A program made the translations under genes and the position numbers. Below the pieces are notes generated by a model. It was not told the DNA's origin, did not search any database, and was given only the letters and a program-made list of their open reading frames with translations. Positions 1-64,000 of a DNA stretch of 64,000 bases are shown here, piece after piece (the first letter of the stretch is position 1; the number at the start of each line of letters is the position of its first letter). The stretch comes from Nereocystis luetkeana (Eukaryota; Sar; Phaeophyceae; Laminariales; Laminariaceae): contig JARUPZ010000017.1 in assembly GCA_031213475.1 (NCBI GenBank), positions 6,092,167-6,156,166 of the forward strand. The letters run 5' to 3'.

Positions 1-1020
1 CTGAAAAAAAACTAGGATGCTCAAGTACTACTGTAGGATTAGCACATTGTTAAAGAGCAGATTTGGGAACGTGCCTACTGCAGACAAATATCGACGTGAT
101 AAAAGTTGGAATGGCAATAGAAAGTAAGGAACATGCCAGGAAAGAGATTGCTAGCCATAGTTGATGAAACTTGGGAGAAAAAGTCACAACATAAGATAGG
201 ATAGGGTAGACGAGAGAGTATGGAAGAAGAAAGGAGGAAACCCAGGAGATATGTTGTCCGTCGAGAAGTTTGGCATGTGCATGCACAAGGCAGACGTAGA
301 AGGAAGGATAGAAAGAGGGGAAATACTAGCGCTAAGAAATGAGGTGAAACGGAGGGACGCTTGAGAGATATACGGCGGGTTAAGCGAGGGGAAAGACGTG
401 TGGAAATGTATTGGCATCGCCCACTGGAATTTCGCGAAAATGCTGAAACTTCGATTCCGTGTGGGGGACCTGGACCTGCCAGAAAGAAGAAATACATGTA
501 CAAGTAGCCGGGAGGATGAGAAACTAGATGTACAGATGTGCCCGCGTGGCAAAGCAGTAGAGATTAGACCTCACCTGGTAGGATAATGTGAAATGTCCTC
601 GGAGGAATGGAATGTGTTGGAAGATATTGGGGAAATATACGAATGTGACATGGAGTTTGGCACAGCTAGATATTATTAGCAGCATGAAAACGGTCGCTAT
701 CCTAGGAGGTAGATGGTGGCCCCAGGCAGCAGAACAGGAAGGGGATAAGATTACGAAGGACTTTATATGTAATGTATGGAAACAACGTACGAGTAGTGAG
801 CGCCCAACTGTTGGGGGTGTCTCTATTAGGAGTAGGAACGGTGCTCCGTCTCGAAAGGGATGCGTGGTCAATGTTCAGATGACTGAGACGAGCAACAAAT
901 AAGTACGCCACGCCCTCCCCCCCGCCCCCCCCTTGACCGGTCTATTCAACTCTGCCTCCGCACGGCATCTATCCCCTTCACGTTGGCGCAGTTCTAAACG
1001 ATTTTTAACCTTGACCGATC
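1..1020. other. No gene recognised; probable PI4K intron
   Basis: No recognisable coding segment, RNA gene or repeat family was found here. The next exon downstream begins inside the catalytic domain, so earlier exons of the kinase must lie to the left of the window. This stretch is therefore probably intron. A C-rich patch at about 914-935 resembles the other pyrimidine tracts of the locus. Confidence 0.5.
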
Positions 1021-1106
1021 TATGGTCATACGACTACGGCCATGCATGAGATCGAGTACATCTCTCCTATCGAGTACACCCCCCCACCCCCCCCACCCCC
1101 ACCCCT
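1021..1106 (+). repeat. Poly-C-tailed dispersed repeat, 3' fragment
   Basis: Contains TACGACTACGGCCATGCATG followed by a short conserved stretch and a C-rich tail. The same block recurs at 1320-1490, 2240-2300, 4150-4226 and 35140-35204. Only the 3' portion of the unit is present in this copy. Confidence 0.7.
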
Positions 1107-1401
1107 CCGGAAGTGGCCACACCGCAAGAATACAATTACTACAAAGCTATCGTCCATATGCAAGTTCGCCTCTGTGGCTGGTCTTAGTAGGATGGGATGC
1201 AGTTCGCCCTTCATGCGACTCGCCGGACACCTCACGGCGTCTCGCGCTTGGTGCCAGCGATGTCTGCCCTGGCCGGCGAAAACCCGGCTCGCTCCGTCTC
1301 GGCAATAGTAGGGATGCAAGGGTCGATGGTCAGACGACTACCTACAACCATGCATGACATGATAACCCCAACCCCGACACCTCTCCCCCCCCCCCCCCCT
1401 C
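1107..1401 (+). repeat. Poly-C-tailed dispersed repeat, near full-length copy
   Basis: About 290 bp aligning by eye with 2030-2340: it starts at GGAAGTGG, passes CCTTCATG and a CGCTTGGTGC block, and ends in CATGCATGA plus a run of C. It lies directly upstream of a third, partial copy. The orientation is given by the C-rich end, taken as the 3' tail. Confidence 0.65.
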
Positions 1402-1492
1402 ATACGACTACGGCCATGCATGAGATCGAGTACATCTCTCCTATCGAGTACCCCCCCCCCCCCCCCCGCCCCCCCCCCCCCCCCTCGCCCGC
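1402..1492 (+). repeat. Poly-C-tailed dispersed repeat, 3' fragment
   Basis: A second 3' fragment almost identical to 1021-1106, ending in a long interrupted C run (about 1451-1484). It sits about 170 bp before the kinase exon, so its tail adds to the pyrimidine-rich tract upstream of the splice acceptor. Confidence 0.7.
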
Positions 1493-1666
1493 ATTCACCG
1501 GATTGTTCCAGTTTTACCGAACTCCCATGGTACGTGCTCCCAACATGGTCACTCAGTTCATCTCAAATGCACGCAAACATTTACATGCCCACCCACCCCT
1601 ACCCACCCCACCGCGCCCCGCGTTCTCCCCCTCCCCCCCCCTTTTCCGTTCCCGTTGACCTGTCAG

Positions 1667-1844
1667 CGTCGACGCTTTGAAGAAGAACCCGGGTTTCGTG
1701 AGCCTCCGAGACCACTTCGAGAGGACCTACGGGGAGCCGACCTCGAAGCGGTTCCTCGCGGCGCAGCGCAACTTCGTGAACAGCCTCGCCGCCTACTCCT
1801 TGGCGTCGTATGTACTCCAGATTAAGGATCGACACAACGGGAAC
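1667..1844 (+). CDS. PI4K III beta-like kinase, internal exon (catalytic loop)
   Basis: This is the first visible exon of a phosphatidylinositol 4-kinase gene. The enzyme phosphorylates phosphatidylinositol at the D4 position on Golgi and trans-Golgi membranes. The exon reads VDALKKNPGFVSLRDHFERT and continues through AQRNFVNSLAAYSLASYVLQ to the catalytic loop KDRHNGN, the signature of PI3/PI4 lipid kinases; the AQRNFV stretch favours the III-beta type. It follows a pyrimidine-rich tract ending in CAG at 1664-1666 and ends before GTGAGT, in phase 0. The N-lobe exons and N-terminal region are not in the window, so the protein is partial. Three more exons follow on the same strand and join in frame. 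The class is secure; the beta subtype rests on the exact spacing to the C-terminus. Confidence 0.92.
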
Positions 1845-2029
1845 GTGAGTACTCGTTTTTTTTTTTTTTTTTTTTTTAGGCGGTCGCCAACCACGGTCGC
1901 GGTCGATCAGTTTTGCGTCGGGGAGAACCTTAACTCCGCACGAGGAGGATGATCGTATCAAGCAGCGTGCGTATCGTAAGGCACCTATTTACGAGGCGGT
2001 TTCATAGTGAACCTGTCATTGCTGTCTCT

Positions 2030-2368
2030 GGAAGTGGGCCGCACCAAAAAATAAAACCAACACACTGGCGCGGTTCGTCCCTACGCAAGAAAATATGCCA
2101 CAATAGCGGTTCTTAGTATGACGCAGCTCACCCTTCATGGGACTCGCCGACCTCCTCACGGCGCTTCGCGCTTGGTGCAAGCAATGCCTGCCTGGTCGGT
2201 GAAGACCCGACGTGCTCCGTCCCGGCATCGTAGGGATGCGAGGGTCTATGGCCATACGACTACGGCCATGCATGATATCGAGTACATCCCCCCTCCCTGC
2301 TGGTTAGTGGTCTTATGACTACTGTAGTGCAAGCAACATATTAAGTCGCCCCCCCCCCCCCCCCCCCC
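2030..2368 (+). repeat. Poly-C-tailed dispersed repeat, near full-length copy in intron
   Basis: Matches 1107-1401 over its length (GGAAGTGG, CTTCATGGGACTCGCCG, CGCTTGGTGCAAGC, CATGCATGA). The conserved block ends near 2300. A short non-matching stretch then leads into an uninterrupted run of 20 C at 2349-2368. It lies in the first visible intron of the kinase gene. Confidence 0.65.
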
Positions 2369-2795
2369 TCCTCCCTCTCCCTGTATACGTACATTTTGAG
2401 GTGCATAGTTTTTGGTTGGCTTGGCGTGGGCTGGCAACGGCGCTTGAAAACGTGCCTATTCGATGATGAGACTTCGTTTCAGTCAAGGGCTCATGGGTCG
2501 GGTCGGGGCAGGAATTTTGTGTGTGTGTGTTGAAAAAAAAAACATTTCACGGGTCGGGTCGAGCCAGCCTCACCCGACCCGACCTGACCGTACGGGCGAG
2601 TTTCGTATGTGACTCGCGAACGGCCCTGCTGTTTGGTGTTTGCCCCTTAGAACTTGCTTCGAAAGGGAAGGCGCGTCGAAAAAACACGCAAGAGTTGTGG
2701 CTACTGCAGCGTCGACCATATCGAGCAAGCTCGGGCTGCGTGGGTGGTGAACGTGCCCCACGTGCGTGCAATACAGGCGGAAGTACGACACGCGC

Positions 2796-2845
2796 GCATG
2801 GCATGGCATGGCATGGCATAGCATGGCATGGCATGGCATGCATGC
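2796..2845 (+). repeat. Pentanucleotide microsatellite (GGCAT)n
   Basis: About nine units of a GGCAT/ATGGC pentamer with one substitution (GCATAGC). It lies in intron sequence between the exons at 1667 and 3062. Confidence 0.9.
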
Positions 2846-3061
2846 TGGTAAATTTTATACCGCCGCGCTTCCTTACCCCAGCATGCGGTTGATACTTTGT
2901 TTTTGCCGTGTTGGTTTTTTTTTTCCATTTATTATTATTTTCCGGTCGCTTCAACCTTGCCCCCCCGCCCCCCCCCCCTCCCCCCCCCTCAAGGACTCCC
3001 TAGACTAGTATTTTTCAAATCAGTACGAAACCTCAATCTGTGGATGAAACGCGCTGGGCAG

Positions 3062-3208
3062 ATTTTACTCGACACGGAGGGTCGACTGATTCACATCGAC
3101 TTCGGGTTCATCCTGGGAATGGCGCCCGGGGGGAACTTTGCCCTGGAGACGTGTCCTTTCAAGCTGCCCACCGAATACGTCGATGTTATGGGGGGACTGG
3201 AGTCCCAG
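3062..3208 (+). CDS. PI4K III beta-like kinase, exon with DFG motif
   Basis: Forty-nine codons, phase 0 at both ends. The acceptor is GGGCAG at 3056-3061 and the donor GTAAAG at 3209. The exon encodes [18 protein letters not shown], which holds the metal-binding IDFG motif and completes the catalytic loop of the previous exon, then [20 protein letters not shown], the activation-loop region that helps define lipid substrate choice in this family. Joining to the preceding exon gives an uninterrupted kinase core with the spacing usual for type III PI4Ks. No stop or missing catalytic residue is visible, so the gene appears functional here. C-rich tracts occupy the preceding intron end at about 2960-2990. 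Confidence 0.92.
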
Positions 3209-3674
3209 GTAAAGAAACCCACGTCTCGGGGATCGAGTAGTTTTCGCGTGTTCTGAGCTGTTCCTGGTTATTTTTAGGCCTTTCTTGTCTGTGTTTCTCG
3301 TTATAATAGATAGCCAAAGCGGTTAACGCCTCAGTGGGAGTTCAAAAAGGGGGAGGAGGGGGGGGGGGGGGGGAGGATATAGAGGGCGATTTTGGGAGGG
3401 GGTGTAGGTGCAGGACAGGGTTGGAGTCTTACGCGGGGAACGTGTTTTTGTTGAGATCGTCTGTGGGGTGGGGGGAGGCGTAAAAAAAAAGTTTTCGCTG
3501 TGCGCTGCTGCTGTATTCATGAGGTGGCCGCAAGCTCCGGCCGCAAGGTGTCTGCCGTTGGGCGCTGTCCAGCGTTTATCGTGCGACAAGAGGTGGACAG
3601 CAGTTACAGCAAAGCAGTGCGTGGCCTCTTTTTTACGGACTCTACGCAATAATAGTGCGTCCGGCAATGGGGAT

Positions 3675-3764
3675 CCTTTTTCTTTTGTAGTACTGCAGTC
3701 CCGATTTAGGGGGCAAACCCCACTAATTTCAAGTGCTTTGTCCCCGGAGTACTATAAGGGTTAA
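3675..3764. mobile_element. Short hairpin MITE (CTGCAGTCCCG family)
   Basis: A roughly 90-bp imperfect inverted repeat: the left arm contains TACTGCAGTCCCG and GGGGGCAAA, the right arm TTTGTCCCCGGAGTACT. It resembles better-preserved copies at 5725-5973 (interrupted) and 31731-31817. No coding capacity. It lies in the second visible kinase intron. Confidence 0.55.
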
Positions 3765-4149
3765 TTTAGGTACCGACGTACCCTATTAGGCATGGTATTG
3801 GCACCTTATAGAGTCAACAGTTGGACAGAATGCTGGACAGAAAATTGATGTCCCTCGTATGCCGTTTTTTTTTTTTACCTTATCGCGGGTTTCCATGAAA
3901 GCGGCCGCGTGCTTTAGGTGGAACACACGTGGCGGGTCTGGCTCCTCGCGCGCCGGGTAGCGTTTCGACACGCGATTGCTTTCACGGTTGCGTGCCCCGC
4001 AACGTGTGTCTTGCTTGCTCCGATGTCGGAATGTCTTGCTCGGAGTTGGTTCTTTCTTAGGTTTGTCTTCACCCACAAAAGCTGTGCGGACCTTTCCCGG
4101 GATTTCCCGGCACCTGACGTGAAGAACAAAAGCCCCCCCCCGCCCTCCC

Positions 4150-4226
4150 CTCCGGTCATACAACTACGGCCATGCATGATAATGAGTGCCTCCCCTCCTC
4201 CTCCTCTCCCCCCCCCCCCCCCAACG
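4150..4226 (+). repeat. Poly-C-tailed dispersed repeat, 3' fragment
   Basis: GGTCATACAACTACGGCCAT followed by GCATGATAATGAG and a C/T-rich tail ending in a run of C near 4207-4222. This is the fifth copy in this intron set and lies about 100 bp before the acceptor of the next exon. Confidence 0.6.
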
Positions 4227-4328
4227 CAACCTCCTCTCCCACGCTCCCTCTGCCGTATGTCCGTATATCGGTATGTAATATGTTACTTCAAATGCTTATA
4301 CATGCGTGTCTGTTTGTGTGTGTGTCAG

Positions 4329-4486
4329 GCGTTCATGGACCTTGTGGTGGCGTTTACGTGCGGGTTTCTGACGCTGCAATCCCACGGGGGGCGTTTGGTG
4401 AAGCTCCTCGGAATGATGACGCAGAAGTCGCCCTTTCCTTGCTTTCAAGGGAGGGACCCCCCAGAGCGTATTGTCTCCAAGCTCAG
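4329..4486 (+). CDS. PI4K III beta-like kinase, C-lobe exon
   Basis: This exon encodes AFMDLVVAFTCGFLTLQSHG, then GRLVKLLGMMTQKSPFPCFQ and RDPPERIVSKL, the C-lobe helices of the PI4K III catalytic domain; the PFPCF stretch corresponds to the conserved segment after the kinase core in PI4K III beta. The acceptor is GTCAG at 4324-4328 after a TG-rich tract, and the donor is GTGATG at 4487. The exon is 52 codons plus two bases (AG), so the split codon is completed by the first base of the next exon to give serine. Joining it directly to the previous exon needs no missing residues compared with the family, as far as can be judged by eye. Confidence 0.9.
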
Positions 4487-5724
4487 GTGATGTTCTTGTT
4501 GTTAGACCTATGCCCATGGGAAAGCGAAGTATCAAAAAAAAGTTTGAATTTCAAAGATACCCTCCAAACAATTTCAGAACACGCTCCCTATGGGCACGTT
4601 TAGGGGAAAAAAAGAAGTTCCTATTAATAACTTCTGGAAAAGCCCGAAAAAAGCAAATCTGGGGCCGATGTTGGGTCAACATCGGCTTCAGAAAAAATCA
4701 GGCCGATCTTAGGTTCGAAGCGGCGAGATTCCGAGTCCTCGACAGATATCGAACAACGAAACCAACGATTGCGTCATGGATTCTGAACAGAGTGCGCTCG
4801 TTAGGGGCTCCGACCCACCCTAGGGTCACCGTCTTCACACCATGGCCGGTGTCATGTGGCGGGAGCTGACCAGGCGTATGATAAAGAAACATTTGGCCGC
4901 TGATTTGCACAAAACAGAAGACAACACCTCTCCATCCGTCTCGAATGGCAAAACATGGTCTTTTTTTGAGGTGTGGGAGGATACCGTAGGACGCCGCCAG
5001 CAAGCTCTCGCCCCCTAGACCATGGATCCACCTGATATCTTCGAGGCCGTCATCTACATTCGTTGGCCTTGCCAACTACCGAGCGGGTTCCCCGTGGGCT
5101 GAGTCTATGTCGAGATCGATGGTCGATCGTCGAGATCGATCGTCGATCTTCGCGCGAGCTGGTTTCTATCACCGTGTTGACAATCTGCAACCCGAAGAAA
5201 CAGATTGCGCCGCCTGCAGCCGTTGGAGAAAAAACAACAAAAAAACAAACATTTTTCTCTTTTTTTTTCCCACAGCGGCCGTACGAGAATTGTTTCGGTT
5301 GTTCTTTGAAAGCAATACATTTGAAACAAAAAAATTGAACTTCGCTTTTCCATTGGCATAGGTCTTGTTGTGTGTGTGTTCGTGTGTGTGTGTTTTTTTT
5401 CAAAAACCGGCCTTCCCCGCTAAAATTAAGATGCGCGACAAAAATATAGAACAGGGGGAGGCTTTTTTACTGTAATCAGCCTGCGTTGAATCACGCGATA
5501 GTTTATTTTTTTTTCCAACATTTTTTATTTTTGACGTTTTGTTTTTCGGACTACCGGGTAAGTTGTTAGGGTCGAAGTATATATACGAATGCCAAATTCA
5601 CATTTGACGCATGCTGCGGAGGTGGGGGTTCACCTGCAGTTTTTTTCTGAGGCTCCTTCCTCACTTGAGAAAGTCTAAATAGATGCCACCCAAACACGGC
5701 GTTAAATAAGAACTTGTACGCTTA

Positions 5725-5973
5725 CCCTTTCAGTACTGCAGCCCCGTTTTGAGGACAATCTACTTAGAATTTGAGTGGTCTGTCCCCTCAGAGTCGATCT
5801 TAACAAGGGCTGTTTTTTAGTTTTTCCTCAGTATCTTCCCGAAATTTCGGTGCTTCTTGGTTTTTTCCCTATATATATAGGAAAATACCGAAATTTCGGG
5901 AAAGTACTGAAAAAAACTGAAAAAACACTCCTCGTAAAGTTCGACCCTAAACGGGACTGCAGTTCTAAAAGGG
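5725..5973. mobile_element. Hairpin MITE interrupted by a nested insertion
   Basis: The two halves of a roughly 90-bp hairpin MITE lie at 5725-5790 (CCCTTTCAGTACTGCAGCCC onward) and 5948-5973 (TAAACGGGACTGCAG and CTAAAAGGG). Compared with the intact copy at 31731-31817, the break falls just after TGTCCCC. The sequence between, 5791-5947, is a different element. It lies in the third visible kinase intron. Confidence 0.75.
5791..5947. mobile_element. Hairpin-only (TIR-to-TIR) derivative of the 650-bp DNA transposon family
   Basis: A 157-bp palindrome: the left arm begins GAGTCGATCTTAAC and holds CCCGAAATTTCGG, the right arm holds CCGAAATTTCGGG and ends GTTCGACCC. These are the terminal sequences of the longer elements at 23082, 25133 and 44792, with the internal region lost. 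It interrupts the surrounding MITE and is flanked by TCA on the left and TAA on the right, compatible with a 3-bp TAA target duplication carrying one change. Confidence 0.7.
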
Positions 5974-6571
5974 CGAATCGGTTGAAATTTAACTCCCATG
6001 GCCTATAGGGTCAACATCGAAAAATGCCGCAAAAAAAAAACACATATTTTTTGGGGTTGTACCTATATGCAGAAAAAAATGTAGCATTCTGATCGGGAAT
6101 GTAATCTCCGTTTTGCACTCGTCTCAAGTTCCAAGTTCCAAAGGGTGCGAATATTTCCGTTCAGGGTGATACATAGTTATATTTACACGATTCCTCAGTT
6201 CCCTCAGCACGTCCCCCATCAGTCGAAAGTATTCTGGCCGTGAACTGCTTATCGTGCTCGTAGCACCCACAGAACGATCAAGCAAATAAGCGCCGTTTCG
6301 TCAAGTCTGCTGAGAACGACAAAACAGACGTCGCCGTCTTCCTGCTGTCAGGGCAAGGGCAACCCCCCCCCACCCCTCCCTCCCCTTCTCCGCCGACCCG
6401 ACCCAACCCGACTCGATCCGCTTTATCTGATCCGTGAACACCCCTCCCTCCACCCCCCCCCCCCCCCCCCCCCTCCCCCCCAAAAAAAAGAGGCCCAAAA
6501 CCCAACCGTAACCCCCAGTTCAACCCTCCCCCCTCCCGCCCACCCCTTCCCGTCCGTCCTGGCGGTTGCAG

Positions 6572-6707
6572 CGAGCGACTGATGCCTCACCTCGACAAGA
6601 GCGAAACAGTGGCGTTCTGCCTAGACCTCATCCGGGAGAGCTACAACAACTACGGCCAGAGACAGTTCGACTACTACCAGTGGCTGACGAACGGGATCGT
6701 GGCCTAA
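6572..6707 (+). CDS. PI4K III beta-like kinase, last exon and stop
   Basis: After the acceptor GCAG at 6568-6571, the first base completes the split codon from the previous exon. Forty-four further codons follow and end in TAA at 6705-6707. The encoded C-terminus includes ERLMPHLDKS and ends FDYYQWLTNGIVA; the QWLTNGI ending closely matches the conserved C-terminus of PI4K III beta and is the best single support for that subtype. A run of A follows from about 6720 but looks genomic. The intron before it (4487-6571) is the longest seen here, about 2.1 kb, and holds two nested MITEs and a 21-base run of C. Confidence 0.92.
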
Positions 6708-8519
6708 CCTCAACGGGAAGAAAAAAAAAAAAAAAAAACGTCCAGAGCTTTTCAATCGCCCAACGTCAACTTTTTGAACCATAATAGAACTAAAAAAAGT
6801 TGAACATTTTTCACGTCTGCTCTATAGATGTTTTTCGTGTCTCAACGCTCAAACCTCGACCGTGGACCATCAAAACTTCAGCATCATCAGTCATCAGGAA
6901 AGTGACCGTGGGCCGTCGGGCTATCGACCGTCGGCCTGCCCTGAAACTTGAAAGGTAGTTTTGGGCGCGTCAAACACTCGTCGCAAAGTCTCCGAAACTG
7001 CTTCAGATTTTTCGACATGCTTGGTTTGTACTAAATGGTACCTTGGAGGCCGGTCTTTTCGGGCCTCTTTTGGCCAAGACATGCTGTTTCTAGTGTGGGG
7101 GCGGCGGCGTCAAAGGGCCGAACCGGGGGTATCCTGTATACGCCTACTTTTATTCCTCTTGGCTGACCGTTCAACGAAAGTTTTGTTCATTCGAATGGGC
7201 CCAGATTCGAGAAAACTGTTTTTTAGTGTACCTGATTCTGAACCCTATCACCGGCCGCCTGAAGATACGCACTCGGAAACGGCGGAGAATGTCATGACGA
7301 GTCACTGCGATTTGGAACATGCCAACCATTTTTTCCAAGCTCGGGCTATATTCCTTTTACCACGCTGAGTTTAGCACGAAGCCACCGACCGTAGGTGCAC
7401 CATTTTATGGTCGTAGCGAATCATTACATCATTGCATAAACACACGCTTGAATAAACACGCATGCGTGTAGGGGTTTGCAGGCTGTTGTATATAGCTGCA
7501 ATGGTGGCGATGCACCTCGGACCGCCGTGCGTCTCGATCTGTTGGACGGATGGTTCGATTGGGCCCCGGTCGATTGTTGAGTTTGTTGATTGGTTGGTCG
7601 GTTGTAACTCGAACAACGATCGAATTTTTGGTTGCTTGGTCAATTGATCGATTGATTGATTAATTGCTCGATTGATTTGGTTAGTTGGTCGGTTGAGTGA
7701 TTTGGTTTGGTATCGATCGGATGGTTGATCTTGGTTGTTTTTTTGGGCCGTGGATTGAAATGGCGATTCAATGGTTGGTCGTTTCGTTGGTGGTGTGGCT
7801 ACGATCGTTGATTCCGAAATATGTATTTTGGAGCCACGGTAAGAATATCGCGAGTGTTGACCCCAGGGTTGTTTCTGTTCGAAGGTGATTAAACAAAGTA
7901 AAGAGGAGAGGCGGCGGCGTGAGGGGTGCCGGTGTGAACATCCAAGCGCTCCTACCCCCTACCTACCCACTCCCCGCCCCCCCCCCCCCCCCCCCCCCCT
8001 CCCCTCCGCCCCTCGGGAACGCTGGCGTTCCTATGTATCATGCATTACTTTAATAATTCGTTCTGCGGGCGTGGTTTACCCCCAAGAATGGCATGCATGC
8101 CCAGTCTCGTCTAATTTGGATCCGCTTCTTCCTTTTCTTGTTTTTTTGTTTTTGGCGAATTATTTACAGTTGTTTTTCTTTTCGTTGTTACCTACGTACC
8201 AGGTATAGCTTTGTTTTTAACTCCTGTAAAAAACATCGCGATTCTTTTCAGGCAGAGAACTATCAGCGCCCTCGCGGCTCCGTGATACTCGCCTAGTATT
8301 TGTGTTAGGGTTTTGCTTTGCGGACTTGGAATCTGCCGGTACTGAAATGCACGAAATGCTCAAGCCGCAGCGCCGGAGGCAAAACTGACCCGGGCACGGG
8401 CATGATGTACTCACTGCTTGTACTCCGTTGTTTGTCGTTTTGTCCGGTCTGTTTTCGGAAAACAATCATCGTGTTTTGTACTGTGTCCTTCGTATTAAGA
8501 GATGAGTTTTTTTTTCAAT
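6708..8519. other. Intergenic; no gene recognised
   Basis: Downstream of the kinase stop codon. It includes an A run at 6720-6738, a GATT/GGTT-rich degenerate simple repeat at about 7630-7710 and an uninterrupted run of 23 C at 7977-7999. The open frames show no recognisable domain and no splice pattern that joins them. Confidence 0.5.
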
Positions 8520-8710
8520 CAATGTACCTACAGGATGTGTTCGGTAAGGTATGCCGGTACCCGGGGTATTTTTGGTGGGCTTACCGAAGTCACCGAAGTG
8601 TTGTGATACCGATATCGTGATTCGTACCGAGTCTTGCCGGGAGTGTTCGGTAGGTTTTCGAGGCCGTACCGAGCCTTGCCGGGAGTGTTCGGTAGGGTAG
8701 TTAACGAACA
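8520..8710. repeat. Short tandem duplication (GTTCGGTA block)
   Basis: GCCGGGAGTGTTCGGTAGG occurs twice, about 50 bp apart (near 8636 and 8677), with related TGTTCGGTAAGG at about 8537. It reads as a degenerate tandem repeat. No gene is apparent between here and the SINE at 9846. That interval also holds a duplicated GAAGGGTCTTGGCCCAC (near 9287 and 9309) and a CAG-rich patch at 9411-9440. Confidence 0.6.
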
Positions 8711-9845
8711 ATGAATTACCTCCGGTACACTTTGGTATCTACCCTGTCTATCCCACCCCTCCTTGTCCAACAAACTTGCCAAAATATGTTTTGCGTGGGA
8801 ACCATCCTTGCAATTCTCTTCCCGGAATACTGTAATACTTCCCCTAGGTACACCTGGGGTATTCTATGGCGGAAACTCCGAAATTCGAAACCTCCCTGTC
8901 CCCCGTCACAAGGAAACTCCAATTCCTCGATAAATCTGGCCCCAAACAGCTCCCGACGTTGACGTGCATACCGCGCGAATCGGTATCGGACAAACATACA
9001 AACAGTCTAGGCCAACTTTCGGATTCAACGGAACCCTGCGCCTTGAGCTACGCGACCCAGCCCCACGCACGGGACAATCGCTTGCAGACAATCGCTTGTG
9101 CCAGAGTCGGCACGCGCAGCGAAAATCTTTCGCTAATTGGCTACCAGGTATAGCGCATCGATCGTGACAAAAGTGAGTTCACCTTTGTAGAAGCATGGCT
9201 CGCCCAGCAGGGTTAGGTATCCCCGTTAATGAGATCGTTGCCCTCCGCTCGCTAAAGGCCGTGCTACTAGTAGGTCGCTTCTGGCTGAAGGGTCTTGGCC
9301 CACTGGCTGAAGGGTCTTGGCCCACATGGGGTTTGAGATACATATTTGTGGCGTTTCATAGCAAGGTCGCTTCCTGCTCCATAGTAAATCGAAGCACTTA
9401 TCAAACAGACAGCAGCAGCAGCAACACCAGCAGCAGCAAAGCGGCAACAGCACCGCAGAGTCACTTAGGAAGTCCTTGTCGCCGTGCAAGGTCCCAGGAC
9501 AATTGCTGCTCGATCGGAGAGGCTCGCAATCTGACGATCACTTGATGTAAGTATTGTTTTTTTTGTCTAAGGTCTCCTGCGCCGGCAGCGGTCCTCGCCC
9601 GGTATTTCGCCCCGGGCTGAGTGAACGAGCGTATCGCATACTCTGCGCGGGGCTAGTACCTGCAAATGTTCTGGGAATCCAAGCCTATGAATACTCATCC
9701 TACTGAAGGGTGGGTGGGATGGTCCCAAGAAACGTTTTCATGCCCACCTCTGCCCACGAGGTTTTACGAACGAAAAGGACGAATTATCGTGAGCGACCAC
9801 TTTTTTTTATTGTTTACATCACTTTTATTTTCCAGCCTAGCTCGT

Positions 9846-10134
9846 AGGAGGTTTTACCCTCGGCGATCTTCTGGACAAGCCGTGGTCACAGGTGTCGTCC
9901 CTTCCTCCCCCCCCCGGTACGTGCCTTTTATTTTTTGTCGCGCATTGGGTTCAGCATTCCCACTGCTCGTCGATTTTCCTCGAATGTAGCTAACTCACGC
10001 TCTCGCGCTTTCCGCTAATCATTTTTTTATGCAAGAAAAAGTCTCTACGAGCATGCACTCGGTGAGACTTGAACCCACAAAATTGATCTTGATAGGCACG
10101 CGGACCACCTACCAAGCTACCGGGGACGACAACA
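9846..10134 (-). mobile_element. tRNA-derived SINE, copy 1
   Basis: Read on the minus strand this begins with a tRNA-like head: a box A region GTAGCTTGGTAGGTGG and, about 45 bp on, a box B GGTTCAAGTCT. Those are the internal promoter elements used by RNA polymerase III. A tRNA-unrelated body follows and ends near AAAACCTCCT. The whole 289 bp aligns with 40393-40679 on the opposite strand. No intact tRNA cloverleaf is claimed. The element is non-coding and would depend on a LINE for movement. Confidence 0.8.
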
Positions 10135-10398
10135 TAAACCCAGACATTTGTTATGGCACCCATAGTTCCATGATTTGTGCCAACATTTTTTTTTTTGTTG
10201 TCATCGCCAATTCGACTGTACTGCTGTAGTGTTTTGTCTCGATGTCCTGATCATTTCATGGAAGTATCGGATTTTCGGATGAGGCATCTTGCGCAGACGC
10301 GTGGTCTCGCCCATAGTTCGTTGCGTCGTTGGATATTATTTCGTTTTGACCACTGGTCGGATACGTAGTTGTCTCGCCCAGACTTCCTTACTCTTGTC

Positions 10399-11504
10399 TC
10401 AACCCGTTCTCGCACACACATGCTGCGAAATCTGCTTATCAAATTCGAGCGACAGAGGAATCCGGCTAGCGTCGGCGTAGCTCTGGCCGCGCTTTCGTTT
10501 GCCATCCCGGACCCGGCCACTAGAAGTAGCGCCGATGTTGTAGTTTGTGATTTGCTCCGTCTTGCAACCACCTATCTTCATGATCTCGTTCACCGCCGTC
10601 CCGGACAGGGATCTCGTGAGGGAGCCTCCCACTCGAAAGGAGTACATCGTGAAATAGTTTGGCAGGCCTGCTTCCCACAAATAAATGGACGTGCAGGGGA
10701 GCGGTCATTCGGGTCCCGGAAAGGTGCCGAGAACCCCGGCTACCCCCCGACGTAAGCACGGGGAAAAGGTGCCCTCCCATTCCGCTGCGCGGCGGATATG
10801 TACGCCGTAACCGCCCGGCACGCGCACGTCTCCGGGCAGTCCCTGTCTGCCAACACTACGACCGCCTCGCTAAAAGCCCGAAGAGTCTTACCAAAATGAA
10901 ATTAAAGACCAAGCCCCTAGACTCTGGCAGCCTCAGAATTTGCGACCCCAGAATAAACGAGAATTCGTATCCCCTACACACCGAGAAAAAGGCCAGGGCA
11001 TACCGGGCAATGCCTCTCGTCAGAGAGATACGCTCCGCTAGCGACGTAGTCACATGTACCCGCGACCTCACGTCGCTTTGCAGGTCCATGAGTGTGTACT
11101 CCAACATTGGTGCCGCCTGATTGACCGGGACCCCGACCTGCTTTTGCTCCTCGGACACAAATGTGAGGCAAGAATTTACCACTCGTGCAAAGGTTGCCTA
11201 CCCGGCGAGCAGAATCCCATTCTCCCTCTTTTCCGGGTCATTTCATGGCCAGTGTTAGCTTGGTGACATAACCTTCCGGATTGATTCGGCCGCGTACCGT
11301 TTTGTGCACGAGGACCCCGCTAGGCGCGCGTCGTCGCCTGCACGGCCTACGCCCGGGCAAGACATTGCATGCACCATATTTAGTGTCATGGTAACAGAGG
11401 AAGCCAAAAACATCATCTCGCGTTGCTGTCGCCCAACCACGGCATCCGGCCGAAATGACGAGGACGAACGCGTCAAACTCACCGGCTGCCCTACTTCTGC
11501 GCAC
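10399..11504 (-). pseudogene. Tyrosine recombinase (integrase-like) pseudogene
   Basis: On the minus strand, broken frames together resemble a tyrosine site-specific recombinase. An N-terminal DDVFGFLCYHDT segment lies near 11420. Next, at 11182-10856, comes a catalytic-domain start with RGYEFSFILGSQILRLPESR. After a frameshift near 10690 comes YSFRVGGSLTRSLSGTAVNE, followed by IMKIGGCKTEQITNYNIGAT. The box II arginine is visible in SFRVGG, but the histidine expected four residues before it is tyrosine, and the usual YYIG motif reads YNIG, so the nucleophile position looks lost. Several frame changes separate the parts, so no product is expected. It is unlike the second recombinase at 54.9 kb in its motifs. 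Cellular role unknown; such genes usually belong to mobile elements. Confidence 0.75.
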
Positions 11505-12479
11505 TTACCCGGGGCGCCCTTCCATTGCCGCTAATACCATGTGTCACTGTGCCTGCAGCGTCTGGACATCCACGATGACCGGCGACCGCTGTGGGTACCG
11601 CGGGGCCGGCAGAACCCGAACCGGCTACACGCCGGATTTCCAACAGAAATTAAGTTGCGCAAGGGATTCTTCGTGACACGCGAAACTAAACGCAAACCGA
11701 ACCAAGTTCTGGGTCGTCGAGATTCTTTCGCGGGCGACAGCACCCTGAACGGGTCTCCCGTACAGGCATTACTCTGTGTACAGTCAACCAAATTATCCAC
11801 CACGATACCCGATGGGTGTTCGGAAGCGTGTGAGCCCGTCGTCTTGCGATGTTCCCCGACAGAGGGGTGTCGTTACCAAGCCCGTATCATCATAAAAAAT
11901 CTTGCTTAAATTTACGCAATAACTATCCCCCCTCGTACGCTATCATCCTCCAGCAAGTGTACCGCAACCTCCTGAGGCTACCACCCGCACTGGGCCACTG
12001 ACAACACCTATCCATAACCGCAGGGGCCACCTCGATAGACCTAATCGCGGCGAGCTGCAAAAACGGGAACCAATAAGTCTTCACATCTGGCAAGAGGGCA
12101 ACCGCATGAGCCTTGCATTCCGCCATTATGTTGGACAAAGTGTCCTTCCGTGACGAGGGGCGGAAAACGAAACCCAAAGGCCGGGGCTTCCGTATCCTGC
12201 ACGATCAAAGCATCCTGCGCAAACTCGTCGGTCCTTGTCAAACCGGCAAAATCGTAGTGGAAAATAAACCATGCCCACATGTATGTGAGGACAGTCAAGG
12301 AGCGGCAAGCGGCTACCACGACGCCCCTTTTAAAGTTCAGCGCGTGCAAGCGCCAAAACGAATGATGATAGACAACAGTCGGGTACAAGATAGTTGTGGA
12401 GTTCACATCTTCGACGTACCTGTTAGCTTTGCGCAAACTTAGCTCTTTGAAGAAATGCTCCGCATGGTGCACGACGTGA

Positions 12480-13507
12480 GAAAGGGTTTTGTCGCGCCGA
12501 CCCTATCCAGGGGAAGCCTTTGAATTGAAACCATTGGCCAGACTCTATACGTGGCGTACGTTGGCATTTATGGGGCGCATGGGACAAAATGGCACGCATC
12601 CACGAGAAAGGACATCGGAAGACCAGGTTGAAAAACAGCAGTACCAGGAAATGCTGCAATGGGGCTGGCCAGCCGAGGTCATTCGCATTGTAGGACGCAG
12701 CGAACGCAGTCGCTTTGTAGCGCCGGAGCAGGTCCAGGATTTTTCATTCATCGCCCCTATACAATTGTTCCAAAGATTCTTCATCGTATGCCACGAGCAA
12801 TGCAGGTGCACTGCGTTCGGCAGAACGCCCACGATAGCGCCTGTCATGGCGGCGTCGGCGGCGGTATTTTCGCCTGTGGGACAAAAGCACACCAGAGAGA
12901 CGGCCACCGTTTCGGACACGCGTGTTCTACACATGACTCTCCTAGTTTGGTAAATGCGAAGCCATGGTGCCACAACAAAAGCAGCACCCTGGTTTGGGGT
13001 TTTTACCAACAACGACGAATGGACCTTCAGGCGACCTTCAGAAATCGATCGTGATGTAAAATCTGATGGCGAAATTGAAGGAAGTTGTCTGCTCGTTGGA
13101 GAGAAACCCTCGCGCGAAGAGAACTGTTTAGTTCTCGGAATCAACACCGACAAACACGCACAGCTTCATGTCATACCTGCCGCACGGAAGACAGTAAACA
13201 GTGCGCAAACGTCATTTCCCCGGACTGGTTGAAGCTGGATGAAGCCCGTTATTCGGGTACACGAGAATAGAAGTGCATGCTCCAACGCCACATACATTAA
13301 ATAACCTCACGTATTCGTCAGGCATGTGTTATCCAGGATAACAACGCCACCAAACTGTTTGGCCATACCCTGTTGGTTCTGGGTAGACCACACCACCGAC
13401 CGGAGTCGATGGTAAGAGTCCAGGCCCCGTTCCGCTTCACAGGTTTTGTCTTGAGACAGTTTAGCGATGCGGTCAGCGGCGTCCGTGCCCGTCGCCCCAA
13501 GTCTCAC
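12480..13507 (-). pseudogene. MULE-type transposase pseudogene
   Basis: Minus-strand frames match the MULE transposase layout: WSTQNQQGMAKQFGGVVILD with the first catalytic aspartate near 13350, then after a possible intron YDMKLCVFVGVDSEN. Near 12840-12750 comes DAAMTGAIVGVLP, and then HLHCSWHTMKNLW with the C-x-WH motif typical of the family. A PRIESGQ stretch near 12560 could hold the later glutamate. A TAA follows DSEN and at least one frameshift separates that part from the DAAM block, so the gene is dead. A GT-AG intron at 13177-13310 restores the reading across the first break. An OTU protease segment lies upstream in the same orientation at 14842-14501 and probably belonged to the same element. 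Terminal inverted repeats of the element were not found. Confidence 0.7.
13177..13310 (-). other. Probable intron within the MULE transposase
   Basis: On the minus strand the frame runs LDNTCLTN, is cut by GTGAGG at 13310, and resumes after CGGCAG at 13177 as TYDMKLCVFVGVD. Removing these 134 bp joins two halves of a conserved transposase block in frame. The interval itself contains stop codons. The alternative is an insertion or decayed sequence with fortuitous splice sites. Confidence 0.6.
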
Positions 13508-14239
13508 GCACCATCCTGCCGGAAGTATTTATCACCTGGTGGCACAAATAGCGGCAACACTTAAGGCACTGCCTAGTTAGCGTCAGGCGCACCGGTCACA
13601 TTCATCACTACCCACCACCGGCAGTTCTCGACAGTGACTAGTTTGCATGTCGCTCTTCTCTTGTCTCTGCGCACTTGTACTTATGTGAACAATCGTAGTG
13701 TCTGAAAACCTGAAACGAGCATTCATATTCCTAACTTTATGCTTTGGCACTAGTGATGTACTATCAAAATGTAAAAGCGAGAGGGGGCAACAGGCGAGTC
13801 TGACTATCTCGCCGCTTCTATGATTCAAACGGTAGAAACCACGAGGGCCGCCTTCTCTTGCACGCTGCGTCCCTCCGCGAACATGATATAAGATACCCGG
13901 GAGGCTTGATTTTAAGGATATAGGGCACTGTATTTGACGCCGCCCAACAGTGCCCAACAAACGAATACAAATACACCGACACGCATGCACGATCACCTTG
14001 CGCTCGCCAGACAGACCGAGCTCGAGTGAACCAATACGATCTTCGATCAATCTGTACACGCTCTGCATCTTCAGCCCTGCATGTGTCCAGGTTCGGATGC
14101 CATCCTCCCATTCGTCTTGGATTGATTGTACACCCCCGCTGGTTTTGATGCGCAACGCACTGCGCTTCACACTCTTTTACGTGGGTAGTACATACCCGAA
14201 CCGAGGAACGACGGGACCACAGGTGGAGAGGAGACGTTC

Positions 14240-14580
14240 CCACCGTAGCTGCACGAGCATAGGTATGACCGTTTCGCAACTTCGACTATCACAGCGGAGT
14301 TGCGCAAGGCGTACGTGGCATGTTGCGTAGCTGGTGATGGGAACTGCTTCTGGCGTGCAATTGGGAAAGCTCTATGGGGTTCTGACCGGTAATGGCGCCA
14401 GAAGGAGCGAGTGGTGCTCCGGTGGACCGCAGGTTACCGTAAAGGTCTGCTCGGCCATGCCAACGCAACATACGTCTCGAACGGAATTTACAGCAAGCAC
14501 TCAGTTTTCGACGACAAAGGTAACCGGCCCGGCGTCGGGGGAGCGGTTACCTTTGTCGTCGAAAACTGAGTGCTCGCAGT
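14240..14580 (+). pseudogene. OTU-like cysteine protease fragment, plus-strand copy
   Basis: Reads AELRKAYVACCVAGDGNCFW, then RAIGKALWGSDR, a TAA stop at 14390-14392, and continues WRQKERVVLRWTAGYRKGLL. GDGNCFWRAI is the OTU-family catalytic motif, with the aspartate and the nucleophilic cysteine both present. The in-frame stop means no full protein. It forms the left arm of a large inverted repeat with the minus-strand copy at 14501-14842; the two are roughly 85% alike by eye. OTU domains remove ubiquitin from proteins in cells and are also carried by some MULE transposons. Confidence 0.7.
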
Positions 14581-14833
14581 AAACTTCGTTCGAGACGTAT
14601 TTTACGTCGGCATAGCCGAGCAGGCCTCTACCGTAAACTGCGGTCCACCCGAGCCCCACTAGCTTCACCTGGCGCCAGTACTGGTCGGAACCCCATAGAG
14701 CCTTCGCAATTGCACGCCAGAAGCAGTTCCCACCACCAGTCACCCAATATGCCACGTACGTCTTGCGCAACTCCGCTGTGAGAGTCGAAGCCGCGGAACG
14801 GTCATACCTATGCTCGTGCACAAATATGTGGGA
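14240..14833. repeat. Large inverted repeat (arms about 290 bp, 17-bp loop)
   Basis: The left arm (about 14240-14526) is the reverse complement of the right arm (about 14544-14833), with a 17-bp non-matching centre. The innermost 25 or so bases of each arm (GACGACAAAGGTAACCG) match perfectly; overall identity is about 85% by eye. Both arms encode the same OTU segment. A transcript through it would fold into a long imperfect double-stranded hairpin. Confidence 0.9.
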
Positions 14834-14842
14834 ACCATTCAT
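14501..14842 (-). pseudogene. OTU-like cysteine protease fragment, minus-strand copy
   Basis: A 113-residue open frame on the minus strand. After AELRKTYVAYWVTGGGNCFW it continues RAIAKALWGSDQYWRQVKLV and ends DKGNRSPDAGPVTFVVEN. The cysteine of the GNCFW motif is near residue 40. The aspartate two residues before the asparagine in the typical DGNC motif is glycine, and no C-terminal histidine box was recognised, so catalysis is doubtful. This copy is open where the plus-strand copy has a stop. It lies upstream of, and in the same orientation as, the MULE transposase remnant, so an OTU-plus-transposase element is the likely origin. The start codon is uncertain and the frame may once have extended further on both sides. 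Confidence 0.65.
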
Positions 14843-15348
14843 GCAGGCGCCGCGTCACGGCTAGTCACAGGCACAATACAAACTGCACCACAAGGGAATT
14901 GCCTGTTTGTCGGGAGTGTAACTCAGGATTCGCAACACGCCGCGGTGTTTGTACACATTCATGCCACGATAATGTACCTCGCAGCTTGCCCCACCAACAA
15001 AAAGGTGTTGCCATTGAGTGTGAAGTTGATGAAAGTTCTATGGGACCCGCACATTTCGCCTTAATCGTGGATTGTTTTGGATTGCTCACGTTGGCCCCAT
15101 AAGTTTGGTCCCAACGCAAATCGTTTTGAAAAAAATAATAATATGGATTGACATAACGCTACCACTGCCACTTTATTCGACACGGCTTTACTTTGTCGTT
15201 TATCTCGGAAACAACCGAGGCGGGGGGCATCTGCAGACCAGCCCAACACCCCCATGAAAAGCGCATTGGTCCAAGTACCACTTCAAGTGACACCTATATG
15301 GTGCCTCCTCTAAGGGTTGGCTAGGGATGTCGAAGTTGGTGAGGCCGG

Positions 15349-15671
15349 ATCATAGATGGCCTCGAGTGTGTAGCGGAGCTCGTGCAGCACCGTGTCCGCC
15401 ACATCGTCAGCGATAACGCCACTGTGACCCCGTTAAAAAAACGAAAAGCGACAAGAGAGGATGCTTGCCACTGCCTCGTCTCCGACAACACACGATTCAT
15501 TATGCTTTTGAAAAGCAATGGCATTCCACCTGGGTGCGAGAAAATCATCAGGTTCGTATCATACGATGCCGTCAACGCTCAGACGCGACCCTTATCGTTC
15601 TCGAACACCCTTCAACACTGGACTGAATACGCACGCCAGCTGTGGGAGCACAACAACAGCTCACCTGCTTG
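15349..15671 (+). pseudogene. Unrecognised coding-like fragment
   Basis: An open stretch with coding-like composition includes HRVRHIVSDNATVTPLKKRK, then CEKIIRFVSYDAVNAQTRPL and ends SPACSFECQ just before GTACGG, a possible splice donor. No family was recognised. It lies about 500 bp beyond the OTU inverted repeat in the same orientation as the plus-strand OTU copy and could be part of the same element. No convincing downstream exon was found, and the call rests only on composition and frame length. Confidence 0.3.
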
Positions 15672-16122
15672 CTCTTTCGAGTGTCAGGTACGGGAGCCGA
15701 TAACTCCGGACTAGGCAGTCCACCCGCTGAGCTACTGGCTACTGAGGTTGAAGGTTTGGCGGCAGACGGACCACCCCGGTTTCTGCCTACGGTACTTCAC
15801 ATAATGCCGACGCCTTTATGCTCAAGTTCTGTTTGACTATACCTGTGACCAACACGAAATCCCGACGCCCACAGCGTTGCCGAGATCGAAGTATCGCGCT
15901 ACAGGTACGTCGAAGGAGGTGGGCTCAGAGCACACCCGGCAACCTGTCCACAGCAGAAACCCAACGAGAGAAGCTGTGGGGTCAGTCAGTTAGCCCCTGT
16001 GCTGACCAATCAGCGGGCTGTCGTGCAGTAGTAAACCAGCTGTCAGCAGCCGTCGTACCTCGTCAATAATAGGTGCAAGCGCGGCCTCAGGTACGGGCCC
16101 GGCGTAAATAAGAAAATACTAA

Positions 16123-16515
16123 AGGCTCATTCCTTCAAGACGCTAAAGGGATTGGGCGAAGGAAACGGTGCTACTCAAAATGATTCATAGAGAGAAGAAA
16201 CGGCGGGACAAGAAACATGCACCCTCAAGAATGAGTGCGACAAGAAACAGGGGGAGCCGGGGGTCAGCAGGCCCGGACAGGCGCTGCCGTCCAACGCTCG
16301 ACACAACAAGCTTCCAGCATACTTGCTCAGCCATCGTACAATTACATATCGAAGGCTAGGTTTTCAAGACACTGAAGGAATTGGTCGTAGAACACGGCGC
16401 TCGAATGCTCCAAAGAGAGAAGAAACGGCGGAACAAGAAACGGTCAAGCATCAGTAAGTTAAGAAACAGGCCTTCCAACGTTCGACACAACAAGCTTTCA
16501 GCGTATCCTCTCAGA
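16123..16515. repeat. Degenerate tandem duplication (period about 230 bp)
   Basis: Two units share a TTCAAGAC start, AGAGAGAAGAAACGGCGG, AAGAAACAGG and CTCGACACAACAAGCTT or its near match, with 60-70 bp missing from the middle of the second unit. No coding sequence was recognised. The stretch 16560-17935 shows nothing further that I can identify. Confidence 0.65.
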
Positions 16516-17935
16516 CACACAAGAAGACACGCCTTATGGCTGTACTACACTGCTGCTCTATGAATACCGGTACTTCCTCCGGCAAGGACGCGCGATTCTA
16601 CCGCTGGTTGAGAATTAGGAAGATTTGCATCGATTCCCGGAGTTGAATATATCAGGTATTCTTGAAGTAAAAACGTACAAATAATACCACTACCACCTGG
16701 CTGGTCGTAAAAAAATACTGCGGGTTTCGGCGCACAACAGCATAGTAGCAAGGTATTCGGCCTTTGGCCGAAACAAGCGTTTCTTACTACCAGTACACTG
16801 TAGTAGAGCGCCCAAAACTGCCCAAGTCTATAGAGAGCGCGATCGTACTGCTGTAGGTACACTTTAGGACTCGTTGAGACTACCGGCACAGCAGTAGCAT
16901 TCTACCGGGTGTTACTTGAAATTGCACTGCCGCTGCTGTCTATTCAACCCGGTGAAAAGCGCGCGGTGACTGTCTCGAGAGATGTGACAGCAGATGCAGC
17001 GACGATAGTTGACGAGCCTGTGGCGTGATACACACAACGGGAGACCGTGGAGGTGGTCGTGCGCTGATCGCTAGGAGCTGGTTGTTGTGCTGAGGTGTCG
17101 GGTTTAAATCCTACTGGTATCATGGTACCTGGTGTACCTGGTATGCGATGATGATAGTACTCGCAGACTGCGTGCTGTCTTCTTCCTGGAGCACAGCGCG
17201 CTTTGTGTCGGCCTTGAGGGCTGTGAGGGCTGCAGCAACGGAATTTGATGATTCTGTCTATGGCGTGACGTACACCACAAGGGACACTGAGAGGCTTTGC
17301 CGTCGTCATGCACCAGTCTCTGGGAGCCGTCTGGGGCGCTGGAGAGTGGAGAGGACGGGTACTTCACGTGTCGAGGGCAATGAGAATGAATGAGGGCGAC
17401 CGTGGGTGCGGGGGATTTGCAATATGAGAAACGCAATGCAGGACGCCCGGGGACTGAGCTTGAATGCCCCCGTTCTAGTGGGGACAGCGACAACATGATG
17501 AACCGACCTATATGAAGCTACATCTTGCACAAGGGGTTGAAACAGGCGACACACTTCTTGCACAAAGTTATTTGCAGGGTGCAGCTGCGCATCATCATAC
17601 CATCATCAACGATGGAGTCATTCCCATTGACATCGATGATCAATGCCGCTTCCCGCTTCCGCCCAGTGAGGGTTTCCAGAACATTATGGTGCGGGGTTCT
17701 CAAATATTGTCCCCCCCCAGTACTCATCTCCTCGCAATAGGACAGAGGAGCCCAGTGCGTCACGAGACTACCTGCGGCCTGAGAGGAGCCGTGTCGATTA
17801 TTTCTCCAGTGGCGACTTTCTACCTTTGGCTGTTTCTCTGTGAGTCCACCTGTCTGTGTGCGCTTCCCAAAGCGCTACCAGAAATCGGAGTTGGAGTACG
17901 TGAGGGGAGATTTGTTGAAACTGCAGCTGCATACC

Positions 17936-18155
17936 TGGTACGCGCAGTCGGTGCAGTACGGACTAGAGACTACCTGGTACAGCAGTAACTGGTCAAGGTG
18001 TGATTGTTACCATTATTCGACAATTCCCCTACCTATTCATCGGTGCATTGGTGAAGTACAGCAGTGGGGGCTCGCGTTGGAGACATGCCATGTATTCTGT
18101 TACGAAAGGGAGGCCGAAACTGTTTTTTGTTTTAGGGAATGGGGTGCGATTTGTC
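17936..18155 (+). repeat. Dispersed repeat, empty-site copy
   Basis: This 220-bp block (GGTACGCGCAGTCGGTG, TTACCATTATTCGACA, CATCGGTGCATTGGTGAA, ACGAAAGGGAGGC) recurs at 23005-23875, where a 665-bp transposon splits it after TTATTCGACA. This copy shows the uninterrupted state. The stretch 18160-18757 beyond it is A-rich with a short TG run at about 18211-18228 and no recognised gene. Confidence 0.75.
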
Positions 18156-18757
18156 GAAATAAGTACAGGTGCTGCGCACCAGGTACCAGGTATCACCGCG
18201 CCAATTACCTGGTGTGTGTGTGTGTGTGTTCTTCACATTACACCGTTCTTTCTATCCGTCGACATCCAGCACAACCAGTGTCCGTGCCGATTCTTCAATC
18301 CTAGAAGAGATACAAGTTCTGTGGTCACAAAGCTACGCCACAGAGATACTACGTTGCCACGTGTGCAGTGTGCACTGCAGTGGGCAATGCAAAACCATGT
18401 CATCGTACTAGATACGACAGGCACGACATACGCGATCTATGAAATAGTGAAACGAAAAGAAACAATCAGAGAGAAAACAAAAACAAGGTAGACAAATCCA
18501 AAGAGAAAAAGAAAAAAATTAAAGCAAAATCTAGGAGAAACAATCTGTCGTGCCCCCCCCCCGCAGGCGAGGTGGCCAACACTTGAAAAAGAACGAGCTG
18601 GAGAAAAGAAAGAAAAAACAAATAAATAAGAAAAAACACCACTGCTTGTAAACAGAGTACGACAAAGAACCAAGGAAAAAAGTAACAATGAAAAATAACA
18701 AAGGGGAAATAACAGGCAGACCAAAGCCCAAAGCACCTTCCAGGTGACAGCAGCAGC

Positions 18758-19170
18758 AGCTTGTGGTACGAGTAGTATAGCCAGGTTCTCCTTGCTAATC
18801 CGCCTGGTACCTTGCTACCCAGACTGCCGTCTCCGCCCTGCGTTCGTCAACTATGCCCAGCCCCTTGGCGTCAGACAATACGAAACGAGCAGAGCAGGTT
18901 CGTCTTCCAACCACGCCACACGGCTCCTTCGGTACGGCTTATCAATCAGAAAAGGAAGAGGAAGAGAAAAAAATAATATGAAAATCACGGAGAGTCAGCG
19001 AAAGAAAGAAAGAAAATAAAAAACAAGAAGAGAAGACAAGGGAAGACCACGTTCGAACCAGCTGCACCAGTTGGTAGCACTAGTAGTATGGTCATGTTCT
19101 ACTTCCTAGTCGACTTGGTGCCTTGCTACCCTGTCTGCCATCTCCTTCCTACTTTCGTCTACCGCCGTTT
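18758..19170. repeat. Direct duplication (period about 315 bp)
   Basis: GTAGTATAG..CAGGTTCTCCTTGCT at 18772 and GTAGTATGG..CATGTTCTACTTCCT at 19083 begin two similar blocks of about 90 bp. Each is followed by CCTTGCTACC and CTGCC(G/A)TCTCC. The interval between them is A-rich. The second copy abuts the 3' end of the LINE at 19106. Confidence 0.55.
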
Positions 19171-22100
19171 CCCTTCTACCCCTCCTGTCCCCCCCCCTCT
19201 CCGCATTCCCTTGGTCGGGCTTTCTGCCACTTCTCCTGTTGCCCCCTCCCCCCCCGTTCCCTCGGGCACCATCCACGGCGGATGCGCGGCGCTGCCTACT
19301 CGTCTCAGCCTCAGCCTCGTGCCACATCATCATGAACCGTTCGGCTGCTTCAAGAATCCCCCGGTACCACTTCCCCGCCTTTTTGGCTGCAGTGGACCAC
19401 AACGCGGTCTCAACTCCAAACACCAAGGGGGCAACTTCCGTTGACCCTTCGGTGGCTCGGAACTCCCTAAGGTCTTCGACTTTGCATCTATGCCAAGTCT
19501 TACACTGTCCGCCTGGTCTCGGGTTCTCCCCACCAGTTACCGTCCCGAACATTACCCGACTGTGTAATCGCTCCTTGCTTTGCCGTGCCACGCCCCCCGC
19601 AAAGAAGAGCTGCCGTTTACGAATGGTCGTTTCGATGCTCTCGCAACGTGTCATCTTGAGAGCCTTCGCGTACGAGAGGGTGGCATGGTCAGTATGAAGT
19701 CGGCGCTGGAAGCCAATGACTCGCAACAGGACTTGGTGGTGAGCCGTTCGAAGCTTGGCAAAGTGTTCCGCTCTGAGGGTCCACGTCACACACCCGTACA
19801 GCAGGGTCTCAATCACCTCGGTCTTCAGCATTCGGACTTTAAGGCTAAGGGGGCGGTCGTCCTATCATACAACTCCGGGCCGAACCGTTTGAGGCATGCT
19901 CGCATGAGGCGGATCCGTCGGTCGATTTCGAGCGAGAGCGCAGCGTTTTCGTGGATAACGCCGCCTAGGTATAATAACTGGGTCGTCTGCTTATACCTCT
20001 GAACTGCCGCTTCGATGACGAGCGGTGGTGCGAGGGTTGTCCGGTCTGGTGTTTGTAGGACCATTGTCTCAGTCTTATTTTCCGACACCGTGAAGCCTGC
20101 TGCTTCGAAGACAGTCACGATGACTGCCATCATTGTTGCGAGCCCTTCAGCCGACTTCGAGACAATTCCTGCATCATCGGCGTACAACATGCCCCATACA
20201 GACCTTCGCACGCACGCCAATGGCTCCTCCTTCCCTGTTCGAACTACTCCAGCTTCACTGAGTTGGACCAAATCCCTTACAATGGCTTCGTCTTGGCCGA
20301 AGCGTACTAGTACGACGTGTAACGCAGCAGCGAAGAACACGTTGAACAGTAACGGTGATAGTACACAGCCTTGCCGCAGCCCCTGCGTGACATCAAACCA
20401 TTCCGAGAGCTCGCCGTCATCAGTACGCACGCGAGCCCGCATGCCATCGTGGAAATTACGGATAATTCTCAGCATCTTGGTTGGTACGCCAAAGCGTGTG
20501 AGTACCTTCCATAACAGCTCTCGGTCGAGAGAGTCGTACGCTTTCTGCAGATCGATGAAGCACGCGTATAAGGGGATATTCCTCTGTCGTCCGAGCTCTT
20601 GCAGCCGGCGCACGACGAACAACATATCAATCGTTGATCGTGCGGGGCGGAAGCCGCCCTGTTCCTCGGGGAGTAGTTCCTCGGTCTCGCAGTAGTTGCT
20701 GAGGCGGGACGCGACGATTTTCAACAACACTTTGCCTGCGTGGGCAACAAGCGAAATCCCTCTATAGTTGTTACAGTCAGTTCGATCCTTCTTTTTGTGA
20801 AGGACCTTGATGATCGCATCTTTCCATTGCTGAGGGACTTCTGCTGTTCACCAAACATTGACAAGGATGTTGTGAAAGCGCTGGGCGAATGCCGGGTGGT
20901 CGATTTTTAGGAGTTCGACCGGGAGACCATCTGGCCCGACAGCTTTCCAATTCGACATCCCCTTAAGTGCTTCTGTCATCTCGCCTATGGATGGTTCATC
21001 TTCAAGCGGCAGTTTAGGCGGTCGCGGTGGCAAGAGGTCGATGAAATTGGGATCGAGTTTCAGCGACTTCGTGTTCAAGAGTTTGTGGTATAACCCCGTC
21101 CATCGTTCACGAATTCGCACCTTATCCCGTAAGATCGTGCCATCCTCGTCCCTAATGAACTGTTCGCTCCTCGCTTTTGTCCCTTCCAATCCTACCGTAC
21201 TCTTAAGGTGCTTGTAAAAGCCTCTCTGGTCGTTGTTCGCTAGGAGTCGTTCGGTTTCGGCAAGGTACGCTTCGAAGTACGCATGCAGTCCTGCGGCAAT
21301 CCCCTTCTGCAGGTTCGCACACGCAGATCTCAGGGTCTTCCACGCGGTTCTGTCCCGGGGGTGGGCACGCAAGAATTGTCGTGCATCCTCCCTCGCTGTC
21401 CATGCTGGTATGAATGCGGCCAAGGTTTCGGCAGACTCATACCATCCATGCCTGCGGTGGCGACGTGCGGGGGGTGGTACCTCTTTTTCGACCGCATCAA
21501 TAACAGCCGTAGTGAAAATCTCAACCATACCAGACGTATTACGGGGCTGGATAGGCTGGTTGAGAGTGGAGATGACCCTGGAGACTACTCGTTCACGACA
21601 CTTTCCATCGGACATAAAAAGCTGCCTGTCGAACTCTCGGCGTTTCGTCGATCTACGTATTTGTCTGTTGGGCGCAAAATGACCACCGAGTCGGACTTTG
21701 ATATACAAGATGTTGTGGTCTGAGTCAGCCTTAGCTGGGGCAGGAGGCTGTGGGACGACTTTCGCATCTTGTACTCTAGGTCGATGGACTTGACGGGTTA
21801 GGATGTAGTCAATCCGCTTACGGTCATTCGGGCCGGTGCCGTTGTGAGTATGCGATATCCCACCCTTGCGCGTGCTGAAAAACGTGTTGGTGAGAGCTAA
21901 CTTGCAATTGGTGGCGAACGACAGGAGCCGTCTGCCATTATCGTTACGAACATCACGTCCATACGCTCCCAGCACTCTGCTTTCATCATCACCGCACCCT
22001 TCCTTCCTCTGTCCAGTTCGCGCGTTGGCATCCATCAGTACAAATAGACACTCTTTCGTCGGGATTTTTTCCACCAAGTACTCCAGCTTCTGCCAGAAAA

Positions 22101-22836
22101 TACGTTTCAGTTCGGCGTCCTTGGTACAATCAGTTGGAGCATACGCAACGACGAAATTGACTGCCTCGCATTTGCCAGCCAGCTCAAAGCGCATAGACAT
22201 TGGCCGCTCGTCAACGAACTGATGAGTATACATAGACTTACTCCACAACGATTCCTTGACAACTAGGCCTACTCCGTACAGCCCTTGCCTGGTGGCTGTT
22301 GTTTCCTGTCCTGAACAGAAAACACGATACCCTGCCGCACGGAACGTCGTGCTGCCGGACTTCCGAGTTTCCTGCAGGCCAATGAAGTCACAGCCGAGTT
22401 GCCGTCCCTTCGCCAGTACACGCTCGTCATGTCCGTACACGTTCTTCCCCTTTACAGCCAGGGTGCGCACATTGTAGGTCGCTACCGTCACAAGTGCCTC
22501 CTTTTGTCTCTTACGAGCCTCGCGTGCTGCTTTCTTTGCCAGCCGACGTGAGGCTCGTCCCCGCCTCCTTGTTTTCTTCTTTTGTTTATTTTTCTTCTCT
22601 ATGGCGAAAGTGGCTCTCCGTTTCGTAGCCCGGTACGCGCCTTGTTTTCCGTTGGCTGGGTGCAGCCGTCCCAACCCACGCCGACAATCCCATCCTTCCT
22701 GTCGTGCATGCATACCCACGCTGTGGCCAGCCTCTCCACTCCACCGGCTGCCCACGTAGCGCTCTCTGCTGTGGTGATGTACCCGTCCCGCCTGAGGGAT
22801 GAACTCCTCGGCGTGGGGGTTAAGAAGAATAAACAT
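19106..22836 (-). pseudogene. LINE (non-LTR retrotransposon) with endonuclease and reverse transcriptase
   Basis: A near full-length non-LTR retrotransposon on the minus strand. After a basic N-terminal region (KKNKQKKKTRRRGR) comes an AP-type endonuclease from about residue 118: TYNVRTL, QETR, VVAYAPTD, LMDANARTG, RIDYIL and SDHNILY are all present. The reverse transcriptase follows, with [36 protein letters not shown] and the catalytic YADDAGIVS, then a C-terminal [12 protein letters not shown] segment and a long polar tail. Two lesions are visible: an in-frame TGA near 20848-20850 (NVW then stop, just before the RT fingers) and a frameshift near 19840. Otherwise the frame is open for 1,200 codons, so decay is recent. 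No poly-A tail or target duplication was identified. The LINE clade cannot be assigned by eye. Confidence 0.92.
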
Positions 22837-23081
22837 CACCACCACCCCACGCGGTCCTTAAAGCGAGCAGGCCACCAGCAGGACCGCGCAAGGTTCCCTA
22901 CCTACCTAATCCGAAGCTCGATGTTCGTGTGACTATCGCTAGACCACTGCAGGTCCTGGCGGACTTCCTCGGCCCACCCCAAGGACGAGGCAGGCCGAAG
23001 CAGGTAGTGGTACGCGCAGTCGGTGGAGTGCAGACAAGAGACTATGGCCAAGGTCTATTTGTTACCATTATTCGACACTTA

Positions 23082-23746
23082 GGGTTGATCTTAACGACGA
23101 GTGTTTTTCAGTTTTTTTCGGTATTTTCCCGAAATTTTGGTATTCTCCCGAAATATTTTCGGGAAAAGCCGGAAAACTTCACCCCCCCAAAAAGTCGCCT
23201 CGAAGTTTTCAGGGGTTTTCAGGAAATTTAGGTACAAGGCCGTAGAGGATCGGGCAACCCTACCGCTTGAGCTGTGCCACCACTCGCGAGCGCACAGAGC
23301 TGACAGGGGTCGTTCCTAAGGTCAATCGCAAGTCATGGCCGATTGCAGAAGGCGCAATAGCTTTCTGGGCTTTCGTGGCCGAGTTCACAAGGTGACCGCA
23401 CCGAGGTGGCCGACCGACTGAGCTCGGTGACAGCAATAGCTGAGACTTTGTCGCTTTGGGCAAGCGTTGAGCGTTGTTGCGTGACGAGTTGGTGATGGAT
23501 TTCACTCCCCAAGGCACCGACACCTGCCTACGAGTCAGTCAGGCCGATGACTGTGGGGCCACCGCACGCATGGGTTCTGCGAGCGCAGCTGCTGCAGGGA
23601 CGGTTCTGTGCCGGGTGGACGATTATTTCCCGAGCCAACGGAGGCTCTTACTCGACAAGATTCAACCCTCGCTGAATTTGGTGAAATGCCGAAATTTCAG
23701 GAAAAAACGAAATACAATACCAGGCACGTATCGGTAAGATGGACCC
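23082..23746 (-). mobile_element. Non-autonomous TIR DNA transposon, about 650 bp, copy with TTA duplication
   Basis: Starts GGGTTGATCTTAACGACGAG and ends with the reverse complement GGGTCCATCTTACCGATACG. It is flanked on both sides by TTA (23079-23081 and 23747-23749). It interrupts a repeat whose intact form is at 17936-18155, so the ends are defined by the empty site. The interior aligns with the copies at 25133 and 44792 in the opposite orientation (for example GGCAGGTGTCGG and GCCATGACTTGCGA on the other strand). No transposase is encoded. A 3-bp TTA/TAA target with G-rich ends suits the PIF/Harbinger superfamily. Confidence 0.8.
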
Positions 23747-23948
23747 TTACCATACCCATTAATCGGTGCATTGGTGAATTACAGTAGTGGGGGCTGGCGT
23801 TTGAGAGATATTCTGTTCCGAAAGGGAGGCTGAGGCTTTTTGTTTGTTCGTAGGAAAATGGGTGCGACGCTCGATTTTCCCGCATACTCGTCGGAATACT
23901 GTTTCGATTTGCGAAGTTCACAACTGAAAATGCGATCGGGCCGAAATC

Positions 23949-25131
23949 TGAAGCTCAAAATATGAACCGCATAGGACACAGAAATCGAAGCAACCCTCCT
24001 TTGCGGAAATATCAGATTAATTGTACCTGCAGAGATTCGAGCAAACGCCGAGACCTGCTGCTGGTGTTGTGGCCTGGCGCCGCGAAGAGATGCGCTGGGT
24101 GCGCCGCTCTACGCGTCGGACCCAAGCATCCGAGCCAAGGCTGACTGCCTCTGGTCTGGCGGCGAAGAGACGTGGCGAGTGCGCTAGAGTCAACCTGTCT
24201 TGGGATTTTGTGTTTCACAATGTGGATGACTGCTGCTGCTGTACAGCAATGTAGTCCACGAGTACATATCCACGGAGAGGTGCGCGCCGAGTGCGCTTTT
24301 CTCGGTCTCTAGGCCCGAGCGCGCGCCAGTCGACAGTAGTCTGGCCACGGATAGACGCGGCGCCCGACGACTGCGCGTCGAGCGCGAAGCAACGTCGCTA
24401 TACAGCCGTGAGGCTATCCAACTAATCGATTGTTGTGCTGTTGTTTGCTGTCGCGGCTAACATCTTGAATTTTTAGAGCATACCATTTTTCAATTCGAAA
24501 TCGGATGACCCAAGGCGTCGGATTTTGGGCCAAAGTCCGACGGCTTGGGTCATCGGATTCTCAAATCGAAAAAATCCCGGTCGGATATTACATAATCGGA
24601 CTGCATAAGCAGGGACAATCATTTTTAAGATAAAAGTATATGAATCTGAAGCTCGAAATCGAACCGCATAGGAATCAGCCTAGAGAGACCAACTGCTGGT
24701 GTTGCGGTCTGGCGCCGCGAAGAGACGTGCTGGGTGCGTTTCACTGCGCGTAGGACCCAGGCACCCGAGCCAACGCTGACTGCCTTCGGTCTGGCGGTGA
24801 AGAGACGTGCCGAATGCGCTAGGGTCAACCTGCCTGGATATTCCGTATGTCACAATGTGACTGACAGCCTGCTGCTGGTGCTGCTGCTGGTGCTGCGCTT
24901 GCTGCTGCTGTAGTCTACTGGTACGTATTCACGGACAGGTGCGCGCCGAGTGCGTTTTTCTTGGTCTCTAGGCCCGATCCCGCGCCAGCTGACTATAGTC
25001 TGGCCATGCAGGGACACGCCGCCTGCCGACCGCGCGTCAGGTGCGAAGCAACGTCGCTGTACAGCTGCGTTATCATCCAACTCATCGATCGTTCTTGTGC
25101 TGCTTACTGTCTTCGATACCATCTTGTATTT
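23949..25131. repeat. Tandem segmental duplication (units about 500 bp) with hairpin linker
   Basis: Two units (about 23949-24478 and 24645-25131) share CTGAAGCTC(G/A)AAAT, GAACCGCATAGGA, CTGGCGCCGCGAAGAGA, GGTGCGCGCCGAGTGCG, CGAAGCAACGTCGCT and AACATCTTG or its near match. The linker 24480-24644 holds an inverted repeat around ATCGGATGACCCAAGGCGTC. A third, partial match to the linker and unit start lies at about 26555-26765. A CTG-rich run sits in the second unit at about 24868-24912. No gene recognised. Confidence 0.75.
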
Positions 25132-25132
25132 C

Positions 25133-25773
25133 GGGTCGGTCTTAACGACACTTGTTACAGTTCGTTTTTTTCAGAATTTTCGGCATTTCATTAAATTCAG
25201 CGAGGGTTGAATCTTGTCCAGTACGTGCCTCAGTTGGCTCTCAAAATAATCGTCCACCCTGCACAGAACCGTCACTGCAGGAGCTGCGCTCTCGGAAACC
25301 ATCCGTGCGGTGGTTCCACTGCCGTCGGCCTAACTCGTAGGCAGGTGTCGGCCCCTTGGAGAGTGAAACTCGTCACCAATTCGTCACGCTACAATGCCCA
25401 ACGCGATAAAGTCTACGCTACTGCCCTCATCGAGCTCAGTCGGTCGGCCAGCTCGGTGTGGCCACCTTGTAAACTCGGGACACGAGAGCCCAGAAAGCTA
25501 TTGCGCCTTCTGCGTTCGGCCATGACTTGCGAATGACCTTGGGAACGATCCTGGTCAGCGTTGTGCGCTCGCGAGTGATGGCACAGCTCGAGCGGTAGGG
25601 CTGCCCGATCCTCTGCAGCCTTGCACCTAAAAATCCGGAAAAACCTAAAAGGCACGAAGACGTATTTTTTCAGGGATTAGTTTTTCCTGCTCTTCCCGAG
25701 TTTTTCCTGGACAAAACCGAATTTTCCCGAACAATACTGAAAAAACCTACAAAACACTCCTCGTTAGCGCCCA
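25133..25773 (+). mobile_element. Non-autonomous TIR DNA transposon, about 640 bp, second copy
   Basis: Left end GGGTCGGTCTTAACGACACT, right end CTCGTTAGCGCCC. It matches the copies at 23082-23746 (opposite strand) and 44792-45429 along its length, including CAGCGAGGGTTGAATCTT and the CCGAGCTCAGTCGGTCGG block. The target duplication is not clear in this copy (TTC and ATC flanks), so the right boundary is approximate. No coding sequence is supported. Confidence 0.75.
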
Positions 25774-26994
25774 TCTTAAAGGGAAAATTTAGTTTTTTCA
25801 ACTCTTTTTTTTTTGTTTCTAATTTTATTTGCATCTGATTAGCCGAAGAGTGAACAACCAAGCAGGCAAATAAGAAATTTTCAATTTGAGTGCAAAGTCG
25901 TTTGGGACTTTTTCGTGTGATTTTCTTAATTTCATTTTGGAATTTGGGAGTTCTTCGGTCTTGATGTAGCATGTTCATGGTGGGTCAACACCCTTGATGG
26001 AGTCTGGGGCGATTCTTGGCCACTTCGGAGACCACGATCGAGGCGATAAAACCTGAACCTCAACGAGGGGCGACCGGAGCAATAGCCGCGCCCACGCCCG
26101 CAGACCATGAAACATTAAAAATAATCATGGCGGGCCCATTTTTTTGGCCTGCTCGATCGGCCAACAATCGCGAATACCTAGCAAGCGGAGAAAAAATCGG
26201 AGGATACGCTCGAGACCTCGATAGCTGCATCACCGTTGCTGTTCCGCACGTGGCGCTTGAGGGCTCCCTCCGCCCACCCAAGACACCCTGAGAGTGATAG
26301 CTTCCTATCCTGCGCGATCAATGAGAAAATGAGGCTGGCGGCGGCGCGCACGCGACAACGCAAACCTTCGCTCTCGTCTAGGCTCCTCGCTGTGTGCCGG
26401 CTGGGCGTAGTGTGACGCGGTGAGTTTATTCCGAATTATTTTTTGATTGACAATTAATACCCTGCTCCCCGATAGGATACAAACACGTTTTTTTTCGAAA
26501 TCAAATTTAAATTCATTGAAATCAAAAATTTATTTCCATAAGACCGTCCCTTAGAGACGATACCATTTTTCGATTTGAACATCTGATGACCCGACTCCTC
26601 CGAGTTTTGGCCAAAATCTGACGACTTGGGCCATTGTTCTCAAATCGTTTTTTGTCGGTCAGATTTTGCATTTTCGGACTGCATAAGCAAATTCTTTCAT
26701 TTTTGGGATCGAGAAGTACAAAGCTCGAAATCTAACCGCATAGGAAACAGCCTATGGAAGACAGCTCAAACAGGGCAACGAAATACGACCCAGTCTATAC
26801 TACAGTACATTGTAGTGATTAGTGGTACTGAGGCGCGACCTCATTACCTGCAGTTGTCAAATTTGCGATGCATCTTGCCGGGTGAATACGGATTGTGCTG
26901 AACCAACACGAACGAATACCTACGTATCCTTGCCGTTTGGGTTATTTCTTCAAACGTAGCAAACCGTCAGCCGCAGCACCAGCCGTGGCGGCAG
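25774..26994. other. No gene recognised
   Basis: Holds a partial copy of the linker and start of the 24-kb duplication at about 26555-26765 (ATACCATTTTTCGATTTGAA and ATAACCGCATAGG-like blocks). An open frame at 26016-26291 has no recognised domain. Nothing else supportable. Confidence 0.4.
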
Positions 26995-27036
26995 CAACAA
27001 CAGCAGCAGCAGAACAGCAGCAGCAGCAGCAGCAGG
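26993..27036 (+). repeat. CAG/CAA microsatellite
   Basis: A CAG-rich run with interspersed CAA units. It would encode polyglutamine in one frame, but no surrounding coding exon is supported. Confidence 0.85.
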
Positions 27037-27204
27037 AGGACACACTAGGCCAGGGTCAGCGTCGCTGTACGCTCGGCTTGTCATTTAGCGTTCGAACCCT
27101 GTGTACACGTACTCGATTTTGTTGCTTTTCCTGGTTCCCCGACCCGAAATTCCGCATAATTTGAAGACCGAATAATTTGCACCTACCTGACCTTTGCCCG
27201 ATAG

Positions 27205-27365
27205 AACTTCTCGTAGCAGGTGCCAACACTACTACTGCTGTTCTACAGCAGAGCTTCTCTTGCTTCTCCGTCCCCTCATTAGTAGAAGGGTGGGCCTGAC
27301 AATATCACCTGCAGCATGTCTTGGGGACACGGCCCGACCGTTGCTGTGGACAGACACATTTCTGT
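27205..27365 (+). repeat. Dispersed repeat, copy 1 of 2
   Basis: TCTCGTAGCAGGTGCCAACA, CTACAGCAGA, CCCCTCATTAGTAG, TCACCTGCAGCAT and CGTTGCTGTGGACA occur in the same order at 33112-33275. No coding or RNA signature. Confidence 0.7.
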
Positions 27366-27539
27366 ATACCTGGTATTAATATTAATAGTTATTATTTTTG
27401 GTCAGAATTACCTGCAGCTATTGCTACTGCAAATACGATCAAATTTACCCGCACGCTCAGCTACAGTAGCAGTCCAGTTGCGAATTTATCCTCCCGGTAT
27501 TTATTGAGCAGGGCAGGAAGCTGCTGCACAAAAGGCGAA

Positions 27540-27541
27540 GG

Positions 27542-27588
<47 letters not shown>
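27540..27588 (+). repeat. GTT trinucleotide microsatellite
   Basis: Sixteen perfect GTT/TTG units. The following 27590-28010 is increasingly A-rich with no recognised gene. Confidence 0.95.
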
Positions 27589-28045
27589 CTCACATTAACT
27601 CACAATTCAATGCAGTCCGTGGTCGCAGGACAGGCTCCAATAACTCTGGAGTGGAAGAAATACCTCAAGTAAAAACGGAGGCAAAAACAAAAAAACAAGC
27701 ATACGCACTCCACCACTGCGGACACCAGGGAAGCAAAAAGGAGACTATTAATAGCAGACAAAAACCTAAAAAAGAAGATGAAGCTAAGCAAAAAAAAACA
27801 AAACAAAACAAAAACAGACGCAGATAGCAAAACGCAAACAAAAGGCAAAACGGACCATACTAACAAAGACACAAAGAGGTACAAACGGGAATGAAAGAAA
27901 AATGAAAAAAAAGAAGGGACAAAAAAGCGATAATCACGGGCGAGGAGGAAAGAAAATACGAAAGGCAGGCACTGGAGCATACAGACACGCAAAGTTGCCC
28001 AGATGGCACCATGCTAGTTACTTGGGCCCCAAAGAAGGGAGTGCA

Positions 28046-30375
28046 TCATGACGATGATGGCCATAACCAGGCTTCAGTCTGTTGGGCATACCGCTTCCCC
28101 CCCCCCCCCCCGCCATTCCCCCTCGTCCCCCTTTCGCCCCCCTCCTCTTCCCTGCCATTCTGCGCACTCGCGTTGGCGTCAACGGCTGTGGTCGTTGTTG
28201 CAGCTATTCTATGCCGTTCTGCCGATGCCTCCTTCTCATCTGTATGCAATTCTGCCTCGCGCCACCCTTCGAGCTTGATGCCGAACTCCTTGAGGTCCTC
28301 CTCAAGTTACCTCATCCAGTCCCACTCCTGTCCTCCGGAGTAACCCTTACCCCCAACCATCTCCCCAAACATCACCCTCTTCGGCAGACGCTCCTCTCCC
28401 ATGCGTGTCACAAAGCCCGCAGACAAGAGCCTACGTCTGCGTACCGTCGTCTCAACGCTTTCAGATTTTTTCCTGAGAAGCGCGCTAGCATAGGATAGAA
28501 GGTGGTCTTCGCGCTTTCGTTTTCGCCACCCGATGCATCGGAGGAGCATCTTGTGGTGGACCTCCCGTAGCCTACCGTAATCAGTCTTGCTCGGGCTCCA
28601 CGTAACGTAACCGTAGAGCAACGTTTCGATCACCTCGGCTCTCAGCATTCGCACCTTCAGGCGTAGGAGCACACCCGGGCGGTCATAAATTTCCACCTTA
28701 TACCGTCCGAAGCATGCCCATGTCCTCTGGAGTCGACGCGTTACCTCGGCACTTCTGCCCGTCCAATCTGCGCTGATAGCCCCGCCCAGATACACAAACT
28801 CGGTCGTTTGTTTGTACACTTGGCCGGCGGCGGTGACGGTGAACGGCACGTTCCCCCCATCTTTCGTTTGCAGACACATTATCTCCGTCTTGGCCTCCGA
28901 GACCGTCAGGCCGAAAGCGGCACATGCAGACACGATCACCGTCATCATCCTCTCCAGGCCGCTGGGTGATCTCGATACTATGCCTGCATCGTCAGCATAG
29001 AGCATAGCCCACAGTGTCTGGGCCTCTTTATCATTCCCCTGTCCGTCGGCGTGCCCGACCCGTGCCTTCCCCCTCTTCTTTTTCTTCTTCCCCTGCTTTT
29101 GTTGGAGTTGCACCAAGCTGTCCGTGATGGCTTTATCAGCAGCGAAACGTTTCTCCGCCACACGCAGCACCGCTGTAAAAAACATGTTGAACAACAATGG
29201 CGCGAGCACACACCCTTGCCGTAGGCCCTGTTTCACGTCGAACATATCTGAGCACTCGCCGTCATCCAGCCGCACGCATGCTCGCATGCCGTCGTGGAAT
29301 TGGCGGATAACTGTGAGCCTTCTAGGTGGCACCTCAAAGCGAGCCAAGACAGCCCACAGGAGGGTTCGGTCGACGGAGTCATAGGCTTTGGTGAGGTCGA
29401 CAAAGCACATGAACAGCGGAGTGTCCTTCTTCCTTGCCAATTCCTGCAAGCGTCGAACCACGAACATCATGTCGACCGTCGATCGTTCGGGCCTAAAGCC
29501 ACACTGCTCCTCTGGCAGGATGCCTTCCCGTTCTCAATAGTCGCTGAATCGGCGCGCGATGACTTTGAGGAGTACTTTGCCGGCATGCGCGACAAGGGAA
29601 ATGCCACGATAGTTACCACACTCCGTCCTGTCTTTCTTCTTGTGCAGCACCTTAATCGTTGCATCCTTCCATTGCTGCGGCACGACCCCTCCCCTCCACA
29701 CAGCGACGATAATCTCGTAGAAGCTTCCCAAGGTGTCCGAGTCTCCGTCGTCGGCCAGGACCTTCAGAAGTTCAGCTGGGAGACCATCAGGCCCAACCGC
29801 CTTGCGGTTCGCCATCGCCCTGATCGCGTCTTCCACCTCGTATCTAGACGGGACGTTGTCCAGCGGTCTGCACGAGGGCCAGACCTTGAGCTCATCGACG
29901 ATAGTCGGGTCGAGGGTCGATGACTTGGTGTTTAGCAGCTTATGGAACCACCTTACCCATCGTTCCCGGATGAGGCCTATGTCTCGTAGTAATCTACCTT
30001 CCTCGTCCCTGATGTACTGCGAATGGAAAGTCCTCTTTCCTTCCACATTCATCCCCTTAAGGTGCTTGTAGAACCCAAACTGATCGCCTTCTTGGATACG
30101 CCTTTCGAGTTGACGGACGTATTCCTCGAAGAACTTCTGCACTCTGTCCGTCCTCGCACGTTTGAGCTGTTTAGTGGCAATCTTCACAGCTTTTCGCAGA
30201 TTTTTGTCTTCCGGGTTACCACGTAGTTGCGTTCTCGCATTTTCCTTCTCCTGCCATCGTGAGTGCACCTCTGCTTTTACCTCTTCGGGTGTACACCAGC
30301 CCAGCGGCCCTTGTTTTCGACTGGTATGAGATGCTAGTTTAGCAGCAGTCGACAGCACGGTCTCCAGGTGTACAG
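28046..30375 (-). pseudogene. 5'-truncated LINE, reverse transcriptase portion
   Basis: A second LINE of the same broad type as that at 19106, read on the minus strand. The endonuclease is missing; homology begins near 30375 ([17 protein letters not shown]). The reverse transcriptase holds [41 protein letters not shown] and the catalytic YADDAGIVS, followed by [19 protein letters not shown] lysine-rich insert ([15 protein letters not shown]) sits in front of the YADD block and is absent from the first LINE. Two in-frame stops are visible, a TGA near 29534 after RRFSDY and a TAA at 28307-28309 after WDWMR; reading otherwise stays open to a TGA at 28046-28048. Incomplete reverse transcription explains the 5' truncation. 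The two LINEs differ enough in sequence to be separate families. Confidence 0.9.
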
Positions 30376-31730
30376 CAGTAGGTGTTCATGCCGGGCCGGC
30401 CCTTCCGGGGGGGATATCTGCAAGCATAAACTACAGGCATGTAGCAGTTTCCACAGCGAAGCGAGGGTACTGTCTGTTGTACAGTACTTCACAATTCGCA
30501 GAAATGAAAACAATTGTTTTGCAAGCTATACGAGTAATACGTACCGCTTTTGTATGAAGCGAAAGGCTCCAAGAACGTGACAGTCCTGTAAAAGGTATCC
30601 CCGAAACTTGAAATGTGAACAGTGAACAGCAGCTATTCCTGCAAATTGTTTCAGTACTTACGAATCATGATTGACGGCTAGCTGGAATCTAGCGAATGCC
30701 TACCGAAGGGCCTAGCGACCGACCGCGCCAGACGAGTTCCTACAGCAGTAATTTTCAAGGTCAAATTCCAAAATCAGGTATACCTGATCCGTTTGAGCCA
30801 AAATCAGGTACATACTAAAACCAAGTCAAGAACGCGTGCCACAAGTGGTATTCTATCGATGGAAATCCTTTTAGAAAAGAATGCGCCTGAAGCATTAAGC
30901 GTGCCGCATGACCTCCAAAATCTGAATGGCCTTGTTTTCTTCAGGGTGTACGTACCACGAGCTCCACTTGGGCCTGCAGAGAGTCACTATCGATAGGCTT
31001 CGTTTGTTTCGCCACGGCGGGGGCGCCAAGAGTATTTACTCCGCCCCTCCCCCCCCCCGGTGACAGGTTTATAGCTTCGATTAATAGACCGTCCTCGCGG
31101 AATCGCCTGCTCGGCACGAAAACATCTTCTCGTGCCAAGCCTGAGACCACCCCGGGCGGTGCAGACGAAATGCCGTCTGACCATGGTGCTGTATATAGAC
31201 TGTTGTGACCATAGGATACAACAGAGTACAAATCACAACAACTAAAAGCTGAAGCATATCGCACACCCCAAAGATGAAAAAGTGAAACTAGCGTACGCAC
31301 TTATCATGTATAAATGCTTACTTTTACGTACGACGCACGACTACAGAGTTTGCACGTAAATACAGAATAATTTCAACCGAGGGAGGGCAGACGTATGTAT
31401 ACCGAGAGAAAAAACAGTGTACTTATGGCCTCTCTGATTGGTTCAAAGTTGGCCAAAATCAGTTGAAAGCTAGACAGAGTAGAAAAAGTCAGGTGTATCT
31501 TGACCTTTTCGAGACAAAATCAGTTACGATGTCAGCCTGGCCAAAAGCAGGGCTCCTGGGGTGTGTTTTGTACTTGTTTTTAGCATGTAACTGAATTTGG
31601 CCGAAAAGTAGCCAGGTATACCTGATTTTGGCTAATAAAACGCTTTTCCAATATCAAGTATACCAGTGTTCTTATATATTATTTTTTTCGAATATCATAC
31701 CCTGGTATATGCATAATATGATACTGCTGC
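30376..31730. other. No gene recognised
   Basis: AATCAGGTATACCTGAT occurs at about 30774 with related CAGGTATACCTGATTTTGGC near 31612, suggesting a degenerate palindromic repeat spread through 30770-31670. A run of C lies at 31051-31058. No exon or RNA gene is supported. Confidence 0.4.
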
Positions 31731-31817
31731 CTTTTAGGACCTCAGTCCCGTTTTGAGGACAAATCACTTGGATTGTGAGTTGTTTGTCCCCAAAACGGGA
31801 CTCCAGTCTTAGAAGGG
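31731..31817. mobile_element. Short hairpin MITE, intact copy
   Basis: A nearly perfect 87-bp inverted repeat: the left arm runs CCTTTTAGGACCTCAGTCCC to TTTTGAGGACAAA, and the right arm complements it (TTTGTCCCCAAAACGGGACT then AGAAGGG). It is the best-preserved reference for the copies at 3675 and 5725. Short size and strong self-complementarity are typical of MITEs. Confidence 0.8.
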
Positions 31818-32039
31818 TTTAGAGCTTTGTGGTAACACGTATTGTACTTGTACAAACCACGTCTTCGAATGCGTACAACCGGTTGCAACTTTACAAGCTG
31901 TCGAGCGCGCCTGTTTAAAAACAAGCTGTTGGTCTCGCTTGTTGAAGAACAATTTACCGAAACGTCTGGCGAATATTTTTTTTTTCACGTGTGATGAGCT
32001 TGGCTGCCTTATGTTGTTGTTTGTTGCTAATGGCGGTGG

Positions 32040-32990
32040 TGGCTTGGCCAGCCGAAACAAACACACGTTATCGTGCTTTACGTTACGTAACTATTCTGGC
32101 ACACCTGGTGACACGAGGTAACCTAGTAGGTTGCTCTCCGTCCACTATGTACGGTATGGACGTATCATACAGCAGTAGCACCTTGTGTTTTTATCGCGGG
32201 AATAATTCGTTTACATCTTCGTTTTTTTTTTTTTTATCGTTTTTTTTTTCAAATCCGAATCCAAGTAGAAACTGTTACCTAGGTTTCATTGCGCGTGGGA
32301 TCGCATTGTACTACTGTACCCTTAGAACTGTTGTCATTTTCCGCAGTGTTCAGAACCAAGTCCAGAAGTGTGATACACGGGACCGCGTTACGTGACCGCA
32401 GTATGAACAGTTCTGCTGTTGTTGGTGGCGACTCGAGTTTTCGAACTAGACATGTTCTTGTGCTTTACGTTACGTACCCTATGTGGCACGCCTGGTGACT
32501 CGGAGGTAGCATACTACATACCAGGCTTGTGGGCTTTTCCCCTCCCTCCCCATAATTATGCTTGGTCATAGTCCCAGAGATATCGGCAGAGCTGCGAGCA
32601 TACTCGATGCGTGTCCTATCCCGTTACATATTATATTTTTATTTTCAATCCAATCCGGAGCTAGAATATGCAACTTATCTCCTTATGGATCAAGACGTAG
32701 TAAGTTTATTTATTATCCTCCCTAATGTTGGTACAAATAAACCTGCTGTACCAAAGTTCGCGATGGTGTTCCACCTTCATCATAGGTCATTTTTTTCAAA
32801 TCCAAGACGAAGGTAGAAAATGAATCTTAGCTCTGTATGGGTAAAGTTTAGGTAAATATTTACAGGGTAGGGTTGTTTCCCTGACGCCCTCAAGTTATCA
32901 CAATAAATCTGCAGTACCAGAGTTCCGCGATAGTGTTATTTTTGTAATTCCACGACGAAGCTAGAAAATGCAACTTGACTCTTTGATGTG
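32040..32990. repeat. Degenerate tandem repeat (period about 390 bp, subunits shorter)
   Basis: CGTGCTTTACGTTACGTAAC at 32071 recurs as TGTGCTTTACGTTACGTACC near 32459, each followed by GGCAC(A/G)CCTGGTGAC. A second motif, AAATCC(G/A)A..AAG.TAGAAA, recurs near 32250, 32650, 32800 and 32945. No gene recognised. Confidence 0.55.
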
Positions 32991-33111
32991 CGTGTGTGTG
33001 TTTTTTTTTTAAATCTTCAAGTTTATTTTGTTTACTCCGATTGGGTCAGGGATTAATCGACAATATTTTGACGGGGGAATAATTTCGAAAATCGACGCCT
33101 GATGAGTATCC

Positions 33112-33275
33112 TACAGGGCGTCTCGTGGCAGGTGCCAACACTACTTTTGCTATACGATATCTACAGCAGATCGTCTCTATCCCCTCATCAATAGGATAGT
33201 GGGTCTGAAAAAATTCACCTGCAGCATATCTCAGAGACCCGGCCCAAACGTTGCTGTGGACATACACATTCTGCC
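33112..33275 (+). repeat. Dispersed repeat, copy 2 of 2
   Basis: Same ordered blocks as 27205-27365 (GTGGCAGGTGCCAACA, TTCACCTGCAGCATAT, CGTTGCTGTGGACA), with scattered substitutions. Confidence 0.7.
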
Positions 33276-36189
33276 TAGAGTCGGGTTTCGTTCGGTGGAC
33301 CCAAATACACGAACAACCGTGATGATATTTCTAGTTCTGTTGAAAAAAAAACAAACATTCCCCAGCCATGTGCCTCTAAAATCACACGTTGGCGCACTTG
33401 GCTTGACCAACTCTGAACGAATTATGACCACACCAACACGATAAGAATTTGTTAGTGCATTCGTGTGCGTTCACCGAACCCGTCGTCTGACATTAGTGCT
33501 GTGTGGATCGAGCGCAGTGGACGAAAATGGCCGAAAAGTACGTTTAGTCACAAGTCCTTACGGACAAACTAAAAATAATGATCTACGAGCTCGTGTGACC
33601 ATATATAAAGAGGCTTTTCCCCCTTGAAATACCAAAAAAACAACATGTTCGCGCTTCGCGCTCCCGCGCCTTGTTATGGTATCTACGTTTTGGTTTTTAA
33701 ACATGGCCCAGATAATGCCGCCAAACGTTGCTGCACCTGGCTCGACCAACCCTGAACAACCTACAACCATACTACGAGAAATATTTGTTAATATTAGCTA
33801 TGATGTGTTGTTGAAGTATCAGAATGGCAATACGTACGAGTGCCAGGTTCGACGCGTACGTACGTGTACTATTGCACCTCCCGTGCTTCTGTACACATCA
33901 GAAAGGACACGCTAAACTCCGAGAGCCACAACATGTTGCCGAGCATCTACCCCGGGGTGTGCTGTCTAAAGGAGAAGCAAATCACGTACCAGGTATGTAT
34001 TGATGTATCGAACGTCGAGCCCTTGGCATTTGCAACTTTTCAGTTTGCACCTAGCATGATGGGCCATCTGTTAGATTCATTCATATTGGGCTATATTCTT
34101 TCTTGCGCGCGAGCGTAGCGGGCGGGTGGTCGCTACGCGAAGCGCAATTCTTCACCACGTTTTTCTCGGATCCTTCCCCCGTCAACAGCGCCCACCAGCC
34201 GTAAACCCTCCCTCGTTACTGCATGCATCACCCCTGCTGTTTTCCTCTTTTCGTGATATAACAGCAGGAGGTGCATGCTGCCTATGTGCTGCGTATATCA
34301 CGGAATGAATGCCACATGAGGTTTGCCTGGAAATAACGAGTACTACAGTACTGCTGTGAACGAAGACTTTTATTGCCTTAAAGTACTCCTTAGTGAGTCA
34401 TGCACAGACGAGGCTTATTGCCGATGACAAAAAAGAAAGTTTGTCGTGCGCAGAAAGGATGCGCAAGGCTACTACACCTACTGTAGCTGGCTGTTGTACC
34501 AACACTGGTTTAACGACAGCAGCTGCTATGTTGTATATTTCCCCGGATCCCAACTGCTGTGTCTCCCCTAAATAGTTTCACGTGCCTACGAGTCACGCAC
34601 TCGTATTTTTAATATCACTCTGTCCGAAACTGTAAGAACCGCTGTGTAGAAGATGTAATACCAAACGGTCCTTGTATTTTCAGATATTGTAGTAGTCTGC
34701 ACTTTCGTTTTCTTCTCCTTTTTTTTGTATTCCCCTTGTTCGCCCTTCGCCTTGCGTATGACGACAGCAGCAGTTATCCGTCCGGACAGGGGGAAAACGG
34801 TGATCACGACCAGCACTACAGTGGTATCTTGACAGCCACAGCGAAGGAGGATGAGGCAGAACCCACAAGATAAAATTATTCATTTGCCGAATGCTGCCGC
34901 AGATACGAGCTTGATAAACCAATGACATGCACCTCTCTCTCTGAAACTACCGCCAAATAGACCGAGATTTAACATGTACCGCCTCGGCGTGCTAGGAACA
35001 AAGTTCAATCGTATCTTTGGTCCGCGAGTAACCTGTCTAGCGAGCTCCCACCCCCCCCCTCTGGTGTAAGCAATGTCTGCCTGGTCGATGAAAACCGACA
35101 GGCTCCGTCCCGGCATTGTAGGGATGCGAGGGTCTATGGTCATACGACTACGGCCATGCATGAGATCAAGTACATCTCTCCTATCGAGTACACCCCCCCC
35201 CTCTCTTCTGCGCCGACCCACTTGAACCAGGCAGTCCTAATTTTTGCCTGCTTCGCTCAACACTGCAGAGCAGCTCCTACTCGGCGAAGTCACCCCAGCC
35301 CACGGTCCACGTCTGCGCTGCTTGCGGTGAGATTCCTCTACATTCACAATGAATACGCTCAATTTGTCGATGCTCAGCATATATTCATGACCGCGTCAAC
35401 GAGGGGGGCTCAGCAGCGAAAACAATCATGGCGCGCGGGCCGTAGTTCGCGAGATTTGATAGTGTTTTGTACTACTCGGGAAGGCGTTGTTGCGTAAGGC
35501 TTTGAAGTTGGTGTCGGAAAACCAATTTAACTAGCACTTTGACCATAATAATCGGTCCATACGTGGAGTCATGCGAAGCTCAACGCGTTCACATGACCGT
35601 GTCATCAAGAGCAAGATGTCAATGACACTTGCTTTGTTATGCAAGCCGTGAGGGGCTGCCACACCTACCGCAGTGCTAAAAAAATGTATTGGCCTGTTTG
35701 GTAGCCTTCGGGTATAAGCCACTCTTCAAGGAGATCACTTTGGAACCTGGTTGTTGATAACCGCGAATACAAATCTCGGCAAGGTTGTTTGTCACGACCC
35801 GACGAACACACCTACTGGTGGTATTTGTTTAGGAAACTAATTAGGGTCAAAGTTGCTTCAAACTGGAACAAAATCGTTGAAAGTGTCCCACAGAACTCGA
35901 AATATATATTTTGAAGGAAAACCACCAATACGTTGTTTAATCACCTCGTGAGGAACAACCCTGTCAATTTTCGTGTTTGCGCTCTCTAAACGAGGCTGCA
36001 AAACGGTGGAGGCGGGAGGTTAGGTTTCTTTTTGGAACCAGCCCGTAAGTCGGGTGGTTTTGAACTCGTTAGGGGGTTGAGGGGGAAGAATCGACGAATG
36101 AAAAATGATTATTGCTGCATTAGCGCCGCAAAGAAACGCGGGCTACTGCAGCCAGCTAGAGCAGAGGATGATGTAGAAATGCGAATATA
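33276..36189. other. No gene recognised
   Basis: A weak duplication links 33370-33450 and 33700-33790 (GGCTTGACCAACTCTGAAC against GGCTCGACCAACCCTGAAC). The poly-C-tailed repeat copy at 35066-35204 lies inside. No exon is supported. Confidence 0.4.
35066..35204 (+). repeat. Poly-C-tailed dispersed repeat, distant copy
   Basis: GCAATGTCTGCCTGGTCGAT, GGCATTGTAGGGATGCGAGG and TACGACTACGGCCATGCATG in the same order as the copies at 1-2.4 kb, again ending in a C run. This shows that the unit is dispersed and not merely an intron duplication. Confidence 0.75.
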
Positions 36190-36204
36190 TCGAAGTTGTA
36201 GGAC

Positions 36205-36425
36205 CCACGCGTGACATCAACTATCGTATGCTGGCCGCTCACGCACTGCCCGTATGATCATACCTCACTTACTTATTGGCGGTTGCGTCAACTATCGCAT
36301 GCTGGCCACCCGCTCTGCTCGTGTGAGGATGCCTCGTTTAGTGGCGATTTACAATAGCTATCGTGGGCTAGCTGCTAACACACTGCTCGTGTGATACTAC
36401 CTTGTTTAGTGGCGAGTGTGTGTTT
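36205..36425 (+). repeat. Tandem repeat, three units of about 75 bp
   Basis: Three units share ATCAACTATCGTATGCTGGC or variants, a CTGC(C/T)CGTGTGA block and a CTTGTTTAGTGGCG-type end. No gene recognised between this array and the EsV-1-7 gene at 37186. Confidence 0.65.
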
Positions 36426-37185
36426 AGTGTGACGCCTACATTGGCTCTGAAAGGGATAACGATTGATACTGTATCGGGAAGTTGCGGCACTCGTTCATGC
36501 AGGGCTGGGTAAGTATCTAATGCGCGGTTGCTCGTCGTGGTGCGGTGTTGGGAAAAAGTGTGCGTCTGGCTTTTTAATATATTGCGGTCGTATGGCGGTA
36601 AATATCTACCGAGGAAACTCCCGATATGTTTTCCGTGAACGCTCTAGCGACCAAACAAATGTCAAGTTCGGTAGTATGAACCATCTAGAGCTACACATCA
36701 GTGTTAGCGCGCTATAGTACCAGTAGGTTCACGGCCTGCTTTATAGTTCTGACACCGGCGTTTATCACCGCGTTTCCAAGCAGTAGCGTATGGTGTAGTC
36801 GTCATCGGTTTGATATCATGGTATCATTTTTTCCCTTCTGGAGTGCTAAGAGTGTGAATTCCCTCGGTCTCCTAACTCGCTTTTGGTGGTCTTCTTAGGA
36901 AATGCCAGGAGAGAACACCAACAATCTTCCCACATGTGAAGTGAGAATGCTTGAGCCTGGCACAGTCTTAGGTTTTCTGAAGTGGTGTCGCGCAATATAG
37001 CAACTATACAGCGGCATACAGGTTGGTGCGAAAACTCATATCGGTAAGACCCTTATACGCTCTGTCAACGCCTGTTCCGCGAACGACAGGTGTGCCAGTC
37101 CAAAAGCTTGTGGTTGTGTTCGGCTTCATCTCCCGGGCTGTCGGAGCCGCAGGACGGCGTTTTGCCGCACTAGTCTGTGGCGAAA

Positions 37186-40100
37186 ATGGGGCGGCTCTGC
37201 AAGGACAAATGCGAAGCTCAGGCAACGCACAACTTCAAGGGAAGCAAGCTCGCGGCGTATTGCAAGATACATGCTCAGGACGCCATGGTGGAAGTCCGGC
37301 ACAAGCGGTGTTCAAATGACCCCTGCAAGAAGGACGCGAGCCACAACCTCGAGGGAAGAAAGGAGCCGACGTACTGCAAACAGCATGCGAAAAACGGTAT
37401 GGTGGACGTCCGCAGCAAGGGGTGTTTCCACGACTCCTGTATGACTTCACCTAGCTTTAACTTCGAGGGAAAGAAGCCTGCGTTGTACTGCAAGAACCAT
37501 GCCGAGGACGGCATGGTAGACGTCCTGAGCAAGCGGTGTATACACGACCAATGCACAAAGGGACCGAGCCACAATTTTGAGGGAAGCAAAAGGCCGGCGT
37601 ATTGCAAACAACATGCTGAGTATGGCATGGTGGATGTCCGCAGCAAGCGGTGTTTACACGACTCCTGCACGAAGATACCGAAATTTACCTTCGAAGGAGG
37701 CAAGAAGCCGGCGTACTGTAAACAGCATGCGGGTGACGGCATGGTGGACGTCCGCAGCAAGCGATGTTTACACCAATCCTGCATGGCGGGCCCGAGCCGT
37801 AACTTCGAGGGAAGAAAGGTGGCGGTGTACTGCAAACAACATGCTGATGATGGTATGGTGGACGTCCGCAGCAGGCGATGTTTACACGAATCCTGTACGT
37901 CGTTACCGAGCCATAACTTCGAAGGAAGAAAGCCGGCTGCGTACTGCAAACAACATGCTGATGACGGCATGGTGAACGTTCGCAACAATCGGTGTTCGCA
38001 CGACTCCTGCAAGACGGCGCCAAGCTTCAACTTCGAGGGGAAAAAACCTGCCGCGTACTGCAAGCTACACGCCGAGAAGGGCATGGTACACGTCCGCAGC
38101 CAGCGGTGTTCAAGCTACTCCTGCACGAAAACCCCAAATTTCAATTTCGACGGCACCAAAAAAGCAATGTACTGCAAACAGCATGCTGAGGACGGTATGG
38201 TGGACGTCCGTAATAAGCGGTGTTTACACGACTCCTGCACGACGTCACCGAGCTATAACTTCGACGGGAGAAAACAGGCGTTGTATTGCAAGCAACACGC
38301 TAAGGACGGCATGGTGCAGGTCCGCGGCCGGCGATGTGCACGTGATTCCTGCAAGAGAGTGCCGTTGTTCAGCGTTGACGGTGTGAAGACACCGTTGTAC
38401 TGCAAGCAGCATGCTAATGACGGCATGGTAAACATTGTCAGCAAACGGTGCTTACACGATTCTTGCACGATAGCACCATCTTTCAATTTTGAGGGAATCA
38501 AGCCGGCGATGTACTGCACGCGGCATGCTAAGGACGGCATGGTAGACGTCGTGAGCAAGCGATGTTTACTCGACTCCTGCATGACTTCCCCGAGCTATAA
38601 CTTCGAGGGAAACAAGTCGGCAGCGTACTGCAAGCAACACGCTGAGGACGGGATGGTGCTCGTCCGTAGCAGGCGGTGTTCACACGACTCTTGTTCGAAA
38701 CAACCGAGCCATAACTTCGAGGGAAGGAAGCCGGCGGTGTACTGCAAGCAACATGCTGAGCAGGGCATGGTGAGGATCTACAGCAGGCGCTGCTCACGAG
38801 TTTCCTGCGCGAGGATACCACGCTATAACTTCGAGGGCAGTAGGCCGGCGCTGTACTGCAAGCAACACGCTAAAGACGGCATGGTGAACGTCAGCAGCAA
38901 ACGTTGCTCACATGAATCATGTATGAAGGGACCGAGGTATAGTTTCGAAGGAACAAAGGCGGCATACTGCAAACAACATTCTGAGGTTGGCATGGTGGAC
39001 GTCGGCAACCATTTGTGCTTACGTGAATCCTGTGTGGCGGCGCCGAGGTTCAACTTGGAGGGAATCAGGCCTGCGGTGTACTGCAAGAAGCATGCTGATG
39101 ACGGCATGGTGGACATTTACAACGTACTGGTACGATGTTTACAGATCTCCTGCACGACGTCACCGAGCTTCAATTTCGAGGGGAAGAAGCCGGCATATTG
39201 CAAGCAACATGCCAAGGACGGCATGGTGAACGTCCATGACAAGCGTTGCTTACATGTTTCCTGCAGGGAGCCACCAAGGTTTAATGTCGAGGGCAACAAG
39301 AAGCCGGCCTACTGCAAGGAACACGCCGGAGCCGGCATGGTGGACGTATGCGCAACACGTTACTCACATGATCCCTGTGTGATGCGAGCGAGGTTGAACT
39401 ATAAAGGATCTGCGGGTGCAGTGTACTGCGAGAAGCATGCTGAGGATGACATGGTGGACGTCCTCAAGTCGGTGTGTTTACACTACACCTGCATGGAGAT
39501 ACCGAACCACAACGTCGAGGGAAGCAAGTCGATGGCGTACTGCAAGCAGCATGCTGAAGACGGCATGGTGTGCACCCGGACGACCTGCTGCTCACACGAC
39601 TCCTGCTCGAAGACACCCTGCTTTAATTTTCAGGGGAAGAAGCCGGCATACTGCAAGCGACATGCTGAGGTCGGCATGGTGGACGTCGTAAATAAACGGT
39701 GCTTACATGACTACTGCACGAAACGACCGAGTCACAATTTTGAGGGAAGCAAGTCAGCGGCGTGCTGCAACCAAAATGCTCTGGAAGGCATGGCAGGCGT
39801 CCACAGCAAGCGGTGTTTACACGACTCGTGGTCGACGAAAGGGTCGAGCTATAACTTCGGAGGAAGGACTGAAGCGTACTGCAATCTGCATCCTGAGGAC
39901 GGAATGATTAACGTCTGCGCCAGGTGCTGTTTGGAGGCATCGCGCACGATTGTTGGGACCGCTCCGCGCTCACCAACCGATGATGTGCCCATAGTACGCG
40001 TTCCAATGAAGAGGGAGATTTTGGACGGGCCATTGACGGGCGTGGGCGTCAAAGCGCCGTGTGAGGCGGCAGGTCACTTGAAACGGTCGAGGTCGGGACT

Positions 40101-40320
40101 CGAAGGGAAGCAGTCTACCCACCGCCTCGATGAGGCCCCTGTCCAGGACGTGTTCGGGCACGCTGCTGATGTACAGATGGCTCGCACCGAGTGTTTCCCA
40201 TATCGCCGCTCTAAAAGATGGCGCCTCAACGATAGGAACCGCGGCGGCGGCGGCAGCGACGGCGAATCGCCCGTCAAAAGGACCCGTCACCGGCTATACC
40301 GCAGACCGTTGTCCCCATAG
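37186..40320 (+). CDS. EsV-1-7 cysteine-repeat protein, 24 repeats
   Basis: An uninterrupted 1,044-codon frame. It encodes 24 repeats of about 38 residues with the pattern C-x4-C-x16-C-x2-H-x12, for example RCLHDSC ... NFEG ... YCKQHAEDGMVDV. This is the EsV-1-7 domain, first named from a phaeovirus gene and found in the brown-algal developmental regulator IMMEDIATE UPRIGHT. The paired Cys and Cys/His residues suggest zinc binding, but the biochemical role is not established. Repeats 1-19, 21 and 22 keep all four ligands; repeat 20 has Tyr for the first Cys, repeat 23 loses the His, and repeat 24 has Trp for the second Cys. A basic tail of roughly 130 residues (RRSKRWR, KRTRHR) could direct nuclear import. 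An in-frame TAG at 37171-37173 supports the ATG at 37186. No introns or promoter elements were identified. Confidence 0.92.
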   Translation: MGRLCKDKCEAQATHNFKGSKLAAYCKIHAQDAMVEVRHKRCSNDPCKKDASHNLEGRKEPTYCKQHAKNGMVDVRSKGCFHDSCMTSPSFNFEGKKPALYCKNHAEDGMVDVLSKRCIHDQCTKGPSHNFEGSKRPAYCKQHAEYGMVDVRSKRCLHDSCTKIPKFTFEGGKKPAYCKQHAGDGMVDVRSKRCLHQSCMAGPSRNFEGRKVAVYCKQHADDGMVDVRSRRCLHESCTSLPSHNFEGRKPAAYCKQHADDGMVNVRNNRCSHDSCKTAPSFNFEGKKPAAYCKLHAEKGMVHVRSQRCSSYSCTKTPNFNFDGTKKAMYCKQHAEDGMVDVRNKRCLHDSCTTSPSYNFDGRKQALYCKQHAKDGMVQVRGRRCARDSCKRVPLFSVDGVKTPLYCKQHANDGMVNIVSKRCLHDSCTIAPSFNFEGIKPAMYCTRHAKDGMVDVVSKRCLLDSCMTSPSYNFEGNKSAAYCKQHAEDGMVLVRSRRCSHDSCSKQPSHNFEGRKPAVYCKQHAEQGMVRIYSRRCSRVSCARIPRYNFEGSRPALYCKQHAKDGMVNVSSKRCSHESCMKGPRYSFEGTKAAYCKQHSEVGMVDVGNHLCLRESCVAAPRFNLEGIRPAVYCKKHADDGMVDIYNVLVRCLQISCTTSPSFNFEGKKPAYCKQHAKDGMVNVHDKRCLHVSCREPPRFNVEGNKKPAYCKEHAGAGMVDVCATRYSHDPCVMRARLNYKGSAGAVYCEKHAEDDMVDVLKSVCLHYTCMEIPNHNVEGSKSMAYCKQHAEDGMVCTRTTCCSHDSCSKTPCFNFQGKKPAYCKRHAEVGMVDVVNKRCLHDYCTKRPSHNFEGSKSAACCNQNALEGMAGVHSKRCLHDSWSTKGSSYNFGGRTEAYCNLHPEDGMINVCARCCLEASRTIVGTAPRSPTDDVPIVRVPMKREILDGPLTGVGVKAPCEAAGHLKRSRSGLEGKQSTHRLDEAPVQDVFGHAADVQMARTECFPYRRSKRWRLNDRNRGGGGSDGESPVKRTRHRLYRRPLSP

Positions 40321-40392
40321 GGGTGGGGGCATCTAGCTGGAGAACGGGTCGAAAATCTGCGGTGGAGCTCAGTAGATATTACGACGTTAAAG

Positions 40393-40679
40393 TATTGGCG
40401 TCGCCGGTGGCTTAGTAGTTGGTCCGCGTGTCTACTAAGACCAATTTCGTGGGTCCACATCTTACCGATTGCATACTCGGAAAATAGTTTTTCTTGCATA
40501 AACATTGACCAGAGGAAAGCGCGAAAACGTGCGTTAGCTACTTTCGATGACAATCGACGAACAGCGGAAATGCTGAACCCTATGCGCGACAAAAAATGAA
40601 GGCACGTACCGGGGGGAGAAGGGACGACACCTGTGACCACGGCTTGTCCAAAAGAAGACCGCTGAGGGTCAAACCTCCT
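40393..40679 (+). mobile_element. tRNA-derived SINE, copy 2
   Basis: A box A match, TGGCTTAGTAG, lies at 40408-40418 and a box B-like GGTCCACATCT at 40452-40462, about the distance found in tRNA genes. The body (TTTTTCTTGCATAAA, AATGCTGAACCC, GCGCGACAAAAAAT, GGCACGTACCGGGGGG, ACCACGGCTTGTCCA) matches copy 1 along its length. Box B has drifted from the consensus more than in copy 1. The 3' end adjoins a MITE inserted at 40681. Confidence 0.82.
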
Positions 40680-40680
40680 A

Positions 40681-40785
40681 TTACGGGGGACCATAGTTAA
40701 TAGGACCTATGGTATACATAAAAACCTATATATTTAACCATTTTCACCAACAATATTTGGTCCTAATAATTATGGGCCCCCGTAA
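40681..40785. mobile_element. 105-bp MITE with TA duplication, copy 1
   Basis: Ends TTACGGGGGACCATAGTTAA and its reverse complement, flanked by TA on both sides. Two other copies lie at 48771-48878 and 58767-58871. TA duplications and long inverted ends point to a Tc1/mariner-type transposase in trans. It sits exactly at the 3' end of the SINE. Confidence 0.88.
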
Positions 40786-41404
40786 TACTAGTTAATCTGA
40801 AAAGTGAAAGTGATGATAAAAAAAAAGCAAAATGGGTATGCAAAGGTCCTCGATTACTTACTACGCGTTAACGAGGTCGTGGTTGAGTGTGTGGCTTTGG
40901 GCCATTGTTAGGGTAAGGTGGAACGAACAGGAAGGGTACACGTGATGCCTTGAATCCGTTAAAGTTCGCACCAACGTTTAGGAGACAACTTAGTTGGAAT
41001 TAGGGTGCAATGTTTGCAGTCGTACGATGTTGAAAGCTGTTTCATATTTTTTCTGGGACCAGTTTCTGCACTCCGAATACTTAAGACGACAGCATCATGG
41101 AGCTGGGTGGTCGTCTTCTTCTAGCCCTGTTTGACCCTACAATTTGCATTGGTCCGTTGGGCTACGAGCACCATTCGCGCTGAGATTTAGTAGCTGGTCC
41201 AGATGCAGGCAAGAGGTAGGTCACCACAGTTCTTGCGTCAATATGAACATAGCGGAACCGTTTTGAGCAACCGAGCAACAGCAGCTGTGGTCAATTGATA
41301 TTTCATACGATACACTTGAGTCTCCGAGTCAGAGTCGTTTTGGGCGTGTCGTTTGGCTCCTTAACCTCACACCGTGAGTGGCTCTCGTACGTATGTATTC
41401 TCAG
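40786..41404. other. No gene recognised
   Basis: Nothing identifiable by frame, motif or repeat. Confidence 0.4.
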
Positions 41405-41475
41405 GTTGTTCGTAAAAAGTCTCAGCTGCGGTAATTGCAAATCTATCTGTCTGTTTGTCTGTCCGCATGGCTTAT
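41405..41475 (+). repeat. Dispersed repeat with TCTG/TGTC tail, short copy
   Basis: AAAGTCTCAGCTGCGGTAAT then GCAAATCTATCTGTCTGTTT. The same head and a much longer TCTG tail occur at 49060-49165. Confidence 0.65.
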
Positions 41476-41569
41476 ATTCTCGAACACTTTCCAATGGCCG
41501 ATATATAAGGTCATTGCAGATGATATTGTTACGATGTAGTCGACTCCCACGGACCTTCTATACTGAAAC

Positions 41570-41815
41570 ATGGCATACCACAGGCAAATTTAGCCATATA
41601 ATACACCCACCACACCGTAATATCATACCATACCACATACCGTGTTTCCATATACCATACCAACGTACCTAATCTCACTTTTTTTCACAATATATATATA
41701 GTAATCAAACCGTACCATCATACCATAACACCAACATACCATACTCCGAGTATCACGTACGTTGTTTTTTTCTTACGGTATATCAAACCGTACCATCATA
41801 CCACACCTACGTTCG
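41570..41815. repeat. ATACC-rich low-complexity sequence
   Basis: Many ATACCATACC-like runs, including two copies of ATCAAACCGTACCATCATAC (about 41703 and 41783). Confidence 0.75.
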
Positions 41816-41989
41816 ATATCACATCAAGTACACGAGAGCATATGTTGAAGCTGCAAGGTGATAAGGTGATAAATGAGGCAACGGCAGCCACGGCTGCAAC
41901 GACAACAGCAGGACCAAGTGGGTCCGCCTAGCGCTTGCGACGATCGCCCCGAAGAACAACCGCAGCAGCAGCAGGACCAAGTGCAAAAG

Positions 41990-42255
41990 TGCATGCCATC
42001 GCTCGTTAGATATCATACTGCTGTACCAAAACTCTTGTTGGGGATCTCTTATATGACGAGCGATGGCAGAGCGCCAAGTGCACAAGAACATACGCCTTCA
42101 GGGCGAATGAGCAGGAACGAGTTTAGATACACTTCTGCACCAAGACGCTATAGTACGTTGCTGGGGATCTTATACGACAAGCGAGTCAAGTGCAATGAGC
42201 ACATGTCTTCAGGACGACATGGCAGGAACGAGTCTAGATACAATATTGCTGTTCC
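41990..42255 (+). repeat. Tandem repeat, about two units of 125-130 bp
   Basis: TTG(T/C)TGGGGATCT followed by TATA.GACGAGCGA or GACAAGCGA, AAGTGCA, TTCAGG.CGA, GCAGGAACGAGT and TAGATACA recur. A GTTGGGGATCTTTTATATG near 44569 may be a distant relative. Confidence 0.6.
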
Positions 42256-42469
42256 AACACGACAAGTACACAAGAGCATGCGAGCGCGCAAAGAGCAAGA
42301 CCACGAGTATACAAGAGCATTCCTTGAGATCGACAGAGCAGGAGGAGCTAAAAATATCAATAACGTCACACTTTAAAGATGAATTCCTCAAGTGGTACAC
42401 TTGTGGTCTCTCAGACGGAGTCAGAAAACTTGTATAACCGATCAGAGTCATCTACGGATAAAATTTCTT

Positions 42470-42830
42470 TCGAAACGGCTACACCCATGCCGCACGCATC
42501 AGGTCGAGGCCCTCGCGGAGGCGATCGTCATGGTCCAAACCACACCTCTTCGGCTGCCCTGAGTGTGAAATCGTCGGAGTTGACTTCCAGCATCCCAACC
42601 GGGGTGATGGGTCGAGCAACGGCAATCGCTCGCACGAGGGCAACGGAAAAACTCTTCGTCAAGTCTGTTTTCAAGTGGAAATGGGAAAAATTCATTATTG
42701 TACTGTGCTGCAAGCGATGAGCGGCACGGCAATAGCAATGGTCACCTAAGGACGACTTGTTCTCGAAACAGCTACGCCCATGCCGCACGCGTCAGGGCGA
42801 AACCCTCGCGGAGGCGTCCTCCCTTTCTGC
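42470..42830 (+). repeat. Direct duplication, period about 295 bp
   Basis: CGAAACGGCTACACCCATGC and CCTCGCGGAGGCG recur at about 42765-42825 with few changes. A CCCT-rich tract follows at 42820-42905 and a CACAG microsatellite at about 43178-43209. No gene recognised. Confidence 0.7.
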
Positions 42831-43516
42831 ATCCCTCCCTAGCTCCCTCCTTCCCTCCCTCCCACCCTCCCTGTCTCCCTCGCTCCCTGCCGGCAGCCCC
42901 CCCATCGTTACTTTCTTCTAACCTTGGTTGTGATGAAAACAAGTAGTCAGCCGCCGTCGCAATTACCTAGGTAGGTACTCTCACCTGCAAAACGATAGTT
43001 AGTGCTGTCCTAAACAGTCATGTCAGTTTCCGGAGTACATGTTACTTCCCGTAATCAGATTGAGCCGCCCGTATTGTTTTTTTGCCGAGATATTTGAGCC
43101 CGATCCACGGATCCCCCACCAACCTCCCTGTTCTCTATGGTGGAAGCCCCCGCACACTGCATCCGCATACAACAACAACACACAGCACACAGCACACAGC
43201 ACACAGCACGGTAGACTACACACAAGCAACGGTTTTGGCTGCTGGGAGCGAGCCTTCGTGGGGATCGCTCGTAGCTCAGACACCACCAGAGTGTATAGGC
43301 CGGTTTCTTGCCGTCATTGCCGTCCGCGAATGAAATTGCTTATTTATTTGTCGTAGTTAGACGTCTGTCATTGTTTCTATCTCCCGTAACTGCGCTCACT
43401 GGTCCTAAAAAAGGGGAAACTAAAGAACAGCAACTTGAAAACTTTCGTACGTCAGCTGTGAGTTCGTCTGAGTAAATGCAGAATATGGTATTGGAATCCG
43501 TACTGTCGGTCAACTA

Positions 43517-43623
43517 ACAGACAAAAAATCGGAAAAATGGGAACGAAGCCTAAAATGAGAACCAAGCCGTATCTCCAGAACCATGTGGTGTATCAGATAA
43601 CCAAAATGATCCTGCGAAACCCC
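43517..43623 (-). repeat. Dispersed repeat, inverted partner of 58558-58661
   Basis: The reverse complement of this block matches 58558-58661 closely (CGCAGGATCATTTTGGTT, TGGTTCTGGAGATACGG, TTTAGGCTTCGTTCCCATTT). The remaining sequence 43624-44791 contains an ACCTGG repeat at 43829-43858 and a TA run near 43890, with no recognised gene. Confidence 0.8.
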
Positions 43624-44791
43624 TTGGCCAGCCCTGTGAGAGGAGCTCGTCAGAACGGTCATGCTCCATCTCCAACTCACAAACGTATCATAACTTAATG
43701 CCAAGAACAGATATGCAGATTTCGGCCCGGCGGTCCCTCACACGAGGGGTGTAGTCCCTTGCCTGCGTATATCTTCTGCGTATAGTATGTATCTACTTTT
43801 GGTTTTCAAGCATACGCTTCAAATATAATACCTGGTACCTGGCACCTGGCACCTGGTATGATTTATTGAATTCAATACAACAGCATTGTATATATATATA
43901 TATATATGATGTGTATACATCACACATGATGACAGCAAACGACGGATCGTATGCATGCATTTCCTTGTTTACCTCAGCCCCGGTTGGGGGTAAAATTACG
44001 TACAAATTGACTGGTTCCAGGCTCCAATACAACTCTGGAGGCGAATAATACCTCGGTAGGAATAAAAACAGGCTAAATTATATTGACAATGATATGCATG
44101 ATAACTGAGCAGATTTGTCTGTCCAAGTACACACACTTGTTTGTGTGGAATAAGCACCCCAAAACGTTCCTTGGGCGTGCAATAACAAAAATTATATTGC
44201 CTTAGAAGAAGAGTCTAAAATATTGTCGATTACTTTGTGACCGTCGTCTTTCTCGGACCTCTTACTACCTCGCTTTTGAAAACCCACGGGATTTGCTGTT
44301 GTGGCGGAACTGCTGGTTGGGGATGTCTTGTATTTCGCGGTACAGTAGAGATCTCTTGTCAAGCTGTTCTGTCATATTCGTCTGTCGATCACTTTTTACT
44401 TCGCTTTCATTTTGGGATCCTCGTCGTGTATTTCGGTACTACTACTCTTGCAACCCTGCTGTTGAAAACACATGTCAGTCTATCGTTCACTTTCTACTGT
44501 GTAGTAAACTATCAACATGTTTTTCATTAGCCAGCAGAGAACAGAGCGTCGTCAGCTCTCTGACCGCTTGTTGGGGATCTTTTATATGTCGCCGTCTGCG
44601 GCCGCAGAGTTCACCGTGCGGATCGCCATCGTGTGAGCGCTTGCTCTCCGCCATTTAATGTTTAGTTGGGTTGGGCGTTCCACTTACGGCCTGCGTACCG
44701 GGTTGTGCTATGCACCGTGTTTGGGGTGTTCCGCTGTGCTGCGTGTGCTCGATACAGTCGGGGAGTTTTCGAGGTCGATCATCTCCAGTTA

Positions 44792-45429
44792 GGGTCGATC
44801 TTAACGACACGTATTGCTTTTCGTTTTTTCCTGAAATTTCGGCATTATTTCACCAAATTCAGCGAGGGTTGAATCTTATCGAGTAATTGCCTCAGTTGGC
44901 TGGGGAATAATCGTCCACCCGGCACAGAACCGTCCCTACAGTAGCTGCGATCGCGGAACCCATGCGTGCGGTGGCCCTACTGTCATCGGCCTGACTCGTA
45001 GGCAGGTGTCGGTGCCTTGGGGAGTGAAATCCATCCCCAACTCGGCACGCAACAACGCCCAACGCTTGGCCGAAGCGACAAAGTCTTAGCTTTTAACGTC
45101 ACCGAGCTCAGTCGGTCGACCACCTCGGTGCGGTCACCTTGTGAACTCGGCCACGATAACCCAGAAAGCTATCGCGCCTTCTGCGTTCGGCCATGACTTG
45201 CGAATGACCTTAGGAGCGACCTCTGTCAGCTCTGTGCGCTCGTGAGTGGTGGCATTGCTCGAGCGGTGGGGCAGCCCGATCCTCTACGGCCTTATACCTA
45301 AATTTCCTGAAGAACCCTAAAAACGTCAAGACGCCCTTTTTCGGGGTCGGAATTTTTCGGTTTTTCCCGAAATAATCTCGGGGAAATACCGAAAAGAAAC
45401 TGAAAAACAGCCCTCGTTATTATCGACGC
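44792..45429 (+). mobile_element. Non-autonomous TIR DNA transposon, about 640 bp, third copy
   Basis: Left end GGGTCGATCTTAACGACACG; right end ...TTATTATCGACGC, its imperfect complement. It is flanked by TTA at 44789-44791 and TTA at 45430-45432. The interior is collinear with the copies at 25133 and 23082. As there, no open frame survives in a conserved way across copies, so it is treated as non-coding. Confidence 0.82.
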
Positions 45430-45432
45430 TTA

Positions 45433-47716
45433 CTACGAGAGGCTGTCGGATGAGTCACTCACGTGTGCTGGATCAGGGTTCCCCTCAACGCCGCCGATAG
45501 TTGCTGCTGTTCTAGGGTGATAGCTGCGAGTTCATACTATATTATTACCCTAGAGCTTTCCGTTCCCCTCGCTGCCTCGGCAAGGAATGCTGCGAGGCAT
45601 GCCCTATCAGGCTAATAGCGAGTGGGGTAGGTCTTTCTGGCGGGTGTAAGGCCGGACTCACCCTCAAGGAGTGATACCTTCTCGCTGCTGCCTGTGGCCG
45701 CGAGGCTCAGGCGGCAGTAGAGTTGGGTCGTACGTGGTGCGTCAGGCACGGAGACTCTACGATTCGCGCGTCTATTTCAGGCAGCTGCGGCAGAGCAGCA
45801 ATGCTCAATCGGGGTGTCCGTGCGCGGAGGCAGGCGCCACCACAGGCCACACTACGGCAGAGTCTATTGCGCCGGTAGGAGGCTGGATTCGACGACGAGG
45901 GAGGAGGGAGACTGAGCGTCGACGTGCGGGGAAGAGACGGATTGACCTCCCCCTGCGCGAGAATTTTTATTTTTCAGATCAGAACCGTAAGTGCGAGGGC
46001 CATTTTGTTTTTCAGGATGACGGAGAAAGGGAATCGACTGGAAGGGAATGGCAACGAGTGCACGCGCAAAAGAGCGAGTGGATTGGGCCAAGGCGATGAT
46101 GCGGCCATGAAGAGCGGCAGGAAGACGGTGCATGGGAGCCCATGATCTGCGCGCACACTATCATCACGAGAGAAGCAGTCATAGTTTGTTTTTTCCTGGT
46201 ATTTTGTTTCACGAGGCAGAATAGTATCTACCGGTACTTGTTATAAACGTCGTCACTGGTCTTTGTAGTTTAACGAGTTGTATACCCTTCATCATGGGGA
46301 ATAACCTACGCAATTATCACGGACGTGGACTCATAACTGTGTTGCACCTTTTTGTGTCAGACAGTCCAGGAAGAGATGGTGATCGTTGATATTCGTGTGG
46401 TAGCAAGGTTCGATTGCTCCTTTTTTCACTGCATATCCGCGAGTCTTCAATCTGACAGCACTCCAGGTAGCAGGCAGGTTGGTGTGTTCCTCTTTCGTGT
46501 TCACGACTACCGTGCGTTTCGTAGGGTGCAGGCAGCACTTCAGACAGCATCCACTGTAGTCAGCAGACACGAGTTGGTTAGTGGTCGGAACGGGGGTAAT
46601 CTTCTATGTTATAGTTGAGAGGATATACCCGCGGCCATGTTAGTTCAGTTTGCGCATTGGGTGTTAGCTCTTGTTGTGCGCTTTCTTCGTCTTGTGCATT
46701 TTGAGGCAGCCGAATTTTCGTTTTTTCTTTTTCTTTTTCGGATCTTTCTAGGGCTCCAGCACCTTTGTGTGACCACGGACTCCTTCGTCAGAGAGTTAAT
46801 GTGAGAACAACAACAACAACTATACCGAGAAGCGGGTTGTACTTGTGGTGGGGGTTTTGATTGTATGTCGGTGCTTTATGTGCGCTGTTGCTGCAGAGCT
46901 GTGGATGTTCCTGCTGCATGCTGCGGCAGAACTGTGTTGTGTGCTGTACGACAAAAAGCGATGTGTCACACGAACAAAAAAAAAATGCCTAGAAGCTACT
47001 ACGAAATAATATCACAATGAACGATCTTGGTCGGAGGAGTACGCAAGTACTTATTTATTTGGGGAAAACCATACTTAACGCTGGTCGTTATGTCTAACAG
47101 TTACTAGTACATATGTGTTGAGACTCGATAGGTGTTTCCCCCCCCTAATCTTCCCTATATAAGTACATGTTCGTAGTGTTGAATGTGTCTAGTAATAGTA
47201 CGACAACGAGTTGTGCCGATCACTCTGTAACCGTCTTGCGTACGAGCGCAAAAAATGTCTTGAAACTCGGCTGCAGACCACTGGTGCTGTGCCGCCGTAG
47301 ATCTGTCACGTTCGTCATTCATAGTACGAGCAGGTTGTGAAAGAGTCTGGTGCATCACTACTACCAACAACACGAAGAAAGAAGTGTAACTCGCTTTCAT
47401 TTTTTAGCGATCCTCTGTTTGGTACAGACTTGTTCGGACTTCGTGACCGTCGTGTATTTCGGTACTCTTATATCTATCTCGTTGTACAGAGACCTCTTGT
47501 CAATATGTCGTTCGCTTTGTAGTAAAGCACTCAGCGGTTAGCAGTATCAGCTTTTAGTACGAAAAGTAATTCGAATTTACTTTCCGACCCTCAGTGTGGT
47601 ACAGACATGTTCTGTCTGATCGTCTGTCGATCACTTGTTCCCGTCGTATGTTTCGTCTCCCCGATTTCATATATATATATATATATTATATTGTTGGTAG
47701 CTGTAGAATGTACCTA
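45433..47716. other. No gene recognised
   Basis: An open frame at 45671-46099 has no recognised domain. Related degenerate blocks around TCTGTCGATCACTT occur at 44385 and 47625. TA runs at 47672-47693. Nothing further is supported. Confidence 0.4.
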
Positions 47717-48762
47717 CTACCCCACCACTACTACCTGGACTCTACATGACGTGATGGTAGCACGCTTCGCAAGAGGAGTGTGTCTTTCCGTGCTTAGGGA
47801 CGGGATAGGCTCCCCCATCGCCGCTCGGAACCCGAGCCGTGGGCTCTTCTTAGAGGCGAGGGGAGACATTCTGCGCTTTGCAGATATCGGCAGACGTGCT
47901 TTCCCGTAAACACTACCAGCGTATGGACCAGGAAAGCCACAACCTATTGGTGGCTGTTGTTGGGGAGTGGGGCGTCCTGCTCCCGCCGTGCTATCGTACC
48001 GCTGTGCTGGCATACCACTCTGTTCTGTAATATAGTAACCGTTCGGGTTTAACAATGAGTCTTTTGTTCTTGATTTTCCAAGGAAAAACAGGTAGGCGTT
48101 CAGTCTGAGAGCCAAGGTGCCGTCTGTACCGGTGCCGACTGGTCTCTCTCGATACTCCCACCAACTCCAACTGTGACATCACAAAAATAAGACACGCAAA
48201 CTGAAGACGGCGCTCGAAAGCATTTCATCGAGGGCAATGCCAATTTTTTCAAGCCATCCATAACGATTGATGCCCATCCTTGGACGAAACTCGTCGTGCA
48301 TAGCTGGAACCCACGCATCAAGAAGAGCCTGCTAAAACTCGTTGTCTCTCGAACGCGCTGTGGGAACATCAGATACTCACCCGTGCATCCTTGTTCACCG
48401 ATCATGAACCCTTGTAGTAGCCGTGGATGTCGCAAATGGCTCTCTGCCATCCTGTGTTGAATCCACAGGTCCTGCCGTGGGGTTTGCTTGCGGTCATACT
48501 TCCACCGGCATATATATTGGTGTGACCACCCCTAAGTGGACGGTGGCACTCTTGGTCGGGCTTGACGTGTCTACTGTGGAGGCACGACTTACAGGTAGGT
48601 GCGGCTCGCGAACATCAGCTGCAGTCCCTGGCGAAGCAGGTGGTGTCGATCCGTCCACCTCGGATGCTGATGCTCCGATTGAAGCAAGCGATGGCTCTTT
48701 GGCAAAGCCAGTCAACGATGGTGTTCTCCGGCATTCCCAGGAGATTGTGTCGACGGCATAGC
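47717..48762 (-). CDS. Possible spliced gene of unknown function (speculative)
   Basis: Three minus-strand open segments can be joined by GT-AG introns. The first, 48762-48489, is rich in Ser, Thr and Pro and ends YMPVE before GTATGA. The second, about 48337-48195, encodes ALLDAWVPAMHDEFRPRMGI and GWLEKIGIALDEML, then a GTGTCT donor. The third starts after GTACAG near 48123 and runs to 47717, including PPIGCGFPGPYAGSVYGKAR. The joins keep the frame. No family was recognised and no start codon is obvious: the upstream edge meets a MITE at 48771. It may be a real gene, part of an unknown mobile element, or chance. Confidence 0.25.
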
Positions 48763-48770
48763 TGGTGCTA

Positions 48771-48878
48771 TTACGGGGGGCCATAGTTAACAGGACCAAA
48801 TATTGTTGGTAAAAAGGGTTAAACATAAAATAGGTTTTAATGTGTACCATAGGTCCTGTTAACTATGGTCCCCCGTAA
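48771..48878. mobile_element. 105-bp MITE family, copy 2
   Basis: A 108-bp element with ends TTACGGGGGGCCATAGTTAA and the complementary AACTATGGTCCCCCGTAA, flanked by TA on both sides. The inverted ends extend over AACAGGACC and its complement, leaving only a short central loop. Confidence 0.9.
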
Positions 48879-49059
48879 TAATAGGACCCTTCTTCTCCAT
48901 GCGATGTGGTGCCATGGGGTTCGTAGGGTAGTCTTCGTAGGATGTGCTTTGACGGGGTGGTTTCGCTTCACACTATTTTTTTTCTACACTAACTCTGCTG
49001 CCAGGGAATTACTGCAGTTCGGTATGAATAAGCATGCTACCCTCGGGAATTCTCAGCCT

Positions 49060-49165
49060 GTAAAACTGAGTCTCAGCTGGGGCAACTGCAAATCTGTCTG
49101 TCTGTCTGCCTGTCGGCCTGTCTGTCTGTCTGTCGGTCTGTTTGTCTGTCTGTCTGTCCGTCCAC
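49060..49165 (+). repeat. Dispersed repeat with long TCTG tail
   Basis: GAGTCTCAGCTGGGGCAACT then a TCTG/TCGG tetranucleotide run of about 80 bp. It shares its head with 41405-41475. The repeated head plus simple tail recalls a SINE or LINE 3' end, which is inference. Confidence 0.65.
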
Positions 49166-49245
49166 GATTCCTTCGATTTTCGACCGCGGGCGGTTGTTGA
49201 TATGTTATCGACGGTAGTTCCGCATTACCGTACTCTGATATGATA

Positions 49246-49532
49246 GGGTAGTTTTGTCCGTAGACGAGGTAACGGCCTCCGCAAACGAAGTAACGGACAA
49301 AGCAGGGTTTATTGGTAGAGAGAATGTGGCATGTCTGTATCGGGAACTGGGATAGAGCAAGTTTGGTTGGAAGGGAAGGCCTCGCACGCAGTCCTTCGAA
49401 GCAAAGCACCGAGCGTGGGTCAGCATCCCCACGCCGGGCACGAGCAAGCACGAGGTCCTGTGACGAGCACGGGCAGACGTGAGGTAATCGCTGGTATGTC
49501 GATCCAAGCCAGGAATTAGTGCCTTATTTTCC
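49246..49532 (+). repeat. Split direct repeat unit A1
   Basis: Begins GGGTAGTTTTGTCCGTAGAC and ends TTAGTGCCTTATTTTCC. It differs from A2 only at one position (TTGGTTGG here, TTGGTTCG in A2). It is the expected 5' end of the element. Confidence 0.9.
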
Positions 49533-50253
49533 CTTTCCTCCCGTCTCTACTCCGGCCCGGCTGGGACCACGTACTGAGGGCGGGGGCGAGCTGACGCGAC
49601 TTTGGTGATCGGGGGGGATTTGCTGCGAGGACTGGATTCAGCGAGTTCCAAAAAAAAACAAAACACACGGTATGTCATGTGTAGTGATTGTCGACTGACG
49701 ATAAAGTGCTATCTAACGATAGGCGAAGAAACGATGAGTGGGAGCGGCGACCGCGTCCCAGTAACGGGAGGCGGCCCGTTTAGAGAAGAAAGAACCCGTA
49801 CGGGTTGGGGCACCCGCTCACACGAGAGCACGAGCATAGACGTGGCTGTACGGGTGGGAAGCAGCGCGACGCGGGTCTTTGTCTCGAGGTGCATACATGC
49901 ACATCGAAAAGACGCTATGATACATTCCTGAAGGCGGCAGAGGGAGGACGCGTGGTGGAGACAACGGGCGCGCCAGTGTACGAGAGAGAGCAAAAAAAAA
50001 AAACGAAAAAAAACGAAAAAAAACGCATACTGATACCTGTTACCTGGTACGTATTGATCTATGCGCACATCCCACAACATACACCCCAGACCACCGGATC
50101 ACCCAGGCAGGTAGGTTTGGGGAGGTCCCAGGACGCTTGTATACTGCTGTGTACAGTCAGCCCCCTTTTTCACGCGACCGAGAAGGCAAGCACAAGTTCA
50201 TGATACTCATGGAAACATTTCGAAGTAATGGCCACTACTGTTGGTAGTATAAT

Positions 50254-52185
50254 TTGAGTCGGTGGAGACAGCAGTACACTGCCGTATGCGATGGAAACAT
50301 GCCGTCGCAAGACCGACACGGTGTTGTTTGCTGTGGAGACGCAGCCTCGTTACTAGCTCTGGGCATGATACTCATGGAACCATGCCGAACTATAGGCCGC
50401 TATAAAAATAATGAGACTAATAATAATGATAATACTCCGGAGTAGAAAATAACACGCAGCACAGCAGCACAGACCGGTCGGGGTTTTCATAAACGTGATA
50501 ACACAGGAATGCGATGGGCACTGTATAATCAGCCCGGGGTACAAGAAAAGGGACGAAAAGGAGAGCAAATTGTTTCGTATACGCGTGAACGGGGGTTTCC
50601 ATAAACGTGATAAAACATGAATGCGAGGGGCACTGTATAATCAGCCCCGGGGTACAAGGAAATGGACGAAAACGAGACGAAATGCTACATGTACCAAATA
50701 TGATGTGGCTGTAGACTAAATTGAGTCGGTGCACAATGGAGATGGTACCGCTACTGTGGGCGACAATTAAGAAGAAAACAAAACATGTTGACGCACGACC
50801 GACACGGGGTTGCTTGCTGTGTGTGGAGACACAGTCCGGCTGCAAGCTCTGGGCCTGATACTCTTGGAAATATGACGAAGTATCGGCCGCTATAATAATT
50901 TGAGTTGGTGCGCTGGGGAGACAGTTCTGCTGTGTGCGATGAAAACATATCGACGCACGACCGACACGGTGTTGCTTGCGGTGGAGACACAGTGCAGTTA
51001 CAAGCTCTGGGGCTGAGACCCATGGGTTCATGCAAGGTACCGGCCGCTCTAATAATAATAATTATTCATGTCATCATATTAATAGTAATTTGAGTCGGCG
51101 TGCTGTGGAGACAGTACTGCTGTGTGCGATGAAAACATATCGACGCACGACCGACACGGTGTTGCTTGCTGTGGAGACACAGTCTGGTTACAAGCTCTGG
51201 GGCTAAGACCCATGGACTTGGGAATATGACGAAATATCGGCCGCTATAATAATTTGAGTTGGTGCGCTGTGGAGACAGTTCCGCTGTGTGCGATGAAAAG
51301 ATATCGACGCACGACCGACACGGCGTTGCTTGCTGTGGAGACGCAGTCTGGTTACAAGCTCTGGGGCTGAGACCCAGGGAAACAGGCAAGGTACTGGCGG
51401 CTCTAATAATAATAATTATTGATATCATCATACCTGGTAGTAATTTGAGTCGGCGTGCTGTGGAGACACTACTGCTGTGTGCGATGAAAACATGTTGACG
51501 CACGACCGACACGGGGTTGTTTACTGCTGTGGAGACACGGTCTTGTTACAAGCGCTGGGCCTGATACTCTTGGAAACATTACGAAGTATTGGCCGCTAAA
51601 ATATAGTTTGGGTCGGTGCGCGGTGGAGACAGTACTGCTGTGTGCGATGCAAACATATCGACGCACGACCGACCCGGTGTTGTTTGCAGTGGAAACACAG
51701 TTTGTTTTTACAATCGCTGGGCATGATACTCATGGAAACATGCCGGAGTATGGACTGCTATAGTAATAATTAGAGTCGGAGCGCTGTGGAGACAGAACTG
51801 CCGTGTGCGATGATGGAAACATGTGGACGCACGACCGACACGGGGTTGTTGGCTGTGGAGACACAGTCCTGGTACAAGTTCTTGGCCTGAGACTCATGAA
51901 AACATGCAAGGTATTGGCCGCGATAAAAATAATGATTCAAGTCGGGGCGCTGTGGAGCAAGAAAACTGCTGCTGTGCGATGAAAACATGTCGATGCACGA
52001 CCGACACGGTGTTGTTGGCTGTGGAGACACAGTCCTGTTACAAATTCTTGGCCTGAGACTCGTGGAAACATGGAAGGTATTGACCGCTATAATGCTGTGT
52101 GCGAGTACAACATATCGACGCACGACCGACACGGTGTTGGCCGGCTGTGGCGACAGCAAGGGGCCGGCTCGCTGTGGAGACAGGA
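50254..52185 (+). repeat. Tandem array with GCTGTGGAGACA pairs and higher-order periodicity
   Basis: About ten units. Most carry two GCTGTGGAGACA-like 12-mers 66 or 69 bp apart, separated by GATGAAAACATATCGACGCA and CGACCGACACGG. First-motif positions 50912, 51102, 51266, 51457, 51620, 51783 and 51949 give steps of 190, 164, 191, 163, 163 and 166 bp. The 190-bp units contain an extra TAATAATAATTATT linker, so 50912-51619 forms two 354-bp dimers. The first units (50254-50890) are irregular. It lies inside the A1-B2 element. No protein is inferred. Confidence 0.85.
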
Positions 52186-53160
52186 AGGGCTTACCCAGGT
52201 GGAAACACACGAGGAAAATATTCCGGCACGACCACATGGGTAGGCAAGAAGAGAGTAAAAAAAAACGAAGAAATAAAGAGAAAAGAAGGACGAGCAGGAA
52301 GGGCTTGTAGCCTAGATTCACGGATCCGTAAAAAAAAAAAAAAAACCCGTTGGGTACGTGCCGGATTCCGTATTATACTGGGTACGTGCGTTCAATTTCC
52401 AAGAAATAGCAAAAAAGTACCCGGCACCGGTAGCACCGCAGAGAGAAATACAAAATCGCGGCACCCGACGAGTAGTCGGGTGCCCCACGTCACGTTAAAC
52501 TAGGGTACCGAGATACGGCTCACTGCGACCGCGGGAAGGGCACCCTACATCTATAAACCGAAACCAACGGCTACACACGTTGGGGCCGGTGCGCGACTGT
52601 TTGGGGGGGGGAACCCCCAACCAAGAATAAAATAAATATTCAAAAAAAAACAATAATAATAATAATAATAGTGAAAGGAAAACTCTATATCTTCACGCAG
52701 CTCGAATAATGGGGATAACCGAGCGAATTACATCGACACTGATCGAGAAAGACATTCTTATACGCAACGCCTGCGAGGTAAATTCCCTGCTGCTGTTGGC
52801 CCTGTTTCCAGAATTTGTGTTGGGCAGGGGGAGTATCCCTTGCCACGGGACGCACGGCCCATGCCGTTCGGCGTGAGTCGTGCGCCCCGTCTGATAAGCA
52901 CGTTTTGGACAGGGCGGCGGCCTACGCAGAAGCAATTATCTCAAATAAGGAGTTGCGAGCAGAGGGGGGGGGGGGGGGGGGGGGGGGCACAGCGCTGCGA
53001 CGCCCCCCCACCTTCTCCACGTTGGTTTGTTGGTCGGGATGCTTGGCTTGACGCCCATGTGTTCTGAATTATCCGCCCAGGGGCTGGGCGGGAGAAAATA
53101 CACCCGCGTGTGTGTTGCAAAGGGGGCGCGGGAGGGGGGGGGTGTATATACATTTTTCAC
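52186..53160. other. Interior of the split-repeat element; no gene recognised
   Basis: Includes a perfect 10-bp-stem hairpin GGCACCCGAC..GTCGGGTGCC near 52463-52487, an AAT microsatellite at about 52649-52670 and a run of 24 G at 52964-52987. No reverse-transcriptase motif was found on either strand. Confidence 0.5.
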
Positions 53161-53164
53161 CATC

Positions 53165-53790
53165 AGGTACGACCATCAATGAGCTCCCCGTTGTGGAGAC
53201 AACGGGGAGGGAGCAGGTCTGCTGTGGAGACAGCGAGCACAACTGCCCATATTTGGTTTTGTCGATTACCCGATGTAAACACTCCGATGTATGACCATCA
53301 ACGAGTTCCCCGCTGTGGAGACAGCTGGGGGGGGGGCGGTACGCTGTGGAGACAGCGGGCAGAACTGCCCACATTTGGTTTGGGCGAATACTCGACGAAA
53401 ACATATCGATGTAAACCAACAGTGAGTTCCCCAGCTGTGGAGACAGCGGGGGGGGGGCAGGTCCGCTGTGGAGACAGCGGGCACAACTGCCCGAGGGTGA
53501 CGTTGTCCCCCGCATGCTCGACCTTGCCAGGAAGGCATGAAAACATATAAATGCACGACCGCCAAGGAGTTGCCCGCTGTGGAGACAATGGGGGGGCAGG
53601 CTCGCTGTGGAGACGGCGGGCACAACCGCTCGAGGGGGTGCCATCCCTCTCCGTCATTGATTTTTGTTATTTTTATAAGTTTTTTTTTAGGGGGAGTACA
53701 CGATGAAAACACATCGGTGTACGACCGCCGATGAGTTGCCTGCTGTGGAGACAGTGGGGGACGGGCTCGCTGCCAAGATTGGGGGGCAGT
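53165..53790 (+). repeat. Second tandem array with closely paired GCTGTGGAGACA motifs
   Basis: Five units with two 12-mers each about 28-31 bp apart: first motifs at about 53190, 53312, 53434, 53576 and 53742, second at 53221, 53343, 53465 and 53604. The first three steps are 122, 122 and 142 bp. Units share CGAAAACATAT or similar and a TGACCATCAACGAGTTCCCC block, so this array is a diverged relative of that at 50254-52185. Runs of G follow the first motif of each unit. Confidence 0.8.
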
Positions 53791-54884
53791 ACTGCTCGAG
53801 GGGGAGCTACGACGGGGCCACGTCTCAGCTCATATTTCAACTTTTCGTTGCATAAGTTTGTTATCTTGTCTCCGCACCTACGTTGCCCAGATGAGGGCAC
53901 GCCCACGGTGGGAATGCACGAGGCAGAGGTGGGGACACCCACCCTTACCATTGCCCACCGTCACACATGCGGCATTGACCCCCCAACAAACACGAGGGGG
54001 ACATAGTTCCGCACTGACGATAGCCGGGTGTTCTGCGAACGTTGGCGGTCGATGTACTGCACGAACATTTCCAACCTGCCACATGGTACAACTCATGATT
54101 CGGGCTTCCACGATCTACGGTTACCCATTTTATATTTAGCTACTTTATCCTTCGTTTCTGGCTTATTTACTCTGGAAACACGAGAAACGTGCAGATGAAC
54201 GGTTCCGGCGCGGAAATCAGATCGGTGTGCTGATAAAGTGGCTACCGCTAAGGCTGTTCACTTGACATCCTGATGGTTCGTGATATTCCGACAGCCCTTG
54301 GCCGCTGCTAATTCCGGGGGGGCGTGATGCACCCAAGGTGTGCTTACTTTTCCGATGGGGGAGGGCATTCATATACTGGTGCCGGTGATTTGGTGTGCCG
54401 TGCTTCTAATCAGTCTAGTTCCCCCTTACAGGACGGTCCACGTGGATACAGATTGGTATATCTGGCGAATATTTTTGTCGATGACAGACTGCACCGTTGT
54501 ACAGACAAATATCGGGTCGTCGCGTCACACAGCACGCACACTGGGCAAACCTCAAGTCTCTATGGGGGGCAGAGCTAGACGTTGGAAGATCAACCCTTGC
54601 GACTCCACACCGTTGTAAATTCATCGGTGACCCCCCCCCCCCCCCCCCCCCCCCCGTCGCGCCTGCACACTCCGAGCGCGTGTCTCTGGCGTCGTTGGCA
54701 GCGCTCATACACGGGATACAAGCTGGCCGGCCACTGTTTCGCGTGGAGAGAGCACGCGCCTGCCGATTAGGACGCAAAGGTTTCTGCAGCAGCTACTTCC
54801 GCGCTCGGATAGGGTTTGCTTGGCACTGGCCCACGTGACGGTCGGAATGCCACGATGCGTTCGACCACCGGCGTTATTCGGAGC
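53791..54884. other. Interior of the split-repeat element; no gene recognised
   Basis: A run of 25 C lies at 54631-54655. At 54822-54880 a block (CCCACGTGACGGTCGGAATG) duplicates part of the recombinase coding sequence at 55238-55290, which suggests an internal rearrangement. Confidence 0.5.
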
Positions 54885-55992
54885 AGCGCCTGGTGGAGGC
54901 GAGGGCGGATCTTTGTACCGACATCTTGGCCTCCAGTACGTTGGGGGTTCAGTTGCGAGCTCGAATAGGCGTACGTACGAGTCTGGTCGCCGATCTTGGA
55001 ATCCGTTTCGCAGGTTGATGGGTTGTTAGGAGTTCTCGGCATCGAGTGATTCGAAGAGTTTTGAAGGATGGGCGTTGATCGAGTTGGTATCGTCGTGTCG
55101 TGCGTCGGAAGGTAACCTGGCGAATATGATTCCCGGTAAATACGCGGAGGTGCAGTATTCCCATCAATTGAGGGTAGGAGTGGAGCTGCTGGTCACGGCT
55201 CCTGTTGTCCAGTGTGCGCTCAGGAGTATGGCACGGGCCCACGTGACGGCAGGAACGCCACGCCGCGTCCGCTTACCGGTGCCGTTCGGTGGAAACCCTC
55301 ACTCCCACGTGGGGCCCGGAGGGGAAAGTGTTGTGGTTGTGTCTGTGTCCGAGTTACTTCTTGATGACGCGTTCGGACAAAATGTTCACCGCGGATTCGG
55401 GGGCGGTGCACCCTTTGCACTGCCCGACGCGAGGTGACATGGCGTTTTTCGCCGAGGGCACACAGTTAGGAGAGAGGCGTAGGCAACAACCGGACAGGGT
55501 AGAGGCGCGGTTTAAGGGGCATAAGGGGGATCAGGAACAGGCTGGCAGTGTGCGCATGCGGACTCGAAGTGAGGTTCGCGGGCCAAGGTCGTCCTTTAGG
55601 GCAGACGGCGGGACCGTTGCCCTTATGTTGGAGTTGAGGTCATGCTTCCCTGGTTTTCTCGACCATGCCCCCCTGTCCTCGTATCAATGTGGCAAGGCCA
55701 TACGAGTGGTAAGGTATGGCCGTGCCCTTAGAGCACTCAAGGAGGTGGTGGCGAAGTCAGGTCGGAATGCCGATGAGTTCGCCTCGCACTCGTTGAGCAT
55801 AGGAGCCACGACCACGCTCGCGGCGGGGGGGAAGACATAGCGGAACGAGTTATCCAGAGAGAAGGGAGGCGGAGGTCTGACGCGTACGAGGTGTACACTT
55901 GTAATATCATAAAAGATTCCACGAGAGTGTCACGTAAGCTGGCGAGGGCAAAGGTGGAAGGGAGGGAAGGAACGGCGGGGGGTAAGAAATAA
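54885..55992 (+). pseudogene. Tyrosine recombinase pseudogene of the split-repeat element
   Basis: A core-binding-like segment (VASSNRRTYESGRRSWNPFR) at about 54945-55025 ends in a TAG or shift near 55027. The frame continues with YSHQLRVGVELLVTAPVVQC and ARAHVTAGTPRRVRLPV, shifts near 55320, and reads LMTRSDKMF with the likely box I arginine. Then come HAPLSSYQCGKAIRVVRYGR and EFASHSLSIGATTTLAAGG. The histidine is present, but the box II arginine (HxxR) is serine. A frameshift in a G run at 55824-55831 precedes AERVIQREGRRRSDAYEVYT, which carries the candidate tyrosine nucleophile, and a TAA at 55990-55992. The enzyme would cut and rejoin DNA through a tyrosine bond. With three or more lesions and a lost arginine it is inactive. 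Confidence 0.8.
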
Positions 55993-56032
55993 CTAAGAGT
56001 ACGTCAAACAGTAGCCTCACATCACCTCGGGG

Positions 56033-56278
56033 TTGGAGGAGTCGAATGGTACCGTACCATTCGGAGGCTTGGTGATCCGAGACAACTGTAGGCCGTACTA
56101 GTTAGGAACCCGGCCGGTATAATAGGAGGGAGAGAGAGACGTAGAATTAGAGTGGTCGAGATATCCAGGGTATTGCAGGAAGCTGCGATACAGGTATCTG
56201 GCCGAGGGGAGGAACCTCTCTCTCTCCCACGACACAGGAAACGATAATGATAATGCAATTCGAAAGATATACAATAAA
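56033..56278 (+). repeat. Split direct repeat unit B1
   Basis: Begins TTGGAGGAGTCGAATGGTAC and ends GAAAGATATACAATAAA. Identical by eye to B2. It follows the recombinase stop by 40 bp and abuts A2 with no gap. Confidence 0.92.
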
Positions 56279-56565
56279 GGGTAGTTTTGTCCGTAGACGA
56301 GGTAACGGCCTCCGCAAACGAAGTAACGGACAAAGCAGGGTTTATTGGTAGAGAGAATGTGGCATGTCTGTATCGGGAACTGGGATAGAGCAAGTTTGGT
56401 TCGAAGGGAAGGCCTCGCACGCAGTCCTTCGAAGCAAAGCACCGAGCGTGGGTCAGCATCCCCACGCCGGGCACGAGCAAGCACGAGGTCCTGTGACGAG
56501 CACGGGCAGACGTGAGGTAATCGCTGGTATGTCGATCCAAGCCAGGAATTAGTGCCTTATTTTCC
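56279..56565 (+). repeat. Split direct repeat unit A2
   Basis: Same 287 bp as A1 with one substitution. It is followed by a 110-bp spacer (56566-56675) with a run of G before B2. Confidence 0.92.
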
Positions 56566-56675
56566 GCCGTCCCACCCCCCCTATTTTTTCTTTCGAAGGG
56601 GGGGGGGGGGAGGCACGAGTAGCCGGGGGTACAGAGGAAATGTCTTTCCTTCCGCTAGGGTTTACTTTAGTTAGA

Positions 56676-56921
56676 TTGGAGGAGTCGAATGGTACCGTAC
56701 CATTCGGAGGCTTGGTGATCCGAGACAACTGTAGGCCGTACTAGTTAGGAACCCGGCCGGTATAATAGGAGGGAGAGAGAGACGTAGAATTAGAGTGGTC
56801 GAGATATCCAGGGTATTGCAGGAAGCTGCGATACAGGTATCTGGCCGAGGGGAGGAACCTCTCTCTCTCCCACGACACAGGAAACGATAATGATAATGCA
56901 ATTCGAAAGATATACAATAAA
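56676..56921 (+). repeat. Split direct repeat unit B2
   Basis: Identical by eye to B1 over 246 bp; expected 3' terminus of the element. The next bases (CTACGG) differ from those after B1 (GGGTAG, the start of A2). Confidence 0.92.
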
Positions 56922-57297
56922 CTACGGATTATAAGTCACCGATACACGATCTATCTAGATTACATAGTGCTACTTTCCGATATCCACCATGTATGTAGCA
57001 GTGGGTCGAAAAATGGCCACAGCAGTCTTCTAAGCGGGAGACCGTCAACCATCGCCTCGATCGTACATATTTTCACACTTTCCGCGCATTCAAACCCAAA
57101 TATCACGCCAGCGTAATTAATGAAGTACAACACGCCACGGCAAGTTTAGGCGGCTTGTGTATCGAATCAATCATAGAAACTGTTCGTACTCCCCGTTTCG
57201 GCCAGAATACAGTACTGCACACTATCCTCCACTTAAATTGCATTATTTGTGGCACTGAGATATATATGGAGAAAAAACTTCAAAAATATAAAAATAT
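56922..57297. other. No gene recognised
   Basis: Right flank of the split-repeat element. No motif, repeat or exon was identified. Confidence 0.4.
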
Positions 57298-57470
57298 GGC
57301 CGGGTGCCCGGGTACCCGAGTAGTACCCGGGTACCCGGCAAAAAAACGGGTACCCACGTACCCGGTCGTCAACATGGCAATACCCGGCGGGTAGGGTAGG
57401 GCCCGGGCTCCAAAATTTATCGATACCCGTTTTCGGCGGGTACCCGCAGGGTTCTACCTCTACCCCGGGG
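57298..57470. repeat. GGGTACCC-rich palindromic cluster
   Basis: At least four GGGTACCC octamers and several CGGGTA or TACCCG half-sites within 170 bp. The octamer is self-complementary, so the strand can fold on itself at many registers. No coding role is apparent. Confidence 0.75.
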
Positions 57471-58557
57471 GGGGAGATGGGGCAGCAGGCAGACAACACG
57501 AAAAGCAAGAAAAATATTCAAAACCACCACACATGGACAAATATATGGCAGGAGACACGTCAAGCAAGGCAAAACTTGCGCTGTCAACGGTGTAGGGTCG
57601 AGCGTCTGACACTCAACCGTTGTAATTTGGTGTCAGTCAAGATTTGTCAAGGCAAAATTGCAACGCGAATCACAACTATTCATAAAACATAACGTAGCCT
57701 CCAGGCAGGACCCGTCCGTGTTGATCCCATGTACTATCATGGCCCATCTTTTCTACGCCCCTCTTCTTCTTTTTTAGTTTTTTTTTTCGATCACCCACCA
57801 CCCCTCTTACCACCGCAGTAGTCCCATGTTTTGCTCAACTGGTTAATGCACACAATTAATTCTGTGTTTTTTTTTTGTAGGTTGCACACGATTCTGGCGA
57901 AGAAACAGATGCATACCTCAGACAAGAAACAAAAAACTTGAAGTCAGCTTGCGACGCGTTTATTCATCGAGTACATACATACAGTAGTATTAATACTTCG
58001 TAGTGTACGAGTCGCAAAACGTCGACTATTGATTAGTCGAATAGTCGACCATCACCGGGGGTGATCCAGCTCCAAACGCCTTGCACCAGGTAGGTGGAGG
58101 AGGTGAAGAATCCCTCGGTAAACAGTACAATCGGTTCGTTCTACCCGTCAACATCCAGCTCCCACCCAGTCAGTGTCCGGGCTGATCCTATTCATAGTAT
58201 TTTCTTCGGCCTTCTTTTCTCTCGCCCTCCTACGTGTTGGCACGCTGAATCTCGCCACCTCTCTCTCGCCAACTATAGCAGCACCAAGTATTGAGGCATT
58301 CACGGCGGTTTCGCGACTTCCACACCTACCTCCGATGAACGAACACGTCTGACATGAAAACCAAAATGAAAATCAGCGTCTATACAAACATAGAGTACGT
58401 AAGAATGGGTGTTGTTGGTGTATATATATAAATATGTAACTAACTACGGAGATAGATACGAATACAAGTTTATTACGAAGGACCACAGTAAATATGACAA
58501 AGTATTGTGAGTAAAAATGGGAATTCTATACCAGACAGGGTAGGTTTTTGTCTGTTG
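57471..58557. other. No gene recognised
   Basis: Contains a hairpin with 10-bp arms, GTCGACTATT..AATAGTCGAC, at 58021-58050. A short similarity to 18240-18290 (CATCCAGC..AGTGTCCG) occurs near 58149. Nothing else is supportable. Confidence 0.4.
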
Positions 58558-58661
58558 GTTTCGCAGGATCATTTTGGTTCTGTGATACACCTCATGGTTC
58601 TGGAGATACGGTTTGGTTCTCATTTTAGGCTTCGTTCCCATTTTTCAGATTTGTCTGTTTG
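58558..58661 (+). repeat. Dispersed repeat, inverted partner of 43517-43623
   Basis: Collinear with the reverse complement of the 43.5-kb block, with a small number of substitutions (for example ACCTCATGG against ACCACATGG). Confidence 0.8.
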
Positions 58662-58766
58662 TTGTACTGTAGGTAGGTGCTATTCTCTGTGGTCCTCCGT
58701 GATAATAACAAAGTACATTTGGTTGTTTAGAAAAGAGTGACGTAGAACACCGCATACAACAGTCTA

Positions 58767-58871
58767 TTACGGGGGGCCATAGTTAACAGGACCAAATATT
58801 GTTAGTAAAAATGGTTAAACATATAGGTTTTTATGTATACCATAGGTCCTGTTAACTATGGTCCCCCGTGA
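58767..58871. mobile_element. 105-bp MITE family, copy 3
   Basis: Ends TTACGGGGGGCCATAGTTAA and its complement with one change (CCCCGTGA), flanked by TA at 58765-58766 and 58872-58873. Internally almost identical to copy 2. Confidence 0.9.
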
Positions 58872-60186
58872 TAGGAGTGTATGAGGTAGGGTATTGTGTT
58901 GGTCACCGTCGACTATATATAGTCGCGTTTGTTTGGGGGCGAACACAAGTTCTTCTTGTTGACGGCGGTGACGCATGAATTTATGTGCGCTCGGGGTCTG
59001 CGTGCTCCCTGTCGAGATGGACACCGAATAAATTTTGTTTTCGATCGAAACAAAAGGCGATACCAAGGAAGGGTTGTTCTGGAAAACAGAACCAGCCGAA
59101 CCGATATTTCATGCCGGTTTTCACCGCCTATCTGGCAACCGGTTGAAGCGTAAACAACCCATACCGTTTCAAACCGGGTTGATTTTCCATTGAGTAGCGC
59201 CTTGTGATGTACTCACAAATAGGTGCGTATTTGGTTAGGTTCGCAAGTATTGCGTCTTGTTGCGATGGATACCCACGGGTATTGATAAAGTAACAAAATG
59301 ATAAGAACATATGTTTTCAAGCACGACACAGACATTCAATTGGATCGAAACCATCACGAACAGGGTATCTGATTCTTACATTCCAAGCTCCTTAAGACAC
59401 ACAAATTCAACGCCACTGCAACGATCGTGGTGCGAGATGCGGCATGTTGGTGTAGCGTGTGCGCGGTTGTTCGGTGTGGGTAGGCCTCAGCCTTCCGGGC
59501 TCACCACAGGGATAGTCAAAATATTTTTTGTCAAGGCCCGTATTGAGGGAAATAAACACACCCAAGTATGGCCCGTTTTAAGGCCCATGCCCGCATGTCT
59601 TGGGGTAAACGTTTCCGGAGTTGGAGGGATTTGTTGTAGATTAAAACCCTGTGCTTGCATTATTTTCGGTGATAATCGTGCGCCCAAACATGGCACCTTC
59701 CAAGGGGACTCTCGAAAACAGGGAGAAGGTACCATTTTTTCAACGCACATGTATGTATGTCACGAAAGGAGAGGTGATTGCTTTGGAAAAGGTCCTTATG
59801 AATAGGGGGCGGTTGAGGTCTGTACGCCGTCCTCGCTAAGGGAGTTCCAGCTTAAAAACGCTGCGTTCGGCCATAAACTTCTCGATCTGGGCAGGGTTTC
59901 AGGTTTCAAACTGCTCTTCAGGCAACTCTCTTCGGATTAGGGGACTAGGGCCATTGTAATGGCAAGTCTCCAACGCTAGGCCCTACGTGTGGGTTGAAGG
60001 AGTGTCGTCCAACTTCGAATATCCGGCACGGTCGGTTTATGGGCGCACCTATTTTCAGGTTTGTCGTCATATTCCGGGCTGTCAGATAGGCACAATCGAC
60101 GTTGGATCAACCATACTTCATGATTTCACGTTTAGTATCGTTAACGTTTACGTTTTTCACTGCTTCAGTGCCTCAGGAACGTTTTA
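58872..60186. other. No gene recognised
   Basis: The part just before 60187 may belong to the retrotransposon whose integrase begins there, but no polyprotein motif (protease, reverse transcriptase or RNase H) could be found. An open frame at 59311-59805 has no known domain. Confidence 0.4.
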
Positions 60187-61430
60187 GTGTTGAACCAGTC
60201 TATTCCTATCTGGGGGTGCCCGCGCAGCATTCTCTCGGACAACGGCCTCCAGTTCTTCTGCTCCAAGATTTTGCGCGCCATATATCACCTTCTCGGGGTT
60301 CGAGAAATCGCCACCACCAGCTCCGACCACCCAAACGGCAACGGTGGGGTGGAACGTATAAACCACACGATATCCCAGATGCTGGCAATGGTCGACAACG
60401 AGTTCGAAACCAACTGGGATGCACAACCCCCTCATGACGAATTTGCGTACAACAATTTGGTCAGTGTCGCCACGGGTTTGGCTCCCACCGAGCTCCATAT
60501 ATATGGGTCGGCTGCCACGCCTCCCCCTCACGATTTTCGAGTGCTCTGGAGTCACCGGCCACCAGAGCTTGCCCCGCGACCATCCCTACAAAGTTCTCGA
60601 TGTTGGCCCCTGCTCCTCAGCGAACACCTCGGACGGGTCTCTTCTTGGGGCAAAGCTCCTGTATTTTGGATCTTCCTTCCGATATGCCCGGCGCTGATGC
60701 TCGCCGGCGCGTATCAGTTCAACGCTGAAAGCCCTGTCTGTGCCAACCCCCACGATCATCATGACGACATGCCGAAGTACGTGTCAGCGGGGTTGACGCG
60801 GTATGTGCTCAACAACGTCTCCAAGAAATCTCCCCCGTACAACGTCACCCAGGACGACGTTTGGACCCCTCATCAACCACTCGAAGCGGAAAATATTACC
60901 GGACATCAATCGGTGCGAGGTCGAGGTGGCGTCATCGCGGTGATGCATGAGACGCACTGCACATCACTCTCCCGCCCATCCTGAGAACGAGAAATGGACC
61001 TTCAGCTCTCTTGCCACGCGAAGTTTGCGCTACTGGGCCGGCACCCCGAACCAGCACCGCCGAAGAGAACCGCCTGTACCGCCGAATGAGAATCGGCGCG
61101 GCACAACGGGAGCTTTCTCGGAGTAACAACAAGCGGTTTCTGGCACCCGGCTACGGCTGCGTCTGGCACACCCACTGGCTCCGCCGATACTGCATCACCG
61201 AGCTTCCCAACGGGGCCCATGTTTAGTACAACGGCGACGACGGTTGGTGGTGGCTCGGGAAAATCAACGTGACTACGCCCACGGATGGAGTGTATTAGGT
61301 CAGAGTTTTTGGACGACCCGGGACAGTTCAAGCTTGCACTTTCTCCGGCGCGTTACACAACTTCGAGGAGAGCTGTACGAGGCTCTCGGTGTTGGCAAAC
61401 TGACTTGGCTAGGGCGTTTTGCGCGAGGGG
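60187..61430 (+). pseudogene. Ty3-type LTR retrotransposon integrase remnant
   Basis: The frame 60187-60984 holds an integrase core: ILSDNGLQFF with the second catalytic aspartate, SSDHPNGNGGVERINHTISQ with the catalytic glutamate, and EFAYNNLVSVATGLAPTELH, typical of Ty3 pol. The first aspartate block was not found upstream. A frame change or deletion near 60530-60600 removes the middle of the C-terminal region. Farther on come TRYVLNNVSKKSPPYNV and ENITGHQSVRGRGG. A shifted frame carries NRLYRRMRIGAAQRELSRSN near 61071-61130 and a VRFLDDPG segment near 61300. The integrase would insert retroelement DNA into the genome. No LTRs or other pol domains are visible, so this is a 5'-deleted, broken fragment. 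Confidence 0.8.
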
Positions 61431-62645
61431 TCTAGCATAACGTTGGCGAATCTCGAGGCGCTGCCGTGGACAGCTGACTTTCACTTCTCGGCTGCACTCG
61501 ATATCTTTTTTCTTGACGTTTTCCTGGACCTTGGGGGGTGACTTTTCTACTTGTTGACGTTTTCCGAGTTTTCGGGTCGGGGGTTTGCTGGCAGGTGTGT
61601 TCCTGATTTTTCATTTTCTTGGGCTTGATCGGGGATGGTTTTCGCGTATTTTGTCCCGCCTACCACACCAGCTCGGTGTCAGGGCTGGTCTGCGTAATCG
61701 GGCAACTCATTTGTGGCACAGGACACGTTTACTGAGTTAGTTGCAGGCTGGGTATTAGGTGTGGTCCTTGACATCTTCCGTGTTATTCCTCTTCTCGTTT
61801 TTGATGTTCACTTTTCTTTTTCTTATGTATCTTCCTCGACCCCCCCCCGTCGCGGGTGACGTGGCGATGGTTTCCCTTGACGATTTCTTCCTGCCCCTAA
61901 AGGTTGGGTCTTTCTTTTTTATCTTTTTAGGTACTTTGCCAGAGTCATTGCCTTGCCGTTCAGAGGTGTGGGAGTGGGTTTTGAGGAGCCGCATCTTCGA
62001 CTCATGTTTTAGTTCATGGAATCGGGGTTTCCATGAATTTCCCATAATTCTGCATGTATGTACAGCTCATGAGAATAGGCTAGTGTAACGATACTACTGC
62101 TTTGTATGAGGTTGAAAGCCCTGTAGTTACCTCGGTTCAGGCACTTGGATCGTATTTGTTGTACGTGGAACGCGTATCTTAGGTGGATAACAAGGGGATT
62201 TCCAGAGAGACACGAGCATAGTCTCAGTCTCCGTCGTGCACGGAAATAGTATAGCTGTTCTTCTCCCCTCTCTAGGCAAACATCACACGTGAGTACCATC
62301 GAGTACCACCAATTTAATAAGCAGACCTGTCCAGGGATACAAAGGCGCCGCATACTTTAATCTCAACAACAGCAGGACCAATAGCAACCTGATGTGATTG
62401 TGTGAAATATTTTACTTTGTTTCGTCAATGTACGATTACAAGGTACTTGCTAAATATTACTCAAGTACAGTCTAGGCCAACAAGAAAGAACCTGATGACA
62501 AACATGAGGCTCCTTTTTGGAGCGACGCCAAGAAATTGTACCTAGATAGTGTGCTCCGCGGAAACCACGTCGATAAATCTACAACAACAGGGTAGCACCT
62601 GGTATCTGGTACGTTGTTCGCGCTGTACTTTGACACCCTCCTGGT
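61431..62645. other. No gene recognised
   Basis: T-rich on the plus strand in parts (61500-61960). No repeat partner, exon or RNA gene was identified. Confidence 0.4.
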
Positions 62646-62649
62646 ATCG

Positions 62650-62985
62650 GAAAGGAGAGGTAGGCCAGTGCCTCGAGGAGCGCGATTATTTTGGGCAATC
62701 GAGCTTACACGAGGTCTGCGCCCATCCTACCTATCTGGCATTAGTTTGTTTTATATTGGAGATGGGTCTGCGCCTTGTGGGGACATGGTTATGGTCTTCA
62801 ATCGAGCCTCCACAGGGTCTGTGCCTGTCTTAGCTGCACCTGTTTAGTATTGTATAGGAGAGATAGGTATGTACCTCGTGGAAGTGGTTTTGTGTTCTTC
62901 ACCCGTCGTGGGAGACAGAAGCGAACTTTCACGAGGTCTGCGCCTGTCCTACCTACTACACGGTCTGTTAGTATGCTCTCTATAT
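62650..62985 (+). repeat. Tandem repeat, three units of about 105-120 bp
   Basis: Each unit has GAG(A)..TAGG or ATGGGTCTG, CACGAGGTCTGCGCC or CACAGGGTCTGTGCC, and a (G/C)TCCTACCTA-like end. Units begin at about 62652, 62759 and 62860. Confidence 0.65.
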
Positions 62986-63319
62986 TGATATTTTCTATAT
63001 TTTATGGGTGCGTAGCCGCTGCGCCTTTCTAGTTTTTGCACTTCCCACCTGGAACATAATTACTTGTCTTCTGGTTAAATTTTATTTTTTGGTGTGAGAT
63101 GCGCTTATCTCATTACGCTGCTCTGCTGCTGCTGGTTGCACTATTTTCCCCGTTTTTATCGGTGCGGATATTTTTCAGGCTTTGTAAGTTCCGTCATCAC
63201 AGCATGTTTCTGCAACAACGGGCGAGCGGGAGACAGGAACGTCCGCATGCATTAGTAGTTTTCCTATTTCATCTTGTGGATGCATGCATAATGTATGGGT
63301 TTGTCTGAGCCTGGGAGGA

Positions 63320-63370
63320 CCGTTGTTGTTGCTGTCTCCATCCGGCAGAGAGAGACAGCAACAAAGTCTC
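63320..63370. repeat. Hairpin with 13-bp perfect stem
   Basis: TTGTTGCTGTCTC and GAGACAGCAACAA enclose a loop of about 13 bp. A weaker form of the same hairpin recurs in the tandem units at 63704-64000. Confidence 0.75.
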
Positions 63371-63703
63371 TCTGAAATACTGAAATGTTATGCCCCACCG
63401 CGTTCAGCATGCTCTGCGGGCAGCAAAGAATTAACACACTCTCGTATACGGCGTATATAAATGTGCTCACAAGCTGCAAATTTGCCGCCGTCCCGTGCCC
63501 CACTGTGCGCGTCCTCTATCTTATATTAACATTCGCTTGCCATTAAATTTTGCCTATCTATCTGCGTTTCAGCTGCTGTCGATGTACGCCACTCGTTGCT
63601 GTCGCGACGCGTGGCTCTGCGTCGCTGCGAATGCGACACCCATTGTTTTATGGTCTGTGTTTGTGGTGCTCGTTTGTCTGTCTGTGTGACAGTTCGTTCA
63701 TTT

Positions 63704-64000
63704 CTCGGATAGAGAGTGGATGCCCAGACTGGTTCGGTCTTCGCCTATTGGAACCGTTGTTACTGCCCCCCATGCTGAAGGGAGACGGCAACCAGGCCCC
63801 TCTAGGTCTGTGCCTTAGCCACGGGGCTTTTTCCTGTTTTAGTTTTGTTTTTTTCCTATTTTGTTTTGTTATGTTTCGTTTGTATGCTCATTTGTTTCTT
63901 TTTTGAGACGGGGTGAATGCCCAGCATGGTCGGGTCTGTACCTATTGGGACCGTTGTTGCTGTCGCCCATACTAGAGGGAGACGGCAACCAGGCCCCCGT
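63704..64000 (+). repeat. Tandem repeat, period 197 bp, running off the window
   Basis: TGCCCAG(A/C).TGGTCGG or near match, CTATTGG.ACCGTTGTT, CCCATGCTGAAGGGAGACGG or CCCATACTAGAGGGAGACGG, and CAACCAGGCCCC recur with a 197-bp shift. The second unit is cut by the window end. Confidence 0.75.

Follow-up and report, generated by a model that had tools for sequence, protein, structure and literature searches.

The window, by which we mean the whole 64,000-nucleotide stretch of DNA that was analyzed, contains an element organized as A1-interior-B1|A2-spacer-B2, with the A and B units all in direct orientation (Table 1). A1 and A2 are direct copies with a single mismatch over 287 bases, B1 and B2 are equal at 246/246 bases, and B1 adjoins A2, bearing out the near-identical direct repeats claimed by an earlier reading of the letters alone (the sequence-only reading). 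Given their length and identity, these repeats are not chance matches. The repeat finder assigned A1 and A2 one extra shared flanking base (49245-49532 and 56278-56565), and the two A units of the window copy have a common base that is missing from all other A starts listed. The only inverted repeat pairs reported involve G/C runs. Spacer S is conserved at 96-98% in most full and solo copies retrieved and is absent or cut in two loci (L023 and L051); its first 57 nt can be aligned to L062, a fuller relative in the same genome. The proposed Ngaro/PAT-type split-repeat layout recurs both in L062 and in a second relative, L069.

Table 1. Features of the element, in window coordinates
Feature	Position	Strand	Evidence
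Whole non-autonomous tyrosine-recombinase (YR) retrotransposon, 7,676 bp	49246..56921	+	A/B repeats, joined-flank matches, empty sites
A1, left terminal unit	49246..49532	+	1 difference in 287 from A2; 94% to both L062 A units
Leader, homologous in stretches to the relative's leader	49533..53141	+	alignments to L062
First tandem array, ~165-nt units, TGTGGAGACA core	50199..52139	+	counterparts in L062 1575-2878
Region of 1.74 kb against the relative's 3.54 kb gag + RT-RNase H	53142..54879	+	alignment breaks at L062 3631, 7169
Second array, 122- and 166-nt spacing	53167..53767	+	repeat analysis
RT-RNase H remnant, last 65 residues, overlapping YR start	54821..55015	+	66% identity, E 1e-17
YR pseudogene, two frame breaks and altered HxxR box	54880..55992	+	tblastn pieces, indels, copy comparison
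B1	56033..56278	+	identical to B2; 97% to L062 B units
A2, adjoining B1	56279..56565	+	direct copy of A1
Spacer S between A2 and B2, 110 nt	56566..56675	+	
B2, right terminal unit, ends AATAAA	56676..56921	+	right edge set by empty sites

Fuller relatives and the interior of the window element

L062 and L069 are 8.3-kb elements, 99.77% alike over 8,340 nt, with open Gag-like, reverse transcriptase (RT)-RNase H and YR frames and the same end layout as the window element; a fuller partner, sharing the A/B units and equipped with RT, had been predicted, and these two, with their RT-like frame, supply it. Between relatives and window element the A units are 94% identical, the B units 97% and the YR region 86.5%. 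The RT of L062 was detected as RVT_1 at E 0.0014, below the curated cut-off, and RVT_1 was matched at E<=0.1 by 12 of the 20 aligned RT-RNase H proteins, that of L062 included (best 1.4e-4). We take a YVDD motif in the relative's protein to be that of the RT, and conserved positions in the alignment presumably belong to RNase H, for which Pfam gave no match in the 20 aligned proteins at E<=0.1. Three of the 20 matched Peptidase_A17 (best 8e-4), and a PDB search with the RT-RNase H profile returned an unrelated transporter protein (E 0.063). At E<=1, the Pfam matches to the three frames of L062 include no methyltransferase, Pfam being weak on these proteins.

Pfam found no RT in six frames at E<=1, and the RT of the relative is also weakly detected by Pfam. 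Because of this weakness, tblastn with the relative's own RT-RNase H protein is the stronger test, and it found only residues 641-705 of 705 in the window element. The L062 gag protein gave, by tblastn, a weak match of residues 86-108 at 54662-54730 (E 0.09). Judged by these alignments, the window element is without most of gag and RT-RNase H. The sequence-only reading had this region replaced by tandem arrays. The arrays themselves are real, and the second (53.17-53.77 kb) alone occupies the gag position; a blastn search of L062 with it at E 1e-3 gave no match. The main array (50.2-52.1 kb) did not replace gag and RT, since it lies in the leader, where alignment pairs 49246-49738 with L062 835-1297 and 52714-53141 with L062 3207-3631, and since array units are found in the relative's leader too.

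The dead recombinase claimed at this locus is a genuine pseudogene. L062 and L069 have a 415-aa open YR frame, and with the L062 protein tblastn recovered window pieces covering residues 48-174, 180-369 and 358-415. Of 423 candidates, 89 proteins are related to the open piece of the window YR at E<=1e-3. Pfam detected Phage_integrase in 4 of 23 aligned YR relatives (best 2.7e-7) and gave no match for the YR of L062 itself; the alignment displays an R, K, HxxR, W, Y pattern that we take to be the tyrosine-recombinase motif. PDB sequence searches returned one chain at E 0.61 with the YR fragment and Cre at best E 0.11 with the YR profile, and the predicted structure of one YR relative (P0002) has a mean pLDDT of 68.2, with residues 273-333 below 50.

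Copies at different sites have the broken enzyme in common. A 14-nt YR deletion is present in 10/10 retrieved copies covering it, nine judged from having the same length as the window copy and one (L061) from direct alignment, and the second break together with the altered HxxR box occurs in 11 of 12 copies, L061 being the exception. Because the deletion is in every retrieved copy covering it, the family multiplied after the YR broke, which argues for mobilization in trans; this claim of the sequence-only reading is further supported by the near-identical ends of the relatives.

Copies and solo A-S-B units in the genome

A units recur at 99-100% identity at all 40 places scored of 444 candidates, and B units likewise at all 40 scored of 389. 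Loci were cut from the best-scoring 30 of 40 places for A and 30 of 40 for B, so young copies are over-represented. These 60 loci contain full-type copies, the further A1..B1A2..B2 sets that had been sought, and otherwise A-S-B units; among them A and B were not seen apart in unrelated contexts, a pattern the earlier reading had named as telling against it. At least 26 YR rows with this family's open-frame length lie on many contigs, the window element and 8 rows on contig C22 included. Those on C22 are mostly 61-63 kb apart, 12 loci have identical flanks, and segmental duplication accounts for some of the copies. Six stretches of viral contigs matched a pattern, none of them a relative.

Eleven independent solo A-S-B units (0.64 kb) were found versus no interior-B unit without A2, among 12 full-type copies with B1 seen. 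Two A-S-B units with a damaged B (L023 and L024) are the expected kind of remnant. It is rather unlikely that the solos are instead a SIRE-like element moving by itself as a small circle. The 11-to-0 count, obtained although the B1-B2 distance is shorter than the A1-A2 distance, and a divergence similar to that of full copies are what such an element would produce, but the solos are interleaved with full copies without a separate burst in a tree of very short branches using 9 of the 11, and recombination between A1 and A2 yields the same product. For isolated AB repeats, recombination has likewise been suggested in print (PMC8547959). Less probable again is that one Ngaro family carries two tiers of parasites, the 7.7-kb gag/RT-less element and a mobile 0.64-kb A-S-B unit, each arising when the circle intermediate is resolved at its two B|A junctions; were this so, its trace would be the surplus of A-S-B units relative to interior-B units.

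Insertion sites and mode of movement

A genome search with the joined flanks of the window element gave 96 candidates, 40 of which were scored; one was its own right flank, and the 39 other places match across the join at 79-86%. The sequence-only reading had proposed comparing strains for an empty site spanning 49245/56922; in this genome, all six of the matching places fetched run uninterrupted across the join with neither target duplication nor loss. When the joined flanks of 16 insertions were compared with retrieved sequence, a spanning match was found for 7 and none for 9, the window copy being among the 9 until the whole genome was searched. At four solo insertions inspected, other repeat copies cross the join, two of the four with small gaps near it. 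Target-site duplication is absent at these four as at the six empty sites. Positions 49246-56921 are one clean insertion, and recent movement is supported. The left flanks reveal a target preference, with A at -1 in 14/17 (P 7e-7) and at -2 in 13/17 (P 8e-6; both P values uncorrected), in agreement with the AAA end of B. L062 and L069, preceded by AAC and CTA and not by AA, count against the explanation that we prefer.

That explanation, to which we assign a probability of roughly 0.88, is that the window element descends, as a non-autonomous form, from a Ngaro-type YR retrotransposon and is mobilized in trans by a fuller relative. The family most likely spread, despite its lost RT and broken YR, through enzymes supplied by more complete relatives in the genome; matching ends and open frames suggest help from L062 and L069 in particular, whose putative proteins would then work and act on the window element. 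In an ancestor, most of gag and RT-RNase H would have disappeared and the recombinase gene would have broken. Copying of the element RNA presumably fell to a fuller relative's RT, B1|A2 may have served as the template rebuilding both ends, a circle with a B|A junction may have formed from the rebuilt element, and the relative's recombinase would join that junction to A-rich target DNA with no target duplication. The 11 solo units and the A-rich target agree with mobilization in trans by a Ngaro-type element.

We regard as very unlikely that the broken element moves as DNA, a relative's recombinase excising and reinserting a circle in Crypton-like fashion, with copies gained by other routes and no reverse transcription. 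A clean insertion without target duplication and an A-rich junction need a recombinase only, and some segmental duplication did occur (the identical-flank loci and the C22 rows), but the YR rows lie on many contigs, A and B candidates are many, and A1 and A2 agree inside each element, L062 and the window copy, yet are 6% apart between the two. Moreover, the relative's ends are laid out in the same way, and one of its frames encodes an RT-like protein. Crypton as the family is ruled out, as L062 and L069 pair an RT-RNase H-like frame with a YR. The chance that the segment is ordinary host DNA in which an unrelated local duplication arose at 56 kb is virtually nil, as no point in its favor was found and it is contradicted by related empty sites showing a single clean insertion, by the multicopy structure and by relatives of the same layout.

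Relation to known elements

Ngaro elements are not known to produce target-site duplications, and the window element fits the Ngaro type by its direct split repeats, its YR, the lack of any methyltransferase seen and the lack of a target-site duplication. It is not DIRS1-like, A and B being direct and inverted termini absent, nor PAT-like, no methyltransferase being seen in the L062 frames, on which Pfam is weak. TOC1 of Chlamydomonas is, like the window element, an RT-less split-direct-repeat element paired with a coding relative; TOC1 and TOC3 differ in being PAT-type, a group whose definition includes a methyltransferase domain; no such domain was seen in the L062 frames. TOC3 is an algal PAT element, and absence of the methyltransferase separates Ngaro from DIRS/PAT (PMC4157794).

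The Ngaro split-repeat layout is stated in PMC8547959 and PMC4157794. Ngaro of Cafeteria burkhardae shares with our element the A1-[ORFs]-B1A2B2 layout and isolated AB repeats in the genome (PMC8547959), and Ngaro of both Cafeteria and Ectocarpus share the YR enzyme as well as Gag-like and RT-RNase H-like frames, here in the relative (PMC8547959, PMC12477816). Unlike those elements as these sources portray them, the window copy is without most of gag/RT-RNase H, its YR is broken, and it carries a 110-nt A2-B2 spacer and a long leader tandem array. SIRE/VIPER of Trypanosoma cruzi likewise pairs a full split-repeat YR element with a short A2-B2 unit and shows no target duplication, whereas SIRE is the A2-B2 stretch only and here a 7.7-kb gag/RT-less form has also multiplied (PMC6681497, PMC12278014); no target-site duplication is reported for VIPER/TATE in PMC12278014. 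The same logic, in which a broken enzyme in a spreading family points to help in trans, applies to Ectocarpus giant DNA transposons with pseudogenized transposases (PMC12477816), unlike which the window element is a YR retrotransposon. The sequence-only reading knew of no description in this lineage, a statement that is not supported, as the brown alga Ectocarpus has 15 Ngaro and 5 PAT-like families on record (PMC12477816). We recognized no paper describing this very element; the supplementary TE library of PMC12477816, which lay outside the search, could list it or a relative.

There are precedents in solo AB repeats and in SIRE/VIPER, and the element is of a known kind that is unusually well documented here. 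The mechanism of YR retrotransposons is poorly understood, and this one genome combines open-frame copies, an enzyme-less derivative that has multiplied and whose ends match theirs, solos and many exact empty sites. From these, the sequences required in cis may be inferred, the A and B arms being kept at 94-97% versus 86.5% for the YR region, as may the position of the crossover, in the A-run before GGG. The family adds a brown-algal case of a YR retroelement that is, in all likelihood, mobilized in trans.

Insertion of the element into another repeat

Comparison of the window with itself bore out the positions that the sequence-only reading had assigned to the A and B repeats, with A1 and A2 of the element differing at 1 of 287 bases and B1 and B2 identical over 246 nt.

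Layout of the window element and of L062, a fuller relative on contig C14 of the same genome
Element	Feature	Position	Remark
Window	A1	49246-49532	direct
Window	B1	56033-56278	direct, adjoins A2
Window	A2	56279-56565	direct, directly after B1
Window	spacer S		110 nt, between A2 and B2
Window	B2	56676-56921	direct
L062	A1	831-1120	
L062	leader	between A1 and Gag-like frame	units of the window's array type
L062	Gag-like frame	3561-5129	weak CCCH-finger match
L062	RT-RNase H-like frame	5190-7304	
L062	YR frame	7058-8302	
L062	B1	8350-8589	
L062	A2	8586-8875	
L062	B2	8934-9173	

The flanks of the element, joined without it (83 nt left, 140 nt right), were found at 40 genome places among the best 40 scored of 96 candidates. 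One is the element's own right flank, and at least 39 others read across the join at 79-86% identity; the target (49163-49245 and 56922-57061) is itself a repeat with that many other copies. All six fetched empty sites read through the join when aligned, with no duplication and no bases missing at the edges. Because these sites are uninterrupted, the element lies within a copy of another repeat with exact edges, and 49246-56921 is one clean insertion, a point for which an empty site had been the proposed check. Among 16 insertions whose joined flanks were compared with sequence already collected, seven had matches spanning the join and nine, the window copy included, had none within that sequence. 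Four of the seven were inspected, all solo A-S-B units (L025, L026, L054 and L060), and the other copies of the interrupted repeat are continuous across the join, with small gaps near it in the L054 and L060 alignments. A short related repeat occurs several times in the window (48764-48880, 58769-58874 and 40678-40783), and solo L026 interrupts a copy of it elsewhere in the genome.

A broken recombinase and its fuller relatives

The open piece of the tyrosine recombinase (YR) at 55247-55837 has 89 protein relatives at E<=1e-3 among 423 candidates, one of them named (Ectocarpus); of 23 aligned YR relatives, 4 match Pfam Phage_integrase. Arginine, lysine, HxxR, W and Y positions are conspicuous in this alignment, which we take to be the pattern expected for tyrosine recombinases. 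Relative to L062, the window gene has lost 14 nt near 55290 and gained 2 nt near 55830, and HxxS stands in place of the HxxR box. On the evidence of its sequence, the gene is real but broken, in keeping with the dead recombinase first proposed. The deletion occurs in all ten copies covering the site, including the complete sister copy L061; the insertion and HxxS occur in 11 of 12 copies and are absent from L061, which is nevertheless broken by the deletion. Over 992 nt of 11 YR-bearing copies, the only length changes are a 1-nt gap (C3) and a loss of the first 364 nt common to the C24 and C30 copies. That copies at different sites have the same old break in common is the chief evidence that the element was probably mobilised in trans, as the sequence-only reading also held.

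A genome search with the YR relative P0002 returned at least 129 matches, many without stops (121 scored of 1,929 candidates); in 26 rows, counted by frame length and including the window element, the open frame is 221 or 249 residues long, as in family copies. Stretches taken around two stop-free rows gave L062 and L069 (contig C5), which are 99.77% identical over 8,340 nt; L069 has open frames of 493 (Gag-like), 744 (RT-RNase H-like) and 415 (YR) residues. Their identity to the window element is 94% in the A units, 97% in the B units and 86.5% in the YR region, and they match the predicted full partner with the same A and B units, with an RT frame that is weakly recognised. The Pfam match to RT in L062 (E 0.0014) falls below the cut-off; of 20 aligned RT-RNase H proteins, 12, among them that of L062, give such a match at E<=0.1. 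No RNase H match was found by Pfam in these 20 proteins and no methyltransferase in the L062 frames. As a positive control, two other window frames gave RVT_1 at 2.8e-27 and 1.9e-33. L062 and L069 are likely the helper of the window element. Twenty-four rows (C39:691857 to C18:106417, 22 without stops), with about 44-45% identity to P0002, form a second YR family, likely another lineage.

Queried with the L062 proteins, the window element matched RT-RNase H only at residues 641-705 (66%, E 1e-17) and gag only at residues 86-108 (E 0.09), and its YR came out as three pieces; L061 yielded only RT-RNase H 641-705, a weak gag piece and the YR in two pieces. Leader homology to L062 ends at 53141 and resumes at 54880, leaving 1.74 kb where gag and RT-RNase H take up 3.54 kb in L062. 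The earlier proposal that tandem arrays replaced the gag/RT region does not hold as put: the first array lies in the leader of both elements, so it did not replace the coding sequence, and the second lies within the 1.74 kb at the gag/RT-RNase H place.

Full-type copies, solo units and the proposed junction

All 40 scored places for unit A (best 40 of 444 candidates) and all 40 for unit B (best 40 of 389) are 99-100% identical. Loci were cut for 30 places of each, and, these being the best-scoring, young copies are over-represented. Ten of the 30 A loci derive from full-type copies, which retain an interior (two from the window element), and 20 from solos; 12 of the latter have identical flanks and were counted as one insertion, giving, with two more from B loci, 11 independent solos, in two of which (L023 and L024) B is truncated or interrupted. 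B1 is followed by A2 in all 12 full-type copies with B1 seen (11 and L061), and in none of these does the interior-B end in flank. Copy L051 (C25) has unrelated sequence beyond the spacer start. Mean divergence is 0.48% among solos, 0.72% among full copies and 0.59% between them (9 of 11 solos, 11 full copies), and both kinds intermix in a tree with very short branches.

Twelve loci (L009-L019 and L030; 11 short contigs, one long) have a solo insertion and its flanks in common, as a duplicated segment. Between about 0.16 and 0.65 Mb, contig C22 holds eight YR rows that have the family's frame length, spaced mostly 61-63 kb and in one case 117 kb apart; they may be copies of one insertion carried along by a very large tandem repeat. 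In L004, the C24 copy, about 20 nt after A1 match the sequence following A2 before the array begins, an odd internal join.

Of 17 left flanks (5 full copies, L062, 11 solos), 14 have A at -1 and 13 have it at -2; 23 right flanks have no such A bias adjoining the element, T at +8 (12 of 23) being the strongest departure there by count. With AATAAA at the end of B and GGGTAG at the start of A, the left-flank pattern fits a mechanism in which a circle would form and its B|A junction would be joined to the target with matching A residues; counter to this pattern, the bases before L062 are AAC and those before L069 CTA. A1 and A2 of the window copy have in common a base that none of the other listed A starts has, which would fit the rebuilding of both ends from a single template whenever the element moves; recent gene conversion would leave the same trace.

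Neighbouring features and precedents

The open frame at 60145-60981 has no Pfam match and presumably resembles a retrotransposon integrase fragment. Two LINE-like stretches lie on the minus strand (19828-22857 and 28310-30385), both with RVT_1, the former with an endonuclease domain upstream of it. An open frame of 1,048 residues at 37174-40317 matches Pfam PF19114 (E 1.9e-267) with 24 cysteine-rich repeats of the EsV-1-7 type, a motif described as proliferated in brown algae (PMC12477816). Three protein relatives bear Ectocarpus or Choristocarpus names.

The sequence-only reading knew of no such element in this lineage, a claim overtaken by the Ngaro and PAT-like families reported from Ectocarpus (PMC12477816). 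The layout, together with isolated AB repeats, is in print for Ngaro elements of Cafeteria (PMC8547959), and SIRE is the counterpart of VIPER's A2-B2 region, its mobility being left open in the published account (PMC6681497). Given these precedents, the kind of element is already known; the contribution here is a well-resolved case in which one genome holds a likely helper, a broken derivative, solos and empty sites.
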